Shown here: positions 1 through 44,266 of the stretch, piece by piece
Layout: each line of letters begins with the position of its first letter
Numbering within the stretch: the stretch's first letter is position 1
NCBI GenBank assembly: GCA_018816555.1
Contig: JAHIVT010000020.1
Coordinates: 1-44,266, forward strand
Source: Pseudomonadota bacterium
GTDB lineage: Bacteria > Desulfobacterota > Desulfobulbia > Desulfobulbales > SURF-16
Length of the DNA stretch: 44,266 nt
Reading direction: 5' to 3'
Translations under genes and position numbers: made by a program
The notes under the pieces: model-generated
Told to the model about the DNA's origin: nothing
Database searches by the model: none
The model's input: the letters and a program-made list of their open reading frames with translations, nothing else

Positions 1-284
1 ACCAGCTTGATGCCTGAGGAGCGCATCAGATAGCTGTAGATCATTTCACAGGTGCCCCGGAGAGCATACAGGAGCATGATCACCGCTGGCAGCCAGACCA
101 GCATTGAATATTTATTTTCAACAAAAATTGAATCAATGACCGGTTTCACCAGCCAGGCAATCGCACCACTTGCCCCTGATGAGGCGACACTGAAAAAAAG
201 CGCAGTAAGCACTCTGCCGTAATACGGCCGGACAAGTCCGATGATTTTCTGATCAAATAAACTGGATAAGGATATTTTAGCCAT
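1..284 (-). CDS. msbA: Lipid A export ABC transporter MsbA, N-terminal part (cut by window edge)
   Basis: The minus strand reads ATG at 284 and stays open to the window edge, giving 94 residues that begin MAKISLSSLFDQKIIGLVRP. Two hydrophobic stretches (about residues 26-45 and 64-82) with the pattern WLVKPVIDSIF between them match the first two membrane helices of the MsbA family of lipid A-core flippases. These inner-membrane homodimers use ATP to flip lipid A-core from the inner to the outer leaflet. Only the membrane domain start is present; the ATPase domain would lie outside the window. The gene diverges from the rhamnose operon, with 173 bp between the two starts, which fits a surface-polysaccharide locus. 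The start is the first ATG of the family-like sequence; no strong Shine-Dalgarno is seen. A generic type-1 exporter is the alternative. Confidence 0.75.
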   Translation of the reverse strand, partial: MAKISLSSLFDQKIIGLVRPYYGRVLTALFFSVASSGASGAIAWLVKPVIDSIFVENKYSMLVWLPAVIMLLYALRGTCEMIYSYLMRSSGIKL

Positions 285-457
285 TCACACAATAAAAATA
301 AGGTATTGTTCTGCCCGGATATGCGCTTAGATTGATGCAAGTCGAAAAAGAGCAAATTTGATATATTACTCTTCATGGACGATTTAAGCAACATATTGTA
401 TAGTTGAGATTTTGTTGTAATTACATCCTGACAATACTCCTTTATTGATGAGAACAG

Positions 458-1540
458 ATGAATAACAAGACCGCTACAGACAATATCCTGGTGACAGGCG
501 GCGCCGGTTTCATCGGAGCCAACTTTATTCACTTCATCCTGAAAAACCGGCCTGATTTGCAGGTAATTAATCTCGATGCCCTGACCTATGCCGGCAATCT
601 TACCAGTCTCGCCGTTCTGCCGACTGAACACCGCAACCGTCATACCTTTGTGCACGGTGATATTCGCGATAAGGATCTACTGGCCGGACTGTTCAGCAAA
701 TACTTATTTAAAGGCGTCATCCATTTTGCGGCGGAATCACATGTCGACCGATCAATTCTCGGCCCGCAAGTCTTTGTTGACACCAACGTCGGCGGTACCT
801 GCACCCTTTTACAGGCAAGTCTGGATTCCTGGGAGAGACGAGGCAGGCCTGCGGATTTTCGTTTCCATCATGTTTCCACCGATGAGGTATACGGCAGCCT
901 GGGACCGGTTGGCGCCTTCACCGAAAAAAGCCCCTATGATCCATCCAGCCCGTATTCCGCATCCAAGGCAGCATCTGATCATTTTGTCAGGGCTTACGGG
1001 AAAACCTATGGCCTGCCTTTTGTCGTCACCAACTGTTCCAATAATTTCGGACCCTTTCAGTTTCCCGAAAAACTTATTCCGCTTATTATCTGCAATATTC
1101 TGGCAGAAAAACCGCTGCCGATATATGGTGACGGCAGCAATGTGCGGGACTGGCTTTATGTTCTCGACCACTGCTCCGCCCTCCTCCGTGTCTTTGAGAA
1201 AGGAACAGCGGGACAGACATACAATATCGGCGGCGGAGCAGAACGGTCAAATCTTGACATCGTAAGACAACTGTGTAGAATCATGGATGAAAAGATGGAA
1301 AGATCCGCCGGCGCTTCCGAATCGCTGATCACCTTTGTCAAAGACCGCCCGGGGCATGACTTCCGCTATGCCATTGACGCAGCCAAAATAAGCAAAAAAC
1401 TGGGATGGAAGCCGCAATACTCCTTTGAAGAGGCATTAAACAACACAGTTGACTGGTATCTGGCCAATATGGAATGGGTCGACTCCGTCCACTCCGGCGC
1501 CTATCGCCAATGGCTGGAACTCAACTACGAAAAGAGATAA
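458..1540 (+). CDS. rfbB: dTDP-glucose 4,6-dehydratase
   Basis: This enzyme converts dTDP-glucose to dTDP-4-keto-6-deoxyglucose, the second step of dTDP-L-rhamnose synthesis, in the cytoplasm. The 360-residue protein is an extended short-chain dehydrogenase. It has the NAD-binding GGAGFIG motif at residues 14-20, the Thr-Asp-Glu catalytic triad at 141-143 (within STDEVYG) and the YxxxK pair Tyr166/Lys170. Length is normal for the family. The start ATG at 458 follows a gatgaga purine stretch. It is the first of four tightly packed genes (rfbB-A-C-D), with only 2 bp before the next start, so all four are probably one transcript. It diverges from msbA. I see no convincing -35/-10 pair in the 173 bp between them. 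Confidence 0.96.
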
Positions 1541-1542
1541 TC

Positions 1543-2430
1543 ATGAAAGGAATCATACTTGCCGGTGGCTCAGGCACCCGCCTGTATCCCATCACCCAGG
1601 TAGTCAGCAAGCAGCTCCTGCCGGTCTATGACAAACCGATGATCTATTACCCGCTTTCCGTGCTCATGCTGGCCGGGATCAGGGATATTCTCATTATTTC
1701 AACACCAAAGGATCTTCCCCTCTTCCGGGAACTTCTCGGTGACGGTTCACAATGGGGTCTTTCTTTTTCTTATGTTGAACAGCCGCGACCCGAGGGATTG
1801 GCCCAGGCATTTATCCTGGGGCGAGACTTTATCGCAAGCGATAACGTCTGCATGATCCTTGGCGACAATCTCTTTTATGGGCATGGTTTACCGGAAAAAC
1901 TTCACAGGGCGGCAGCGCGGACGCAAGGGGCGACAATCTTCGGTTATCAGGTGAGCGATCCGCAAAGATATGGGGTTATCGCCTTCGGCAAGGAAGGAAA
2001 GGTTATGGATATTGAGGAAAAACCTACTGTGCCCAAATCAAATTACGCGGTCACCGGCCTCTATTTCTATGACAATCGTATAGCGGATATCGCGGCGCAG
2101 ATCAAACCATCTCCACGGGGTGAACTGGAAATTACCGACGTAAACCGCACCTATCTTGAAATGGGGGAGCTGCATGTTGAAAAATTAGGCCGCGGCATCG
2201 CCTGGCTTGATACCGGCACCCACGATTCCCTGCTGCAGTCTTCGCGGTTTATTGAGGTTATTGAAAAAAGGCAGGGTCTCAAGGTGGCCTGTATCGAAGA
2301 AATCGCCTATCTCATGAAATACATCGATAATAGCCAACTCGAAAAACTGGCGCTCCCTCTGATGAAAAATAATTATGGTCAGTACCTGATGAAACTCCTG
2401 CAGGAGGAAATTCTTTATGAACGTGATTGA
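1543..2430 (+). CDS. rfbA: Glucose-1-phosphate thymidylyltransferase
   Basis: It joins dTTP and glucose-1-phosphate to give dTDP-glucose, the first step of the rhamnose pathway. The 295-residue protein starts with the nucleotidyltransferase signature GGSGTRLYP (residues 8-16). Further family features are the [10 protein letters not shown] and GDNLFYG segments and the [14 protein letters not shown] region. The frame is open upstream to 1474, but the ATG at 1543 is preferred because the family begins MKGIILAGG and because the longer form would overlap rfbB by 67 bp. It sits 2 bp after the rfbB stop, and its own end overlaps the rfbC start by 14 bp, which suggests translational coupling. Confidence 0.96.
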
Positions 2431-2974
2431 AACGGAACTCCCGGGAGTGGTCATACTTGAACCTCGCGTGTTTGATGATAAGCGCGGTTTTTTTATGGAA
2501 ACCTTTCACAAGGAAAAATATGAAAAAATAGGCGTAACGATTGAGTTTGTTCAAGACAATTTCTCCTTTTCCAGTAAAAATACCCTGCGCGGTCTCCACT
2601 ATCAGCTTCCCCATGGCCAGGCAAAACTGGTCCAGGTTTTTCAGGGAGCAGTGTTTGACGTGGCGGTTGATATCCGGCTCGGCTCGCCAACATTCGGCAA
2701 ATGGATAGGTGTTGAACTTTCCGCCTCAAACAAAAGACAGATCTTCATCCCGGCTGGGTTTGCCCACGGCTTTGTCGTGTTGAGCGACACCGCCACTTTT
2801 GTCTATAAATGCAGTGATTTTTATTTTCCCGACTGTGAGGCCGGCATCATCTTTTCCGATCCCCAACTTGCCATCCGCTGGCCGGGCGGCAACTTCCTGC
2901 TCTCGCCCAAGGATCAGCAATACCCCGCTCTGCAGGATATTTCCCCCGAAAATCTTCCCCGCTATACCGGATGA
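2417..2974 (+). CDS. rfbC: dTDP-4-dehydrorhamnose 3,5-epimerase
   Basis: It epimerises carbons 3 and 5 of dTDP-4-keto-6-deoxyglucose, giving dTDP-4-keto-L-rhamnose. The 185-residue cupin contains the family core: catalytic His61 in the segment RGLHYQ, the [10 protein letters not shown] strand, the IPAGFAHGF stretch and a Tyr at position 130 that corresponds to the usual catalytic tyrosine. The start at 2417 lies inside the end of rfbA and follows a strong aggagg Shine-Dalgarno (about 2402-2407), so the start is well supported. It is third in rfbBACD and stops 4 bp before the rfbD start. Confidence 0.96.
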
Positions 2975-2978
2975 ACCC

Positions 2979-3857
2979 ATGAAAATTCTTGTAACCGGCA
3001 TAAACGGCCAGGTCGGATGGGAACTGCTGCGTCAAGGCCCTCTCCATGATTGCCGGATTATCGGCTTTGCCCACAACACCCTTGACATTACTGACAGTCA
3101 GGCCGTCTCCCGGGAATTAGAAAATAATTCACCTGATCTGGTGATCAATTGCGGCGCCTATACTGCGGTTGACAAGGCTGAAGCGGAAGAAAAAAAGGCC
3201 TGGGCGGTAAACAGGGATGGGCCGGCATGGCTGGCTGCATCATGCGCCAGAGAGCACATACCGCTCATTCATCTCTCCACCGACTATGTTTTTAATGGCC
3301 TGGCAAGCAAGCCCTACACGGAAACATCAGCTACAGCGCCGCTAGGCGTTTACGGCAAAAGCAAGGCAGCCGGTGAAGAAGAGGTGCGAGCCAAACTATC
3401 CAACCATCTCATTATCCGTACCTCATGGGTTTACGGGATTCATGGTCAAAACTTTGTCAAAACCATATTGCGTCTGGTGCAGGAGAAAGAGGAGCTGAAA
3501 GTGGTGGATGATCAATGGGGTTGTCCTACTTTTGCCGGCGACCTGGCTCTGGCCCTGCTGACCATGGCAAAAAAAATCCACACAGGACAAACCAACTGCT
3601 GGGGGACCTATCACTGCTGCGGAGCAACCGCAGTGACCTGGTGTGCGTTCGCAACCTTTATCTTAGATCTTGCAAGAAAAATTCATCCCGTTAAAGTAAG
3701 GAACATTATACCGATCACCAGTGAAGAATACCCGACAACCGCACCCAGGCCGAAATACTCTGTTCTGGATTGTCAGAAAGTATATAGTGTCTTCGGGATT
3801 CGGCTGCCGGCTCTGTCCACCAGTCTCGATGCATTTTTTGCCGAGCAGGGAAAATGA
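2979..3857 (+). CDS. rfbD: dTDP-4-dehydrorhamnose reductase
   Basis: It performs the last step, the NAD(P)H-dependent reduction to dTDP-L-rhamnose. The 292-residue protein begins MKILVTGINGQVG, with the GxxGxxG nucleotide-binding loop at residues 7-13. Tyr125 and Lys129 in VYGKSK are the SDR catalytic pair, and the segment STDYVFNG (100-107) is typical of RfbD. The frame runs open back to 2799, but the ATG at 2979 gives the canonical N-terminus and follows the rfbC stop by 4 bp. It is the last of the four pathway genes. A weak hairpin (AGGC/GCCT near 3866-3879) followed by a T run precedes the next gene and might attenuate transcription. Confidence 0.95.
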   Translation: MKILVTGINGQVGWELLRQGPLHDCRIIGFAHNTLDITDSQAVSRELENNSPDLVINCGAYTAVDKAEAEEKKAWAVNRDGPAWLAASCAREHIPLIHLSTDYVFNGLASKPYTETSATAPLGVYGKSKAAGEEEVRAKLSNHLIIRTSWVYGIHGQNFVKTILRLVQEKEELKVVDDQWGCPTFAGDLALALLTMAKKIHTGQTNCWGTYHCCGATAVTWCAFATFILDLARKIHPVKVRNIIPITSEEYPTTAPRPKYSVLDCQKVYSVFGIRLPALSTSLDAFFAEQGK

Positions 3858-3907
3858 TTCTGCAAAGGCCTTCATGCCTACACTAATTTTTTTTGAGGAG
3901 TAACCTA

Positions 3908-4081
3908 ATGATCAAAAAAGAACTGCTCGACATTCTCGCCTGCCCGAAATGCAAGGGTCCTGTTGAGCTTAACGACCAGGGCAACGGTCTGGTCTGCCGC
4001 ACCTGCAAACTGGTCTACGAAATCAAGGATGACATTCCCATCATGCTGATCGATGAGGCCAAGCCCCTGAAAGAAGATTAA
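3908..4081 (+). CDS. Trm112-family (YcaR-like) small zinc protein
   Basis: This 57-residue protein begins MIKKELLDILACPKCKGPVE. It has a CPKC pair (residues 12 and 15) and a CRTC pair that together form a likely zinc ribbon, and it ends in an acidic helix. This is the pattern of the bacterial Trm112/YcaR family (UPF0434). In eukaryotes Trm112 activates methyltransferases; the bacterial role is not settled, so I give none. The start ATG at 3908 sits behind gaggag (3895-3900). The frame is open to 3893, but that start has no ribosome site. It lies between rfbD and the TIM-barrel gene, 50 bp and 7 bp away, so it may be co-transcribed with either. Confidence 0.9.
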   Translation: MIKKELLDILACPKCKGPVELNDQGNGLVCRTCKLVYEIKDDIPIMLIDEAKPLKED

Positions 4082-4088
4082 TCACACC

Positions 4089-4898
4089 ATGCCGATGACC
4101 TTTCTCAAGACCCGCTGCTTTGTCAATGCCCCTTTCCGCTATCTGCAGGAGAATTTAAGCCGCTTTATCAGCGAGGGGATACAGCCTGAAATCGGGCTGG
4201 AAGGCGATGTTCTTTATACCGCCCAGCGCAACGATTTTGCAGTGATTGCCGAAAAGCTTTCGGCACACAACCTCAGCTGTACCCTGCATGCCCCTTTTTA
4301 TGAGCTCTATCCGGGCAGTCTCGATCCTGAGATCCGCCGCGTCAGCCGCAGCAAAATCCGCAAGGCCTTTGAGCTGATTCCGGTTTTCAAACCCAGATCA
4401 ATTGTCTGCCATCTGGGTTTTGAAGAAAACAAGCATGGCTATAAACCGGAAGAGTGGTTCAAATACTCTCTGGAGGCATGGCAGGAATTTCTTGCCATTG
4501 CCACGGAGCATGACACCCCGCTCATGCTGGAAAACACCTATGAACAGGGACCGACCCAGCACAGGCAGATGCTTGCAGCCCTTGATTCGCCCTATGCACG
4601 TTTCTGCCTGGATGTGGGCCATGTACTGGCCTTTGCTAAGAAAAACTGGCATGACTGGCTGCCGGAACTCGAACCCTGGCTCGGCCAGCTCCATCTCCAT
4701 GACAACCATGGCATTCGCGACACCCATCTGGCAATAGGCCAGGGCATCTTTGATTTTGCCGGATTTCTTGCCTATATCAGAGAAAGGCGTCTCTCACCCA
4801 TCGTCACCCTGGAACCGCATCAGGAAAACGGGGTAAAGGAAAGCCTGCGGGCTCTGGACGAGCTGGGAGTTTGCTCATGGCTGATGGCTCATAGCTGA
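4089..4898 (+). CDS. Sugar-phosphate isomerase/epimerase-type TIM barrel (possible CbiR)
   Basis: The 269-residue protein has the metal-site pattern of the xylose isomerase-like/AP endonuclease 2 fold: LHAPFYELYPG (about 64-74), CHLGFE (about 102-107), LMLENTYEQG with its metal-binding Glu (about 140-149), CLDVGHVLAF (about 174-183), LHLHDNHG and a terminal TLEPHQ. These mark a divalent-metal enzyme acting on a sugar or phosphosugar. CbiR, a cobamide-remodelling phosphodiesterase that opens the corrinoid nucleotide loop, belongs to this fold and occurs in related bacteria; I offer it only as a candidate. The stop codon overlaps the first possible dnaE start (ATGA-like overlap at 4898), and the last codons lie in a duplicated 14-bp sequence, so the C-terminus may have been altered by repeat insertion. 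Confidence 0.75.
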   Translation: MPMTFLKTRCFVNAPFRYLQENLSRFISEGIQPEIGLEGDVLYTAQRNDFAVIAEKLSAHNLSCTLHAPFYELYPGSLDPEIRRVSRSKIRKAFELIPVFKPRSIVCHLGFEENKHGYKPEEWFKYSLEAWQEFLAIATEHDTPLMLENTYEQGPTQHRQMLAALDSPYARFCLDVGHVLAFAKKNWHDWLPELEPWLGQLHLHDNHGIRDTHLAIGQGIFDFAGFLAYIRERRLSPIVTLEPHQENGVKESLRALDELGVCSWLMAHS

Positions 4899-4907
4899 TG
4901 GCTCATG
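4873..4907. repeat. Tandem 14-bp repeat GCTGATGGCTCAT(A/G) at a gene junction
   Basis: Two adjacent copies (4880-4893 and 4894-4907) differ only at the last base, and a partial copy GCTCATG precedes them at 4873-4879. The repeat forms the last codons of the TIM-barrel gene and supplies both its stop and the first possible dnaE ATG. Confidence 0.85.
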
Positions 4908-7900
4908 TTACCAGTCGACCCAGCAAGACCAGTATGACAAGTAAGACCAACCAGACCAGTGAGACCAACCAGACCAGTGAGACCAGCATGACCAATCAGA
5001 CCACTCCAGCCAATTTTGTCCATCTCCATGTCCACACCCAGTACAGCCTGCTTGACGGCGCTATCCGCCTGGATGATCTGCTGGCGAAAAGCAAGGAATT
5101 CGGCATGGACACCGTGGCAATCACCGACCATGGTTCCATGTTCGGCGCCCTGGAGTTCTATGTAAAGGCCAAAAAGAGCGGGATCAAACCCATTATCGGC
5201 TGTGAATTCTACATTGCTCCGGAATCCCGTACCGATAAATCAGCGAAAAGCTCCGGCAAGGCCGCCTTTCATCTCGTGCTGCTGGCCATGAACATTGAGG
5301 GTTATAAAAATCTGTTGAAACTGGCGTCCATCGCCCAGCTCCAGGGGTTCCATTACAAGCCGCGCATTGACAAGGAGGTGCTTATGCAACACAGCGCCGG
5401 CCTGATTGCCATGACCGCCTGCCTGCACGGTGAAATTCCCTACCTGATCGTCAAGGAAAAGAATATGGATCTGGCCCGGGAAAAAACCAGGGAACTGCAG
5501 GAGATTTTCGGAGACCGCCTCTATTTTGAACTGCAGGAAAACGGCATGGAAGAGCAACATGAGGCCAACAGGGGACTTAAAGAGCTGTCAGCCGAATTCG
5601 GCATTCCCCTGGTGGCAACCAATGACTGCCATTACCTCAACCGGGAGGAAAACAAGGCCCACGAACTGCTGCTCTGCATCCAGACCGGCAAAAACATCCT
5701 GGATGCCAACCGGTTCAAATTTTCCACCGACCAGCTCTATTTCAAGTCCCCTGATGAGATGCGCAAGAGTTTCGCCCATTGTCCGGAGGCCATTGATAAT
5801 ACTGTTACCATTGCAGCCCGCTGCAACCTGGAACTCCCATTCGGCAATCACTATTTCCCCATTTTCCCCATGCCGGAAGGAGAATCCCTGGACTCCCTGT
5901 TTGAAAAGACGGCCAGGGACGGTTTCAAGGAACGACTGCGCGAACTGCGAAGCAGACAGGAAGTCAGTCCGGAACTTGAAAAGACATACCGCAAACGGCT
6001 GGACATGGAAATCGAGGTCATCAAGACCATGGAATTTCCCGGTTATTTTCTCATTGTCGCCGATTTCATCAACTGGGCGAAAAATCATGATATCCCGGTG
6101 GGGCCGGGTCGCGGTTCCGGGGCGGGCAGCCTGGTCGCCTATTGCATGCGCATCACAGATATCGATCCCATCCCCTACGGCCTCATCTTTGAACGTTTTC
6201 TCAATGTCGAGCGCAAGTCCATGCCCGACTTTGATGTTGATTTCTGCCAGGAACGGCGCGGTGAGGTCATCAAATACGTGCATGACAAATACGGCGGCGA
6301 CGAGCATGTCACCCAGATCATCACCTACGGCTCCATGAAGGCCAAAGGTGTCATTCGGGATGTGGGCCGCGCCCTGGCCATGCCTTTCGGGGATGTGGAC
6401 CGCATCGCCAAGCTGGTGCCGGATGAACTGAAAATGACCATCAAAAAGGCCATGGTACAGGAACCCCGGCTGAAGGATTTGTATCAGCGTGATGAACAGG
6501 TGCGGCAGCTGCTCGACATCGCCATGGTACTGGAAGGCCTGCAGCGCCACACCTCCATTCACGCGGCCGGCGTGGTCATCTCTCCGGAACCGATGGTCGA
6601 GTACCTGCCGGTGTGTAAGGGACCCAAAGGCGAGGTGCTCACCCAGTATGACATGAAATACACCGAGATGACCGGACTGATTAAGTTCGATTTTCTCGGC
6701 CTGAAAACCCTTACCGTTATCGACCGAGCCTTGAAACTGATCAAGGAAGAACGGGGGGAACCCCTTGATATCAACGCCATTCCCATGGACGACCAGAAGA
6801 CCTATGACCTGCTGTGCAAAGGTGATGCCCTGGGCGTCTTTCAGCTGGAAAGTTCGGGCATGCGGCAGCTGTTGATGAAGATGAAACCGGAGGTCTTCAC
6901 TGATCTCATCGCACTTGTTGCCCTTTACCGACCCGGTCCGCTGGAAAGCGGCATGGTGGACGACTTTGTCAACACCAAGCACGGGAAAATGGTGGCCAGC
7001 TATCCGCTGCCCCAGCTTGAACCAATCCTGAAGGAAACCTACGGGGTTATTGTCTACCAGGAACAGGTCATGAAGATCGCCAATGTGCTGGCCGGCTATT
7101 CCCTGGGCGATGCCGACAATCTGCGGCGCGCCATGGGTAAAAAAATCGCGGCGGTCATGGAAGAGCAGCGCGGCAAGTTCATGAAAGGGGCTGAGAAGAA
7201 CCATGTGCCCCTGGATAAGGCGGAATACATCTTTGATCTGATGGCCAAATTCGCCGGTTACGGCTTCAACAAATCCCACAGCGCCGCCTACGCCCTGATC
7301 TCCTACCAGACCGCGTATCTTAAGGCCCATTACCCGGCTCAGTTCATGGCCGCCCTGCTCTCCTGCGACGTCAACAACACGGACAAGGTGGTCAAGTACA
7401 TCAATGAATGCAAGGATCACCATATTGATGTTCTGCCGCCGGACATTAATGAAAGCAACCAGGATTTCACCGTTATCAACGACCGAATCCGCTTCGGTCT
7501 GGCAGCGGTGAAAAATGTGGGAGGCGCGGCCCTTGATTCCATCATGGAGGAACGACAGCAAGACGGCCCATACAAATCCCTGGGAGATTTCTGTTCCCGG
7601 GTGGATTCCCGTAAGGTAAACCGCCGGGTGATCGAAAGCCTGATCAAGGCAGGGGCCTTTGATTCTCTCGGGGCAAAACGGTCACAGTATTTCGCCATTC
7701 TCGACCAGGCCATGGAGCAGGCCCAGGCCGCCCAACGCGATAAAGAAAGCGGCCAGCTCTCTCTCTTTTCCATTATGCCCTTAACGACCAAGGAGAAATC
7801 CACCAGCATTGCCCTGCCGGATATTCCCGAGTGGAACAAAAAGGACAAACTGGCAGCGGAAAAGGAAACCGTTGGTTTTTATATCACCGGTCATCCCCTG

Positions 7901-8533
7901 GATGACTTCCGCGATGAGCTCAAACAGGCGACTGACAGTGAAATCACCGATCTGCCCCAACGTACCGACGGCTCGGCCGTGCGGGTGGGGGGCTTGGTCA
8001 AAAGCAGGAAGGACATCAAAAACAAAAAAGGCGAACTCATGTCTTTCATCACTCTGGAAGACACCTCTAGCAGTGTCGAGGTCATTATCTTCTCCCAGGC
8101 CTTTGCCGAGTGTGCCCACATCATCCGGGATGATACACCGCTGGTGGTCCAAGGGGTGCTGCAGAATGAAGAGGAGGGGGAAGCGAAGATCATTGCCGAC
8201 ACCGTTGATACCCTGGCAGACGCCCTGAAAAAATTCACCGCTTCCTCAAGAATCATGCTCTATTCGGACCGGGTCAACCGCAGGAAAATCGAAGACCTGA
8301 AAAAAGCCATCCATCGCCACCACGGTCCCTGCCCTGTTTCCCTGACTCTCCATTTTCCCAAAAAAGGTGAGGTGGACATCGACATCCCCGGCGAACTGAC
8401 TATCAACCCCATTCGTGAATTTTCCAGGGAGGTTAACGATATTCTTGGTTACAACGCCATTCAATTCGCCAAAAAACAACCAGAAACCACAAGAAAAAAC
8501 GGCAAACGTGGTAATTTCCCATCAGCGGGATAA
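4898..8533 (+). CDS. dnaE: DNA polymerase III alpha subunit
   Basis: This is the replicative polymerase catalytic subunit, 1211 residues from the first ATG. A PHP domain opens with VHLHVHTQYS (His42, His44, His46). The palm carries the catalytic carboxylates in PDFDVDF (Asp444, Asp446, Asp448). Finger, helix-hairpin-helix and beta-binding regions follow, and an OB fold starts near residue 1028 (VRVGGLVKSRK). Residues 1-31 are a low-complexity Thr/Ser/Asn repeat encoded by the 9-bp array. The alternative ATG at 4988 gives MTNQTTPANFVHLHVH, close to a normal DnaE start, and may be the real one; neither start has a clear Shine-Dalgarno. Length and motifs are otherwise typical of the DnaE1 class. 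No dnaQ-like proofreading domain is fused to it. Confidence 0.96.
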   Translation: MAHVTSRPSKTSMTSKTNQTSETNQTSETSMTNQTTPANFVHLHVHTQYSLLDGAIRLDDLLAKSKEFGMDTVAITDHGSMFGALEFYVKAKKSGIKPIIGCEFYIAPESRTDKSAKSSGKAAFHLVLLAMNIEGYKNLLKLASIAQLQGFHYKPRIDKEVLMQHSAGLIAMTACLHGEIPYLIVKEKNMDLAREKTRELQEIFGDRLYFELQENGMEEQHEANRGLKELSAEFGIPLVATNDCHYLNREENKAHELLLCIQTGKNILDANRFKFSTDQLYFKSPDEMRKSFAHCPEAIDNTVTIAARCNLELPFGNHYFPIFPMPEGESLDSLFEKTARDGFKERLRELRSRQEVSPELEKTYRKRLDMEIEVIKTMEFPGYFLIVADFINWAKNHDIPVGPGRGSGAGSLVAYCMRITDIDPIPYGLIFERFLNVERKSMPDFDVDFCQERRGEVIKYVHDKYGGDEHVTQIITYGSMKAKGVIRDVGRALAMPFGDVDRIAKLVPDELKMTIKKAMVQEPRLKDLYQRDEQVRQLLDIAMVLEGLQRHTSIHAAGVVISPEPMVEYLPVCKGPKGEVLTQYDMKYTEMTGLIKFDFLGLKTLTVIDRALKLIKEERGEPLDINAIPMDDQKTYDLLCKGDALGVFQLESSGMRQLLMKMKPEVFTDLIALVALYRPGPLESGMVDDFVNTKHGKMVASYPLPQLEPILKETYGVIVYQEQVMKIANVLAGYSLGDADNLRRAMGKKIAAVMEEQRGKFMKGAEKNHVPLDKAEYIFDLMAKFAGYGFNKSHSAAYALISYQTAYLKAHYPAQFMAALLSCDVNNTDKVVKYINECKDHHIDVLPPDINESNQDFTVINDRIRFGLAAVKNVGGAALDSIMEERQQDGPYKSLGDFCSRVDSRKVNRRVIESLIKAGAFDSLGAKRSQYFAILDQAMEQAQAAQRDKESGQLSLFSIMPLTTKEKSTSIALPDIPEWNKKDKLAAEKETVGFYITGHPLDDFRDELKQATDSEITDLPQRTDGSAVRVGGLVKSRKDIKNKKGELMSFITLEDTSSSVEVIIFSQAFAECAHIIRDDTPLVVQGVLQNEEEGEAKIIADTVDTLADALKKFTASSRIMLYSDRVNRRKIEDLKKAIHRHHGPCPVSLTLHFPKKGEVDIDIPGELTINPIREFSREVNDILGYNAIQFAKKQPETTRKNGKRGNFPSAG
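4910..5007. repeat. 9-bp tandem repeat array inside the 5' end of dnaE
   Basis: About ten degenerate copies of a 9-mer close to ACCAGTGAG (variants ACCAACCAG, ACCAGTATG, ACCAGCATG, ACCAATCAG) lie head to tail. Because 9 is a multiple of 3, the frame stays open and encodes a Thr-Ser/Asn-x triplet repeat unlike any DnaE N-terminus I know. It abuts the different 14-bp repeat at 4873-4907. Confidence 0.85.
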
Positions 8534-8728
8534 GGTGAAAATTCATACCCGCTATGCAGGAACAAACTTTTCTTTTCGGTGTCTGTGATGAAAGGACAGC
8601 AGTAACTTTACAAAAAAGCTTTACACCAAACATAAATGTCATAATAAAACTGCCCCCTGACAGACCATTTCCTGAAACGACAGAAAATCCGTCAGCAGTT
8701 TTTCAATTATCCCGGCCGAGAGAACAGC

Positions 8729-9712
8729 ATGAAGCATACCAATCTGAAAATAATGCAATGGGGCGCCCTGCTGGCCTGCGGATTCATCGCCGTGCAAATG
8801 GCCATGATCATCTTCAGCGGCAAGGCACTCTGTCTGAACGACGGCTGCAGTATCGCCGAAAAACTCACGACGGTTGCGCCCGTTTACCTCAACCTCTCCG
8901 GCTTTGTATATTTTCTTGCCGTTTACTGTGGCTCAGGCAGGTTCCGAACCCTGCCTGAGCCCGCATTTGACTGGCTCCGCCTGTTGTTACTGATCGGCCT
9001 GGCAGTTGAAGGGGTGCTGGTAAGCTATCAGGTATTCGTCATCCATACCCTGTGCTCCTATTGCCTGATCATTTTTTCTTTCATTGTCCTGCTCAATATC
9101 CTTTACGGCCGGCAACAGCTTTTTATCGGCATCCCGCTTTTTCTGGCCGTACTTGCTACCTTCACCATCCTCAATTTCGGCCCGGCCCTGCTGACCCTGC
9201 AAAATCAGACCCTTGCTTCCGGCACCTTCGCGATCAGGAAATGTGCCTTGCCGTCCAAACAACTCTATTTCTTTTTTTCCTCGGATTGCCCTCACTGCAA
9301 AAATGTTCTCAAGGCACTGGAAAACTGCAACAGCTGCGAGTTCCATTTCAACCCGGTTGACAAGATTAAATCCATGTCCATCCCCGAACTGGAATACACT
9401 CCTACCTACAATCCTGCTCTGAACCGGCTTATCCTGTCACTTGTCAAAATCGAGACCATTCCCGTCCTGCTTGTGCAGAATCCCGACGGCCTGACCTTTA
9501 TCAAGGGGGAAGAAAGTATCATCCGCTTTATCAGTCAGACCTGTTTCCGCGAAGAGCCGCAATTATACCTGGATTCGTCCCAGTATAGTACCCCGCAAGG
9601 AATGAGTGTCTATGATGAACAGCAGGGTGAATGCAATATCCAGCTGGATTGCCCTGATGCGGAAAAACAAACGGAAAGTCCCATTGGAGAACCTGCAGTC
9701 AGCATGCCCTAG
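8729..9712 (+). CDS. VKOR-thioredoxin fusion membrane protein (disulfide formation)
   Basis: The 327-residue protein joins a four- or five-helix vitamin K epoxide reductase domain (about 1-155) to a periplasmic thioredoxin-like domain (about 165-275). The VKOR loop cysteines are Cys35 and Cys40, and the quinone-side CxxC is Cys109/Cys112 in LCSYC. The thioredoxin-like domain has the motif SDCPHC (Cys187, Cys190) plus Cys200 and Cys203. Bacterial VKOR fusions replace DsbB, passing electrons from a DsbA-like partner to quinone, so it probably oxidises cysteines in exported proteins. The start at 8729 follows gagagaac. The 195 bp after dnaE hold a weak stem (AACTG..CTGAC / GTCAG-CAGTT, about 8649-8700) ending in TTTTT that may terminate dnaE. 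An acidic tail of about 50 residues has no family match that I recognise. Confidence 0.85.
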   Translation: MKHTNLKIMQWGALLACGFIAVQMAMIIFSGKALCLNDGCSIAEKLTTVAPVYLNLSGFVYFLAVYCGSGRFRTLPEPAFDWLRLLLLIGLAVEGVLVSYQVFVIHTLCSYCLIIFSFIVLLNILYGRQQLFIGIPLFLAVLATFTILNFGPALLTLQNQTLASGTFAIRKCALPSKQLYFFFSSDCPHCKNVLKALENCNSCEFHFNPVDKIKSMSIPELEYTPTYNPALNRLILSLVKIETIPVLLVQNPDGLTFIKGEESIIRFISQTCFREEPQLYLDSSQYSTPQGMSVYDEQQGECNIQLDCPDAEKQTESPIGEPAVSMP

Positions 9713-9755
9713 TTTTCCGCTATTACGCTGGCCCCATTTGCATGGTAATCAAAAA

Positions 9756-9797
9756 AAGCTGAAGGACCGGGGCACAGGCCCGACGGTCCTTCAGCTT
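9756..9797 (-). terminator. Strong Rho-independent terminator between convergent genes
   Basis: A perfect 14-bp inverted repeat (AAGCTGAAGGACCG at 9756-9769 and its complement at 9784-9797) encloses a 14-nt loop that can itself pair GGGC/GCCC. Read on the minus strand it is followed by seven T residues (the A run at 9751-9757), so it ends the chemoreceptor transcript. It lacks a T run on the plus strand, but may also stop the VKOR transcript. Confidence 0.9.
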
Positions 9798-9862
9798 AAC
9801 TTCCGCAATTTCTTCTCTGATGTATCAGCCGGCCCCGGCCAACCACCAAGGGAACCGAGTTT

Positions 9863-11755
9863 CTATTCAAGCTCCTTTATTTCATGAAAACCCTCGTCAT
9901 CGTCAAAAGGAATGAACTGGGCTGCCGGGGAAGACGGTTGACCGGATCGTTGCTTTCTTGCATCTCTCCCAGCCTGGTCTGGAACCGGCATAATCCTTTT
10001 TCCTGGCTGAGCCTGCCGGTCGTCGGACTCATTGTATCTCTTTTCTCTGGCAACACTCTTCCCATCCATCAATGTGGCCAGCAGGACAACGGTCTCCTGC
10101 ATCCTGTCGGACTGGGCGTTCAGTTCGTCTGAAGCGGCAGCCGATTCTTCCGCGCTGGCGGCATTATTCTGGGTGGAAAGGTTGAGTTCGGACACTGCAG
10201 TGTTGATCTGATCGATACCGGAATCCTGCTCCACAGAGGCACTGGCAATTTCAGCGATCAGGGCGGCAATCTTCTTGGAACTCTTCTCCACTTCACCGAA
10301 ATTGCTGTTGCAGTCGGTGGCGAGTTTCACCCCATCCTCGATGGTTCTGGCAGACTGATCGATGAGTGCCGAGGTATCTTTTGCCGCATTGGCGGCACGC
10401 AGGGCAAGATTTCGCACCTCATCGGCCACCACGGCAAAACCAGCCCCTGACGTACCGGCACGGGCGGCTTCCACCGCCGCGTTCAAGGCCAGCAGGTTAG
10501 TCTGGAAGGCGATTTCGTCGATTGTCTTAACAACCTTCTGAGTCTCCTGGCTGGTGCTGGCGATCTGTCCCATGGCACTGGTCAGCTGCAGCATGGAGCC
10601 GGATGAACGTGCCACCAATGTGTTTGATTCTTTCATCAATCCATCGGCATGATGGGCATTTTCCGCATTCTGTTTGGTCATGGCAGAGATCTCCTCAAGG
10701 GAAGAAGACGTTTCCTCCAGAGAGGCTGCCTGCTCCGAGGCCCCTTCCGCCAGGGTCTGGCTTGATGAGGCTACCTGATCGGCCGCCTGGGACACCTGTG
10801 AGGAGGCACTGCGCAGATCGGTGATAATCCGCTCAAGTGAACGGTAAATGGATTTGGATATGAAAAAATTGCCAATGATGCCGAAAAAGGTAAAGGCCAG
10901 TATGGTGATGATAATATAGTACAGATAGGTCCTGGTGGTTCCCAGCATGTTGGCTGTGTCTGCATCCGACTTGGCATTAATAGCGGTGAGTTCTTTTTTA
11001 AGCCGGTCCAGCGTGTTTGATTCAAGATCAAGACGTTTCTGGGTATTGTCGATAAAGACAAGGGTCAACTCCTGGATTTTCAGCGCGGCGTTTTTTGACT
11101 CCATCGCCATCGGCTGAAAGGGGGTGTTCGCCAGATCTTTGATGTCTTTATCCACGTTGACCAGTAAGGTCTCCAGGAAGGTGATCAATTTGTCCTTATT
11201 GGCGATATCGTAATTGAGCAGGGCAAATTGGTGTTTGATGCTGTAATTTGCCGAGGTGTTGACCATGGCGCCCTGGATGACAAGACGCTCCAGGGTGCTG
11301 ACCTCGTTTCGAAGTTGCTCATCCGCCAGCTTGGTGCTGACATCCGTGATGTAGCCGTTTGATTTGGAGATGGAAAAGTCGGTCAACTCATTGACCTGTG
11401 CGGTAATCTGCACATTCTGCTGGCGCAGGGCCTGAATCTGCTCAACATCCTGCCATATGACCGTCATTTCTTTTTCATGGCTGCCGGCAGAGGCTTTCCT
11501 GATGTCATCCAGCAATGGAACGACCGTCTCCCGCAGTGTGTCGTAAGATATCTTGCGACTCAGGTAGTTGGTGATGTGAAAGGTGGCGCTCTGCACCGAA
11601 GTGACGATCTTATCGGACTTTTCCTGATCAAGAGTCAGCCCGTTGATGACGGTGCGGGAATTGTATGCAAAGAAGCCGACGATGATTACCAGCACAATCA
11701 GGATAATGTTCGGGGTGAACAACTTTTGCTTGAGACTTAACTGTGATATCTTCAT
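9863..11755 (-). CDS. Methyl-accepting chemotaxis protein
   Basis: The 630-residue receptor has TM1 at about 14-31, a mostly helical periplasmic domain of about 245 residues, TM2 at about 278-298 and a cytoplasmic coiled-coil signalling domain. The hairpin tip reads [20 protein letters not shown], the highly conserved CheA/CheW contact site. The periplasmic domain is a helical four-bundle type by appearance; its ligand cannot be told. The start ATG follows GAGGAA. It is the last gene of a minus-strand run (response regulator, CheW, receptor) and ends just before the strong terminator. The C-terminus (FIPFDDDEGFHEIKELE) lacks an obvious aromatic CheR-docking pentapeptide. A cheA gene is not in this window. 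Confidence 0.94.
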   Translation of the reverse strand: MKISQLSLKQKLFTPNIILIVLVIIVGFFAYNSRTVINGLTLDQEKSDKIVTSVQSATFHITNYLSRKISYDTLRETVVPLLDDIRKASAGSHEKEMTVIWQDVEQIQALRQQNVQITAQVNELTDFSISKSNGYITDVSTKLADEQLRNEVSTLERLVIQGAMVNTSANYSIKHQFALLNYDIANKDKLITFLETLLVNVDKDIKDLANTPFQPMAMESKNAALKIQELTLVFIDNTQKRLDLESNTLDRLKKELTAINAKSDADTANMLGTTRTYLYYIIITILAFTFFGIIGNFFISKSIYRSLERIITDLRSASSQVSQAADQVASSSQTLAEGASEQAASLEETSSSLEEISAMTKQNAENAHHADGLMKESNTLVARSSGSMLQLTSAMGQIASTSQETQKVVKTIDEIAFQTNLLALNAAVEAARAGTSGAGFAVVADEVRNLALRAANAAKDTSALIDQSARTIEDGVKLATDCNSNFGEVEKSSKKIAALIAEIASASVEQDSGIDQINTAVSELNLSTQNNAASAEESAAASDELNAQSDRMQETVVLLATLMDGKSVAREKRYNESDDRQAQPGKRIMPVPDQAGRDARKQRSGQPSSPAAQFIPFDDDEGFHEIKELE

Positions 11756-11809
11756 AGTTCTATTCCTCTGTTGACAGTGATTTCCATCTTTCCCTCATGA
11801 TAGCAGATG

Positions 11810-12310
11810 TTATGCCACCTTTTCAAGCAAGGCCTGCAGATCTCCTTTATCAACGATTCTGTCAATGTCGATCAGAATCTTTACCTTTCCCTCCACTTTC
11901 GCCACACCAAGCAGATAGCTGCTGTTATCTGCTGAATCGACATTCGCGGTGTTCTCCACCTGTTTTTCATTGATCTGCAGCACTTCGGATACCGAATCAA
12001 CGATCATGCCGGTGGGCACCAGCCTATCTGCCCGGGCGACCTCCACCACGATGATGCAGGTCCTTTCACTGTCAGCCGGGCATGGCCTGTTCAACCGCAA
12101 ACGCAGATCAAGCACGGGGATAATACGATCGCGCAGGTTGATAACTCCCCTGTAATATTGTTTTTGCTGGGGAATCGCGGTAATCTCAGTCATGCCGATA
12201 ATTTCTTTGACTTTGTGAATCGGTATGCCATATTCCTCATTATTGAGATAAAAAGTCAGATACTTTTCTTCCTGATGTCTCTGCTGTGCACTTGATGTGG
12301 GGACACTCAT
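11810..12310 (-). CDS. cheW: Chemotaxis coupling protein CheW
   Basis: The 166-residue protein is a single CheW domain: KYLTFYLNNEEYGIPI at the start, VKEIIGMTEITAIP, then YYRGVINLRDRIIPVLDLR and the IIVVE strand. CheW bridges receptors and CheA at the inner membrane and so couples the adjacent receptor to a kinase. The ATG at 12310 follows AAGGAGAA at good spacing. It lies 54 bp upstream of the receptor gene and 11 bp after the response regulator gene, in one probable operon. The conserved Arg in RGVINLR, important for receptor coupling in the family, is present. A receptor-specific CheW is likely, given the gene order. Confidence 0.95.
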   Translation of the reverse strand: MSVPTSSAQQRHQEEKYLTFYLNNEEYGIPIHKVKEIIGMTEITAIPQQKQYYRGVINLRDRIIPVLDLRLRLNRPCPADSERTCIIVVEVARADRLVPTGMIVDSVSEVLQINEKQVENTANVDSADNSSYLLGVAKVEGKVKILIDIDRIVDKGDLQALLEKVA

Positions 12311-12321
12311 GATCGTTCTCC

Positions 12322-12816
12322 TTAATCCCAGCGTATAAAGAAGCGTGACATCCCCTTGAAAAATTTCTTATTCAGGCTCAGTCTTGTCTTGTTTTCTTCC
12401 TTCTTTTTACGCTTCTGTATATGATTAAACACCTCCAGAAGTTCCCGGTACTCAAAAGGCTTGATCAGATAATAAACCACCCGCTGCTCTCTCACCCGCT
12501 GTTCCATTTCTTTGCTGTTGCTGCCCGTCATTGCCACAAAAGCGGCTTCAGGGCATAAGTCCTTCAGTTCATTGATAAGGACGGCGCCATCGCCATCGGG
12601 CAGTAAAATGTCGGCGATGACAATGTCAAAGCGACTGGCTGCCGCCTTTGCCAGGGCATCATGACAGGTAAAGGCTGTTTCCGTGACAAAGCCTGCGCTG
12701 GTGAGAATGGCGGCGACAAGTCCGGCGACGTTTTCTTCATCATCGATAACGAGCACCCGCAATGGGTCATGTTGCTCAGCCGGTCTTTGATGCAGGGGAG
12801 ATTCTGAGGCGTGCAT
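12322..12816 (-). CDS. Single-domain response regulator with basic C-terminal tail
   Basis: The receiver domain covers about residues 18-138 of 164. Acidic pocket Asp25/Asp26, phosphoacceptor Asp69 (ADILLPDG), Thr97 and Lys119 are all present, so it should be phosphorylatable. A basic tail (KRKKKEE..., residues 135-155) follows and no output domain is visible. It could act as a CheY-like or phosphate-shuttle protein for the chemoreceptor operon or for one of the neighbouring hybrid kinases; the sequence does not decide. The start ATG has AAGGA upstream. It is the first gene of the minus-strand run with cheW and the receptor. The 272 bp upstream, before the sigma-54 activator, hold no clear promoter; a -24-like TGGCAT with a TGC after 9 nt instead of 10 does not qualify. 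Confidence 0.88.
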   Translation of the reverse strand: MHASESPLHQRPAEQHDPLRVLVIDDEENVAGLVAAILTSAGFVTETAFTCHDALAKAAASRFDIVIADILLPDGDGAVLINELKDLCPEAAFVAMTGSNSKEMEQRVREQRVVYYLIKPFEYRELLEVFNHIQKRKKKEENKTRLSLNKKFFKGMSRFFIRWD

Positions 12817-13088
12817 ATCTTCATCCTTATTCTTGCGGGAAGGATATCTGTCGCTTGAGTGTTATCACTGGTAATATCAATAAATATGCCATGGGCGGAT
12901 TACTTCTGCTAACATCCTGACACAAAACACTTTTCTGCATGAATATGCCAGGATGGCACGGGGGAAACCCCATAGACGGGATCGGACTAAAAGGGGGAAA
13001 AACAGAGGTTATCAATCAATAATTAGTTGATATCAAATAAGAAAAGCAGAAACAGGCAACAAATGGCATCTTTTCGGGCAAAAAAGCC

Positions 13089-14921
13089 CTATTTTTTCAA
13101 TTTCAGAAACCCATATTGTTTCATTTTGCGGTACAGGGTCTTGGGGTTTACCTTGAGGGCTGTGGCGGTGTTGCCTTGGTGCCATTTGTTATGCTGCAGG
13201 GCATTGAAGAGGATTTTTTTTTCAAATCTCTCCAGGGCCTCCTCATAGGTGAGCGCTTCCATGTTTTGGCTGGTATCGGCAAAAGGCTTTTCCTCGGCCG
13301 CATCGATGACGGTGCCCATGAAGTCAAGTTTTTTCAGGGTGACGAAACGATGCAGGGTGTTCTGCAGCTCCCTGACATTGCCGGGCCAGTCATAACTCTG
13401 CAAGGCCTTGATGATTTTCGGACTGACCGGAGGAACCTTATCAGGCTCATACTGGCTGAGGAAATGTTCGATGAGTAAGGGGATATCTTCCTTTCTTTCC
13501 CTTAAAAGGGGCAAGCAAATGGGAATGACATGAATCCTGTAGAGAAAATCCTGCCGCATCCGTCCCTGTCGCACCGCCTCCTTGAGATCACGGTTGGTGG
13601 CGGCAATAAAACGGACAGCAGGTCTTTTGATTTCCGCACCACCCACCGGGGTGAAACCATTGCCCTCGATGGCCCGCAGCAGCTTGATCTGCATGCTGAT
13701 GGGAATTTCGCCGATTTCATCAAGAAAAAGCGTGCCGCCATCCGCCATATCCAGGTAGCCGTGCTTATCATCGATGGCCCCGGTAAAGGCGCCCTTTTTA
13801 TGGCCAAAAAATTCACTCTCGAACAGACTCTCCGGGATGGCGCCGCAGTTGACATAAAAGAGCTTTTTGTTCTTTCTGTCGCTGTGTTCATGGATCGCCT
13901 TGGCCACCAGCTCTTTGCCGGTGCCGGATTCGCCATAGATGATCACGTTGACATCGGATGCGGCCGCATTGAGGATGAGTTCGTATACCTCCTGCATCTT
14001 CGGGCTTTTGCCGATGATGTCGCCGAATTTGTACCTATCGGTTAGAGAAGCCCGCAGTCGCATGTTTTCCTTGCGGAAATATTCTTCTCTTTCCTTGAGC
14101 TCCTGTTCCTTTTGCTTACGCTCGCTGATATCGTAAAACAGGATGAGACGCTGGTTCATCTCTCCCTGCTGATCAAAGATTGGGGTGTGGATAACATAAT
14201 ACCAGCGGTTGTCCACGCTGTTGTAAAATTCTTCCCTGATGCTCTGGCCTTCAACGGGAAGGCCTGTGTCCGCACACCAGGAACAGGGGGCAGTTCTCTG
14301 AAAGACAGCCTGATGACATATTTCCCCGGTGGCGTCCCTGCCGAGATACTTGAGCAAAAAGGCATTCATAAAGGTGATGCGGCAATGACGGTCACAAATA
14401 AAGATGAAGCCTTCAAATGACTCAATGATCGTGGAGAGCTTCTGCTCGCTCTGCTTCAGCGATTGCAGGGTGGCTTCAAGTTCCCGGGTACGCTGCTTGA
14501 CCTTCCCTTCCAGTTCCTGCTGATAACTGATATTTTCCCTGCCCAGCCGAGCCTTCTCCAGGGCCTGTTCCACGGAATACCTGAGCACCTCAAGCCGACT
14601 GACGGGTTTGGTATGGTAGTTCCAGGCGCCGAGCCGCAGCGCCCGGATCACGTCATCCATGCCGCCCTCACCGGAAATAACAATGACCGGGATATCCGGG
14701 GACTGTCGAGCCACCTGCTCCAGTACGGTAAAACCGTCAACCTGCGGCATGTTGAGATCAACGAGGATGATATCCGGTCTCTCCTCTGCATACAACGCCA
14801 GGCCCTCTCTGCCATCCAGCGCAGTTGATACGGCATAGCCGAGCCTTTGAAAGAACATGCTGATCAAGCTTAAAAAATTCTTATCATCGTCAATGCATAA
14901 CAGTTTGACTGCTTCGTTCAT
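13089..14921 (-). CDS. Sigma-54-dependent response regulator (REC-PAS-AAA-Fis HTH)
   Basis: The 610-residue regulator has a receiver domain (1-118; Asp11-13, phosphoacceptor Asp55, Ser83, Lys105), a coiled linker (about 125-165), a PAS domain (165-270), an AAA+ domain (298-525) and a Fis-type helix-turn-helix (about 568-608). The AAA+ part has Walker A GESGTGKE (330-337), the sigma-54 contact loop GAFTGA (377-382) and Walker B GGTLFLDE (395-402), so it should activate sigma-54 promoters as a phosphorylated oligomer. A PAS between receiver and AAA+ is less usual; it carries Cys202, Cys213 and Cys216 in a C-x10-CxxC pattern. The ATG overlaps the stop of the upstream hybrid kinase by 4 bp with AAGGAG before it, so the two are co-translated and probably partners. 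Confidence 0.94.
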   Translation of the reverse strand: MNEAVKLLCIDDDKNFLSLISMFFQRLGYAVSTALDGREGLALYAEERPDIILVDLNMPQVDGFTVLEQVARQSPDIPVIVISGEGGMDDVIRALRLGAWNYHTKPVSRLEVLRYSVEQALEKARLGRENISYQQELEGKVKQRTRELEATLQSLKQSEQKLSTIIESFEGFIFICDRHCRITFMNAFLLKYLGRDATGEICHQAVFQRTAPCSWCADTGLPVEGQSIREEFYNSVDNRWYYVIHTPIFDQQGEMNQRLILFYDISERKQKEQELKEREEYFRKENMRLRASLTDRYKFGDIIGKSPKMQEVYELILNAAASDVNVIIYGESGTGKELVAKAIHEHSDRKNKKLFYVNCGAIPESLFESEFFGHKKGAFTGAIDDKHGYLDMADGGTLFLDEIGEIPISMQIKLLRAIEGNGFTPVGGAEIKRPAVRFIAATNRDLKEAVRQGRMRQDFLYRIHVIPICLPLLRERKEDIPLLIEHFLSQYEPDKVPPVSPKIIKALQSYDWPGNVRELQNTLHRFVTLKKLDFMGTVIDAAEEKPFADTSQNMEALTYEEALERFEKKILFNALQHNKWHQGNTATALKVNPKTLYRKMKQYGFLKLKK

Positions 14922-17900
14922 GCCTGCTCCTTGGTGTCCAGGACCCGGCGGATGGCGCAGGCCAGCTGCTGCTTGATCAGAGGCTTCATGATAAATCGCC
15001 TGATCCCCAGTTGCCTTGCCCTCTCTTCATTGATAACTTCACTAAAGCCGGTACAGAGGATAATCGGGATGTCTGAACGGATGCGTAATACATGCTGCGC
15101 CAATACATCGCCGGTCATTTCCGGCATGGTCATATCGGTGATGATCAGGTCGAAATGATAAGGATTTTCCATGAACAGGTTCAGGGCCTCGGGGGAATTT
15201 TTTTCAGTGGTCACCTGGTAGCCCAGTTTTTCCAGCATCTTTTTATGGACTGTTAACAGTGCCACCTCATCATCCACAAAAAGGATCGATTCACTTCCCG
15301 TAGGGCAAGAAGCCGCGTCATCGTGCTGACTAACTGGATCGGCCTGGATGACGGGCAGAAAAATATCAAAGGTCGTCCCCTGCCCCGGTTCACTCAGGAC
15401 AGCAATGGCCCCCTTACAGTCTTTGACAATGCCGTGCACCACCGACAGACCAATGCCCGTTCCCTTGCCTTCCCCTTTGGTGGTAAAATAGGGGTCAAAT
15501 ATCTTTTTCATTGTCTCAGGTTGTATGCCATGGCCGGTATCGCGCACGGAAAGCTTGACATAAAGGCCCGGCACGATGTCCGGATGCAGGCGGGTGAAGT
15601 TTTCATCAAGGTCCACATCAACAAGATCGATATCGAGTTTGCCGCCATGTTCTTCCATGGCATGGAAGGCATTGGTGCACAAGTTCATCATGACCTGGTG
15701 AATATTGGTGGGATCCGCCATGACCACACTGTCGGAGAGAATATTATGATTGATGCTGATGGTGGATGGCAGTGAGGCCTTGAGCAGCTTGAACACCTCC
15801 TTGGCGATCAATTTCACCTGCACCGGTCTCGCTTCAACCTGCCGTTGCCGGCTGAACAGCAGAATCTGCTGCACCAGTCTCTTGGCCCTTTCAGCCGACG
15901 ACATAATCATCTGCAGATCATTCTTGATCTGCGGATTGTCCCCGGACTGCATCAGGGCCAGATCGGTGTAACCGAAAATACTTGAAAGAATATTGTTGAA
16001 ATCATGGGCAATACCTCCGGCCAGGGTGCCCAGTGCCTCCATTTTCTGGGCCTGGCGCAGCTTTTCCCCCATCTCGTTTTTTTCCTTTTCCGCCCGTTTG
16101 TTGTCGGTTATGTCTGTGATAAATCCTTCCAGCGCAACCACCTGGCCATCGTCTCCTGCAACAGCTGACCCCTGTTCCCAAACCCATTTTTCCTGGCCCT
16201 GGGAAGTGAGGATTCGGTAATTCAAGTGGTAAGAGCTATGCTGGTCAACCGCATTACGGATCTGCTGCCAGACCGAATCTCTATCGTCCGGGTGGATCAT
16301 ACTTTCATAGGATACATGCCGGTCATCTGTCAGTTCATCGGCGGTATAACCGGTCAAAATCTGACAGCCTTCGGAAACAACCTGCATGGTCCTGGATGCA
16401 AGGTATGCGCTACGGTAGGCCATGCCTGACAGGTTGGCGAGCAGATTGGCCAGTTTGCGTTCACTTTCACACAGGGCCTGCTCGGCCATAATCTTTTCGG
16501 TGATATCCCGGCCCAGGGCCATCAGAAAAGAAATTTCGCCCTGCTCATTTCTGATCGGCTTCAACATGAAATCAATAAAATGCAGTGTGCCGTCAAATCC
16601 AGGGTGGGTGACCTGAGACAGGACGTCCTCACCAACAGCGGCACGTCCTACGGCCTGGCGCAGCCACTCCTGTAGTTCCGGGGAATGGGCCCACCATCCG
16701 GTCTGCCAGAAGGGTTTGCCGAGAACATCCTCTTTGCGGGCGTTGATGAGCTGCAGGGCCGCGATATTGGCATCGAGAATGACCCCATCCAGAGTAAGGA
16801 AACCGAAAAGCTGAAAGGTCTGGTCAATAATGGCCCGGTATTTTCTCTCTCTTTCCCGCAGAGACATGTTCATGACAGCCTGTTCAATGCCCAGGGCTAA
16901 CTGGTCGGCAATGGAGGCCAGGGCCGTGGTAACCGTGTCGGTCAACACATGGCGGGAAAACAGACCCATTACCCCGACGACATTTTCGTTGATGAGCAGA
17001 GGGTGGCCGGCAAAGGAAACCATGCCTTCCCGTTTGGCCCACTCCTGGTCGGTGATATGCGGATCGCCGATAACCGCATTGGTCAGCAGCGGTTTTCGGT
17101 TCATGGCAATGATGCCGATCTTGCTGCTGCCATCAATGGCTTTTTTGCAGTGTTCTCCGTTGATACGGGTGTAAAGACCGGCACTGGCCTGCAGTTCCAG
17201 CAGATTGGATTCCTTGTTGACCAGCCAGATGCGGGCAAAGGCGGCATGGAGATGTTTGACTAACAAGGCACAGCAGTCCTGCAGGGTCGGCCTCAGATCT
17301 CCACCGCTGGTCAGCACAACCCCCACCTCCGCGCCCAGGGTCAGAACGGTGAGCTGCTCGGCCAGCAGCTTTTCATCTCGTTTGCGGGCGGTGATGTCCC
17401 GCCAGACCACATGCAGAATCTGCCTCCCCCCATCAGGAATGGCTGTCAGCAGCACCTCCACCGGAAAATCTTCTCCATCCGCCCGCTGATGTATCCACTC
17501 AAAGCGGTGACAGCCATGGGCCAAGGCCATTGCCATCATCTCCTCGGCCTTTTCATAAGACAATCTGCCGTCCGGCTGCCTCTGCGGAGACAACTCCGCA
17601 GGATGGGTCTGCAGGATATGAGCCTTATCGGTATAACGCAGCATGTCCACCGCGGCATTGTTGCAGTCAACCTGGTAACCATCATGCAGGATAAACATGG
17701 CATCAGCCGAGTTTTCAAAGAGAGCCCGATACTTGCTCTCGCTTTTCTGTATAGTGTTCAAGTTCTGCAGCCGGTCGTCAGCCCTCTGCCGCAGGGTATC
17801 TTCCAGGAGCATCCGTTCCTGGATTTCTTTCTCAAGATTTTTTTTGATTCTCTCGTAGTAATTGAGAATCATGCCCATGGCCGAGGTGAGGAACAGGACC

Positions 17901-18448
17901 GACACCAGCAGGTAGCCCCAGGGGGCAAACCACGGCACCTGGCGGAGAAAGGGATAATCCGCAGTATGGAGTCCCCAGAAGATCAGGGACCAGCCGAAAA
18001 CCTGTTTTCCCGCCCCTTTGATCCGATGATGGCGCAGAAAGACAAAACCGGACCAGATGTAGACCCCGCCCAGAAAAAACGAGGTGGCAATATTCTGGGC
18101 GATAAAAGAAAAACCGGCCAGACTGGCGATCAATGCCCAGCCGGCGACAGCTCCTGCGCCGTAGAGCCAGAGCCTGGGAAAATCTTTATCAAGAAACTGA
18201 TAGGTTCCCCAGATGAAAAAAATGGCGCTGCTGATTGACGCGGCATGATGGCCCAGAATCATCCAGGGCGGCATAATGTTATACAAGATGGCCAGATGGA
18301 TGACAAACCTGCATGCATAAGCGCTCCAGCTCAGGAACCAATACAAGAGAAATCGCTCCCTTTCCCGATAAAACAAGTAGAGAAAGGTCAACGAGACAAT
18401 GATCGCCGCATTAAGGGTAGCAATGAGAGCGGGAGTCAGCCAATCCAT
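14918..18448 (-). CDS. Membrane hybrid histidine kinase (7TM-PAS-GAF-PAS-PAS-HisKA-HATPase-REC)
   Basis: The 1176-residue kinase opens with about seven hydrophobic helices (1-205) of a membrane sensor type that I cannot name. A coiled coil (205-240), PAS (about 240-355), GAF (about 370-520), two PAS domains (about 530-655 and 655-785), a HisKA domain with phospho-His815 in GGIAHDFNN, a HATPase domain (about 905-1025) and a C-terminal receiver with Asp1105 in TDMTMPEMTG follow. It senses an unknown cue and probably relays phosphate to the sigma-54 regulator whose gene overlaps its stop by 4 bp. The start has GGAGAA upstream. The second PAS, with a WWAHSPELQEWLR segment, is strikingly like one in the divergent kinase at 18884-22324. 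Confidence 0.93.
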   Translation of the reverse strand: MDWLTPALIATLNAAIIVSLTFLYLFYRERERFLLYWFLSWSAYACRFVIHLAILYNIMPPWMILGHHAASISSAIFFIWGTYQFLDKDFPRLWLYGAGAVAGWALIASLAGFSFIAQNIATSFFLGGVYIWSGFVFLRHHRIKGAGKQVFGWSLIFWGLHTADYPFLRQVPWFAPWGYLLVSVLFLTSAMGMILNYYERIKKNLEKEIQERMLLEDTLRQRADDRLQNLNTIQKSESKYRALFENSADAMFILHDGYQVDCNNAAVDMLRYTDKAHILQTHPAELSPQRQPDGRLSYEKAEEMMAMALAHGCHRFEWIHQRADGEDFPVEVLLTAIPDGGRQILHVVWRDITARKRDEKLLAEQLTVLTLGAEVGVVLTSGGDLRPTLQDCCALLVKHLHAAFARIWLVNKESNLLELQASAGLYTRINGEHCKKAIDGSSKIGIIAMNRKPLLTNAVIGDPHITDQEWAKREGMVSFAGHPLLINENVVGVMGLFSRHVLTDTVTTALASIADQLALGIEQAVMNMSLRERERKYRAIIDQTFQLFGFLTLDGVILDANIAALQLINARKEDVLGKPFWQTGWWAHSPELQEWLRQAVGRAAVGEDVLSQVTHPGFDGTLHFIDFMLKPIRNEQGEISFLMALGRDITEKIMAEQALCESERKLANLLANLSGMAYRSAYLASRTMQVVSEGCQILTGYTADELTDDRHVSYESMIHPDDRDSVWQQIRNAVDQHSSYHLNYRILTSQGQEKWVWEQGSAVAGDDGQVVALEGFITDITDNKRAEKEKNEMGEKLRQAQKMEALGTLAGGIAHDFNNILSSIFGYTDLALMQSGDNPQIKNDLQMIMSSAERAKRLVQQILLFSRQRQVEARPVQVKLIAKEVFKLLKASLPSTISINHNILSDSVVMADPTNIHQVMMNLCTNAFHAMEEHGGKLDIDLVDVDLDENFTRLHPDIVPGLYVKLSVRDTGHGIQPETMKKIFDPYFTTKGEGKGTGIGLSVVHGIVKDCKGAIAVLSEPGQGTTFDIFLPVIQADPVSQHDDAASCPTGSESILFVDDEVALLTVHKKMLEKLGYQVTTEKNSPEALNLFMENPYHFDLIITDMTMPEMTGDVLAQHVLRIRSDIPIILCTGFSEVINEERARQLGIRRFIMKPLIKQQLACAIRRVLDTKEQA

Positions 18449-18883
18449 TAGTTCTCCGGTGTTAATGATGACAGAAAGGGAGCCGGCAAGTCCTGAGTAA
18501 CCGCGTGCCTGTCATTTTTGTATCATTAAACATGTGCCGGAGTAAAACAGAAAACTGCGACCTGCACGTAACGGGTTGCAGGCAAATCCCCCGACAACAT
18601 TCCATTCGACTTCCCCTCCATTCAACCCTTGCATGCAGCTTCTCTGCCGGTTGAGGTCTCTTTTTAATATTTGACAAATGACAAATTTCATCTGATTCTA
18701 AGCAGAGAGTCTTCGTAAAAAATCTCCAGGGTGTTTATCAGACAGCGTCCGGCTGAATCCGTCCCGGGAAATTTCTCCCTCGCTGCATGCGGGTTGACGG
18801 ACCATTACTAAGGCCCAATTATATTTTCCCGTAGTCGGCAAACAGCCATTCTTTATAGTGAGGAAAAGCAAAGTGAGAGTGCG
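18449..18883. other. 435-bp divergent intergenic region between two paralogous hybrid kinases
   Basis: No credible gene is seen; short open frames here lack ribosome sites and family features. A possible plus-strand promoter has TTGACG at 18794-18799 and, 17 nt later, AATTAT (18817-18822), a weak -10. There is also a TTGACA near 18671 without a good -10. No riboswitch, tRNA or sigma-54 site was recognised. Confidence 0.4.
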
Positions 18884-21800
18884 ATGATCACAATGCGAAG
18901 TATTGCCATCCGGAAAATACCCATCTTCCTCTTCACTCTATCCGCGTTTTTTTTCCTTTCGACCGCTCACGCCACCAATCCCAAACTGCCAAGCCCCAGG
19001 AAGGTCCTGGTCCTATACTCCTATCACAACGGTATGCCCTGGGAGAAGCTTGCCGACCAGGCGCTACGTTCCGCCTTTGGCGCAGCGACCATGGCGCAGG
19101 TGGAGCTCAATGTGGAATATCTGGATCTGATCCGCTATTCGGACAAAGACTACGTAAGCGGCCTCAAAGATCTCTTACTCCTTAAATATGCGGACAGGCA
19201 TCTGGATCTGATCATCGCCATGGATGCCGAGGCCGTCACCTTTATGATTGATCATGGGACGAATCTCTTTGCAGGTGTTCCTGTCATCTTCGCCTCCGAT
19301 GAACAGAAATATCTGCAAAACGCCGCACGCTGGCATAACATGACCGGAATTTACCGGGGTGAGGATTACGTCAAAACCTTTAAACTTGCCATGGAACTTC
19401 TGCCGGATACCAAGCATATCTTCGTCATCTCCGGCTCGGCCCTGACTGATCGCCTGGTGGCAGAGCAGGCCAGAGGGGCTTTGCATACTTACCAGGGGCG
19501 TTACGACATCCACTTCTGGGACAGTCTGACCATTGACGAAATTCTCGACAGAGTAGCTGACCTGCCGGAGCACTCGATCATCTATTACCTGATCGTTTTG
19601 CGGGATGCAGCCGGCAGCCCCCTTGTGTCACGTGATGTGCTGGCTCTTCTCTCCCAGCGAGCCAACGCGCCGGTGTTCAGCCTGTGGGATACCTACATGG
19701 GTTACGGTATGGTGGGGGGGAATTTGACAAGTGCCGAGTTGCAGGGAAAAAAGACGGCGGAGCTTGCCCTGCGGATACTGGCCGGTAAGATCCCTGCCGG
19801 AATTGCTCCCTTTCGCCTGGAAAATATCCCCATGTTCGACTGGCGCCAGTTGCAGCGCTGGGGTATCAACGAAAAGAAGCTGCCGCCGGGCAGCATCATA
19901 AGGTTTCGCCAGTATTCCTTCTTTGCCCAGTACAGATGGCAAATTCTGGGCGGCATGTTTATCATCATTGTGCAGTTCGTCTTCATCCTCTTCATCATCC
20001 ACAGCCTGTTAAGCCGCCGACAGGCGGAAGCGGCGCTCTGCGCCAGTGAAGAAAGATATGCCCTGGCCCAGCAGGTGGCCAATATCGGCAGCTGGGATCT
20101 GCAACTCGGTTCAAGCACGCTGACATGCAATGAACGCATGGCAACTATCTTCGGTTTTTGGCCGGGACAGTTCAAGGAAGACTACCAGACATTTCTCGAC
20201 TGCATTTATCCGGATGATCAGCAGTATGTGCACGACGCGGTTGAACAGGTCAGAAAAGGAAAAAACGATTATGAGATGGAATTCCGCATCATCCGGCCGG
20301 ACGGCGCAACGCGCTGGGTTTCAGCCAAGGGGGAGGTATTCCGGAATCATAACAATGATCCCTGCCGGGCCATCGGGGTGGTACTGGATATCACCGAGCG
20401 GAAGAAAGGTGATAATGCATTAAAAAGAAGTGAGGAGAAATATCGGCGCCTGGTGGAGAATCTGGGCAACGAATACTTTTTTTATACCCGCGATATCGAC
20501 GGCCATTTTCAATACATCAGCCCCTCTATCACCAAGGTGCTCGGTTACAGCAGCGAGGAGTTTCTAGCCCATTATACCAAATTTATGCGGGGCAACCCCA
20601 TCAATCAACATATTGAACTCGACGCCAGACGAGATTGCCGGGACCGGCAACAGCCTTCCTATCAGATTGAAGTCTTGCATAAACAGGGCTCCATGCACAC
20701 TCTGGAAGTCAGCGAGGTACCAATTTCTGATCAGAACGGTTCAGTGATTGCCGTGGAGGCAATCGCCCATGACATAACCGAGCAACAGAAAAACACCAGG
20801 GCTCTGCAGGAAAGCGAAAGCAAATTCCGGGCGGTTTTTGAGCATTCATCCCATTATATCAGCGTGCTCTCCCCTGACGGCATCCTCATTGAGGCAAATA
20901 AGAGCGCTCTACAACTGGTTGACTGCCATGAAAGCCAGATACTTGCCAAATCCTTCTGGGAAACCCGCTGGTGGTCCCATTCACCTGAATTGCAGCAATG
21001 GCTGCGCCGGGCCATTGCCGAGGCAGCCCAAGGGCAGCGGGTACAAAGAGAAGTGACCCATCAGGATTGCGATGCAAGGTTGCATTATGTTGATTTTTCT
21101 CTCATCCCCCTCAAGAATAACAAAGGAGAGATTATTTTTCTAATTTCCGAGGGGCTGGACATCACCGATGCCAAAGCTGCCGACGAAAAGCTTCGCCAAG
21201 CCCAAAAAATGGAAGCCATGGGCGCCCTGGCCGGCGGCATTGCCCATGATTTCAACAATATTCTGAGCGCCATCCTGGGTTTTGCCGAAATGGCCCGGGA
21301 GAAGGCTGATGATGACATCGCCGCAGATCTGGATGAAGTGATCATGGCGACCAGGCGGGCGACGGAATTGGTCAAGCAGATACTGACCTTCAGCCGTCAG
21401 ACCGAACTCGCCCGCCAACCCATCCAGATACATCTTATCGCCAAAGAGGTTCTCAACCTGCTACGCGCCACTATACCCACCACCATCGACATCCGGCAGA
21501 ACATTTCCCCGAACTGCGGGACCATATTTGCCGATCCGACCCAGATGCATCAGGTGTTCATGAATCTCTGCACCAACGCCTATCACGCCATGCGCGATAA
21601 AGGGGGTACCCTCTCGGTTGCCATGGAACCCATGTACCTTGACAAAAGTGATATGCGAATCATTACTCATGCCTTATCCCCGGGTGATTATGTAAAAATT
21701 TGCATAACGGACACGGGTCAGGGCATACCCGCCGGCATCATGGAAAGAATCTTTGAACCCTATTTCACCACCAAAGCAAAGCATGAAGGGACAGGCCTTG

Positions 21801-22324
21801 GCCTGTCCGTGGTGCATGGTATCGTCCAAAGCCATGGCGGGCATATTGAGGTGGCCAGCGAACAGGATAAGGGTGCGACCTTTAGCATCTATCTGCCTCG
21901 GATCGGTTCCGCAGCAAATGAGGAAATACTATCCACCATACCATTTCCAACCGGGGAGGAGCATATCCTGATTGTTGACGACGAAGTGAAAATGGTGCAG
22001 ATTGAACAGAAGATACTGACAAGTCTCGGCTATACGGTCACAGCCGTGACAAGCAGTATTGAGGCCCTGCTGCTTTTCAAAGGGCAGCCCGAGACCTTTC
22101 AACTGGTGATCACCGACATGACCATGCCGAGAATGACAGGGGCGGAACTGGCCCGGCAACTGCTGGAGATCAGGCCCGGTCTGCCGATTATTCTCTGTAC
22201 GGGATTCAGTGAACAGATTGATGGTGATAAGGCAAAAGCCCTGGGTATACGCCGGTTTCTCATGAAGCCCATCAAGAAAAGAGAACTGGCCGAGATGTTG
22301 CGCAGTGTGCTTGATGATAAATGA
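18884..22324 (+). CDS. Hybrid histidine kinase with periplasmic ABC-binding-protein-like sensor
   Basis: The 1146-residue kinase has a signal peptide (about 1-30, cleavage near AHA), then a periplasmic domain (about 38-335) with KVLVLYSYHNGMPWEKL, DLIIAMDAEA and GVPVIFAS segments typical of the ABC substrate-binding-like sensors of bacterial kinases. One membrane helix (about 352-376), three PAS domains (about 390-505, 515-640, 642-770), HisKA with His788, a HATPase domain (about 885-1005) and a receiver with Asp1078 follow. The ligand is unknown, but this sensor type is thought to bind small solutes. Start ATG 18884 or 18893; neither has a strong ribosome site. The third PAS has the WWSHSPELQQWLR segment shared with the divergent kinase. 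No partner regulator is adjacent on this strand. Confidence 0.92.
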   Translation: MITMRSIAIRKIPIFLFTLSAFFFLSTAHATNPKLPSPRKVLVLYSYHNGMPWEKLADQALRSAFGAATMAQVELNVEYLDLIRYSDKDYVSGLKDLLLLKYADRHLDLIIAMDAEAVTFMIDHGTNLFAGVPVIFASDEQKYLQNAARWHNMTGIYRGEDYVKTFKLAMELLPDTKHIFVISGSALTDRLVAEQARGALHTYQGRYDIHFWDSLTIDEILDRVADLPEHSIIYYLIVLRDAAGSPLVSRDVLALLSQRANAPVFSLWDTYMGYGMVGGNLTSAELQGKKTAELALRILAGKIPAGIAPFRLENIPMFDWRQLQRWGINEKKLPPGSIIRFRQYSFFAQYRWQILGGMFIIIVQFVFILFIIHSLLSRRQAEAALCASEERYALAQQVANIGSWDLQLGSSTLTCNERMATIFGFWPGQFKEDYQTFLDCIYPDDQQYVHDAVEQVRKGKNDYEMEFRIIRPDGATRWVSAKGEVFRNHNNDPCRAIGVVLDITERKKGDNALKRSEEKYRRLVENLGNEYFFYTRDIDGHFQYISPSITKVLGYSSEEFLAHYTKFMRGNPINQHIELDARRDCRDRQQPSYQIEVLHKQGSMHTLEVSEVPISDQNGSVIAVEAIAHDITEQQKNTRALQESESKFRAVFEHSSHYISVLSPDGILIEANKSALQLVDCHESQILAKSFWETRWWSHSPELQQWLRRAIAEAAQGQRVQREVTHQDCDARLHYVDFSLIPLKNNKGEIIFLISEGLDITDAKAADEKLRQAQKMEAMGALAGGIAHDFNNILSAILGFAEMAREKADDDIAADLDEVIMATRRATELVKQILTFSRQTELARQPIQIHLIAKEVLNLLRATIPTTIDIRQNISPNCGTIFADPTQMHQVFMNLCTNAYHAMRDKGGTLSVAMEPMYLDKSDMRIITHALSPGDYVKICITDTGQGIPAGIMERIFEPYFTTKAKHEGTGLGLSVVHGIVQSHGGHIEVASEQDKGATFSIYLPRIGSAANEEILSTIPFPTGEEHILIVDDEVKMVQIEQKILTSLGYTVTAVTSSIEALLLFKGQPETFQLVITDMTMPRMTGAELARQLLEIRPGLPIILCTGFSEQIDGDKAKALGIRRFLMKPIKKRELAEMLRSVLDDK

Positions 22325-22416
22325 GGAAGCGACGCGGATATGAAGAACTTGATCATAAATTCAGACAACCTGATCTCGGCAGATTTTACTTTGATAGCAG
22401 AATTGCGGTTCGAGAA

Positions 22417-22443
22417 GAGTGCCTGAAAGTATTTTAGGCACTC
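22417..22443. repeat. Perfect 8-bp inverted repeat between the kinase and the small cysteine protein
   Basis: GAGTGCCT (22417-22424) and AGGCACTC (22436-22443) surround an 11-nt loop. There is no T run after it, so it is a poor Rho-independent terminator. It may be an operator or a transcript hairpin 35 bp before the next start. Confidence 0.5.
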
Positions 22444-22478
22444 AAACAGATAACAGAAACAATCAAACCGAGGCTTAC

Positions 22479-22889
22479 ATGAATAAACAGAAAATTTCCA
22501 GGTATCTCGTAGGTTACGAATTAATCAGCTTCGGCACCCTGTTTGTCATTTTATGGCTCGATGAACTGCTTGATCTTCCCTATCTGCTGATGGGGGCGGA
22601 TCCCACGCCGATCAATTGGCGTGAAAGCACCCTTGAAGGTATTCTGGTTGTTATCATTGGCCTGTTCACCGTGTACATCACGAAAAAATTATTACATGAG
22701 ATTAAATACCTGGAGGGATTTCTACCGATCTGCGCCTCATGCAAGAAGATCAGAGACGACCAGGGGAACTGGGTGCAGATAGAGGGCTATATCCGTGACC
22801 ATTCTGCGGCGAAATTTTCCCACGGCATCTGTCCGGACTGCGCCAGACAGCTCTACCCCGAGTTTGATCCGTATAAAAACAAAAAATGA
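22479..22889 (+). CDS. Small two-helix membrane protein with a cytoplasmic four-cysteine (zinc-finger-like) module
   Basis: The 136-residue protein has two hydrophobic helices (about 11-35 and 53-70), then a module with FLPICASCKKIRDDQGNW (Cys85, Cys88), YIRDHS with His108, and FSHGICPDC (His115, Cys118, Cys121). I know this module as the C-terminal end of many deltaproteobacterial PAS kinases and response regulators, where its role is unclear. A metal site is likely from the paired CxxC motifs. Here it stands alone on a membrane anchor. The start ATG at 22479 follows cgagg; the frame is open to 22419. It is 154 bp after one hybrid kinase and converges on another only 13 bp away, so it may be a detached accessory part of a kinase. 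Confidence 0.8.
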   Translation: MNKQKISRYLVGYELISFGTLFVILWLDELLDLPYLLMGADPTPINWRESTLEGILVVIIGLFTVYITKKLLHEIKYLEGFLPICASCKKIRDDQGNWVQIEGYIRDHSAAKFSHGICPDCARQLYPEFDPYKNKK

Positions 22890-22902
22890 GCAGGTAAGTC
22901 TA

Positions 22903-25900
22903 TCAGCCCGCATTCAATACCTCTCTTACCAGCCTGGCAAGTTGCTTGCCACCGAAAGGTTTATGCACCAGTTTCCGGATACCGGCTTCCATCGCCTTTT
23001 CCTCGGAAATGGCCGAACTGTATCCGGTGCAGAGAATGATCGGCATATCAGGCCGGACCCTGAGAACCTCTCCGGCCAGTTCCGTTCCACACAGGGAGGG
23101 CATGGTCTGGTCGGTTATGATGAGGTCGAAACCGTCCGGCGCTGCCTGAAAATAGCTCAAGGCAATTCCGCTGTCTGTGGTTGCCGTCACGTGATAGCCA
23201 AGCGCGGCTAGGGTATTTTTCTGCAGGCTGACGATTGCCGCTTCATCATCAACGAGCAGTATGCGCTCGTTTCCCCTTTGCAGAATCTCTTCAACCTCTC
23301 CGGCGATCACCGCCTGTTTTGCATCAGTGACCGGGAAATAGACGCGAAAAATGGTCCCTTTATTTCTTTCACTTTCAAACTTGATGATCCCTCCGCAACT
23401 TTTGACGATGCCATGTACAACTGCCAGTCCCAGACCTGTTCCTTTGCCGTTTCCCTTGGTGGTGAAATAGGGTTCAAAGACCCGTTCCATTGTTGCCTTG
23501 TCCATGCCATGCCCCGTGTCACTGATCATCAATTCGACAAAGGAACCGGCTGCAACATGCTGATACTCCATGATCTCCTCGGCAGTTAAGTCCTTGTGCA
23601 ACAGCGTGACCGTCAAAACTCCCCCGGTATTTTCCATGGCATGAAAGGCATTGGTGCACAGGTTCACCACCACCTGCTGTATTTTGGTCGGGTCCGCCAG
23701 AATTGTCCCACTTTTCTTATCAATATTTTCCCTGATTTCAATGGTTGCCGGCAAGGTTGACCGAATAAACCGCAAAGACTCCTTAACAATATAATGCGGC
23801 GATACGGGCAGCAGTTTCTGTTTGCCTTTCCTGCTGTAAGCCAGAATCTGTCGGACCAGTTCCCTCGCCCGATAGGATGCCCGCAGCACCTGATTAAGCT
23901 CATCGACCGGCCGCTCTCCCTTCACTACCGCATCCCTGGCTATCTCGGCAAAACCGATGACCGGGGTGAGAATATTGTTGAAATCATGGGCAATGCCGCC
24001 GGCCAGGGTGCCGATGGCCTCCATCTTCTGGGATTGCAGCAGCTCTTCCTCAAGTTTTTTCTGCTCGGTGATATCAGTGGCCACATGGATCAGATACTCT
24101 ATATTATTGTTCTTGTCGAAAATCGGTGAGGTTGACACCTTAAATATTCTGCCCAGTTTCTCGTGCCTGATAATCTCGCAATGATTGAGCATGTCCTGCA
24201 GAGACAACTGCACCGGGCAACCCGGACAGGGTTCACCTCTGCCACTGAAAAATTCATAACAGAACCTGCCGGTCAGTTCTTTCTTGTCAGTGTTAAAAAA
24301 ACGGCTGGCAGCTTCATTTGCTTTAACGATCCGCATGTTTTTATCCTGCAAGGTAATAATGTCATGAATGGAATTAAAGGTCCTTTCCCATTCCTCCTTG
24401 CTGCGGATCAACCGCCTTTCAGCCTCTTGCTTTTCCGTTATATCTTCAAAGACAGCGACAACTTCCGCGGTGGGCAGCTTGAAAACATAAATCTCCAGCC
24501 ACAGCAGGATGTCGTCTTTTTTAAAAATTGACTGGGGATGATATTCAGGATTGCCTGTCTTCCATACCCGTTCGAACACTTCCAATACTCCCATGGATTC
24601 GACCCATGGCAGGACATCCCTGATGCTTTTGCCGATAATTTTCCCTTTGTCCAGCTCGACACTCTGCAAGGCAGCCCGGTTCATGTCTTTAAAGATGAAA
24701 TCCCTGCCGTCATCTATCGCTTCGCAGATGGCAACTCGCTTGCGCATGTTCTCGAATAATTCCCGCAGCTGAAATTCACTCTTTTTCAGGGCCAGCTGAT
24801 ATTTCTGCCGCTCGCAATTTTCTCTGAACAGTTTTTCATGGGCGTCCACCGCCTTTTCGGCCGTTTCCTGCAGTTCCTTATTAATTCGCATCAGCAGCAT
24901 TACATAGCCGAAAAAGAGAATCGCGATGAGAACAAAAATGATGCCGATAATCTTATAGATTATCCGGTAAGGAGCAAACGCTTCGTCTGTCTCGATTTCA
25001 AAAGCCAGACCGAAATCAAACTGCTGATCCCATGTCCATGCCCCGACAACCATGACTCCGCGATAGTTCCTGTATCCGTCCACATTGTATCCCTGTTCTT
25101 TTGAGGCAATGGCCTGCCGGGCCATATCGGTCAGGGGCAGCTGCTGCCTGGCCAACCTGGGTTTCCCCCGGGTCGGCACAGTGCCCAAGGGATTGCCCAA
25201 TCTGAAGGTCACGCTGCTTTTTTCCGCAGCGTCGATCAATTCCATCCGTCGCAGGTCATCGGTAAAACGGCATTCGCTGATCATGTTGCCTGCTCCGTCA
25301 AAAGCATAGCTGTCACCGGTTTTGCCCGTCCAGGCCCCCTGCATGATCCTGCTCACCTCACTGGGACTTATCTGGAATATCAGCGCTGCGTTGATTGAGC
25401 CGGTAGGGGAGATAATCGGCGCACCGATAAACATGGCTGCACCGGTGGTAAACGAGGTACCGGACGTTTCATGCCGGAATATTCTGGTCTGCACAGGTAA
25501 AAGCAGAGTGGTCTTGCCTTGAAAGATGTCGGACAGGAAGGCTCTCTGGTCGGCAAAACGGCTTGTATCGCCGATATTTTCATCAAATAACGAGGCGATG
25601 ATGCTGCCGTTGGCCGTGATGATGAAAAAATCATAATCCTGATGATATTGAATGACCGGTCGCAGCATCAGCCGTATTTCCGCAAGCGCCGGATGCTGCA
25701 GGAATTCCTGACCGGTCAGATTGGACACCTGTAAAGTCTCAACCAGACGGATGAAATCAGAATCATGGGCAATGCGGGTGGTATTTTCAAAATGGTGCAA
25801 GATCCATTCATGGATGGCGTTATGGGTTACGCCGAGCACCGTGGTCAGCCCTTCCTTCACCCCGGTCTTGAATGAATTGCCCAGCTCTCCCAGGCCCTTC

Positions 25901-26007
25901 CATACCACCGCTCCCACGAAGAGAAGAACCACCAGACCTATGACGATTCCCCGGTCACAGATATTTTTTCCGAAAAGAGCCGGCATTTTCCGGGCGTTTA
26001 TCGTCAT
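22903..26007 (-). CDS. Membrane hybrid histidine kinase with Cache-type sensor (PAS-PAS-HisKA-HATPase-REC)
   Basis: The 1034-residue kinase has TM1 (about 20-38), an extracytoplasmic Cache-like domain of about 300 residues (DYDFFIITANGSIIAS, TGDSYAFDGAGNMI), TM2 (about 350-372), PAS1 (about 400-520), PAS2 (about 530-650), HisKA with His674, a HATPase domain (about 770-885) and a receiver with Asp966 ([10 protein letters not shown]). Cache domains usually bind small metabolites. PAS2 has Cys583-x10-Cys594-x2-Cys597 in CPGCP form, the same cysteine spacing as the 13089-14921 regulator. It lies 43 bp after the HBM chemoreceptor on the same strand. Its ATG has only a weak ribosome site (GAAAGATGA). 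The PAS1 closely resembles one in the kinase at 30579-33368. Confidence 0.92.
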   Translation of the reverse strand: MTINARKMPALFGKNICDRGIVIGLVVLLFVGAVVWKGLGELGNSFKTGVKEGLTTVLGVTHNAIHEWILHHFENTTRIAHDSDFIRLVETLQVSNLTGQEFLQHPALAEIRLMLRPVIQYHQDYDFFIITANGSIIASLFDENIGDTSRFADQRAFLSDIFQGKTTLLLPVQTRIFRHETSGTSFTTGAAMFIGAPIISPTGSINAALIFQISPSEVSRIMQGAWTGKTGDSYAFDGAGNMISECRFTDDLRRMELIDAAEKSSVTFRLGNPLGTVPTRGKPRLARQQLPLTDMARQAIASKEQGYNVDGYRNYRGVMVVGAWTWDQQFDFGLAFEIETDEAFAPYRIIYKIIGIIFVLIAILFFGYVMLLMRINKELQETAEKAVDAHEKLFRENCERQKYQLALKKSEFQLRELFENMRKRVAICEAIDDGRDFIFKDMNRAALQSVELDKGKIIGKSIRDVLPWVESMGVLEVFERVWKTGNPEYHPQSIFKKDDILLWLEIYVFKLPTAEVVAVFEDITEKQEAERRLIRSKEEWERTFNSIHDIITLQDKNMRIVKANEAASRFFNTDKKELTGRFCYEFFSGRGEPCPGCPVQLSLQDMLNHCEIIRHEKLGRIFKVSTSPIFDKNNNIEYLIHVATDITEQKKLEEELLQSQKMEAIGTLAGGIAHDFNNILTPVIGFAEIARDAVVKGERPVDELNQVLRASYRARELVRQILAYSRKGKQKLLPVSPHYIVKESLRFIRSTLPATIEIRENIDKKSGTILADPTKIQQVVVNLCTNAFHAMENTGGVLTVTLLHKDLTAEEIMEYQHVAAGSFVELMISDTGHGMDKATMERVFEPYFTTKGNGKGTGLGLAVVHGIVKSCGGIIKFESERNKGTIFRVYFPVTDAKQAVIAGEVEEILQRGNERILLVDDEAAIVSLQKNTLAALGYHVTATTDSGIALSYFQAAPDGFDLIITDQTMPSLCGTELAGEVLRVRPDMPIILCTGYSSAISEEKAMEAGIRKLVHKPFGGKQLARLVREVLNAG

Positions 26008-26050
26008 AGGTCAATCATCTTTCATACTCTATGAAAAGGTCCGGATACTT

Positions 26051-27973
26051 TTAGAAATTCACGTATCCTTCTTCCAGGGGAATGATTACTTCCGGTTTCA
26101 GTTTCCCCCCTTCCTGCACATCGTGCCTTTTTCTTTCCACGGCGGCGGGTGAAGATTTCAACCATCTGCGGGCCGCTTTCTTCGGGGCAAAACGAGTCCC
26201 TTCGATCATGGCTGCTTTCTGGTGGGCTCTCCCGCCGACCATCTCCACCAGTTCAGCAACCATGTCCTGCATCTGCCCGGCCTGGGCGTTGAGTTCCTCA
26301 GAGGCGGATGCAGATTCCTCGGCATTGGCTGCGTTCAGCTGAATGACCTTGTCAATCTCACCCACCGCAATATTCAGCTGCTTGACTCCCTCGGCCTGTT
26401 CCTTGGACGCAGCAGCGATTTCACTGACAAGTTCACCCACCTGCCCCGTGGTTGTTGCCACCTGCTCAAAAGCGGTATTGGTTTTTTCAACCAGTTTCGA
26501 GCCGACCTGCACCTTTTTCACCGTTCCCTCAATCAGCTCCGCCGTGACCTTGGCCGCCTCGGCAGACCGCAGGGCGAGGTTTCTCACCTCTTCGGCAACA
26601 ACCGCAAAACCGGCGCCGGCCTCTCCGGCCCTTGCCGCTTCCACTGCGGCGTTCAATGCCAGAAGATTGGTTTGAAAGGCAATCTCATCAATGGTCTTCA
26701 CCACCTTCTGGGTTTCCGAACTTGACCTGTACAGCTCTTCCATTGATACGGTGAGTTCATTCATCGATTCGTTGGCCTGGTCGACAACCACTCTCCCCTC
26801 TTTTGTTTTGTTTGCCGCCTGCTGGGCATTCTCCGCATTCTGCAGTGTCATGGAGGACATCTGTTCAAGACTGGCGGATGTTTCCTCAAGGGATGACGCC
26901 TGCTCCGATGCCCCTGCGGCCAGTGACTGGCTTGCGGCAGATACCTGGGTTGAGGCTGAGGCCACCTGATCAGCACCATCCTTGAGCCCTGCTATGATTC
27001 TGGTAATGCTTTTGGTGATGCCCGTGATAACAAAAAATGAAAGAACAACGCCTATGAGAGTTGCCGCCCCGGCAGTGCTTATCATCACACTGTTGGCCAC
27101 GGTGATCTGGCTTTCCCTTTTTGCATCCTGGTCAGCGGTGGCTGCCGCGCATTCTTCCTCGACCTTGCGGGCCGCCTTGACCATGATGCCGCTTGCCTCG
27201 TTCTGTTCAGCCGCCAGCAGCGCGAACTGATCAAAGGCCTGTTTATACTGACCGACTGCAACCATTACCTTGTCAATCTCTTCAATGTTATGGGCCGTAT
27301 TGAAACGGGACTTGAGGTCTTTTGACATATCAAGAATTTTCACCAGCCCCTCATCAACCTTATCAAGCCACTGCTGCTCAGCGCTGATGATATATTCCTT
27401 TTCATGCTCCCGCGCCGCAAGAAACCATCTGACGATCAGATCGGCATCATCAGCCTTGGCCAGTCTGTCATCTATCTGAGACTGATCATTAAGCTTACGC
27501 GCCTCAGATAGCTGCGCCATCAGGTCGGCATCGATGGTGCCCAATGCATTCATAGCCGTCAGAGCTCCTTGACCCATCGTATTCAGGGCTACAGTTTTTT
27601 GCCTCGATAAATCCACATAGGTGTCAAAGGCATTGCCGTAGTCCTTCACCTCCCTGATCACCTGCTCCATCTGATCCTGGTTGATCTTCTGTTTAAATCT
27701 CCCTTTGGTCTCCTCAGCCTCTTTTTTGATTTTTTCAAGCTGCCCATGTACTTTATCAATATATGCAGTGTCTCCGCGCATGATGAAATTTTTCTCGTGC
27801 TGCCGGGCAATCAATATATCCTTTGCCAGGGTGTCAACCGCATCAGCTTTTCCCACCCTGTCCACCACCCCACGCATGCCGGAATATCCCACGCCCGCCA
27901 CAATACAGACGAGAACAATTAATACGACTGCGATGCTTGCTATTTTTGTCCCCAACTTCATCTTGTTGAACAT
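26051..27973 (-). CDS. Methyl-accepting chemotaxis protein with HBM-type ligand domain
   Basis: The roughly 640-residue receptor has TM1 (about 9-28), a 265-residue periplasmic all-helical domain, TM2 (about 294-318), a HAMP-like linker and a signalling hairpin with [20 protein letters not shown]. The periplasmic domain holds two matching helix motifs, [13 protein letters not shown] and [13 protein letters not shown], as expected for the two bundles of a helical bimodular (HBM) domain, which in McpS-type receptors binds organic acids; the ligand here is unknown. The C-terminus GYVNF fits the aromatic CheR-docking pentapeptide pattern, so it may be a tethering receptor. Start ATG 27973 follows GAGG; a GTG at 27979 is also in frame. 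The kinase gene lies 43 bp downstream. Confidence 0.93.
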
Positions 27974-28268
27974 CTGCACACCTCACTGTAAGAAAATAAT
28001 GGGTTGGCCAGCAGCCATCGGTGGTTCATGACGATTTAATAAACGTGCACGTAACGATTACCCCGGATAAAATCTTCATGGCTTCACTGTTTCTGGACAC
28101 TCTTTTATGGGATCTGCAGGTCCAGACAAACCTGGCTAGGCCGGCGAACTTCCTTGTTCTGTTAACCCGCAGACTAATACTCAACAGGTATACCTGAACA
28201 GGTAGCGAATAAGGGGTCCGAAATTCATCATTTCTGCATGAAGCATCAGCATTAAGTCATTTCATTTG
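27974..28268. other. 295-bp intergenic region upstream of the HBM chemoreceptor
   Basis: No gene is supported. It contains a perfect 12-bp palindrome CAGGTATACCTG (28185-28196) followed at once by a further CAGGTA half site (28199-28204), a possible operator for the receptor transcript. No sigma-28 or sigma-54 promoter match was found by eye. Confidence 0.4.
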
Positions 28269-28669
28269 TTACTCATTTTTCTGATCGTTTTTCCTTTTTC
28301 TTAACCATTTCAAATGCTTTATAACCGCAACAACATCCTCAAACTGTGTATCCGGGTAAGATATAAAACGAGGTCTCAGCCGATGGCACCTGGCAATCAT
28401 GTCATCGTCGATATATGGAAGAATGAGGATGACAAAAACACTCTCAAGGAGCTTTTAAAAGGAGAGAAGCCCGTCCGGATCATATCCATGCTGCACGCAG
28501 AAGATACCGATCCCCACATCCACTGCCCTGCAAAAAAACTTTCCGCCGACTGGGAAATCTCGTTGCACTCAATCAACTGACCGGAATCGATTATTTTTTC
28601 TATCTTCTGCCGAAGATGATTGCCGTATTCCAAAAAATCATTTGCAAAGAGCAGAACCGCACTCCACAT
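28269..28669 (-). pseudogene. Decayed gene for a small receiver-like protein (frameshift plus nonsense)
   Basis: Reading the minus strand from ATG 28669 (Shine-Dalgarno AAGGA) gives WSAVLLFANDFLEYGNHLRQ and continues to a run of seven T (28532-28538). Adding one base there moves into a frame reading RAVDVGIGIFCVQHGYDPDG, which meets TAA at 28455-28457 and then stays open for 61 more codons through ILILPYIDDDMIARC, RLRPRFISYPDTQFEDV and a lysine-rich tail to a natural TAA at 28269-28271. The restored protein has about 132 residues and an alternating beta-alpha pattern like a receiver domain without the phosphoacceptor. From memory, proteins with an LRPRF..YPD segment of this size occur in deltaproteobacteria; their role is unknown to me. 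A sigma-54 promoter lies just upstream. Confidence 0.7.
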
Positions 28670-28712
28670 TTTTCCTTAACAATATAGGAAAATTACATAT
28701 GAGTTATGGTAA

Positions 28713-28729
28713 ATGCCAGTTACGTGCCA
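28713..28729 (-). promoter_or_regulatory. Sigma-54 (-24/-12) promoter
   Basis: The minus strand reads TGGCACGTAACTGGCAT: a perfect -24 TGGCACG and a GC exactly 10 nt after the GG, as the sigma-54 consensus demands, with TGGC for TTGC. Transcription would begin near 28702, about 33 nt before the ATG at 28669. Confidence 0.7.
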
Positions 28730-28824
28730 ATTCTGACAATGGCAGGGAATAAGTGGGGAAGGCCTTGACTGGCTGGGGATCAGGAGAGAATATACTACTC
28801 GCAGATAAAATAAAATAACAGCCC

Positions 28825-28850
28825 ACAGTGTCAACTAAAGTTGACACTGT
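28825..28850. promoter_or_regulatory. 12+12 bp palindrome, likely enhancer site of a sigma-54 activator
   Basis: ACAGTGTCAACT and AGTTGACACTGT are perfect reverse complements separated by AA. The centre is about 135 bp upstream of the predicted sigma-54 start near 28702, the usual distance for an NtrC-family enhancer, and an NtrC-type regulator gene ends 146 bp away. A hairpin terminator for that regulator is the alternative; the following sequence on the minus strand is T-rich only after a GC-containing gap. Confidence 0.55.
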
Positions 28851-28995
28851 TACTTTTTATGGAATGGAACTGCTGGAAATCGCCAAAAACCTGACGAATA
28901 CCATTACTCACGACAGAAAAAATGATCCGAAAAAAAAGACAGGCAAACGACTGACGACTGCCGTGGTGTCCGTGATGTTTTTACTGTGACATCCG

Positions 28996-30384
28996 TCAAT
29001 GTGAATGAGATATGCTGTGTTTTTCCAGAAGCTGATAGAGCCTTGTTCTTGACAGTCCAGATGCCCGGCTGGCGGCCTGAATATTTCCTGCCACATGCAC
29101 GATGAGATCCTGAACATATTTTTTCTCAAAGCTATCCCGGGCTTCCCGCCACACGGGAAAAGCTCCCGGGCTGCATGGCTGCAGTTGCGGTGTGCCCGAG
29201 GCCTCTCCCCTGACATTCATCCTGGCATGGAGGATGCGGATCCTCTCCGGCAGATGCAGGGCAAACAGCTTCGGGCTATGGAAAGCCTCGGTAAAAACAT
29301 GATCCAGTACGCGGAACAACTCTCTGACATTACCGGGCCAGTCATAATTCATCAATGCCTCGACAAACTCATCTGAATAATTTTTGCGCGCCTGACCGTA
29401 TCGTTCACACAGGGCCTTGATACAGTAGTCGGTCAGATCCCTGATATCCCCGAGCCGTTCCCGAAGAGGGGGGATATTGATGGCGCAAGACTCAATGCGG
29501 AACAGCAGATCCCGACGGAAACTTCCCTGTTCCGCCATGGCATGGAGATCACGGTTGGTTGCGGCGATAAGCCTGAAATCACTGCTGATCTCATGAATGG
29601 CGCCCACAGGTCGGAAAGATTTTTCCTCCAGTACCCGCAGAAAGGCCTTTTGCATGTCAAAAGGGAGCTCGCCGATTTCATCGAGAAAAAGAGTACCGCC
29701 GTCAGCCTGTTTGATCAGACCCTTGTTCGGTTTTGAAGCATCAGTGAAAGCACCCTTTTCATGCCCGAAAAGCGTCGTCTCCACCAGTTTTTCCGGCAGG
29801 GACGCGCAGTCAACCACCACAAAATTCTTCTTTGCCCGGTTGCTGTTTTCGTGGATGGTACGGGCAAACACCTCCTTGCCGGTGCCGGTTTCCCCGGTTA
29901 TCAACACATTGGCGTCATTATTTGCCACCTTGACCACATGGTCCAGACATTTGACAATCTGCGGGCTGCTGCCGATCAGATTATTTCGTTTTAAGCGAAC
30001 GGCGGCTGTCTTGTTCTTTTCACTGCGGTATTGAAGAGCACGGGTCAAGGGCAGGATCAGATCCCTGATGATGGTTGGCTTTTCCAGATAACACCATGCC
30101 CCGCTCTTGATGGCGAGTTCAGCGCCGTCAGGGTCCCCCGCTCCGGTTATGATGATGATCTCCGGAGATGAGGAGACGGCCTTCAGCCTGGGAAGAATCT
30201 CCAGGCCATTGCCGTCGGGCATGCGGACATCAAGGAATATGATGTCATAGTTACCGGCAAGCGACTTTTCATAGGCATCTCTGAGGGTATGAACACTTGC
30301 ACCGGTATGTCCCAGTCTGGTGATCTTTTTTTCAATAGCACCGCAAAGAAGTTCATCATCATCAACGATCAGAATATCTGCCAT
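28996..30384 (-). CDS. NtrC-family sigma-54 response regulator (REC-AAA-HTH)
   Basis: The 462-residue regulator begins MADILIVDDDELL. The receiver domain has Asp8-10, phosphoacceptor Asp52, Thr80 and Lys102. The AAA+ domain has Walker A GETGTGKE (164-171), the sigma-54 contact loop as GAFTDA (211-216) in place of GAFTGA, and Walker B GGTLFLDE (229-236). A Fis-type helix-turn-helix closes the protein (about 432-456). The GAFTDA form is known to me from a subgroup of such regulators, so I do not call it broken. The ATG at 30396 is an alternative start but AAGG touches it directly. It is divergent from the 30579-33368 hybrid kinase, its likely partner, and its gene ends before the palindrome and sigma-54 promoter it probably serves. 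Confidence 0.93.
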   Translation of the reverse strand: MADILIVDDDELLCGAIEKKITRLGHTGASVHTLRDAYEKSLAGNYDIIFLDVRMPDGNGLEILPRLKAVSSSPEIIIITGAGDPDGAELAIKSGAWCYLEKPTIIRDLILPLTRALQYRSEKNKTAAVRLKRNNLIGSSPQIVKCLDHVVKVANNDANVLITGETGTGKEVFARTIHENSNRAKKNFVVVDCASLPEKLVETTLFGHEKGAFTDASKPNKGLIKQADGGTLFLDEIGELPFDMQKAFLRVLEEKSFRPVGAIHEISSDFRLIAATNRDLHAMAEQGSFRRDLLFRIESCAINIPPLRERLGDIRDLTDYCIKALCERYGQARKNYSDEFVEALMNYDWPGNVRELFRVLDHVFTEAFHSPKLFALHLPERIRILHARMNVRGEASGTPQLQPCSPGAFPVWREARDSFEKKYVQDLIVHVAGNIQAASRASGLSRTRLYQLLEKHSISHSH

Positions 30385-30578
30385 CACTACAATCATCCTT
30401 GATCAATAAGAAGAGGCACGAAAAATTTTTAATATATCTCTTATAGCAAATTACGGTATCATACTCATCAGAATTTCATATTTTTATCGATTGCCCCTCC
30501 TTTCAGCATTTCCGGCAGACTGAAACACTTGGGGAAATCAATGTTTTTTATTGCGGCTGTGCCGTCGGGGGAAGTGAG

Positions 30579-33368
30579 ATGGACAAGATCGAAAACGAAC
30601 TCCAGGAATTAAAAATTAAGAATAAACTGTCACGGGTTTTTCTTACCATGCCGGATGAAAAACTGTACCCGGAGATCCTGAAGATCGTGGTCAAAGCCTT
30701 CAAAAGCCAGTTCGGCATATTCGGCTATTTCGATGAATATGGGGCATTCGTTATCCCAGCCATAACAACCTCAACTTACTGGGATCAATGCCGGGTGGCC
30801 GACAAAAATATTATCTTCGGCAAAGCGGATTTCTGCGGGGTCTGGGAAAAGGCCATTGCGAGAAAAAAGACCTTTTTTGTCAATAGTGGTCCGTTCCGCA
30901 CCCCGGCAGGTCATATCCCCATCGACAATACCCTGGTTTCGCCCATCATTTTCAGGGGTAAGATCATCAGCGCCATTCACGTTGCCAATAAAAGCGGGGG
31001 TTATGACGAGGAAGACACCAGACTTCTGGCCAGCCTGACGGATTATCTGGCTCCGGTGCTGGCCGCCCGGCTGGAACGGGATAAAACGGAAAGGGATCTG
31101 AAAAACTCCGAAGAACTGCACCGCATCACCGTTGAAAACATTGCCGATCCCGTATTCATCACCGATGATGATGGTAATTTCATCCATGTTTACGGCAATG
31201 TCGGCCACGTCCTGGGCTATTCAGTGGCGGAGATCCAGGCCATGGGCAATATAAAACACCTGGTGGACGGCAATCTTTTCGATGCAGAGGAACTCAACCG
31301 CGCAAGAGAAATCCGCAACATCGACAGCATCCTGCTGGACAAGAACGGTGACAAACATTATTTCCTGACCAATATCAAGAAGCTAGCGATCCATAAGGGC
31401 TCCATTCTTTTTACCTTTCATGAGATTACCGAACACAGGCGGGCCCTCGACGCCCTGCATAAAAGCGAATATCAGTTCAGAGAACTCTTTGATAACATGA
31501 GCAATGGTGTTGCCATTTTTGCTGCGCTGGATGACAGCGGCAGCTTTGTGGTGAAAGACCTCAACCGTTCAGGGTTGAAAATCATCCAATTAAACAAAGA
31601 GGAGGTCATCGGCCGAAATGCCCGTGCTGTTTTACCCGGCCTGGAGGAGACCGGGCAGTTTGAGATCCTGCGGCGGGTATGGAAAACAGGGGTGCCGGAA
31701 CATCATCCCCTGTGCCGCTATCAGGACAAGCGCATCAGCGTATGGATTGACAACTATGTATTCAAACTGCCGTCCGGGGAGGTTGTTTCGGTTTACGATG
31801 ACATCACCGAACGGATCATGGCGGAGGAAGAAGTAAAACGCAATGAAGAAAAATTCCGTCGTCTGCTGGAGTCGACCTTTACTGTGCCGTGGGAACTGGA
31901 CCTGGCCAGTGAAAAATTCACCTTCATGGGCAATCAGATTGAAACCCTGCTGGGTTACCCGGCCGGCTCCTGGGTGGATATGCAAACCTGGATCGATCGT
32001 CTGCATGATGACGATCGGCAACAGGCGGTGAATTTCTGCAGGGAACAGACCGGCAAAGGAAAAGATCACGATTTTACCTACCGGGCGGTTCATGAAAACG
32101 GTTCGACACGATGGATTCAGGATGTTGTTTCCGTGGTGCAGGGTGAAAACGGCCCGGAAAAACTTGTCGGCTTTCTCTACGATATTACGGATAAAAAAAT
32201 GGCCGAGGAGGCGAAAGCCAAACTGGAGAGGAAACTCCGCCAGTCCCAGAAAATGGAGGCCATCGGCACCCTGGCCGGCGGAATTGCCCATGACTTCAAC
32301 AATATCCTGGGTGTCATCATCGGCTACACCGATATGGCGATTGAAGATACCCATCCGGATTCCGCCTGTGTCAAGGATCTGGAGCATGTACTGAAGGCCG
32401 GGTACAAGGCCAAAGATCTTGTCCAGCAGATTCTTGCCTTCAGCCGCCAGGCAAAGGTAAAGCGTTTTCTGCTCCAACCCCAGCCTATTATCAAGGAAAC
32501 ACTCAAAATGCTCCGCTCTTCCATTCCGACGACCATCGAAATCCGGCAGGACATAGATCCTGAATGCGGCGCAGTCTATGCCGACCCGACCCAGATCCAT
32601 CAGATTCTGATAAATCTCTGCACCAATGCCTATCATGCCATGGAAGAAAAAGGCGGGATCTTACGGGTTGAACTGAAAAGGGCGGAATTAAATGGGATGG
32701 ATTTCCCCGAATATCCCTCCCTGAAAACAGGATCTTATGTGGAACTCCTGGTGCGTGATACAGGAGCGGGAATTGATCCGGCCATCAAAAACAGAATTTT
32801 CGATCCCTACTTTACCACCAAGCAGACAGGCAAGGGAACAGGCCTGGGACTTGCCATTGTCCACGGCATCATAAGGGATTACGGCGGGGCGATCCGGGTC
32901 AAAAGTGTGCCTGGAAAAGGCACGGCCTTTCACATATTCCTCCCCGCCTCACCGGAAAAGGCCCTGCCGCAGGATGAAGGGGCAGCAGTCTTGCCATCAG
33001 GCACAGAGCGGATACTTTTTGTCGATGACGAGGAAATGATCGCCGATATGGGCAAGAATATGCTTGAAAGATTGGGCTATAGTGTAACCACCCAGGTCAA
33101 CAGCTTTGAGGCCTTGCAGACCTTCCGCATCAATCACGATCAGTTTGATCTGATCATCACCGATCAAACCATGCCAGGCATGACCGGCGCCGAACTGGCC
33201 GGGGAAATGCTGCACATCCGGCCCGACATCCCGATCATTCTCTGTACCGGCTACAGCAGCATCATCTCCGAGGAAAAGGCAAAGGCCATCGGCATCAGGG
33301 AGTTTCTCATGAAGCCGATCGTTAAAAAGGATATCTCCCGGCTTATCAGAAAAGTGCTGGACACCTGA
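30579..33368 (+). CDS. Cytoplasmic hybrid histidine kinase (GAF-PAS-PAS-PAS-HisKA-HATPase-REC)
   Basis: The 929-residue kinase has no membrane helix. An N-terminal GAF-like domain (about 20-165, with [20 protein letters not shown]), three PAS domains (about 180-290, 297-420, 427-550), HisKA with His571 in GGIAHDFNN, a HATPase domain (about 665-780) and a receiver with Asp862 in [10 protein letters not shown] follow. It probably senses a cytoplasmic signal and passes phosphate through its receiver. The ATG follows ggggaagtgag. The 182-bp divergent region before it carries an imperfect dyad (TTTCAG at 30501-30506 and CTGAAA at 30520-30525) that might be a control site. Its middle PAS is a close relative of PAS1 in the kinase at 22903-26007 (both have a VWKTG.PE.HP segment). 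It converges on the YkgJ-like gene. Confidence 0.93.
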
Positions 33369-33390
33369 CGGGCCTGCAGAAGATCTTCCT

Positions 33391-34161
33391 CTACCTTTTC
33401 TTTCTTGGCTGCAGAGTGGGCATATCGGCCAGGACCAGCTTCAGCCAGTCAAAACCGAACGAGAGCAATGCCTCGTCGTCATTTTCAATGGACCGGATGC
33501 GAGCCTGTGGCAGCTTGAAACGCCCCAGCAGGTTGTGGTGGCGCATATAGTCCCTGAAACCGTCGATATTGTAACAAACCAGAAAAGCGAGTTTCTGCCG
33601 CGGACCGGCAGCCCCCTCACCTGCCCATGGATTGCCGGAAAAGAGTGTATCCATCTCCGCCCATTGATCGGCCATGGCATTATGGAAAAGAATATGCTGG
33701 CTTCGCAGCCACTCTTTCACCGTCCACTCCTGCTCTTCTTCATGGCCTTTGCAGTAGTCATGTCTGGTCAAAAAATAAAATTCTTCCGCCCTGCCCTTAT
33801 CAGGGGTGCGATCCACCCCGCGTTCCAGTGGGTACATACGGCAGGACAGCGGCCGGTGCTCGTAAACCGTGCATCCCTCCTGCCCCAGAAAGGGACAGGT
33901 GTTGACTGCTGTCATTTTCATCATAAGCGATGGAAAAAAAGGATTTGCCCCCTGAACCACCTGAACATATTGCTCCAGAAACAGATCCGAGCGGATGCCG
34001 AGATAATTTTTCAGCTCGATGATATCATGGGGATAAAGGAGCATGTCAACGTTGCGGCAGCATGACATGAAGCAGGACACGCCGGGATGACAGGAAAATA
34101 AAAATTTTGATTTTCCCAGCGGAACCATGCCCTCGGGAAAGGATTTTTCTTGTTTACGCAT
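33391..34161 (-). CDS. YkgJ-family cysteine-cluster protein
   Basis: The 256-residue protein begins MRKQEKSFPEG and has the cysteine cluster Cys24-x5-Cys30-x3-Cys34-Cys35 in the segment FSCHPGVSCFMSCC. Further cysteines lie in NTCPFLGQEGC and RPLSCRMYPL, and a late CYNIDGF follows. This is the CxxxxxCxxxCC type of the YkgJ family, which binds zinc or an iron-sulfur cluster. The biochemical role is unknown for the family. The frame is open to a GTG at 34215, giving 18 more residues, but neither start has a convincing ribosome site; I chose the ATG because the family-like sequence starts soon after. It converges with the hybrid kinase, 22 bp away. Confidence 0.8.
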   Translation of the reverse strand: MRKQEKSFPEGMVPLGKSKFLFSCHPGVSCFMSCCRNVDMLLYPHDIIELKNYLGIRSDLFLEQYVQVVQGANPFFPSLMMKMTAVNTCPFLGQEGCTVYEHRPLSCRMYPLERGVDRTPDKGRAEEFYFLTRHDYCKGHEEEQEWTVKEWLRSQHILFHNAMADQWAEMDTLFSGNPWAGEGAAGPRQKLAFLVCYNIDGFRDYMRHHNLLGRFKLPQARIRSIENDDEALLSFGFDWLKLVLADMPTLQPRKKR

Positions 34162-34276
34162 ATCATTATATCGATAATTTTTTTTAGTCTGAAAAGAGAA
34201 GGGATAATAAAGCACAGGAAATTACCATCTGCGGAACTGAAGGTCAAGTTTGACTATCGTTTAATTCAGGAACAAT

Positions 34277-34537
34277 TCAGCTGTAGATAAAAACATACTC
34301 ATCATTGTTGATGCTGATCCTGAGCCGTCCGCCATGATTGCGGCCATAGATCTCCCAGCCGGGCACCCCTTTGATCTCACACTTCACGCAGCTTGGTGAG
34401 TGCTTATCTCTGCCTCTGTCGTGCCAGGCAATCAGCATGGGTTCTTCTTCATCCTGACCGGCAACGGTCAGGGCAATCTTTCTGGCCGTCTCGAAATTCA
34501 CCGCACATCCTTTTAGTAAAAGTTCAATCTCCTGCAT
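34277..34537 (-). CDS. DUF5619-like small protein
   Basis: The 86-residue protein has an amphipathic N-terminal helix (about 14-28, ETARKIALTVAGQDEEE), then strands with LIAWHDRGRDKHSP, a CVKC pair (Cys50, Cys53), PGWEIYGRNHGGRLRI and a final NDEYVFIYS. The HGG-x-L and NDEYVFI ends match what I remember of DUF5619 (AF1782-like) proteins of anaerobic bacteria and archaea. No function is known to me. The ATG at 34537 follows GGAAGAG, a good ribosome site. It lies 115 bp upstream of the YkgJ-like gene on the same strand and may be co-transcribed. The protein is complete and in good repair, unlike the remnants next to it. Confidence 0.7.
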   Translation of the reverse strand: MQEIELLLKGCAVNFETARKIALTVAGQDEEEPMLIAWHDRGRDKHSPSCVKCEIKGVPGWEIYGRNHGGRLRISINNDEYVFIYS

Positions 34538-34561
34538 GATGCTCTTCCTTTCTTACTTCAA

Positions 34562-34762
34562 TCATAATTTTTCCAGTTGAAACTCACTGACCAGATGCTC
34601 CGGTCTGTCGGCCACCACCGCGTATACTTCTTTGATATTACAGGAAGCGTTGTTTGCCTTGATGGCCAGCTCATTAATGGCCGAGGCGATATTATCAGCC
34701 CTTCATTGACATCTGCTACCAGATTACGGACCTTGAATCCAGCCTTTTTTAATTCCTGATAA
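34562..34762 (-). pseudogene. 3' remnant of an unidentified helical protein, frameshifted
   Basis: On the minus strand, one frame reads RFTYQELKKAGFKVRNLVAD and VNEG up to about 34702. Inserting one base there continues as ADNIASAINELAIKANNASC, then KEVYAVVADRPEHLVSEFQ and a natural TGA at 34562-34564. Neither piece has a start codon with a ribosome site, and upstream of about 34762 the strand is only the antisense of the neighbouring remnant. I read it as a 5'-truncated, frameshifted gene end. The parent family is not recognised; the sequence looks helical. Confidence 0.45.
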
Positions 34763-35068
34763 GTGAACCTCTTGCAAATGGTGGACAATCTGAAAACGAC
34801 CTTTGTCGAAATCAACAACGGGTCCGACTCGGTGGTCCGGGAGATGACAAAAATCAAGGAAACCGGCAGGCAGCAGTCCGAAACCGAAGAAAAAATCAGA
34901 CAGGCGGTTAACTCCATTGATGATATGGTGCAGTCCCAGGCCGCCATGTCGGAAGAAAGTTCGGCCACAGTACAGGATGTGAAGGAACAGGTGGAGAGGC
35001 TCCACCTGATGATGGAAGAACTGTTGACCTTCTGGGAAGGAAGCCGCAAAAAAAATCAAGCTGCATGA
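34763..35068 (+). pseudogene. C-terminal remnant of a methyl-accepting chemotaxis protein
   Basis: The open frame from GTG 34763 gives 101 residues of heptad-patterned helix. The segment VNSIDDMVQSQAAMSEESSA, followed by a TVQDVKEQVERLHLMM stretch, matches the C-terminal return helix of chemoreceptor signalling domains. The conserved hairpin tip ([14 protein letters not shown]) is absent, and stops TGA TAA sit directly before the GTG, so the gene cannot extend upstream. No ribosome site is seen. I call it a truncated receptor end. It abuts the opposite-strand remnant at about 34763, and its stop lies 3 bp before the MauE-like gene. A very small functional coupling protein cannot be excluded. 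Confidence 0.55.
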
Positions 35069-35071
35069 TCA

Positions 35072-35530
35072 GTGAAAAATTTTCTTCAGTTGCTTGTTAT
35101 CAGCGATTATTACCTGGCCGCCCTACTCCTCGTCTTGGCCGGGATGCGCAAAATCACCTCCCCAGGCGTGGGTGACCTGCTTGAATCACTTCTCGCGCAG
35201 GATTGGATCAGTATCGGGCAGTTGGTTTTCATCTCCCGCTGGTATCCACCCCTGGAAATCGTTTTAGGCATTACAGCTCTCAGCGGCATCCAGGCAGTAT
35301 TTTTTGCCAGAGTCACCGGGCTGCTTTATCTTTTTTACACCCTCCTGCTCATCCTGGTGTCAGAAGGATACCTCCTCCTGCCGATTGATTGTGGCTGTTT
35401 CGGCCAGGGGAGCCCCACCCCCGTTTATCTGCTTATCCTGCGTAACATCTTTATCGCCCTGCCTCTTTTCTTTTTTCCCGGGAATCACGGCCATTTCAAC
35501 CGACCGCATCTACTCTTTACGCAGAATTAA
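35072..35530 (+). CDS. MauE/DoxX-like redox-associated membrane protein
   Basis: The 152-residue protein has four hydrophobic helices (about 10-28, 50-72, 78-100, 118-140). It has the segment LLVLAGMRKITSP in helix 1 and an IDCGCFGQ motif (Cys-Gly-Cys) between helices 3 and 4. This is the pattern of the MauE/DoxX-like family, whose members are linked to cysteine oxidation or thiol metabolism in the membrane. The VKOR fusion at 8729-9712 is another thiol-redox membrane protein but is far away. The start is a GTG at 35072 with no ribosome site. It directly follows the chemoreceptor remnant, so its original promoter may have been displaced. Confidence 0.75.
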   Translation: MKNFLQLLVISDYYLAALLLVLAGMRKITSPGVGDLLESLLAQDWISIGQLVFISRWYPPLEIVLGITALSGIQAVFFARVTGLLYLFYTLLLILVSEGYLLLPIDCGCFGQGSPTPVYLLILRNIFIALPLFFFPGNHGHFNRPHLLFTQN

Positions 35531-35603
35531 ATTGCCTGCTTTACGCTATACGTCTATATTAGGGGGTTGAGCATATCTTCCCCCTTCATGAAAACGGGAA
35601 TCA

Positions 35604-37139
35604 ATGAAAATAGAAACAGCATATCATAACTGGCAGCAATTTCTGGCCGGCAATCCCATCATTTCTCCGGAAGTCATTGCCGGCGAGTTAAGCAGCAGCT
35701 TCATGAATCAGCTGAAGGCCGATGAAAAGCCCGATTTCCGCGCCATTGACCTGCTTTGCGGCATGGCCCTTTTTGAAGAAAACTTCCAAGTACGTAAAGC
35801 GGCGGTTGCCGCCCTCTATAAAAATATTGTTGAGCAGCTCTGTGATGACTTTACCACCAGAGGCGTCGAACTCTGCAATCTGGTGCTGTTGCGAATGATC
35901 GGCTTCATCCGTCGGCAAAAGGAGGGAGAGAGTTTAAACCGCCTGCTGAACGAGCTGAACTATACGGACCAGGAACCACTTCTTGCCCGCTATGAAAAGA
36001 TCCATCATGACATTGCCTTAAGCCGGCCGCTCAAGGATAAGATCAGGAAAATCCTTATTCTTTCACGGGTTACTGTCGGAGCCGACGTGGCCATTACCTC
36101 AATCATGGTGCACCGGCTTGCCCACTCTTTTCCCAAGGCTGAAATTGTTGTTTATGGACCGGCCCATCTGCCGGAAATTTTTTACGGGTTGCCCCGGGTG
36201 CACTGGGCAAGATTCCATTACCAGCGGGATGGGGGCTTGATCGGCCGTCTGGCCAGCTATACCGCACTTTACCAGCAGTTGAAAATGGAATGGGAAGGCC
36301 TGCATGACGGCCAGACCCTTCTCTTTGACCCGGACAGCAGACTCAGTCAACTCGCCCTTCTTCCCCTGCTGGACGACAGGTATACCAGGCATTTCCCTTC
36401 GCGCACCGATCAACAGGACGACTCAAGCAGACTCAGTCAGCTGACCAACAGATGGTTGAACGAGGTGCTGGGCGAACAGATCAGCATCCTGCCGCAGATT
36501 TGCATCCGAGCGGCCCATGAGGACAGTATCAAGAGTTTTTTTGCCCAGTTCCCGCCAGGCTGCAAAAAAATTGTCATCAATCTCGGAGTCGGCAATGACC
36601 GCAGAAAACGACTGCCCGACCCTTTTGAGGAGAAACTGCTCACCGGACTTTTACAGGACGATAGCGCTCTGGTGGTTCTTGACAGCGGGTGTCACCCGGA
36701 GGAACGGGAGAGGGCACGGGCGCTCATGGAAATCATCCAGATGAAGACATATGAGGCTGTGGCTGTTTCGGAGAAAAATCTGGCAGCCAGACAGATCCCT
36801 TTCCAGCATGGGCTGATTTGCATCCAGGGTGGCATCGGCATGCTTTCGGCCCTTATCGATCAGGCGGATGTTTTTTTCGGTTACGATTCCTGCTGTCAGC
36901 ATCTGGCCACGGCCAGAGGAACGCGGTCGGTCATCTGTTTCGCCGGGGCTCCGAATGACCGTTTTTTCGACAGATGGCGGCCCCTGGACAAATCCGGTTC
37001 AACCACGACCATCCGCATCAAGGACAGCAGCCATCTTACTGATACCAACCTGACAGAACTGGCTGAAAAATTCTGCAGGTTGATCCTGGCAGAGGAAAAA
37101 CATGATAAAACAAATGGCAAACAAGACAAAACAAGGTAA
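35604..37139 (+). CDS. Glycosyltransferase family 9-like protein with an N-terminal helical extension
   Basis: The 511-residue protein has about 145 mostly helical residues, then a Rossmann-like part starting RKILILSRVTVGADVAITS, the DPDSRLSQLALLPLLDD stretch and the C-terminal nucleotide-sugar site GYDSCCQHLATARGTRSV with a following FAGAPNDRFFDRWRPL. That pattern resembles ADP-heptose:LPS heptosyltransferases (GT9), which are usually near 350 residues. The next gene makes heptose-1,7-bisphosphate, so a role in LPS inner core or a glycan using heptose is likely, but the donor is not proven. The ATG follows ggga. It begins a plus-strand series ending at rlmB. The extension has no motif I recognise. 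Confidence 0.75.
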   Translation: MKIETAYHNWQQFLAGNPIISPEVIAGELSSSFMNQLKADEKPDFRAIDLLCGMALFEENFQVRKAAVAALYKNIVEQLCDDFTTRGVELCNLVLLRMIGFIRRQKEGESLNRLLNELNYTDQEPLLARYEKIHHDIALSRPLKDKIRKILILSRVTVGADVAITSIMVHRLAHSFPKAEIVVYGPAHLPEIFYGLPRVHWARFHYQRDGGLIGRLASYTALYQQLKMEWEGLHDGQTLLFDPDSRLSQLALLPLLDDRYTRHFPSRTDQQDDSSRLSQLTNRWLNEVLGEQISILPQICIRAAHEDSIKSFFAQFPPGCKKIVINLGVGNDRRKRLPDPFEEKLLTGLLQDDSALVVLDSGCHPEERERARALMEIIQMKTYEAVAVSEKNLAARQIPFQHGLICIQGGIGMLSALIDQADVFFGYDSCCQHLATARGTRSVICFAGAPNDRFFDRWRPLDKSGSTTTIRIKDSSHLTDTNLTELAEKFCRLILAEEKHDKTNGKQDKTR

Positions 37140-37186
37140 AAACCTTGCATTGATATATTCCGCCAAAAAAGCAACAGGAGCAAGAT

Positions 37187-38173
37187 GTGCTAGAAAACAT
37201 AAATTGGCTGCACCTGCAACAGGCCATTGAAAAATTCCCTTCAGCCAATGTGCTGGTCATCGGCGATATCATTGTTGATCATTTCATCTGGGGAAGTGTT
37301 TCCCGCATCTCCCCCGAGGCGCCGGTACCCGTCGTCAATGTGACCGATGAGAGTCTTCTGCTCGGCGGTTCGGCCAACGTGCTGCACAACCTGTACGATC
37401 TCGGTGCCAGGGCCACCCTGTGCGGGGTAATCGGCGATGACCTGATGGGCCAACATCTGTTGGAACTTCTGCAGCAGATGAATTCACCCACCGCAGGCGT
37501 CATCAAGACCCATGACCGGCCCACCACCAAGAAAACCAGAATAGTGGCCCAGAGCCAGCAGGTCGTCCGTTTTGACCGGGAAAAAACAGGGCCTCTGCCC
37601 GGTGAAACTCTGGATGCCATGTGCTCGTTTATCGAAGCAAATATCACCACCTTTGACGCAGTCGTTATTTCCGACTACTGCAAAGGGGTGATCTGTCCAC
37701 AGCTGATGGACCATCTGCGCCGCCTGGTAAGCCTCCACCATGTACCGATGATCGTAGACCCGAAACCGATACACACCGACCTCTTTCACGGGGCGACCAT
37801 CATCACCCCCAACCATCACGAGGCCGAAAAGATGTCCGGCGTGACCATCGTTGATGACGAATCTCTTTACCAGGCGGCCACTGCCCTGCTGCAAAAACTC
37901 GACAGTACGGCAGTTCTCATTACCCGGGGCGAGGCGGGCATGGCGCTGCTGGAAAAAGAAAAACAGATTTTCACTATTCCAACGGTGGCCAAAGAGATTT
38001 ATGATGTTACCGGTGCGGGTGATACGGTGATTGCAAGTCTTGCCCTTGGCCTTGCCAGCGGCCTCAGCTTTGCCGAGGCGGCGACCCTGGCCAATTTTGC
38101 CGCAGGAATAGTTGTCGCCAAGATCGGTACGGCAACGGCATCAGCCAAAGAACTTATGGAGCTTATTTCATGA
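37187..38173 (+). CDS. rfaE1: D-glycero-beta-D-manno-heptose-7-phosphate kinase
   Basis: This PfkB-family kinase phosphorylates heptose-7-phosphate at C1 on the way to ADP-heptose for LPS inner core. The 328-residue protein has VLVIGDIIVDHFIWGSVSRI, the sugar-binding GGSANV loop (about 65-70), ISDYCKGVI and the catalytic DVTGAGDT motif with Asp279 as base. E. coli HldE is a fusion of kinase and adenylyltransferase of about 477 residues; only the kinase half is here, so a separate nucleotidyltransferase must lie elsewhere. The start is GTG 37187 after caggagcaag. It is 47 bp after the GT9-like gene and overlaps yicC by 4 bp (ATGA), so they are translationally coupled. Confidence 0.93.
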   Translation: MLENINWLHLQQAIEKFPSANVLVIGDIIVDHFIWGSVSRISPEAPVPVVNVTDESLLLGGSANVLHNLYDLGARATLCGVIGDDLMGQHLLELLQQMNSPTAGVIKTHDRPTTKKTRIVAQSQQVVRFDREKTGPLPGETLDAMCSFIEANITTFDAVVISDYCKGVICPQLMDHLRRLVSLHHVPMIVDPKPIHTDLFHGATIITPNHHEAEKMSGVTIVDDESLYQAATALLQKLDSTAVLITRGEAGMALLEKEKQIFTIPTVAKEIYDVTGAGDTVIASLALGLASGLSFAEAATLANFAAGIVVAKIGTATASAKELMELIS

Positions 38174-39057
38174 AATTTCCGATAAGCATGACGGCCTTCG
38201 GACGGGGAGAACACCTCTCTGAAAACATCGGCTGGACGGTGGAGATCAAATCAGTTAATCACCGGTTTTGCGATATCCGCATCAAAATACCCAGACAGTA
38301 CGCTGCCCTTGAAGAAAGAATAAAAAAAGAAATCACTCCTTTTTACAGCAGAGGCCATATTGAGGTGGTGGTTACGCCCGCCCCGAACCTGGTTGAGGCC
38401 AAAACCCTGGGCGTCAATCTTCCCCTTGCCCGTCAGTATGGCAACTGCCTGCTGGAGATCAAAAACTATCTGGATCTGCCCGCATCAGGCACGGAACTGA
38501 CCCTGGTGGCAAATTATCCCAATGTTATTTACGCCATGGATGAAAAGGAAGATCTGGAGGCCATCTGGGATGTCCTGAAACAAGCACTGCTGCAGGCCCT
38601 GGAGCTGACCCGGGATATGCGGGAGCGCGAGGGCCTGAGCCTGAAAACCGATCTTCTCACCCGGCTCGACTTTCTGGTAGCCACTAAAGAACAGATAAAA
38701 GAGAAGATACCGGAACTGACCGCGCAAAAACAGGTTTCCCTGCAGGAAAGGATAGCAAAGCTGACCAAAGACATCGACATTGACCCAAGCCGCATTGTCC
38801 AGGAAATTGCCATTATTGCCGACAAAGCCGATGTGACCGAAGAGCTGGTGCGCTTGACCAGCCACATCGATCAGTTCCGCCATTTTCTTGAACAGCAGGA
38901 ACCGGTGGGACGGCGCCTTGATTTTCTTCTGCAGGAACTCTTACGGGAGATCAACACCATGGCGTCAAAAATTTCAGATGCCGGCATTGCTCATCAGGCC
39001 GTTGAACTGAAAAACGAACTGGAAAAAATGCGCGAACAGGTGCAGAATCTTGAATAG
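38170..39057 (+). CDS. yicC: YicC-family protein (stress-linked endoribonuclease family)
   Basis: The 295-residue protein shows the family ends: N-terminal SMTAFGRGE and KSVNHRFCDIRIKIPRQ, and C-terminal GRRLDFLLQELLREINTMAS with KISDAGI and an ending VELKNELEKMREQVQNLE. YicC is described as an endoribonuclease affecting small RNA decay in E. coli. The ATG at 38170 overlaps the kinase stop by 4 bp. It stands upstream of the RemA-like gene and gmk, an arrangement found in many bacteria outside the enterics. Length is normal and no key segment is missing. Confidence 0.93.
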   Translation: MKFPISMTAFGRGEHLSENIGWTVEIKSVNHRFCDIRIKIPRQYAALEERIKKEITPFYSRGHIEVVVTPAPNLVEAKTLGVNLPLARQYGNCLLEIKNYLDLPASGTELTLVANYPNVIYAMDEKEDLEAIWDVLKQALLQALELTRDMREREGLSLKTDLLTRLDFLVATKEQIKEKIPELTAQKQVSLQERIAKLTKDIDIDPSRIVQEIAIIADKADVTEELVRLTSHIDQFRHFLEQQEPVGRRLDFLLQELLREINTMASKISDAGIAHQAVELKNELEKMREQVQNLE

Positions 39058-39075
39058 ACCAAAAAGGTTACAACC

Positions 39076-39357
39076 ATGGACCAGAGAATGATCAATGTGG
39101 GGTTTGGCAACTCAGTGGTGGCCAGCCGTATCCTCGCCGTTGTGAAGCCAAAATCTTCCCCGATAAAAAAACTCAAAGAGGAAGCCAAGGAGCAGAAAAA
39201 GCTCATTGACGTTACCGAGGGGCGGAAAACCCGCTCCATCATCATCCTGGACAGTAACCATGTCATACTCTCCGCTGTCCAACCGGAAACCATTACCCAG
39301 CGCTTCACCCCTGCCACCCAGCAGGATCCATCCTCACTGACGGAGGATGCCCTGTGA
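39076..39357 (+). CDS. RemA/DUF370-family protein
   Basis: The 93-residue protein has [20 protein letters not shown] near the start and a central [20 protein letters not shown] segment, the core of the RemA/DUF370 family. In Bacillus subtilis RemA is a DNA-binding activator of matrix genes; here no matrix genes are linked, so the role is unproven. It has a 20-residue polar tail. The start follows aaaagg. It lies 18 bp after yicC and overlaps gmk by 4 bp, as in a tight operon. The yicC-remA-gmk order is common in Gram-positives and also in Desulfobacterota. Confidence 0.9.
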
Positions 39358-39962
39358 GAGGGAATCTCATCATCATTTCCGCCCCGTCCGGGACCGGGAA
39401 AACCACCATCCTCAAAAGGCTTTTTGCGGAAGTAAAAGGGGTGACGTTTTCCGTTTCCCATACCACCAGAAGTCCTCGCACAGGCGAAAAGGATGGGGTT
39501 GATTACTATTTTGTCGATCAGCATACCTTCAAAAAGATGCGGGCCGGTAATGAATTTCTCGAATGGGCCGAGGTACACGGCAACTTTTACGGAACCAGCA
39601 GAAAAGAGGTGGACCGGCATCTCATCCAGGGACTTGATGTCTTCCTGGATATAGATGTCCAGGGCGCCAGGCAGGTCAGGAAGGCGACCGGAGGCGAATG
39701 TTTCTCCATCTTTATTGTCCCGCCGTCATGGGAAGAGCAGGAACGGCGGTTGACCGGGCGGGGAACCGATTCCCCTGAAACCATCCGGCTCCGCCTGCAG
39801 AATGCCAGAAAGGAAATGCAGGATGCCGGGCTCTACGATTTTCTGATCGTCAATGACACCGTGGAACAGGCAGTTGACACCTTGCGGGCCATCATCATTG
39901 CCCAGCGCAGCCGCACCAGGCGCGATGCGGACGGACTACCCCTTATCCTCCCCCAACAATGA
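39354..39962 (+). CDS. gmk: Guanylate kinase
   Basis: It phosphorylates GMP to GDP with ATP. The 202-residue protein has the P-loop APSGTGKT (10-17), the GMP-binding [20 protein letters not shown] stretch, [12 protein letters not shown], the [10 protein letters not shown] segment and GRGTDS, all in expected order. The start is a GTG at 39354 that overlaps the RemA-like stop (gtga) by 4 bp; no other start gives the canonical N-terminus. Length is as usual. It is followed by rlmB after 94 bp. Confidence 0.95.
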
Positions 39963-40056
39963 TCAACCCCTTGTCAACACTTGCCCCGGCAACTGCACAC
40001 AAGCTGTTTTTTGCCGCATACCGCGGCTGCCCACTCACCTTTCACAGGTCGGTTTT

Positions 40057-40809
40057 ATGAACGATAACACACCGCTTAACGAAGACCAGCTTGTCTGGGG
40101 CATCCATCCTGTATTAGAGCTGCTTGCCGCCAGACCCCGCTCAATCCACGAAATCCTCATCGAGAAGGGCAAAACAAGCAGGAAACTGCAGGACATCATT
40201 GATCTGGCGAGAGAAGAGCAGGTAAAGGTAAAATTCACCCCCCAGTTCAGAATATCCGGCAGCAGACAGATGAACCACCAGGGAGTCATTGCCCGGATCA
40301 TGCCCTTTGAAACCATACAGGAAGAAGCCTTTCTGGCGCTGCTTGCCCAGAGCAAAACCCCTTTTGTGCTGGCCCTTGATTCCATCCAGGACCCCCACAA
40401 CCTGGGAGCCATTATCCGTTCCGCCTCTGCCGCAGGGGTAAGCGGGCTCATTGTGCCCAAGGACCGTTCAGCTCCCTTGAGCGGCACGGTGGCGAAAATA
40501 TCCGCCGGCGCCTTGGCGCACCTGCCCGTCTGCCAGAGCACCAACTTCGTCAGGATGCTGCAGAAATTAAAGGAACAGGGAATCTGGGTTTACGGCACCA
40601 TCAAGGAGGGCGGCGTTTCCATCTATCAGACGGATTTTTCCGGTCCGCTCTGCCTGGTGATCGGCGGCGAGGAAAAAGGCATCCGACCGCTGGTGCAGGA
40701 GCAGTGTGACTTCAAGGTGACGATCCCCATGCAGCGGGAAATTGATTCCTTAAACGCCTCGGTTGCAGCCGGCATCATCATGTTTGAAATCGTCAGACAA
40801 ATGGGCTAA
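40057..40809 (+). CDS. rlmB: 23S rRNA 2'-O-ribose methyltransferase, RlmB type (TrmH/SpoU family)
   Basis: The 250-residue enzyme methylates the ribose of a 23S rRNA guanosine (G2251 in E. coli numbering). It has an N-terminal substrate-binding part (WGIHPVLELLA, about 10-20) and a SpoU knot domain with motif 1 LDSIQDPHNLGAIIRSA, motif 2 LVIGGEEKGIRPLV and motif 3 IPMQREIDSLNASVAAGI. The frame is open back to 39853 inside gmk, but the ATG at 40057 gives the family N-terminus. The ribosome site is poor (caggtcggtttt). It ends the plus-strand operon; no clear terminator follows before the inverted repeat at 40919. Confidence 0.93.
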   Translation: MNDNTPLNEDQLVWGIHPVLELLAARPRSIHEILIEKGKTSRKLQDIIDLAREEQVKVKFTPQFRISGSRQMNHQGVIARIMPFETIQEEAFLALLAQSKTPFVLALDSIQDPHNLGAIIRSASAAGVSGLIVPKDRSAPLSGTVAKISAGALAHLPVCQSTNFVRMLQKLKEQGIWVYGTIKEGGVSIYQTDFSGPLCLVIGGEEKGIRPLVQEQCDFKVTIPMQREIDSLNASVAAGIIMFEIVRQMG

Positions 40810-40918
40810 TGAACATACTCAGGAATTTATACAGTGCTCAGGTTTACCTTGCTACTGAAATGGCCTAAAAAACGTTGCTGTGATAGAATCAGCTGGCTAA
40901 AATAGTCTTTTGGGAAGA

Positions 40919-41069
40919 CAAAAGTTTGATAAACTCGTAAAAAGACTTTTTTTACCACGGAGCACACAGAGATCACAGAGAAATATTTTTTTTATTACAG
41001 CTAGTTAGCTCTGTGGGCTTTGTGCTCTCTGTGGTAAATTTTCAGATGTTACGAGTCCGTCAAAGTTTG
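40919..41069. repeat. 151-bp MITE-like imperfect inverted repeat
   Basis: The 375 bp between rlmB and aguA hold no gene. The outer arms CAAAAGTTTGATAAACTCGT (40919-40938) and ACGAGTCCGTCAAAGTTTG (41051-41069) are imperfect reverse complements. Inside them, TTTACCACGGAGCACACAGA (from 40951) pairs imperfectly with a CTCTCTGTGGTAAA end (to 41038). The whole could fold on itself as a long hairpin. The ACCACGGAGCACACAGAG type of sequence is a dispersed repeat I know from deltaproteobacterial and related genomes; no transposase is present. Confidence 0.65.
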
Positions 41070-41184
41070 GCAGAGCAGATTTTCAGGTCTTCCTGAAGAA
41101 GTGACTTCGTACTACCATCTACTTATTACCACACCTCATCCTCTGCATTGGTATAACACCAGCATCGCACAAAGGAGTGGACCC

Positions 41185-42213
41185 ATGATGCAAAGACGCC
41201 TGCCCGCCGAATGGGAACCGCAGGATGCGGTGCTGCTCGGCTGGCCCCACGGTGGAACCGACTGGGTTGATATGCTCGATCTGGTGTTGCCGGTATTTAT
41301 CCGCATCGCGGTGGAAATCAGCCGCTTTGAGATGGTGATCATCCCATCGCCAGACCCTGATTCGGTTCGTTCACAACTGGCGGAGGCCGGTGCCCGTATG
41401 GACCGGGTGCGCGTCCATGCCTTATCGACCAACGACACCTGGGCCCGCGATTTCGGACCCATTACGGTCTATCAGAACGGCGCACCTCTTCTGCTCGATT
41501 ACGGCTTTAACGGCTGGGGGTTGAAGTTCCGCGCCTGCGATGACAATCAGATCACCGCCCGGCTGCAGGCGGCTGGCGCATTCGGCGGCTGCCTTCGCGA
41601 GGTGCCGGGCCTGGTACTGGAGGGAGGAAGTCTGGAGAGCGACGGCGCAGGCACACTGCTTACCACCAACACCTGCCTGCTGGAGGCCAACCGCAATCCG
41701 CACCTCGATCGCACAGGACTGGAACAACGGCTGAGGCAGCAACTCGGTGCGGACCGTGTGCTCTGGCTTGAGCACGGCTATCTGGCCGGCGATGATACCG
41801 ACAGCCATATCGACACCCTCGCCCGACTGGCGCCTGACGACCGCATTATCTACCAGTCCTGCGATGATCCGTTGGATGAGCATTACACGGAACTGACAGC
41901 ATTGGCGGAAGAACTCGCTACCCTGCGTACCAGTGAAGGACAACCTTTTGAGCTGTTGCCGCTTCCCTGGCCGGAGGCTTGTTACGCCGACGATGGTCAT
42001 CGGCTGCCGGCAACCTATGCCAATTTCCTTATCCTCAACGGTGCCGTTCTGGTGCCGGTTTACAACAGTCCCCGGGACGAATTGGCCCTGGCGGTTATCA
42101 GCCGCGCTTTTTCTGACCGTGAAATCATCGCTATCCCCTGTCGTCCGCTGATTGAGCAGCACGGCTCATTGCACTGCGTGACCATGCAGATACCTCAAGG
42201 AGTACTGGAATGA
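41185..42213 (+). CDS. aguA: Agmatine deiminase
   Basis: It hydrolyses agmatine to N-carbamoylputrescine and ammonia. The 342-residue protein starts MMQRRLPAEWEPQDAVLLGW, matching the family start. It has the NDTWARDFGPI segment, the VLEGGSLESDG motif, the DTDSHIDTLARL histidine motif and Cys331 (SLHCVTMQIPQG), the nucleophile that forms the amidino-thiolate intermediate. The frame is open to 41101, but the ATG at 41185 has AAAGGAG upstream. It overlaps the next gene by 4 bp (ATGA), so the two-step pathway is translationally coupled. The two genes look GC-richer than their neighbours and are bounded by the MITE-like repeat and a toxin-antitoxin pair. Confidence 0.93.
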   Translation: MMQRRLPAEWEPQDAVLLGWPHGGTDWVDMLDLVLPVFIRIAVEISRFEMVIIPSPDPDSVRSQLAEAGARMDRVRVHALSTNDTWARDFGPITVYQNGAPLLLDYGFNGWGLKFRACDDNQITARLQAAGAFGGCLREVPGLVLEGGSLESDGAGTLLTTNTCLLEANRNPHLDRTGLEQRLRQQLGADRVLWLEHGYLAGDDTDSHIDTLARLAPDDRIIYQSCDDPLDEHYTELTALAEELATLRTSEGQPFELLPLPWPEACYADDGHRLPATYANFLILNGAVLVPVYNSPRDELALAVISRAFSDREIIAIPCRPLIEQHGSLHCVTMQIPQGVLE

Positions 42214-43091
42214 AGGAACTTATCGTTGGTCTGGTGCAGCATGCCGTCGCCGATACCCGCGAACTGACCATTGCCCGCAGCGTTGCCGGCATCCGTGACG
42301 CCGCCGCCCGGGGCGCGAAGCTGGTGGTGCTGCAGGAACTGCACTGCGGCTCCTATTTCTGCCAGACTGAGGACGCCGGCGTGTTCGATCAGGCGGAACC
42401 GATACCCGGTCCCGGCACTGCTGTTTTTGCCGCCCTGGCGAAGGAGCTTGGAATCGTGCTGGTGACATCCCTGTTCGAGCGGCGAGCCGCTGGCCTCTAC
42501 CACAACACCGCGGTGGTACTGGAAGCGGATGGCAGCATCGCCGGCATCTATCGCAAGATGCACATTCCCGACGACCCAGGGTACTACGAGAAGTTCTACT
42601 TCACCCCCGGCGATCTCGGATTCAATCCCATCGACACCAGTGTCGGCCGACTGGGAGTAATGGTTTGCTGGGATCAGTGGTATCCGGAAGGGGCGAGGCT
42701 GATGGCGCTGGCCGGGGCGGAACTGCTGATTTATCCCACCGCCATCGGCTGGGATCCGCAGGATCCGCCGGAAGAGATGCAGCGCCAGCGCGACGCCTGG
42801 ATCACGGTCCAGCGAGGCCACGCCGTGGCCAACGGCCTGCCGTTGGTGGCAGTCAACCGGGTCGGTGACGAAGCAGCCCCTGATGGTGCCGGCGAACAGC
42901 GTTTCTGGGGCAGCAGCTTCGTTGCAGGCCCGCAGGGCGAGCTCCTTGCACAGGCCGACACTGATCAGGAACAGACGCTAGTGGTCACCATCGACTGCGA
43001 CCGTAGCGAACAGGTGCGGCGCATCTGGCCGTTCTTGCGTGACCGCCGTATCGACGCCTACGCCGACCTTTTGAAACGCTATCGGGATTGA
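42210..43091 (+). CDS. aguB: N-carbamoylputrescine amidase
   Basis: It cuts N-carbamoylputrescine to putrescine, carbon dioxide and ammonia. The 293-residue nitrilase-superfamily protein has the catalytic triad Glu43 (LQELHCGSYF), Lys116 (YRKMHIPDDPGYYEKFYF) and Cys153 (VCWDQWYPEGAR), with the YYEKFYFTPGD run characteristic of AguB. Its start lies inside the last codons of aguA. Together they give a complete agmatine-to-putrescine route; the arginine decarboxylase that makes agmatine is not in the window. Codon choice is rich in GC-ending codons, as in aguA. It is followed by 163 bp with a short inverted repeat before the toxin gene end. Confidence 0.94.
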   Translation: MKELIVGLVQHAVADTRELTIARSVAGIRDAAARGAKLVVLQELHCGSYFCQTEDAGVFDQAEPIPGPGTAVFAALAKELGIVLVTSLFERRAAGLYHNTAVVLEADGSIAGIYRKMHIPDDPGYYEKFYFTPGDLGFNPIDTSVGRLGVMVCWDQWYPEGARLMALAGAELLIYPTAIGWDPQDPPEEMQRQRDAWITVQRGHAVANGLPLVAVNRVGDEAAPDGAGEQRFWGSSFVAGPQGELLAQADTDQEQTLVVTIDCDRSEQVRRIWPFLRDRRIDAYADLLKRYRD

Positions 43092-43178
43092 CACTTTATA
43101 AGAAGCCACTCAGGAGTGAGGCTGTACGAGCAGCGGACACTCAGGATAACATCTAAAATTTTGTTATTCGGTTCCATG

Positions 43179-43195
43179 CCAATGGTTGCCATTGG
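43179..43195. repeat. Short perfect inverted repeat CCAATGG-TTG-CCATTGG
   Basis: A 7-bp stem with a 3-nt loop lies in the 163 bp between convergent aguB and the toxin gene. It has no adjacent T run and its role is not clear. Confidence 0.4.
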
Positions 43196-43254
43196 ATCTT
43201 TCGAGTTGAATTCCGGTCGAGATATGGAATTATCGTGAAGTTCCCGGCCATCTT

Positions 43255-43584
43255 CTATAGCACCCCCAGCAACCTGCGCTGGAGGAGCGTTTGCATATCA
43301 CGGCGACCATCAGCAATGAGATAGACATAGACATTTGCTTTGACAATCCGATAGATGATGCGATAAGGCTTAAAGAAAATTTCCCGATAATCACGAATTC
43401 CCAAAGCCATCAGTTCTTTCGGGTACACTCCCCGCTCCGGCAATTCGCTCAAGCTGACAAATTTTTTCTCGATCTCATCAAGCACATACTCCGCACTGTT
43501 TGCCGAGTCGTGTTCTGAAATGTATGTGTAGATGTCTTTGAGGTCAGCGGCGGCGTCTTCAGTGAGCAGAACCGTGAAAATCAC
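43255..43584 (-). CDS. RelE/ParE-family toxin
   Basis: The 109-residue protein begins MIFTVLLTEDAAADLKDIYT, with a helical hairpin (about 10-50), then IRDYREIFFKPYRIIYRIVK and a VYVYLIADGRRDMQTLLQRR end. This is the ParE/RelE fold (plasmid stabilisation family). RelE-type members cut mRNA on the ribosome and ParE-type members poison gyrase; the sequence does not decide, though the late RRDMQTLLQRR is common in ParE-like chromosomal pairs. The start is GTG 43584, whose G is shared with the antitoxin stop (TAGTG), typical of type II toxin-antitoxin pairs. It is intact and in length normal. Confidence 0.9.
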   Translation of the reverse strand: MIFTVLLTEDAAADLKDIYTYISEHDSANSAEYVLDEIEKKFVSLSELPERGVYPKELMALGIRDYREIFFKPYRIIYRIVKANVYVYLIADGRRDMQTLLQRRLLGVL

Positions 43585-43859
43585 TAGATCGGTTCCTTTT
43601 TTCTGCGGAGACGGTTTATTGCTTCAGTTGCGGAAACTACTTTGCCTTCTTCAATCTGACGACTCCCAAGGGCAAGAATTTTAAGCAAAGCCATGGTTTC
43701 CTGGGTTTCCTCGTAACTCTTGATACCCTGGATGACGACTTTAGCTTCTCCGTTTTGGGTAATGATAAGCGGATCACCTTTTTCTTCAAAATTTCGTATG
43801 ATCTCGGCAGCATGGGCCTTTAAGTAGCTGATTGGCTTAATTTGGTCAGATAATCTCAT
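43584..43859 (-). CDS. Phd/YefM-family antitoxin
   Basis: The 91-residue protein begins MRLSDQIKPISYLKAHAAEI, with IIRNFEEKGDPLIITQNGEA and KVVIQGIKSYEE, the DNA-binding N-terminal half of Phd/YefM antitoxins. Its C-terminal part (about 55-91) should wrap the toxin. The ATG at 43859 has a strong GGAGG site. It is upstream of the toxin and overlaps it by one base. Such antitoxins repress their own promoter; a loose dyad GACTA-N15-TAGTC (43886-43910) lies 27 bp upstream and might be the operator, a low-confidence guess. Confidence 0.92.
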   Translation of the reverse strand: MRLSDQIKPISYLKAHAAEIIRNFEEKGDPLIITQNGEAKVVIQGIKSYEETQETMALLKILALGSRQIEEGKVVSATEAINRLRRKKEPI

Positions 43860-44266
43860 TAGTCGCCTCCATGTAAAGGGTATAGGACTATATTAAAACC
43901 AAATTTAGTCGCATGTCAACAAAGTCTTTTCAAAAGAAAAGGAGGCGAAATGTCGACTACTGTGTACTAAAGCCCGGCCCTGCTTTGTGTTTTGGAAACT
44001 TCTTCACTTTGCTCAAAATGGGATATCTTTAATTCGTGAGGGTATAAAATCGTTAGAAAGGGAAGATTTTGAACTATTGGAAAGGCGTGGTTGCTGCTAT
44101 TTCCGGATATAGATGGGGTTAAGAATCAGGAATAGTGTTAACTTGGCCACTTGGTCTACCCTTTAACATTGGCAACACGAACCTTCAGTCTCCGGATACA
44201 CGATATGGTGTGGTATCAACCATTGCGCCTTAAAGCGCTGCCAGAGGATGGTAAACGAGACTGGGT
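43860..44266. other. 407-bp right edge: antitoxin promoter region and unassigned, probably decayed sequence
   Basis: No intact gene is supported. It includes the antitoxin upstream region with the possible GACTA/TAGTC dyad. A strong ggaggcga ribosome site at 43941-43948 precedes ATG 43950, but that frame stops after six codons (MSTTVY). On the minus strand a short frame ending at a TAG near 43958 reads KKFPKHKAGPGFSTQ, which looks like a gene end but is closed upstream within 22 codons. No insertion-sequence ends were identified. Confidence 0.4.

Follow-up and report, generated by a model that had tools for sequence, protein, structure and literature searches.

A probable recently decayed pseudo-receiver gene at the head of a predicted sigma-54-switched operon, and its family in Desulfobacterota

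The minus strand of the window analysed here (the whole stretch of 44,266 nucleotides) almost certainly holds a decayed gene broken by a frameshift in a T7 run and by an in-frame TAA (Table 1). This gene very probably encoded a stand-alone pseudo-receiver, died recently, and stood first in an operon that is predicted to be switched through sigma-54 by the NtrC-type regulator encoded upstream.

Table 1. Positions of the decayed gene, its lesions, its control elements and the neighbouring genes in the window.
Feature	Position	Strand	Basis
Decayed pseudo-receiver gene (predicted)	28269-28669	-	Two lesions: T7 frameshift and in-frame TAA
5' part of decayed gene, first frame, ATG to T7 run	28532..28669	-	Sequence and homology
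3' part of decayed gene, second frame, with family motif (ILILP...CHRLRPRF in the window)	28269..28531	-	Homology, profile
T7 run, site of frame shift	28532..28538	-	Sequence; intact relatives stay in one frame across this point
In-frame TAA, second frame	28455..28457	-	Sequence; relatives align across the TAA ungapped
Shine-Dalgarno AAGGA	28673..28677	-	Sequence
Putative sigma-54 (-24/-12) promoter TGGCACGTAACTGGCA, 44 bp upstream of ATG	28714..28729	-	Motif scan
Perfect palindrome ACAGTGTCAACTttAGTTGACACTGT, 12-bp arms, predicted upstream activating site of the NtrC-type regulator	28825..28850	.	Sequence
NtrC-type response regulator (receiver and sigma-54 AAA+), intact	28996..30396	-	Pfam; tree
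Methyl-accepting chemotaxis protein (MCP), HBM (helical bimodular) sensor domain, intact, downstream in predicted operon	26051..27979	-	Pfam
Cache/PAS hybrid histidine kinase, downstream of MCP	22903..26007	-	Pfam; Cache match below curated cut-off
GAF/PAS hybrid histidine kinase, divergent from regulator	30579..33368	+	Pfam

The decayed gene starts at a minus-strand ATG (28669-28667) preceded by AAGGA. Its first frame closes at a stop at 28397, giving 90 amino acids, and its second frame runs to a natural stop at 28271-28269. The ATG, the Shine-Dalgarno, the natural stop, the T7 run and the TAA had all been pointed out in the original prediction and are present in the sequence, while the restored length given there (about 132 residues) has to be adjusted to 133 positions with the stop counted as X. 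Searched in this form, the read-through protein found as its best match an intact 137-aa protein (residues 5-126, 31% identity, E 1.6e-11), and further intact relatives matched at E of about 1e-7 in genomes of the same order. The relatives are encoded in a single frame, are about 120-140 aa in length and cover both frames of the window's gene, and the alignment with them crosses both lesions without a large gap. A profile built from intact relatives only (n = 10) recovered the post-TAA piece in the window (4.2e-14), and a wider 43-member profile recovered the window copy (3.3e-17), bearing out the proposal that a single decayed gene extends across the two frames. When scored by leave-one-out, the read-through protein reached 77 bits and ranked 73rd of 82, which is within the range of the intact members and indicates that the decay is recent. 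A search of the genome with the profile found no second copy of the gene elsewhere, and the locus has what is expected of a pseudogene: intact homologues span its disabling lesions, and the genome carries no functional copy at another place.

Two readings would dispense with decay altogether. The 90-aa ORF of the first frame (28397-28669), which has both the ATG and the Shine-Dalgarno, might be a real but shorter gene with spacer behind it. However, relatives run on into the second frame and do not end at the first-frame stop, and the out-of-frame tail beyond the T7 run finds no support in the family. Given that homologues span both frames, a short gene was rejected as having next to no likelihood. 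It could also be imagined that programmed frameshifting or slippage during transcription joins the frames of a living gene at the T7 run, which the first frame reads as T_TTT_TTT and which thereby allows a -1 slip, but the shifted frame hits the TAA ahead of the conserved half of the protein and none of the relatives examined is frameshifted at the T7 point. This possibility was likewise rejected, and we regard it as scarcely credible.

The family to which the decayed gene belongs is widespread. Profile search detected members in 67 of the 258 genomes of the order (the same 258 were sampled by a search at class level) and, at E 1e-6, in 52 of 395 genomes that had been sampled evenly over the phylum, covering 43 of 245 genera. 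Named members come from Desulfogranum mediterraneum DSM 13871 and from Desulfobulbaceae MAGs (four named loci in a narrower alignment), which puts the window within Desulfobulbales or close to it; members are mostly single-domain proteins of about 120-150 aa. No Pfam or NCBIfam family model was found for the pieces in the window or for up to 43 intact members scanned; one of the 43 matched Response_reg of Pfam weakly (E 0.004), and the first member had no Pfam match. A sequence search against solved structures returned weak matches only, mostly to designed proteins, and no description of the family was found by literature searches. The resemblance to an uncharacterised protein type of deltaproteobacteria suggested in the original prediction agrees with this spread of members in Desulfobacterota and with the lack of a family model.

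AlphaFold was given four sequences, the D. mediterraneum member and three relatives, and returned for this member a mid-confidence model (mean pLDDT 74) with alternating strands and helices. In Foldseek the top matches were the atypical receivers of TadZ/CpaE (PDB 4dad, 4lda and 4dn6; E 9e-5 to 1e-3, 12-17% identity), with response regulators next, and in VIA many receivers aligned over about 110 residues with Z of about 12; nearly all Foldseek and VIA matches of the modelled member were receivers. The family fold is predicted to be the CheY-like (beta-alpha)5 fold of receivers. This assignment rests on the AlphaFold model because no similarity to ordinary receivers is detectable by sequence profiles, a profile-profile comparison (hhalign) of the family with NtrC receivers having given no significant similarity.

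The chemistry of a receiver is absent from the family. In a profile alignment of 82 sequences, columns 53-58, where a phosphoacceptor Asp would stand at the end of beta3, are 0% acidic, acids in beta1 reach at most 17%, Lys in beta5 reaches at most 2%, and Pro dominates the end of beta4, where Thr/Ser would be. The conserved positions in this alignment are P84-D85, H95, P99-R100 and D106, and an acidic residue at column 60 is loosely conserved (39%). The predicted fold and the missing catalytic residues thus uphold the earlier description of a receiver-like order without a phosphoacceptor. A phosphorylated single-domain response regulator of the CheY/Spo0F type, serving the adjacent kinase, would be in keeping with the predicted receiver fold and with the kinase neighbours. 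However, the Asp at the end of beta3 that marks a canonical single-domain response regulator is not there, acids in beta1 and Lys in beta5 are lacking across the 82-sequence alignment at the frequencies given above, and the acidic residue at column 60 is too variable, which leaves such a regulator highly improbable. The suggestion that the product was a response partner of the adjacent kinase-regulator pair does not hold up in the sense of phosphotransfer, for the same reason: such a partner is unlikely because the family lacks the phosphorylation chemistry required, and in our view a sigma-54-switched accessory protein fits better.

By the definition of PMC12632262, structure and residues together predict a stand-alone pseudo-receiver: the fold (predicted) and the absence of catalytic residues are both found, and recognition by receiver sequence models is not. 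Given that these sequence models fail to recognise a receiver, we describe the proteins as a separate, unannotated PsR-like family and not as members of PF00072. Aspartate-less and pseudo-receivers comprise PF00072 members without active-site residues together with PF06490, PF21155, PF21194, PF21695, PF21714 and PF22368 (PMC12632262). The present family has in common with these reviewed proteins the same (beta-alpha)5 fold, as predicted here, and the lack of phosphorylation chemistry, but it stands alone, is unmatched by their Pfam models (the single weak Response_reg match aside) and carries its own conserved LPD...GHxLxPRF..D motif.

The large genes flanking the decayed gene in the window are intact by Pfam, and the divergent GAF/PAS hybrid kinase is likely to be the kinase partner of the cassette. 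The surroundings of other family copies, delimited with a simple gene caller, are of the same kind. Among the 38 order loci that are informative because the copy lies clear of a contig edge, the next large gene upstream encoded an NtrC-type sigma-54 regulator in 32, and did so on the same strand in 30; ten of the order loci in these counts had also built the profile. Outside the order such a regulator stood directly upstream in 17 of 38 phylum loci (from 40 loci). In many relatives hybrid kinases lie on the upstream side of the regulator. The check named in the original prediction, whether relatives adjoin an NtrC regulator and hybrid kinase, thus came out in its favour: the regulator is found beside them, and in many cases the kinase too. 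In a regulator tree, the window's regulator grouped, with support of 1.0, with 18 regulators that adjoin intact copies. The next same-strand gene downstream of family copies most often encodes an MCP or CheW, and elsewhere GGDEF proteins or kinases; as downstream genes vary, any model with a single partner is weakened. Two family copies lie within 8 kb of each other in one genome (G143; L082, 2628-2999 and 10148-10510, minus strand), each preceding an MCP gene, which suggests local duplication of the cassette.

The putative promoter ahead of the decayed gene is the only -24/-12 site with one or no mismatch in 44 kb. It is placed upstream of the first gene, as in a sigma-54-dependent operon, and rpoN is present in the window's genome. 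Intact copies have a sigma-54 site of the same type and at the same position upstream. With scoring weights of our own choice, a sigma-54 score of at least 20 was reached upstream at 23 of 41 order loci as against 1 of 205 control genes, and a score of at least 18 at 26 of 40 phylum loci as against 17 of 180 controls; for the order set plus the window, a rank test of the enrichment gave p 5e-20.

Farther upstream, about 177 bp from the ATG, the palindrome is the natural candidate for the binding site of the regulator. A search with it found near-matches at about 180-195 bp ahead of the intact gene at the loci with the closest regulators; counterparts stand at about 180 bp in the two closest-matching loci, and the remaining five loci of the related regulator clade have weaker ones. 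The generic pattern TGT..AC....GT..ACA was modestly enriched in the order (4 of 41 loci, 1 of 198 controls) and was not seen in phylum loci outside it. Within the order, the window's own palindrome is more telling than the generic pattern. Regulator, putative promoter and predicted target operon very probably form a sigma-54 cassette.

The predicted cassette has outlived the gene. The window keeps the regulator, the palindrome, the sigma-54 site and the downstream MCP, and the dead gene is the pseudo-receiver alone. Profile search found no intact family copy in the window's genome or in five congeners. One of these congeners (G005; L108, 3999-7528) has a kinase, an NtrC-type regulator and an MCP in the same order with no pseudo-receiver gene between regulator and MCP; its regulator is 50-52% identical to that of the window, it has two MCP genes, and 231 bp lie between the regulator and the first MCP. 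Given that the G005 regulator and the window's regulator stand apart in the tree, this cassette may be a cousin rather than an exact ortholog. The original prediction had spoken of a gene lost in this strain: the loss itself stands, but its restriction to the strain does not, as none of the five congeners has a copy and G005 carries a similar cassette without the gene.

Copies with stops were also seen in two other genomes. In G064, a family copy with several stops (L113, about 6150-6420, plus strand) lies between MCP and hybrid kinase genes and is an independent decayed copy. In G458, a copy (L141, about 4640-4970, plus strand) has a single in-frame stop just ahead of the C-terminal helix that the family conserves, which might have arisen by a recent nonsense mutation. 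Combined with the absence from congeners, these stop-bearing copies suggest that loss of the gene is recurrent and tolerated.

They also bear on whether the lesions in the window are errors of sequencing or assembly, a homopolymer miscall and a second error, in a gene that is intact in life. The T7 run is a typical miscall site, its lesion alone could be a sequencing error, and the remainder of the product is still family-like. However, there are two separate lesions, the TAA is a clean stop and lies in no long run, the neighbouring large genes are intact, and loss appears to be common because independent decayed-looking copies occur in two other genomes and the five congeners have no gene. 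Errors are on this evidence very unlikely, and we retain the reading of a decayed gene.

As to function, we tentatively propose, as a reading that is plausible but falls somewhat short of probable, that cassettes of kinase, NtrC-type regulator and sigma-54 promoter supply a phylum-wide family of Desulfobacterota pseudo-receivers, which would serve as an abundance-only accessory switch acting on the output of chemoreceptor/CheW or other signalling systems and be lost repeatedly with the rest of the cassette staying. In what we regard as the likeliest mechanism, the hybrid kinase would phosphorylate the NtrC-type regulator, the phosphorylated regulator would bind the palindrome, and the bound regulator would make RNA polymerase-sigma-54 transcribe the pseudo-receiver gene together with that for a chemoreceptor, CheW or other signalling protein. 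The pseudo-receiver would then act through its presence or level, and not through phosphorylation, by binding a partner, which might be the chemoreceptor/CheW complex or, in a feedback, the kinase or the regulator; contact would be made via the face bearing the conserved LPD...GHxLxPRF..D residues. This accessory binding role is a possibility that we put forward with a little more reserve than the scheme as a whole. Level-based action agrees with one model listed for CmrT (PMC12632262, section 19). In the window the operon has lost its first product, and its transcript may still yield the MCP.

In TadZ/CpaE proteins, the receivers are joined to an ATPase of the MinD/ParA type. Being the closest Foldseek matches of the family and thought to position pili, they raise the alternative that the pseudo-receiver sets the subcellular position of the chemoreceptor complex rather than tuning signalling, with which the frequent presence of an MCP or CheW gene next to it would agree. 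However, hundreds of receiver structures score almost equally, and the family protein has no ATPase domain attached; by contrast with TadZ/CpaE, it occurs alone, in chemosensory and regulator loci. Positioning is in our judgement unlikely, and a level-based accessory protein is the reading that we prefer.

How bacterial pseudo-receivers are switched on and off is an open question (PMC12632262). In CmrRST of Clostridioides difficile, the atypical response regulator CmrT is co-encoded with the kinase CmrS and the regulator CmrR (PMC12632262), and the likeness that serves us as a working idea is of a two-component system that supplies a receiver protein, itself independent of phosphorylation, through raised expression. 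By contrast with CmrT, which is an OmpR-family regulator, the present family has the receiver-like domain only, and its promoter is predicted to be of the sigma-54 type. The sigma-54 regulome of Desulfovibrio vulgaris, as set out in the main text of PMC4641369, is comparable in that many NtrC-type two-component regulators act on sigma-54 operons in a deltaproteobacterium; a term search of that main text found no methyl-accepting proteins and no stand-alone pseudo-receiver of this kind.

A pseudogene is ordinary in itself, but this one leads to a widespread family that has no Pfam or NCBIfam model and has a clear regulatory address. Its copies often follow a sigma-54 regulator and precede a chemoreceptor, and its losses spare the rest of the cassette, which makes an expression-level mechanism directly testable. 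The window also contains a second chemosensory cluster on the minus strand (9863-18448), with an MCP, CheW and further large signalling genes.
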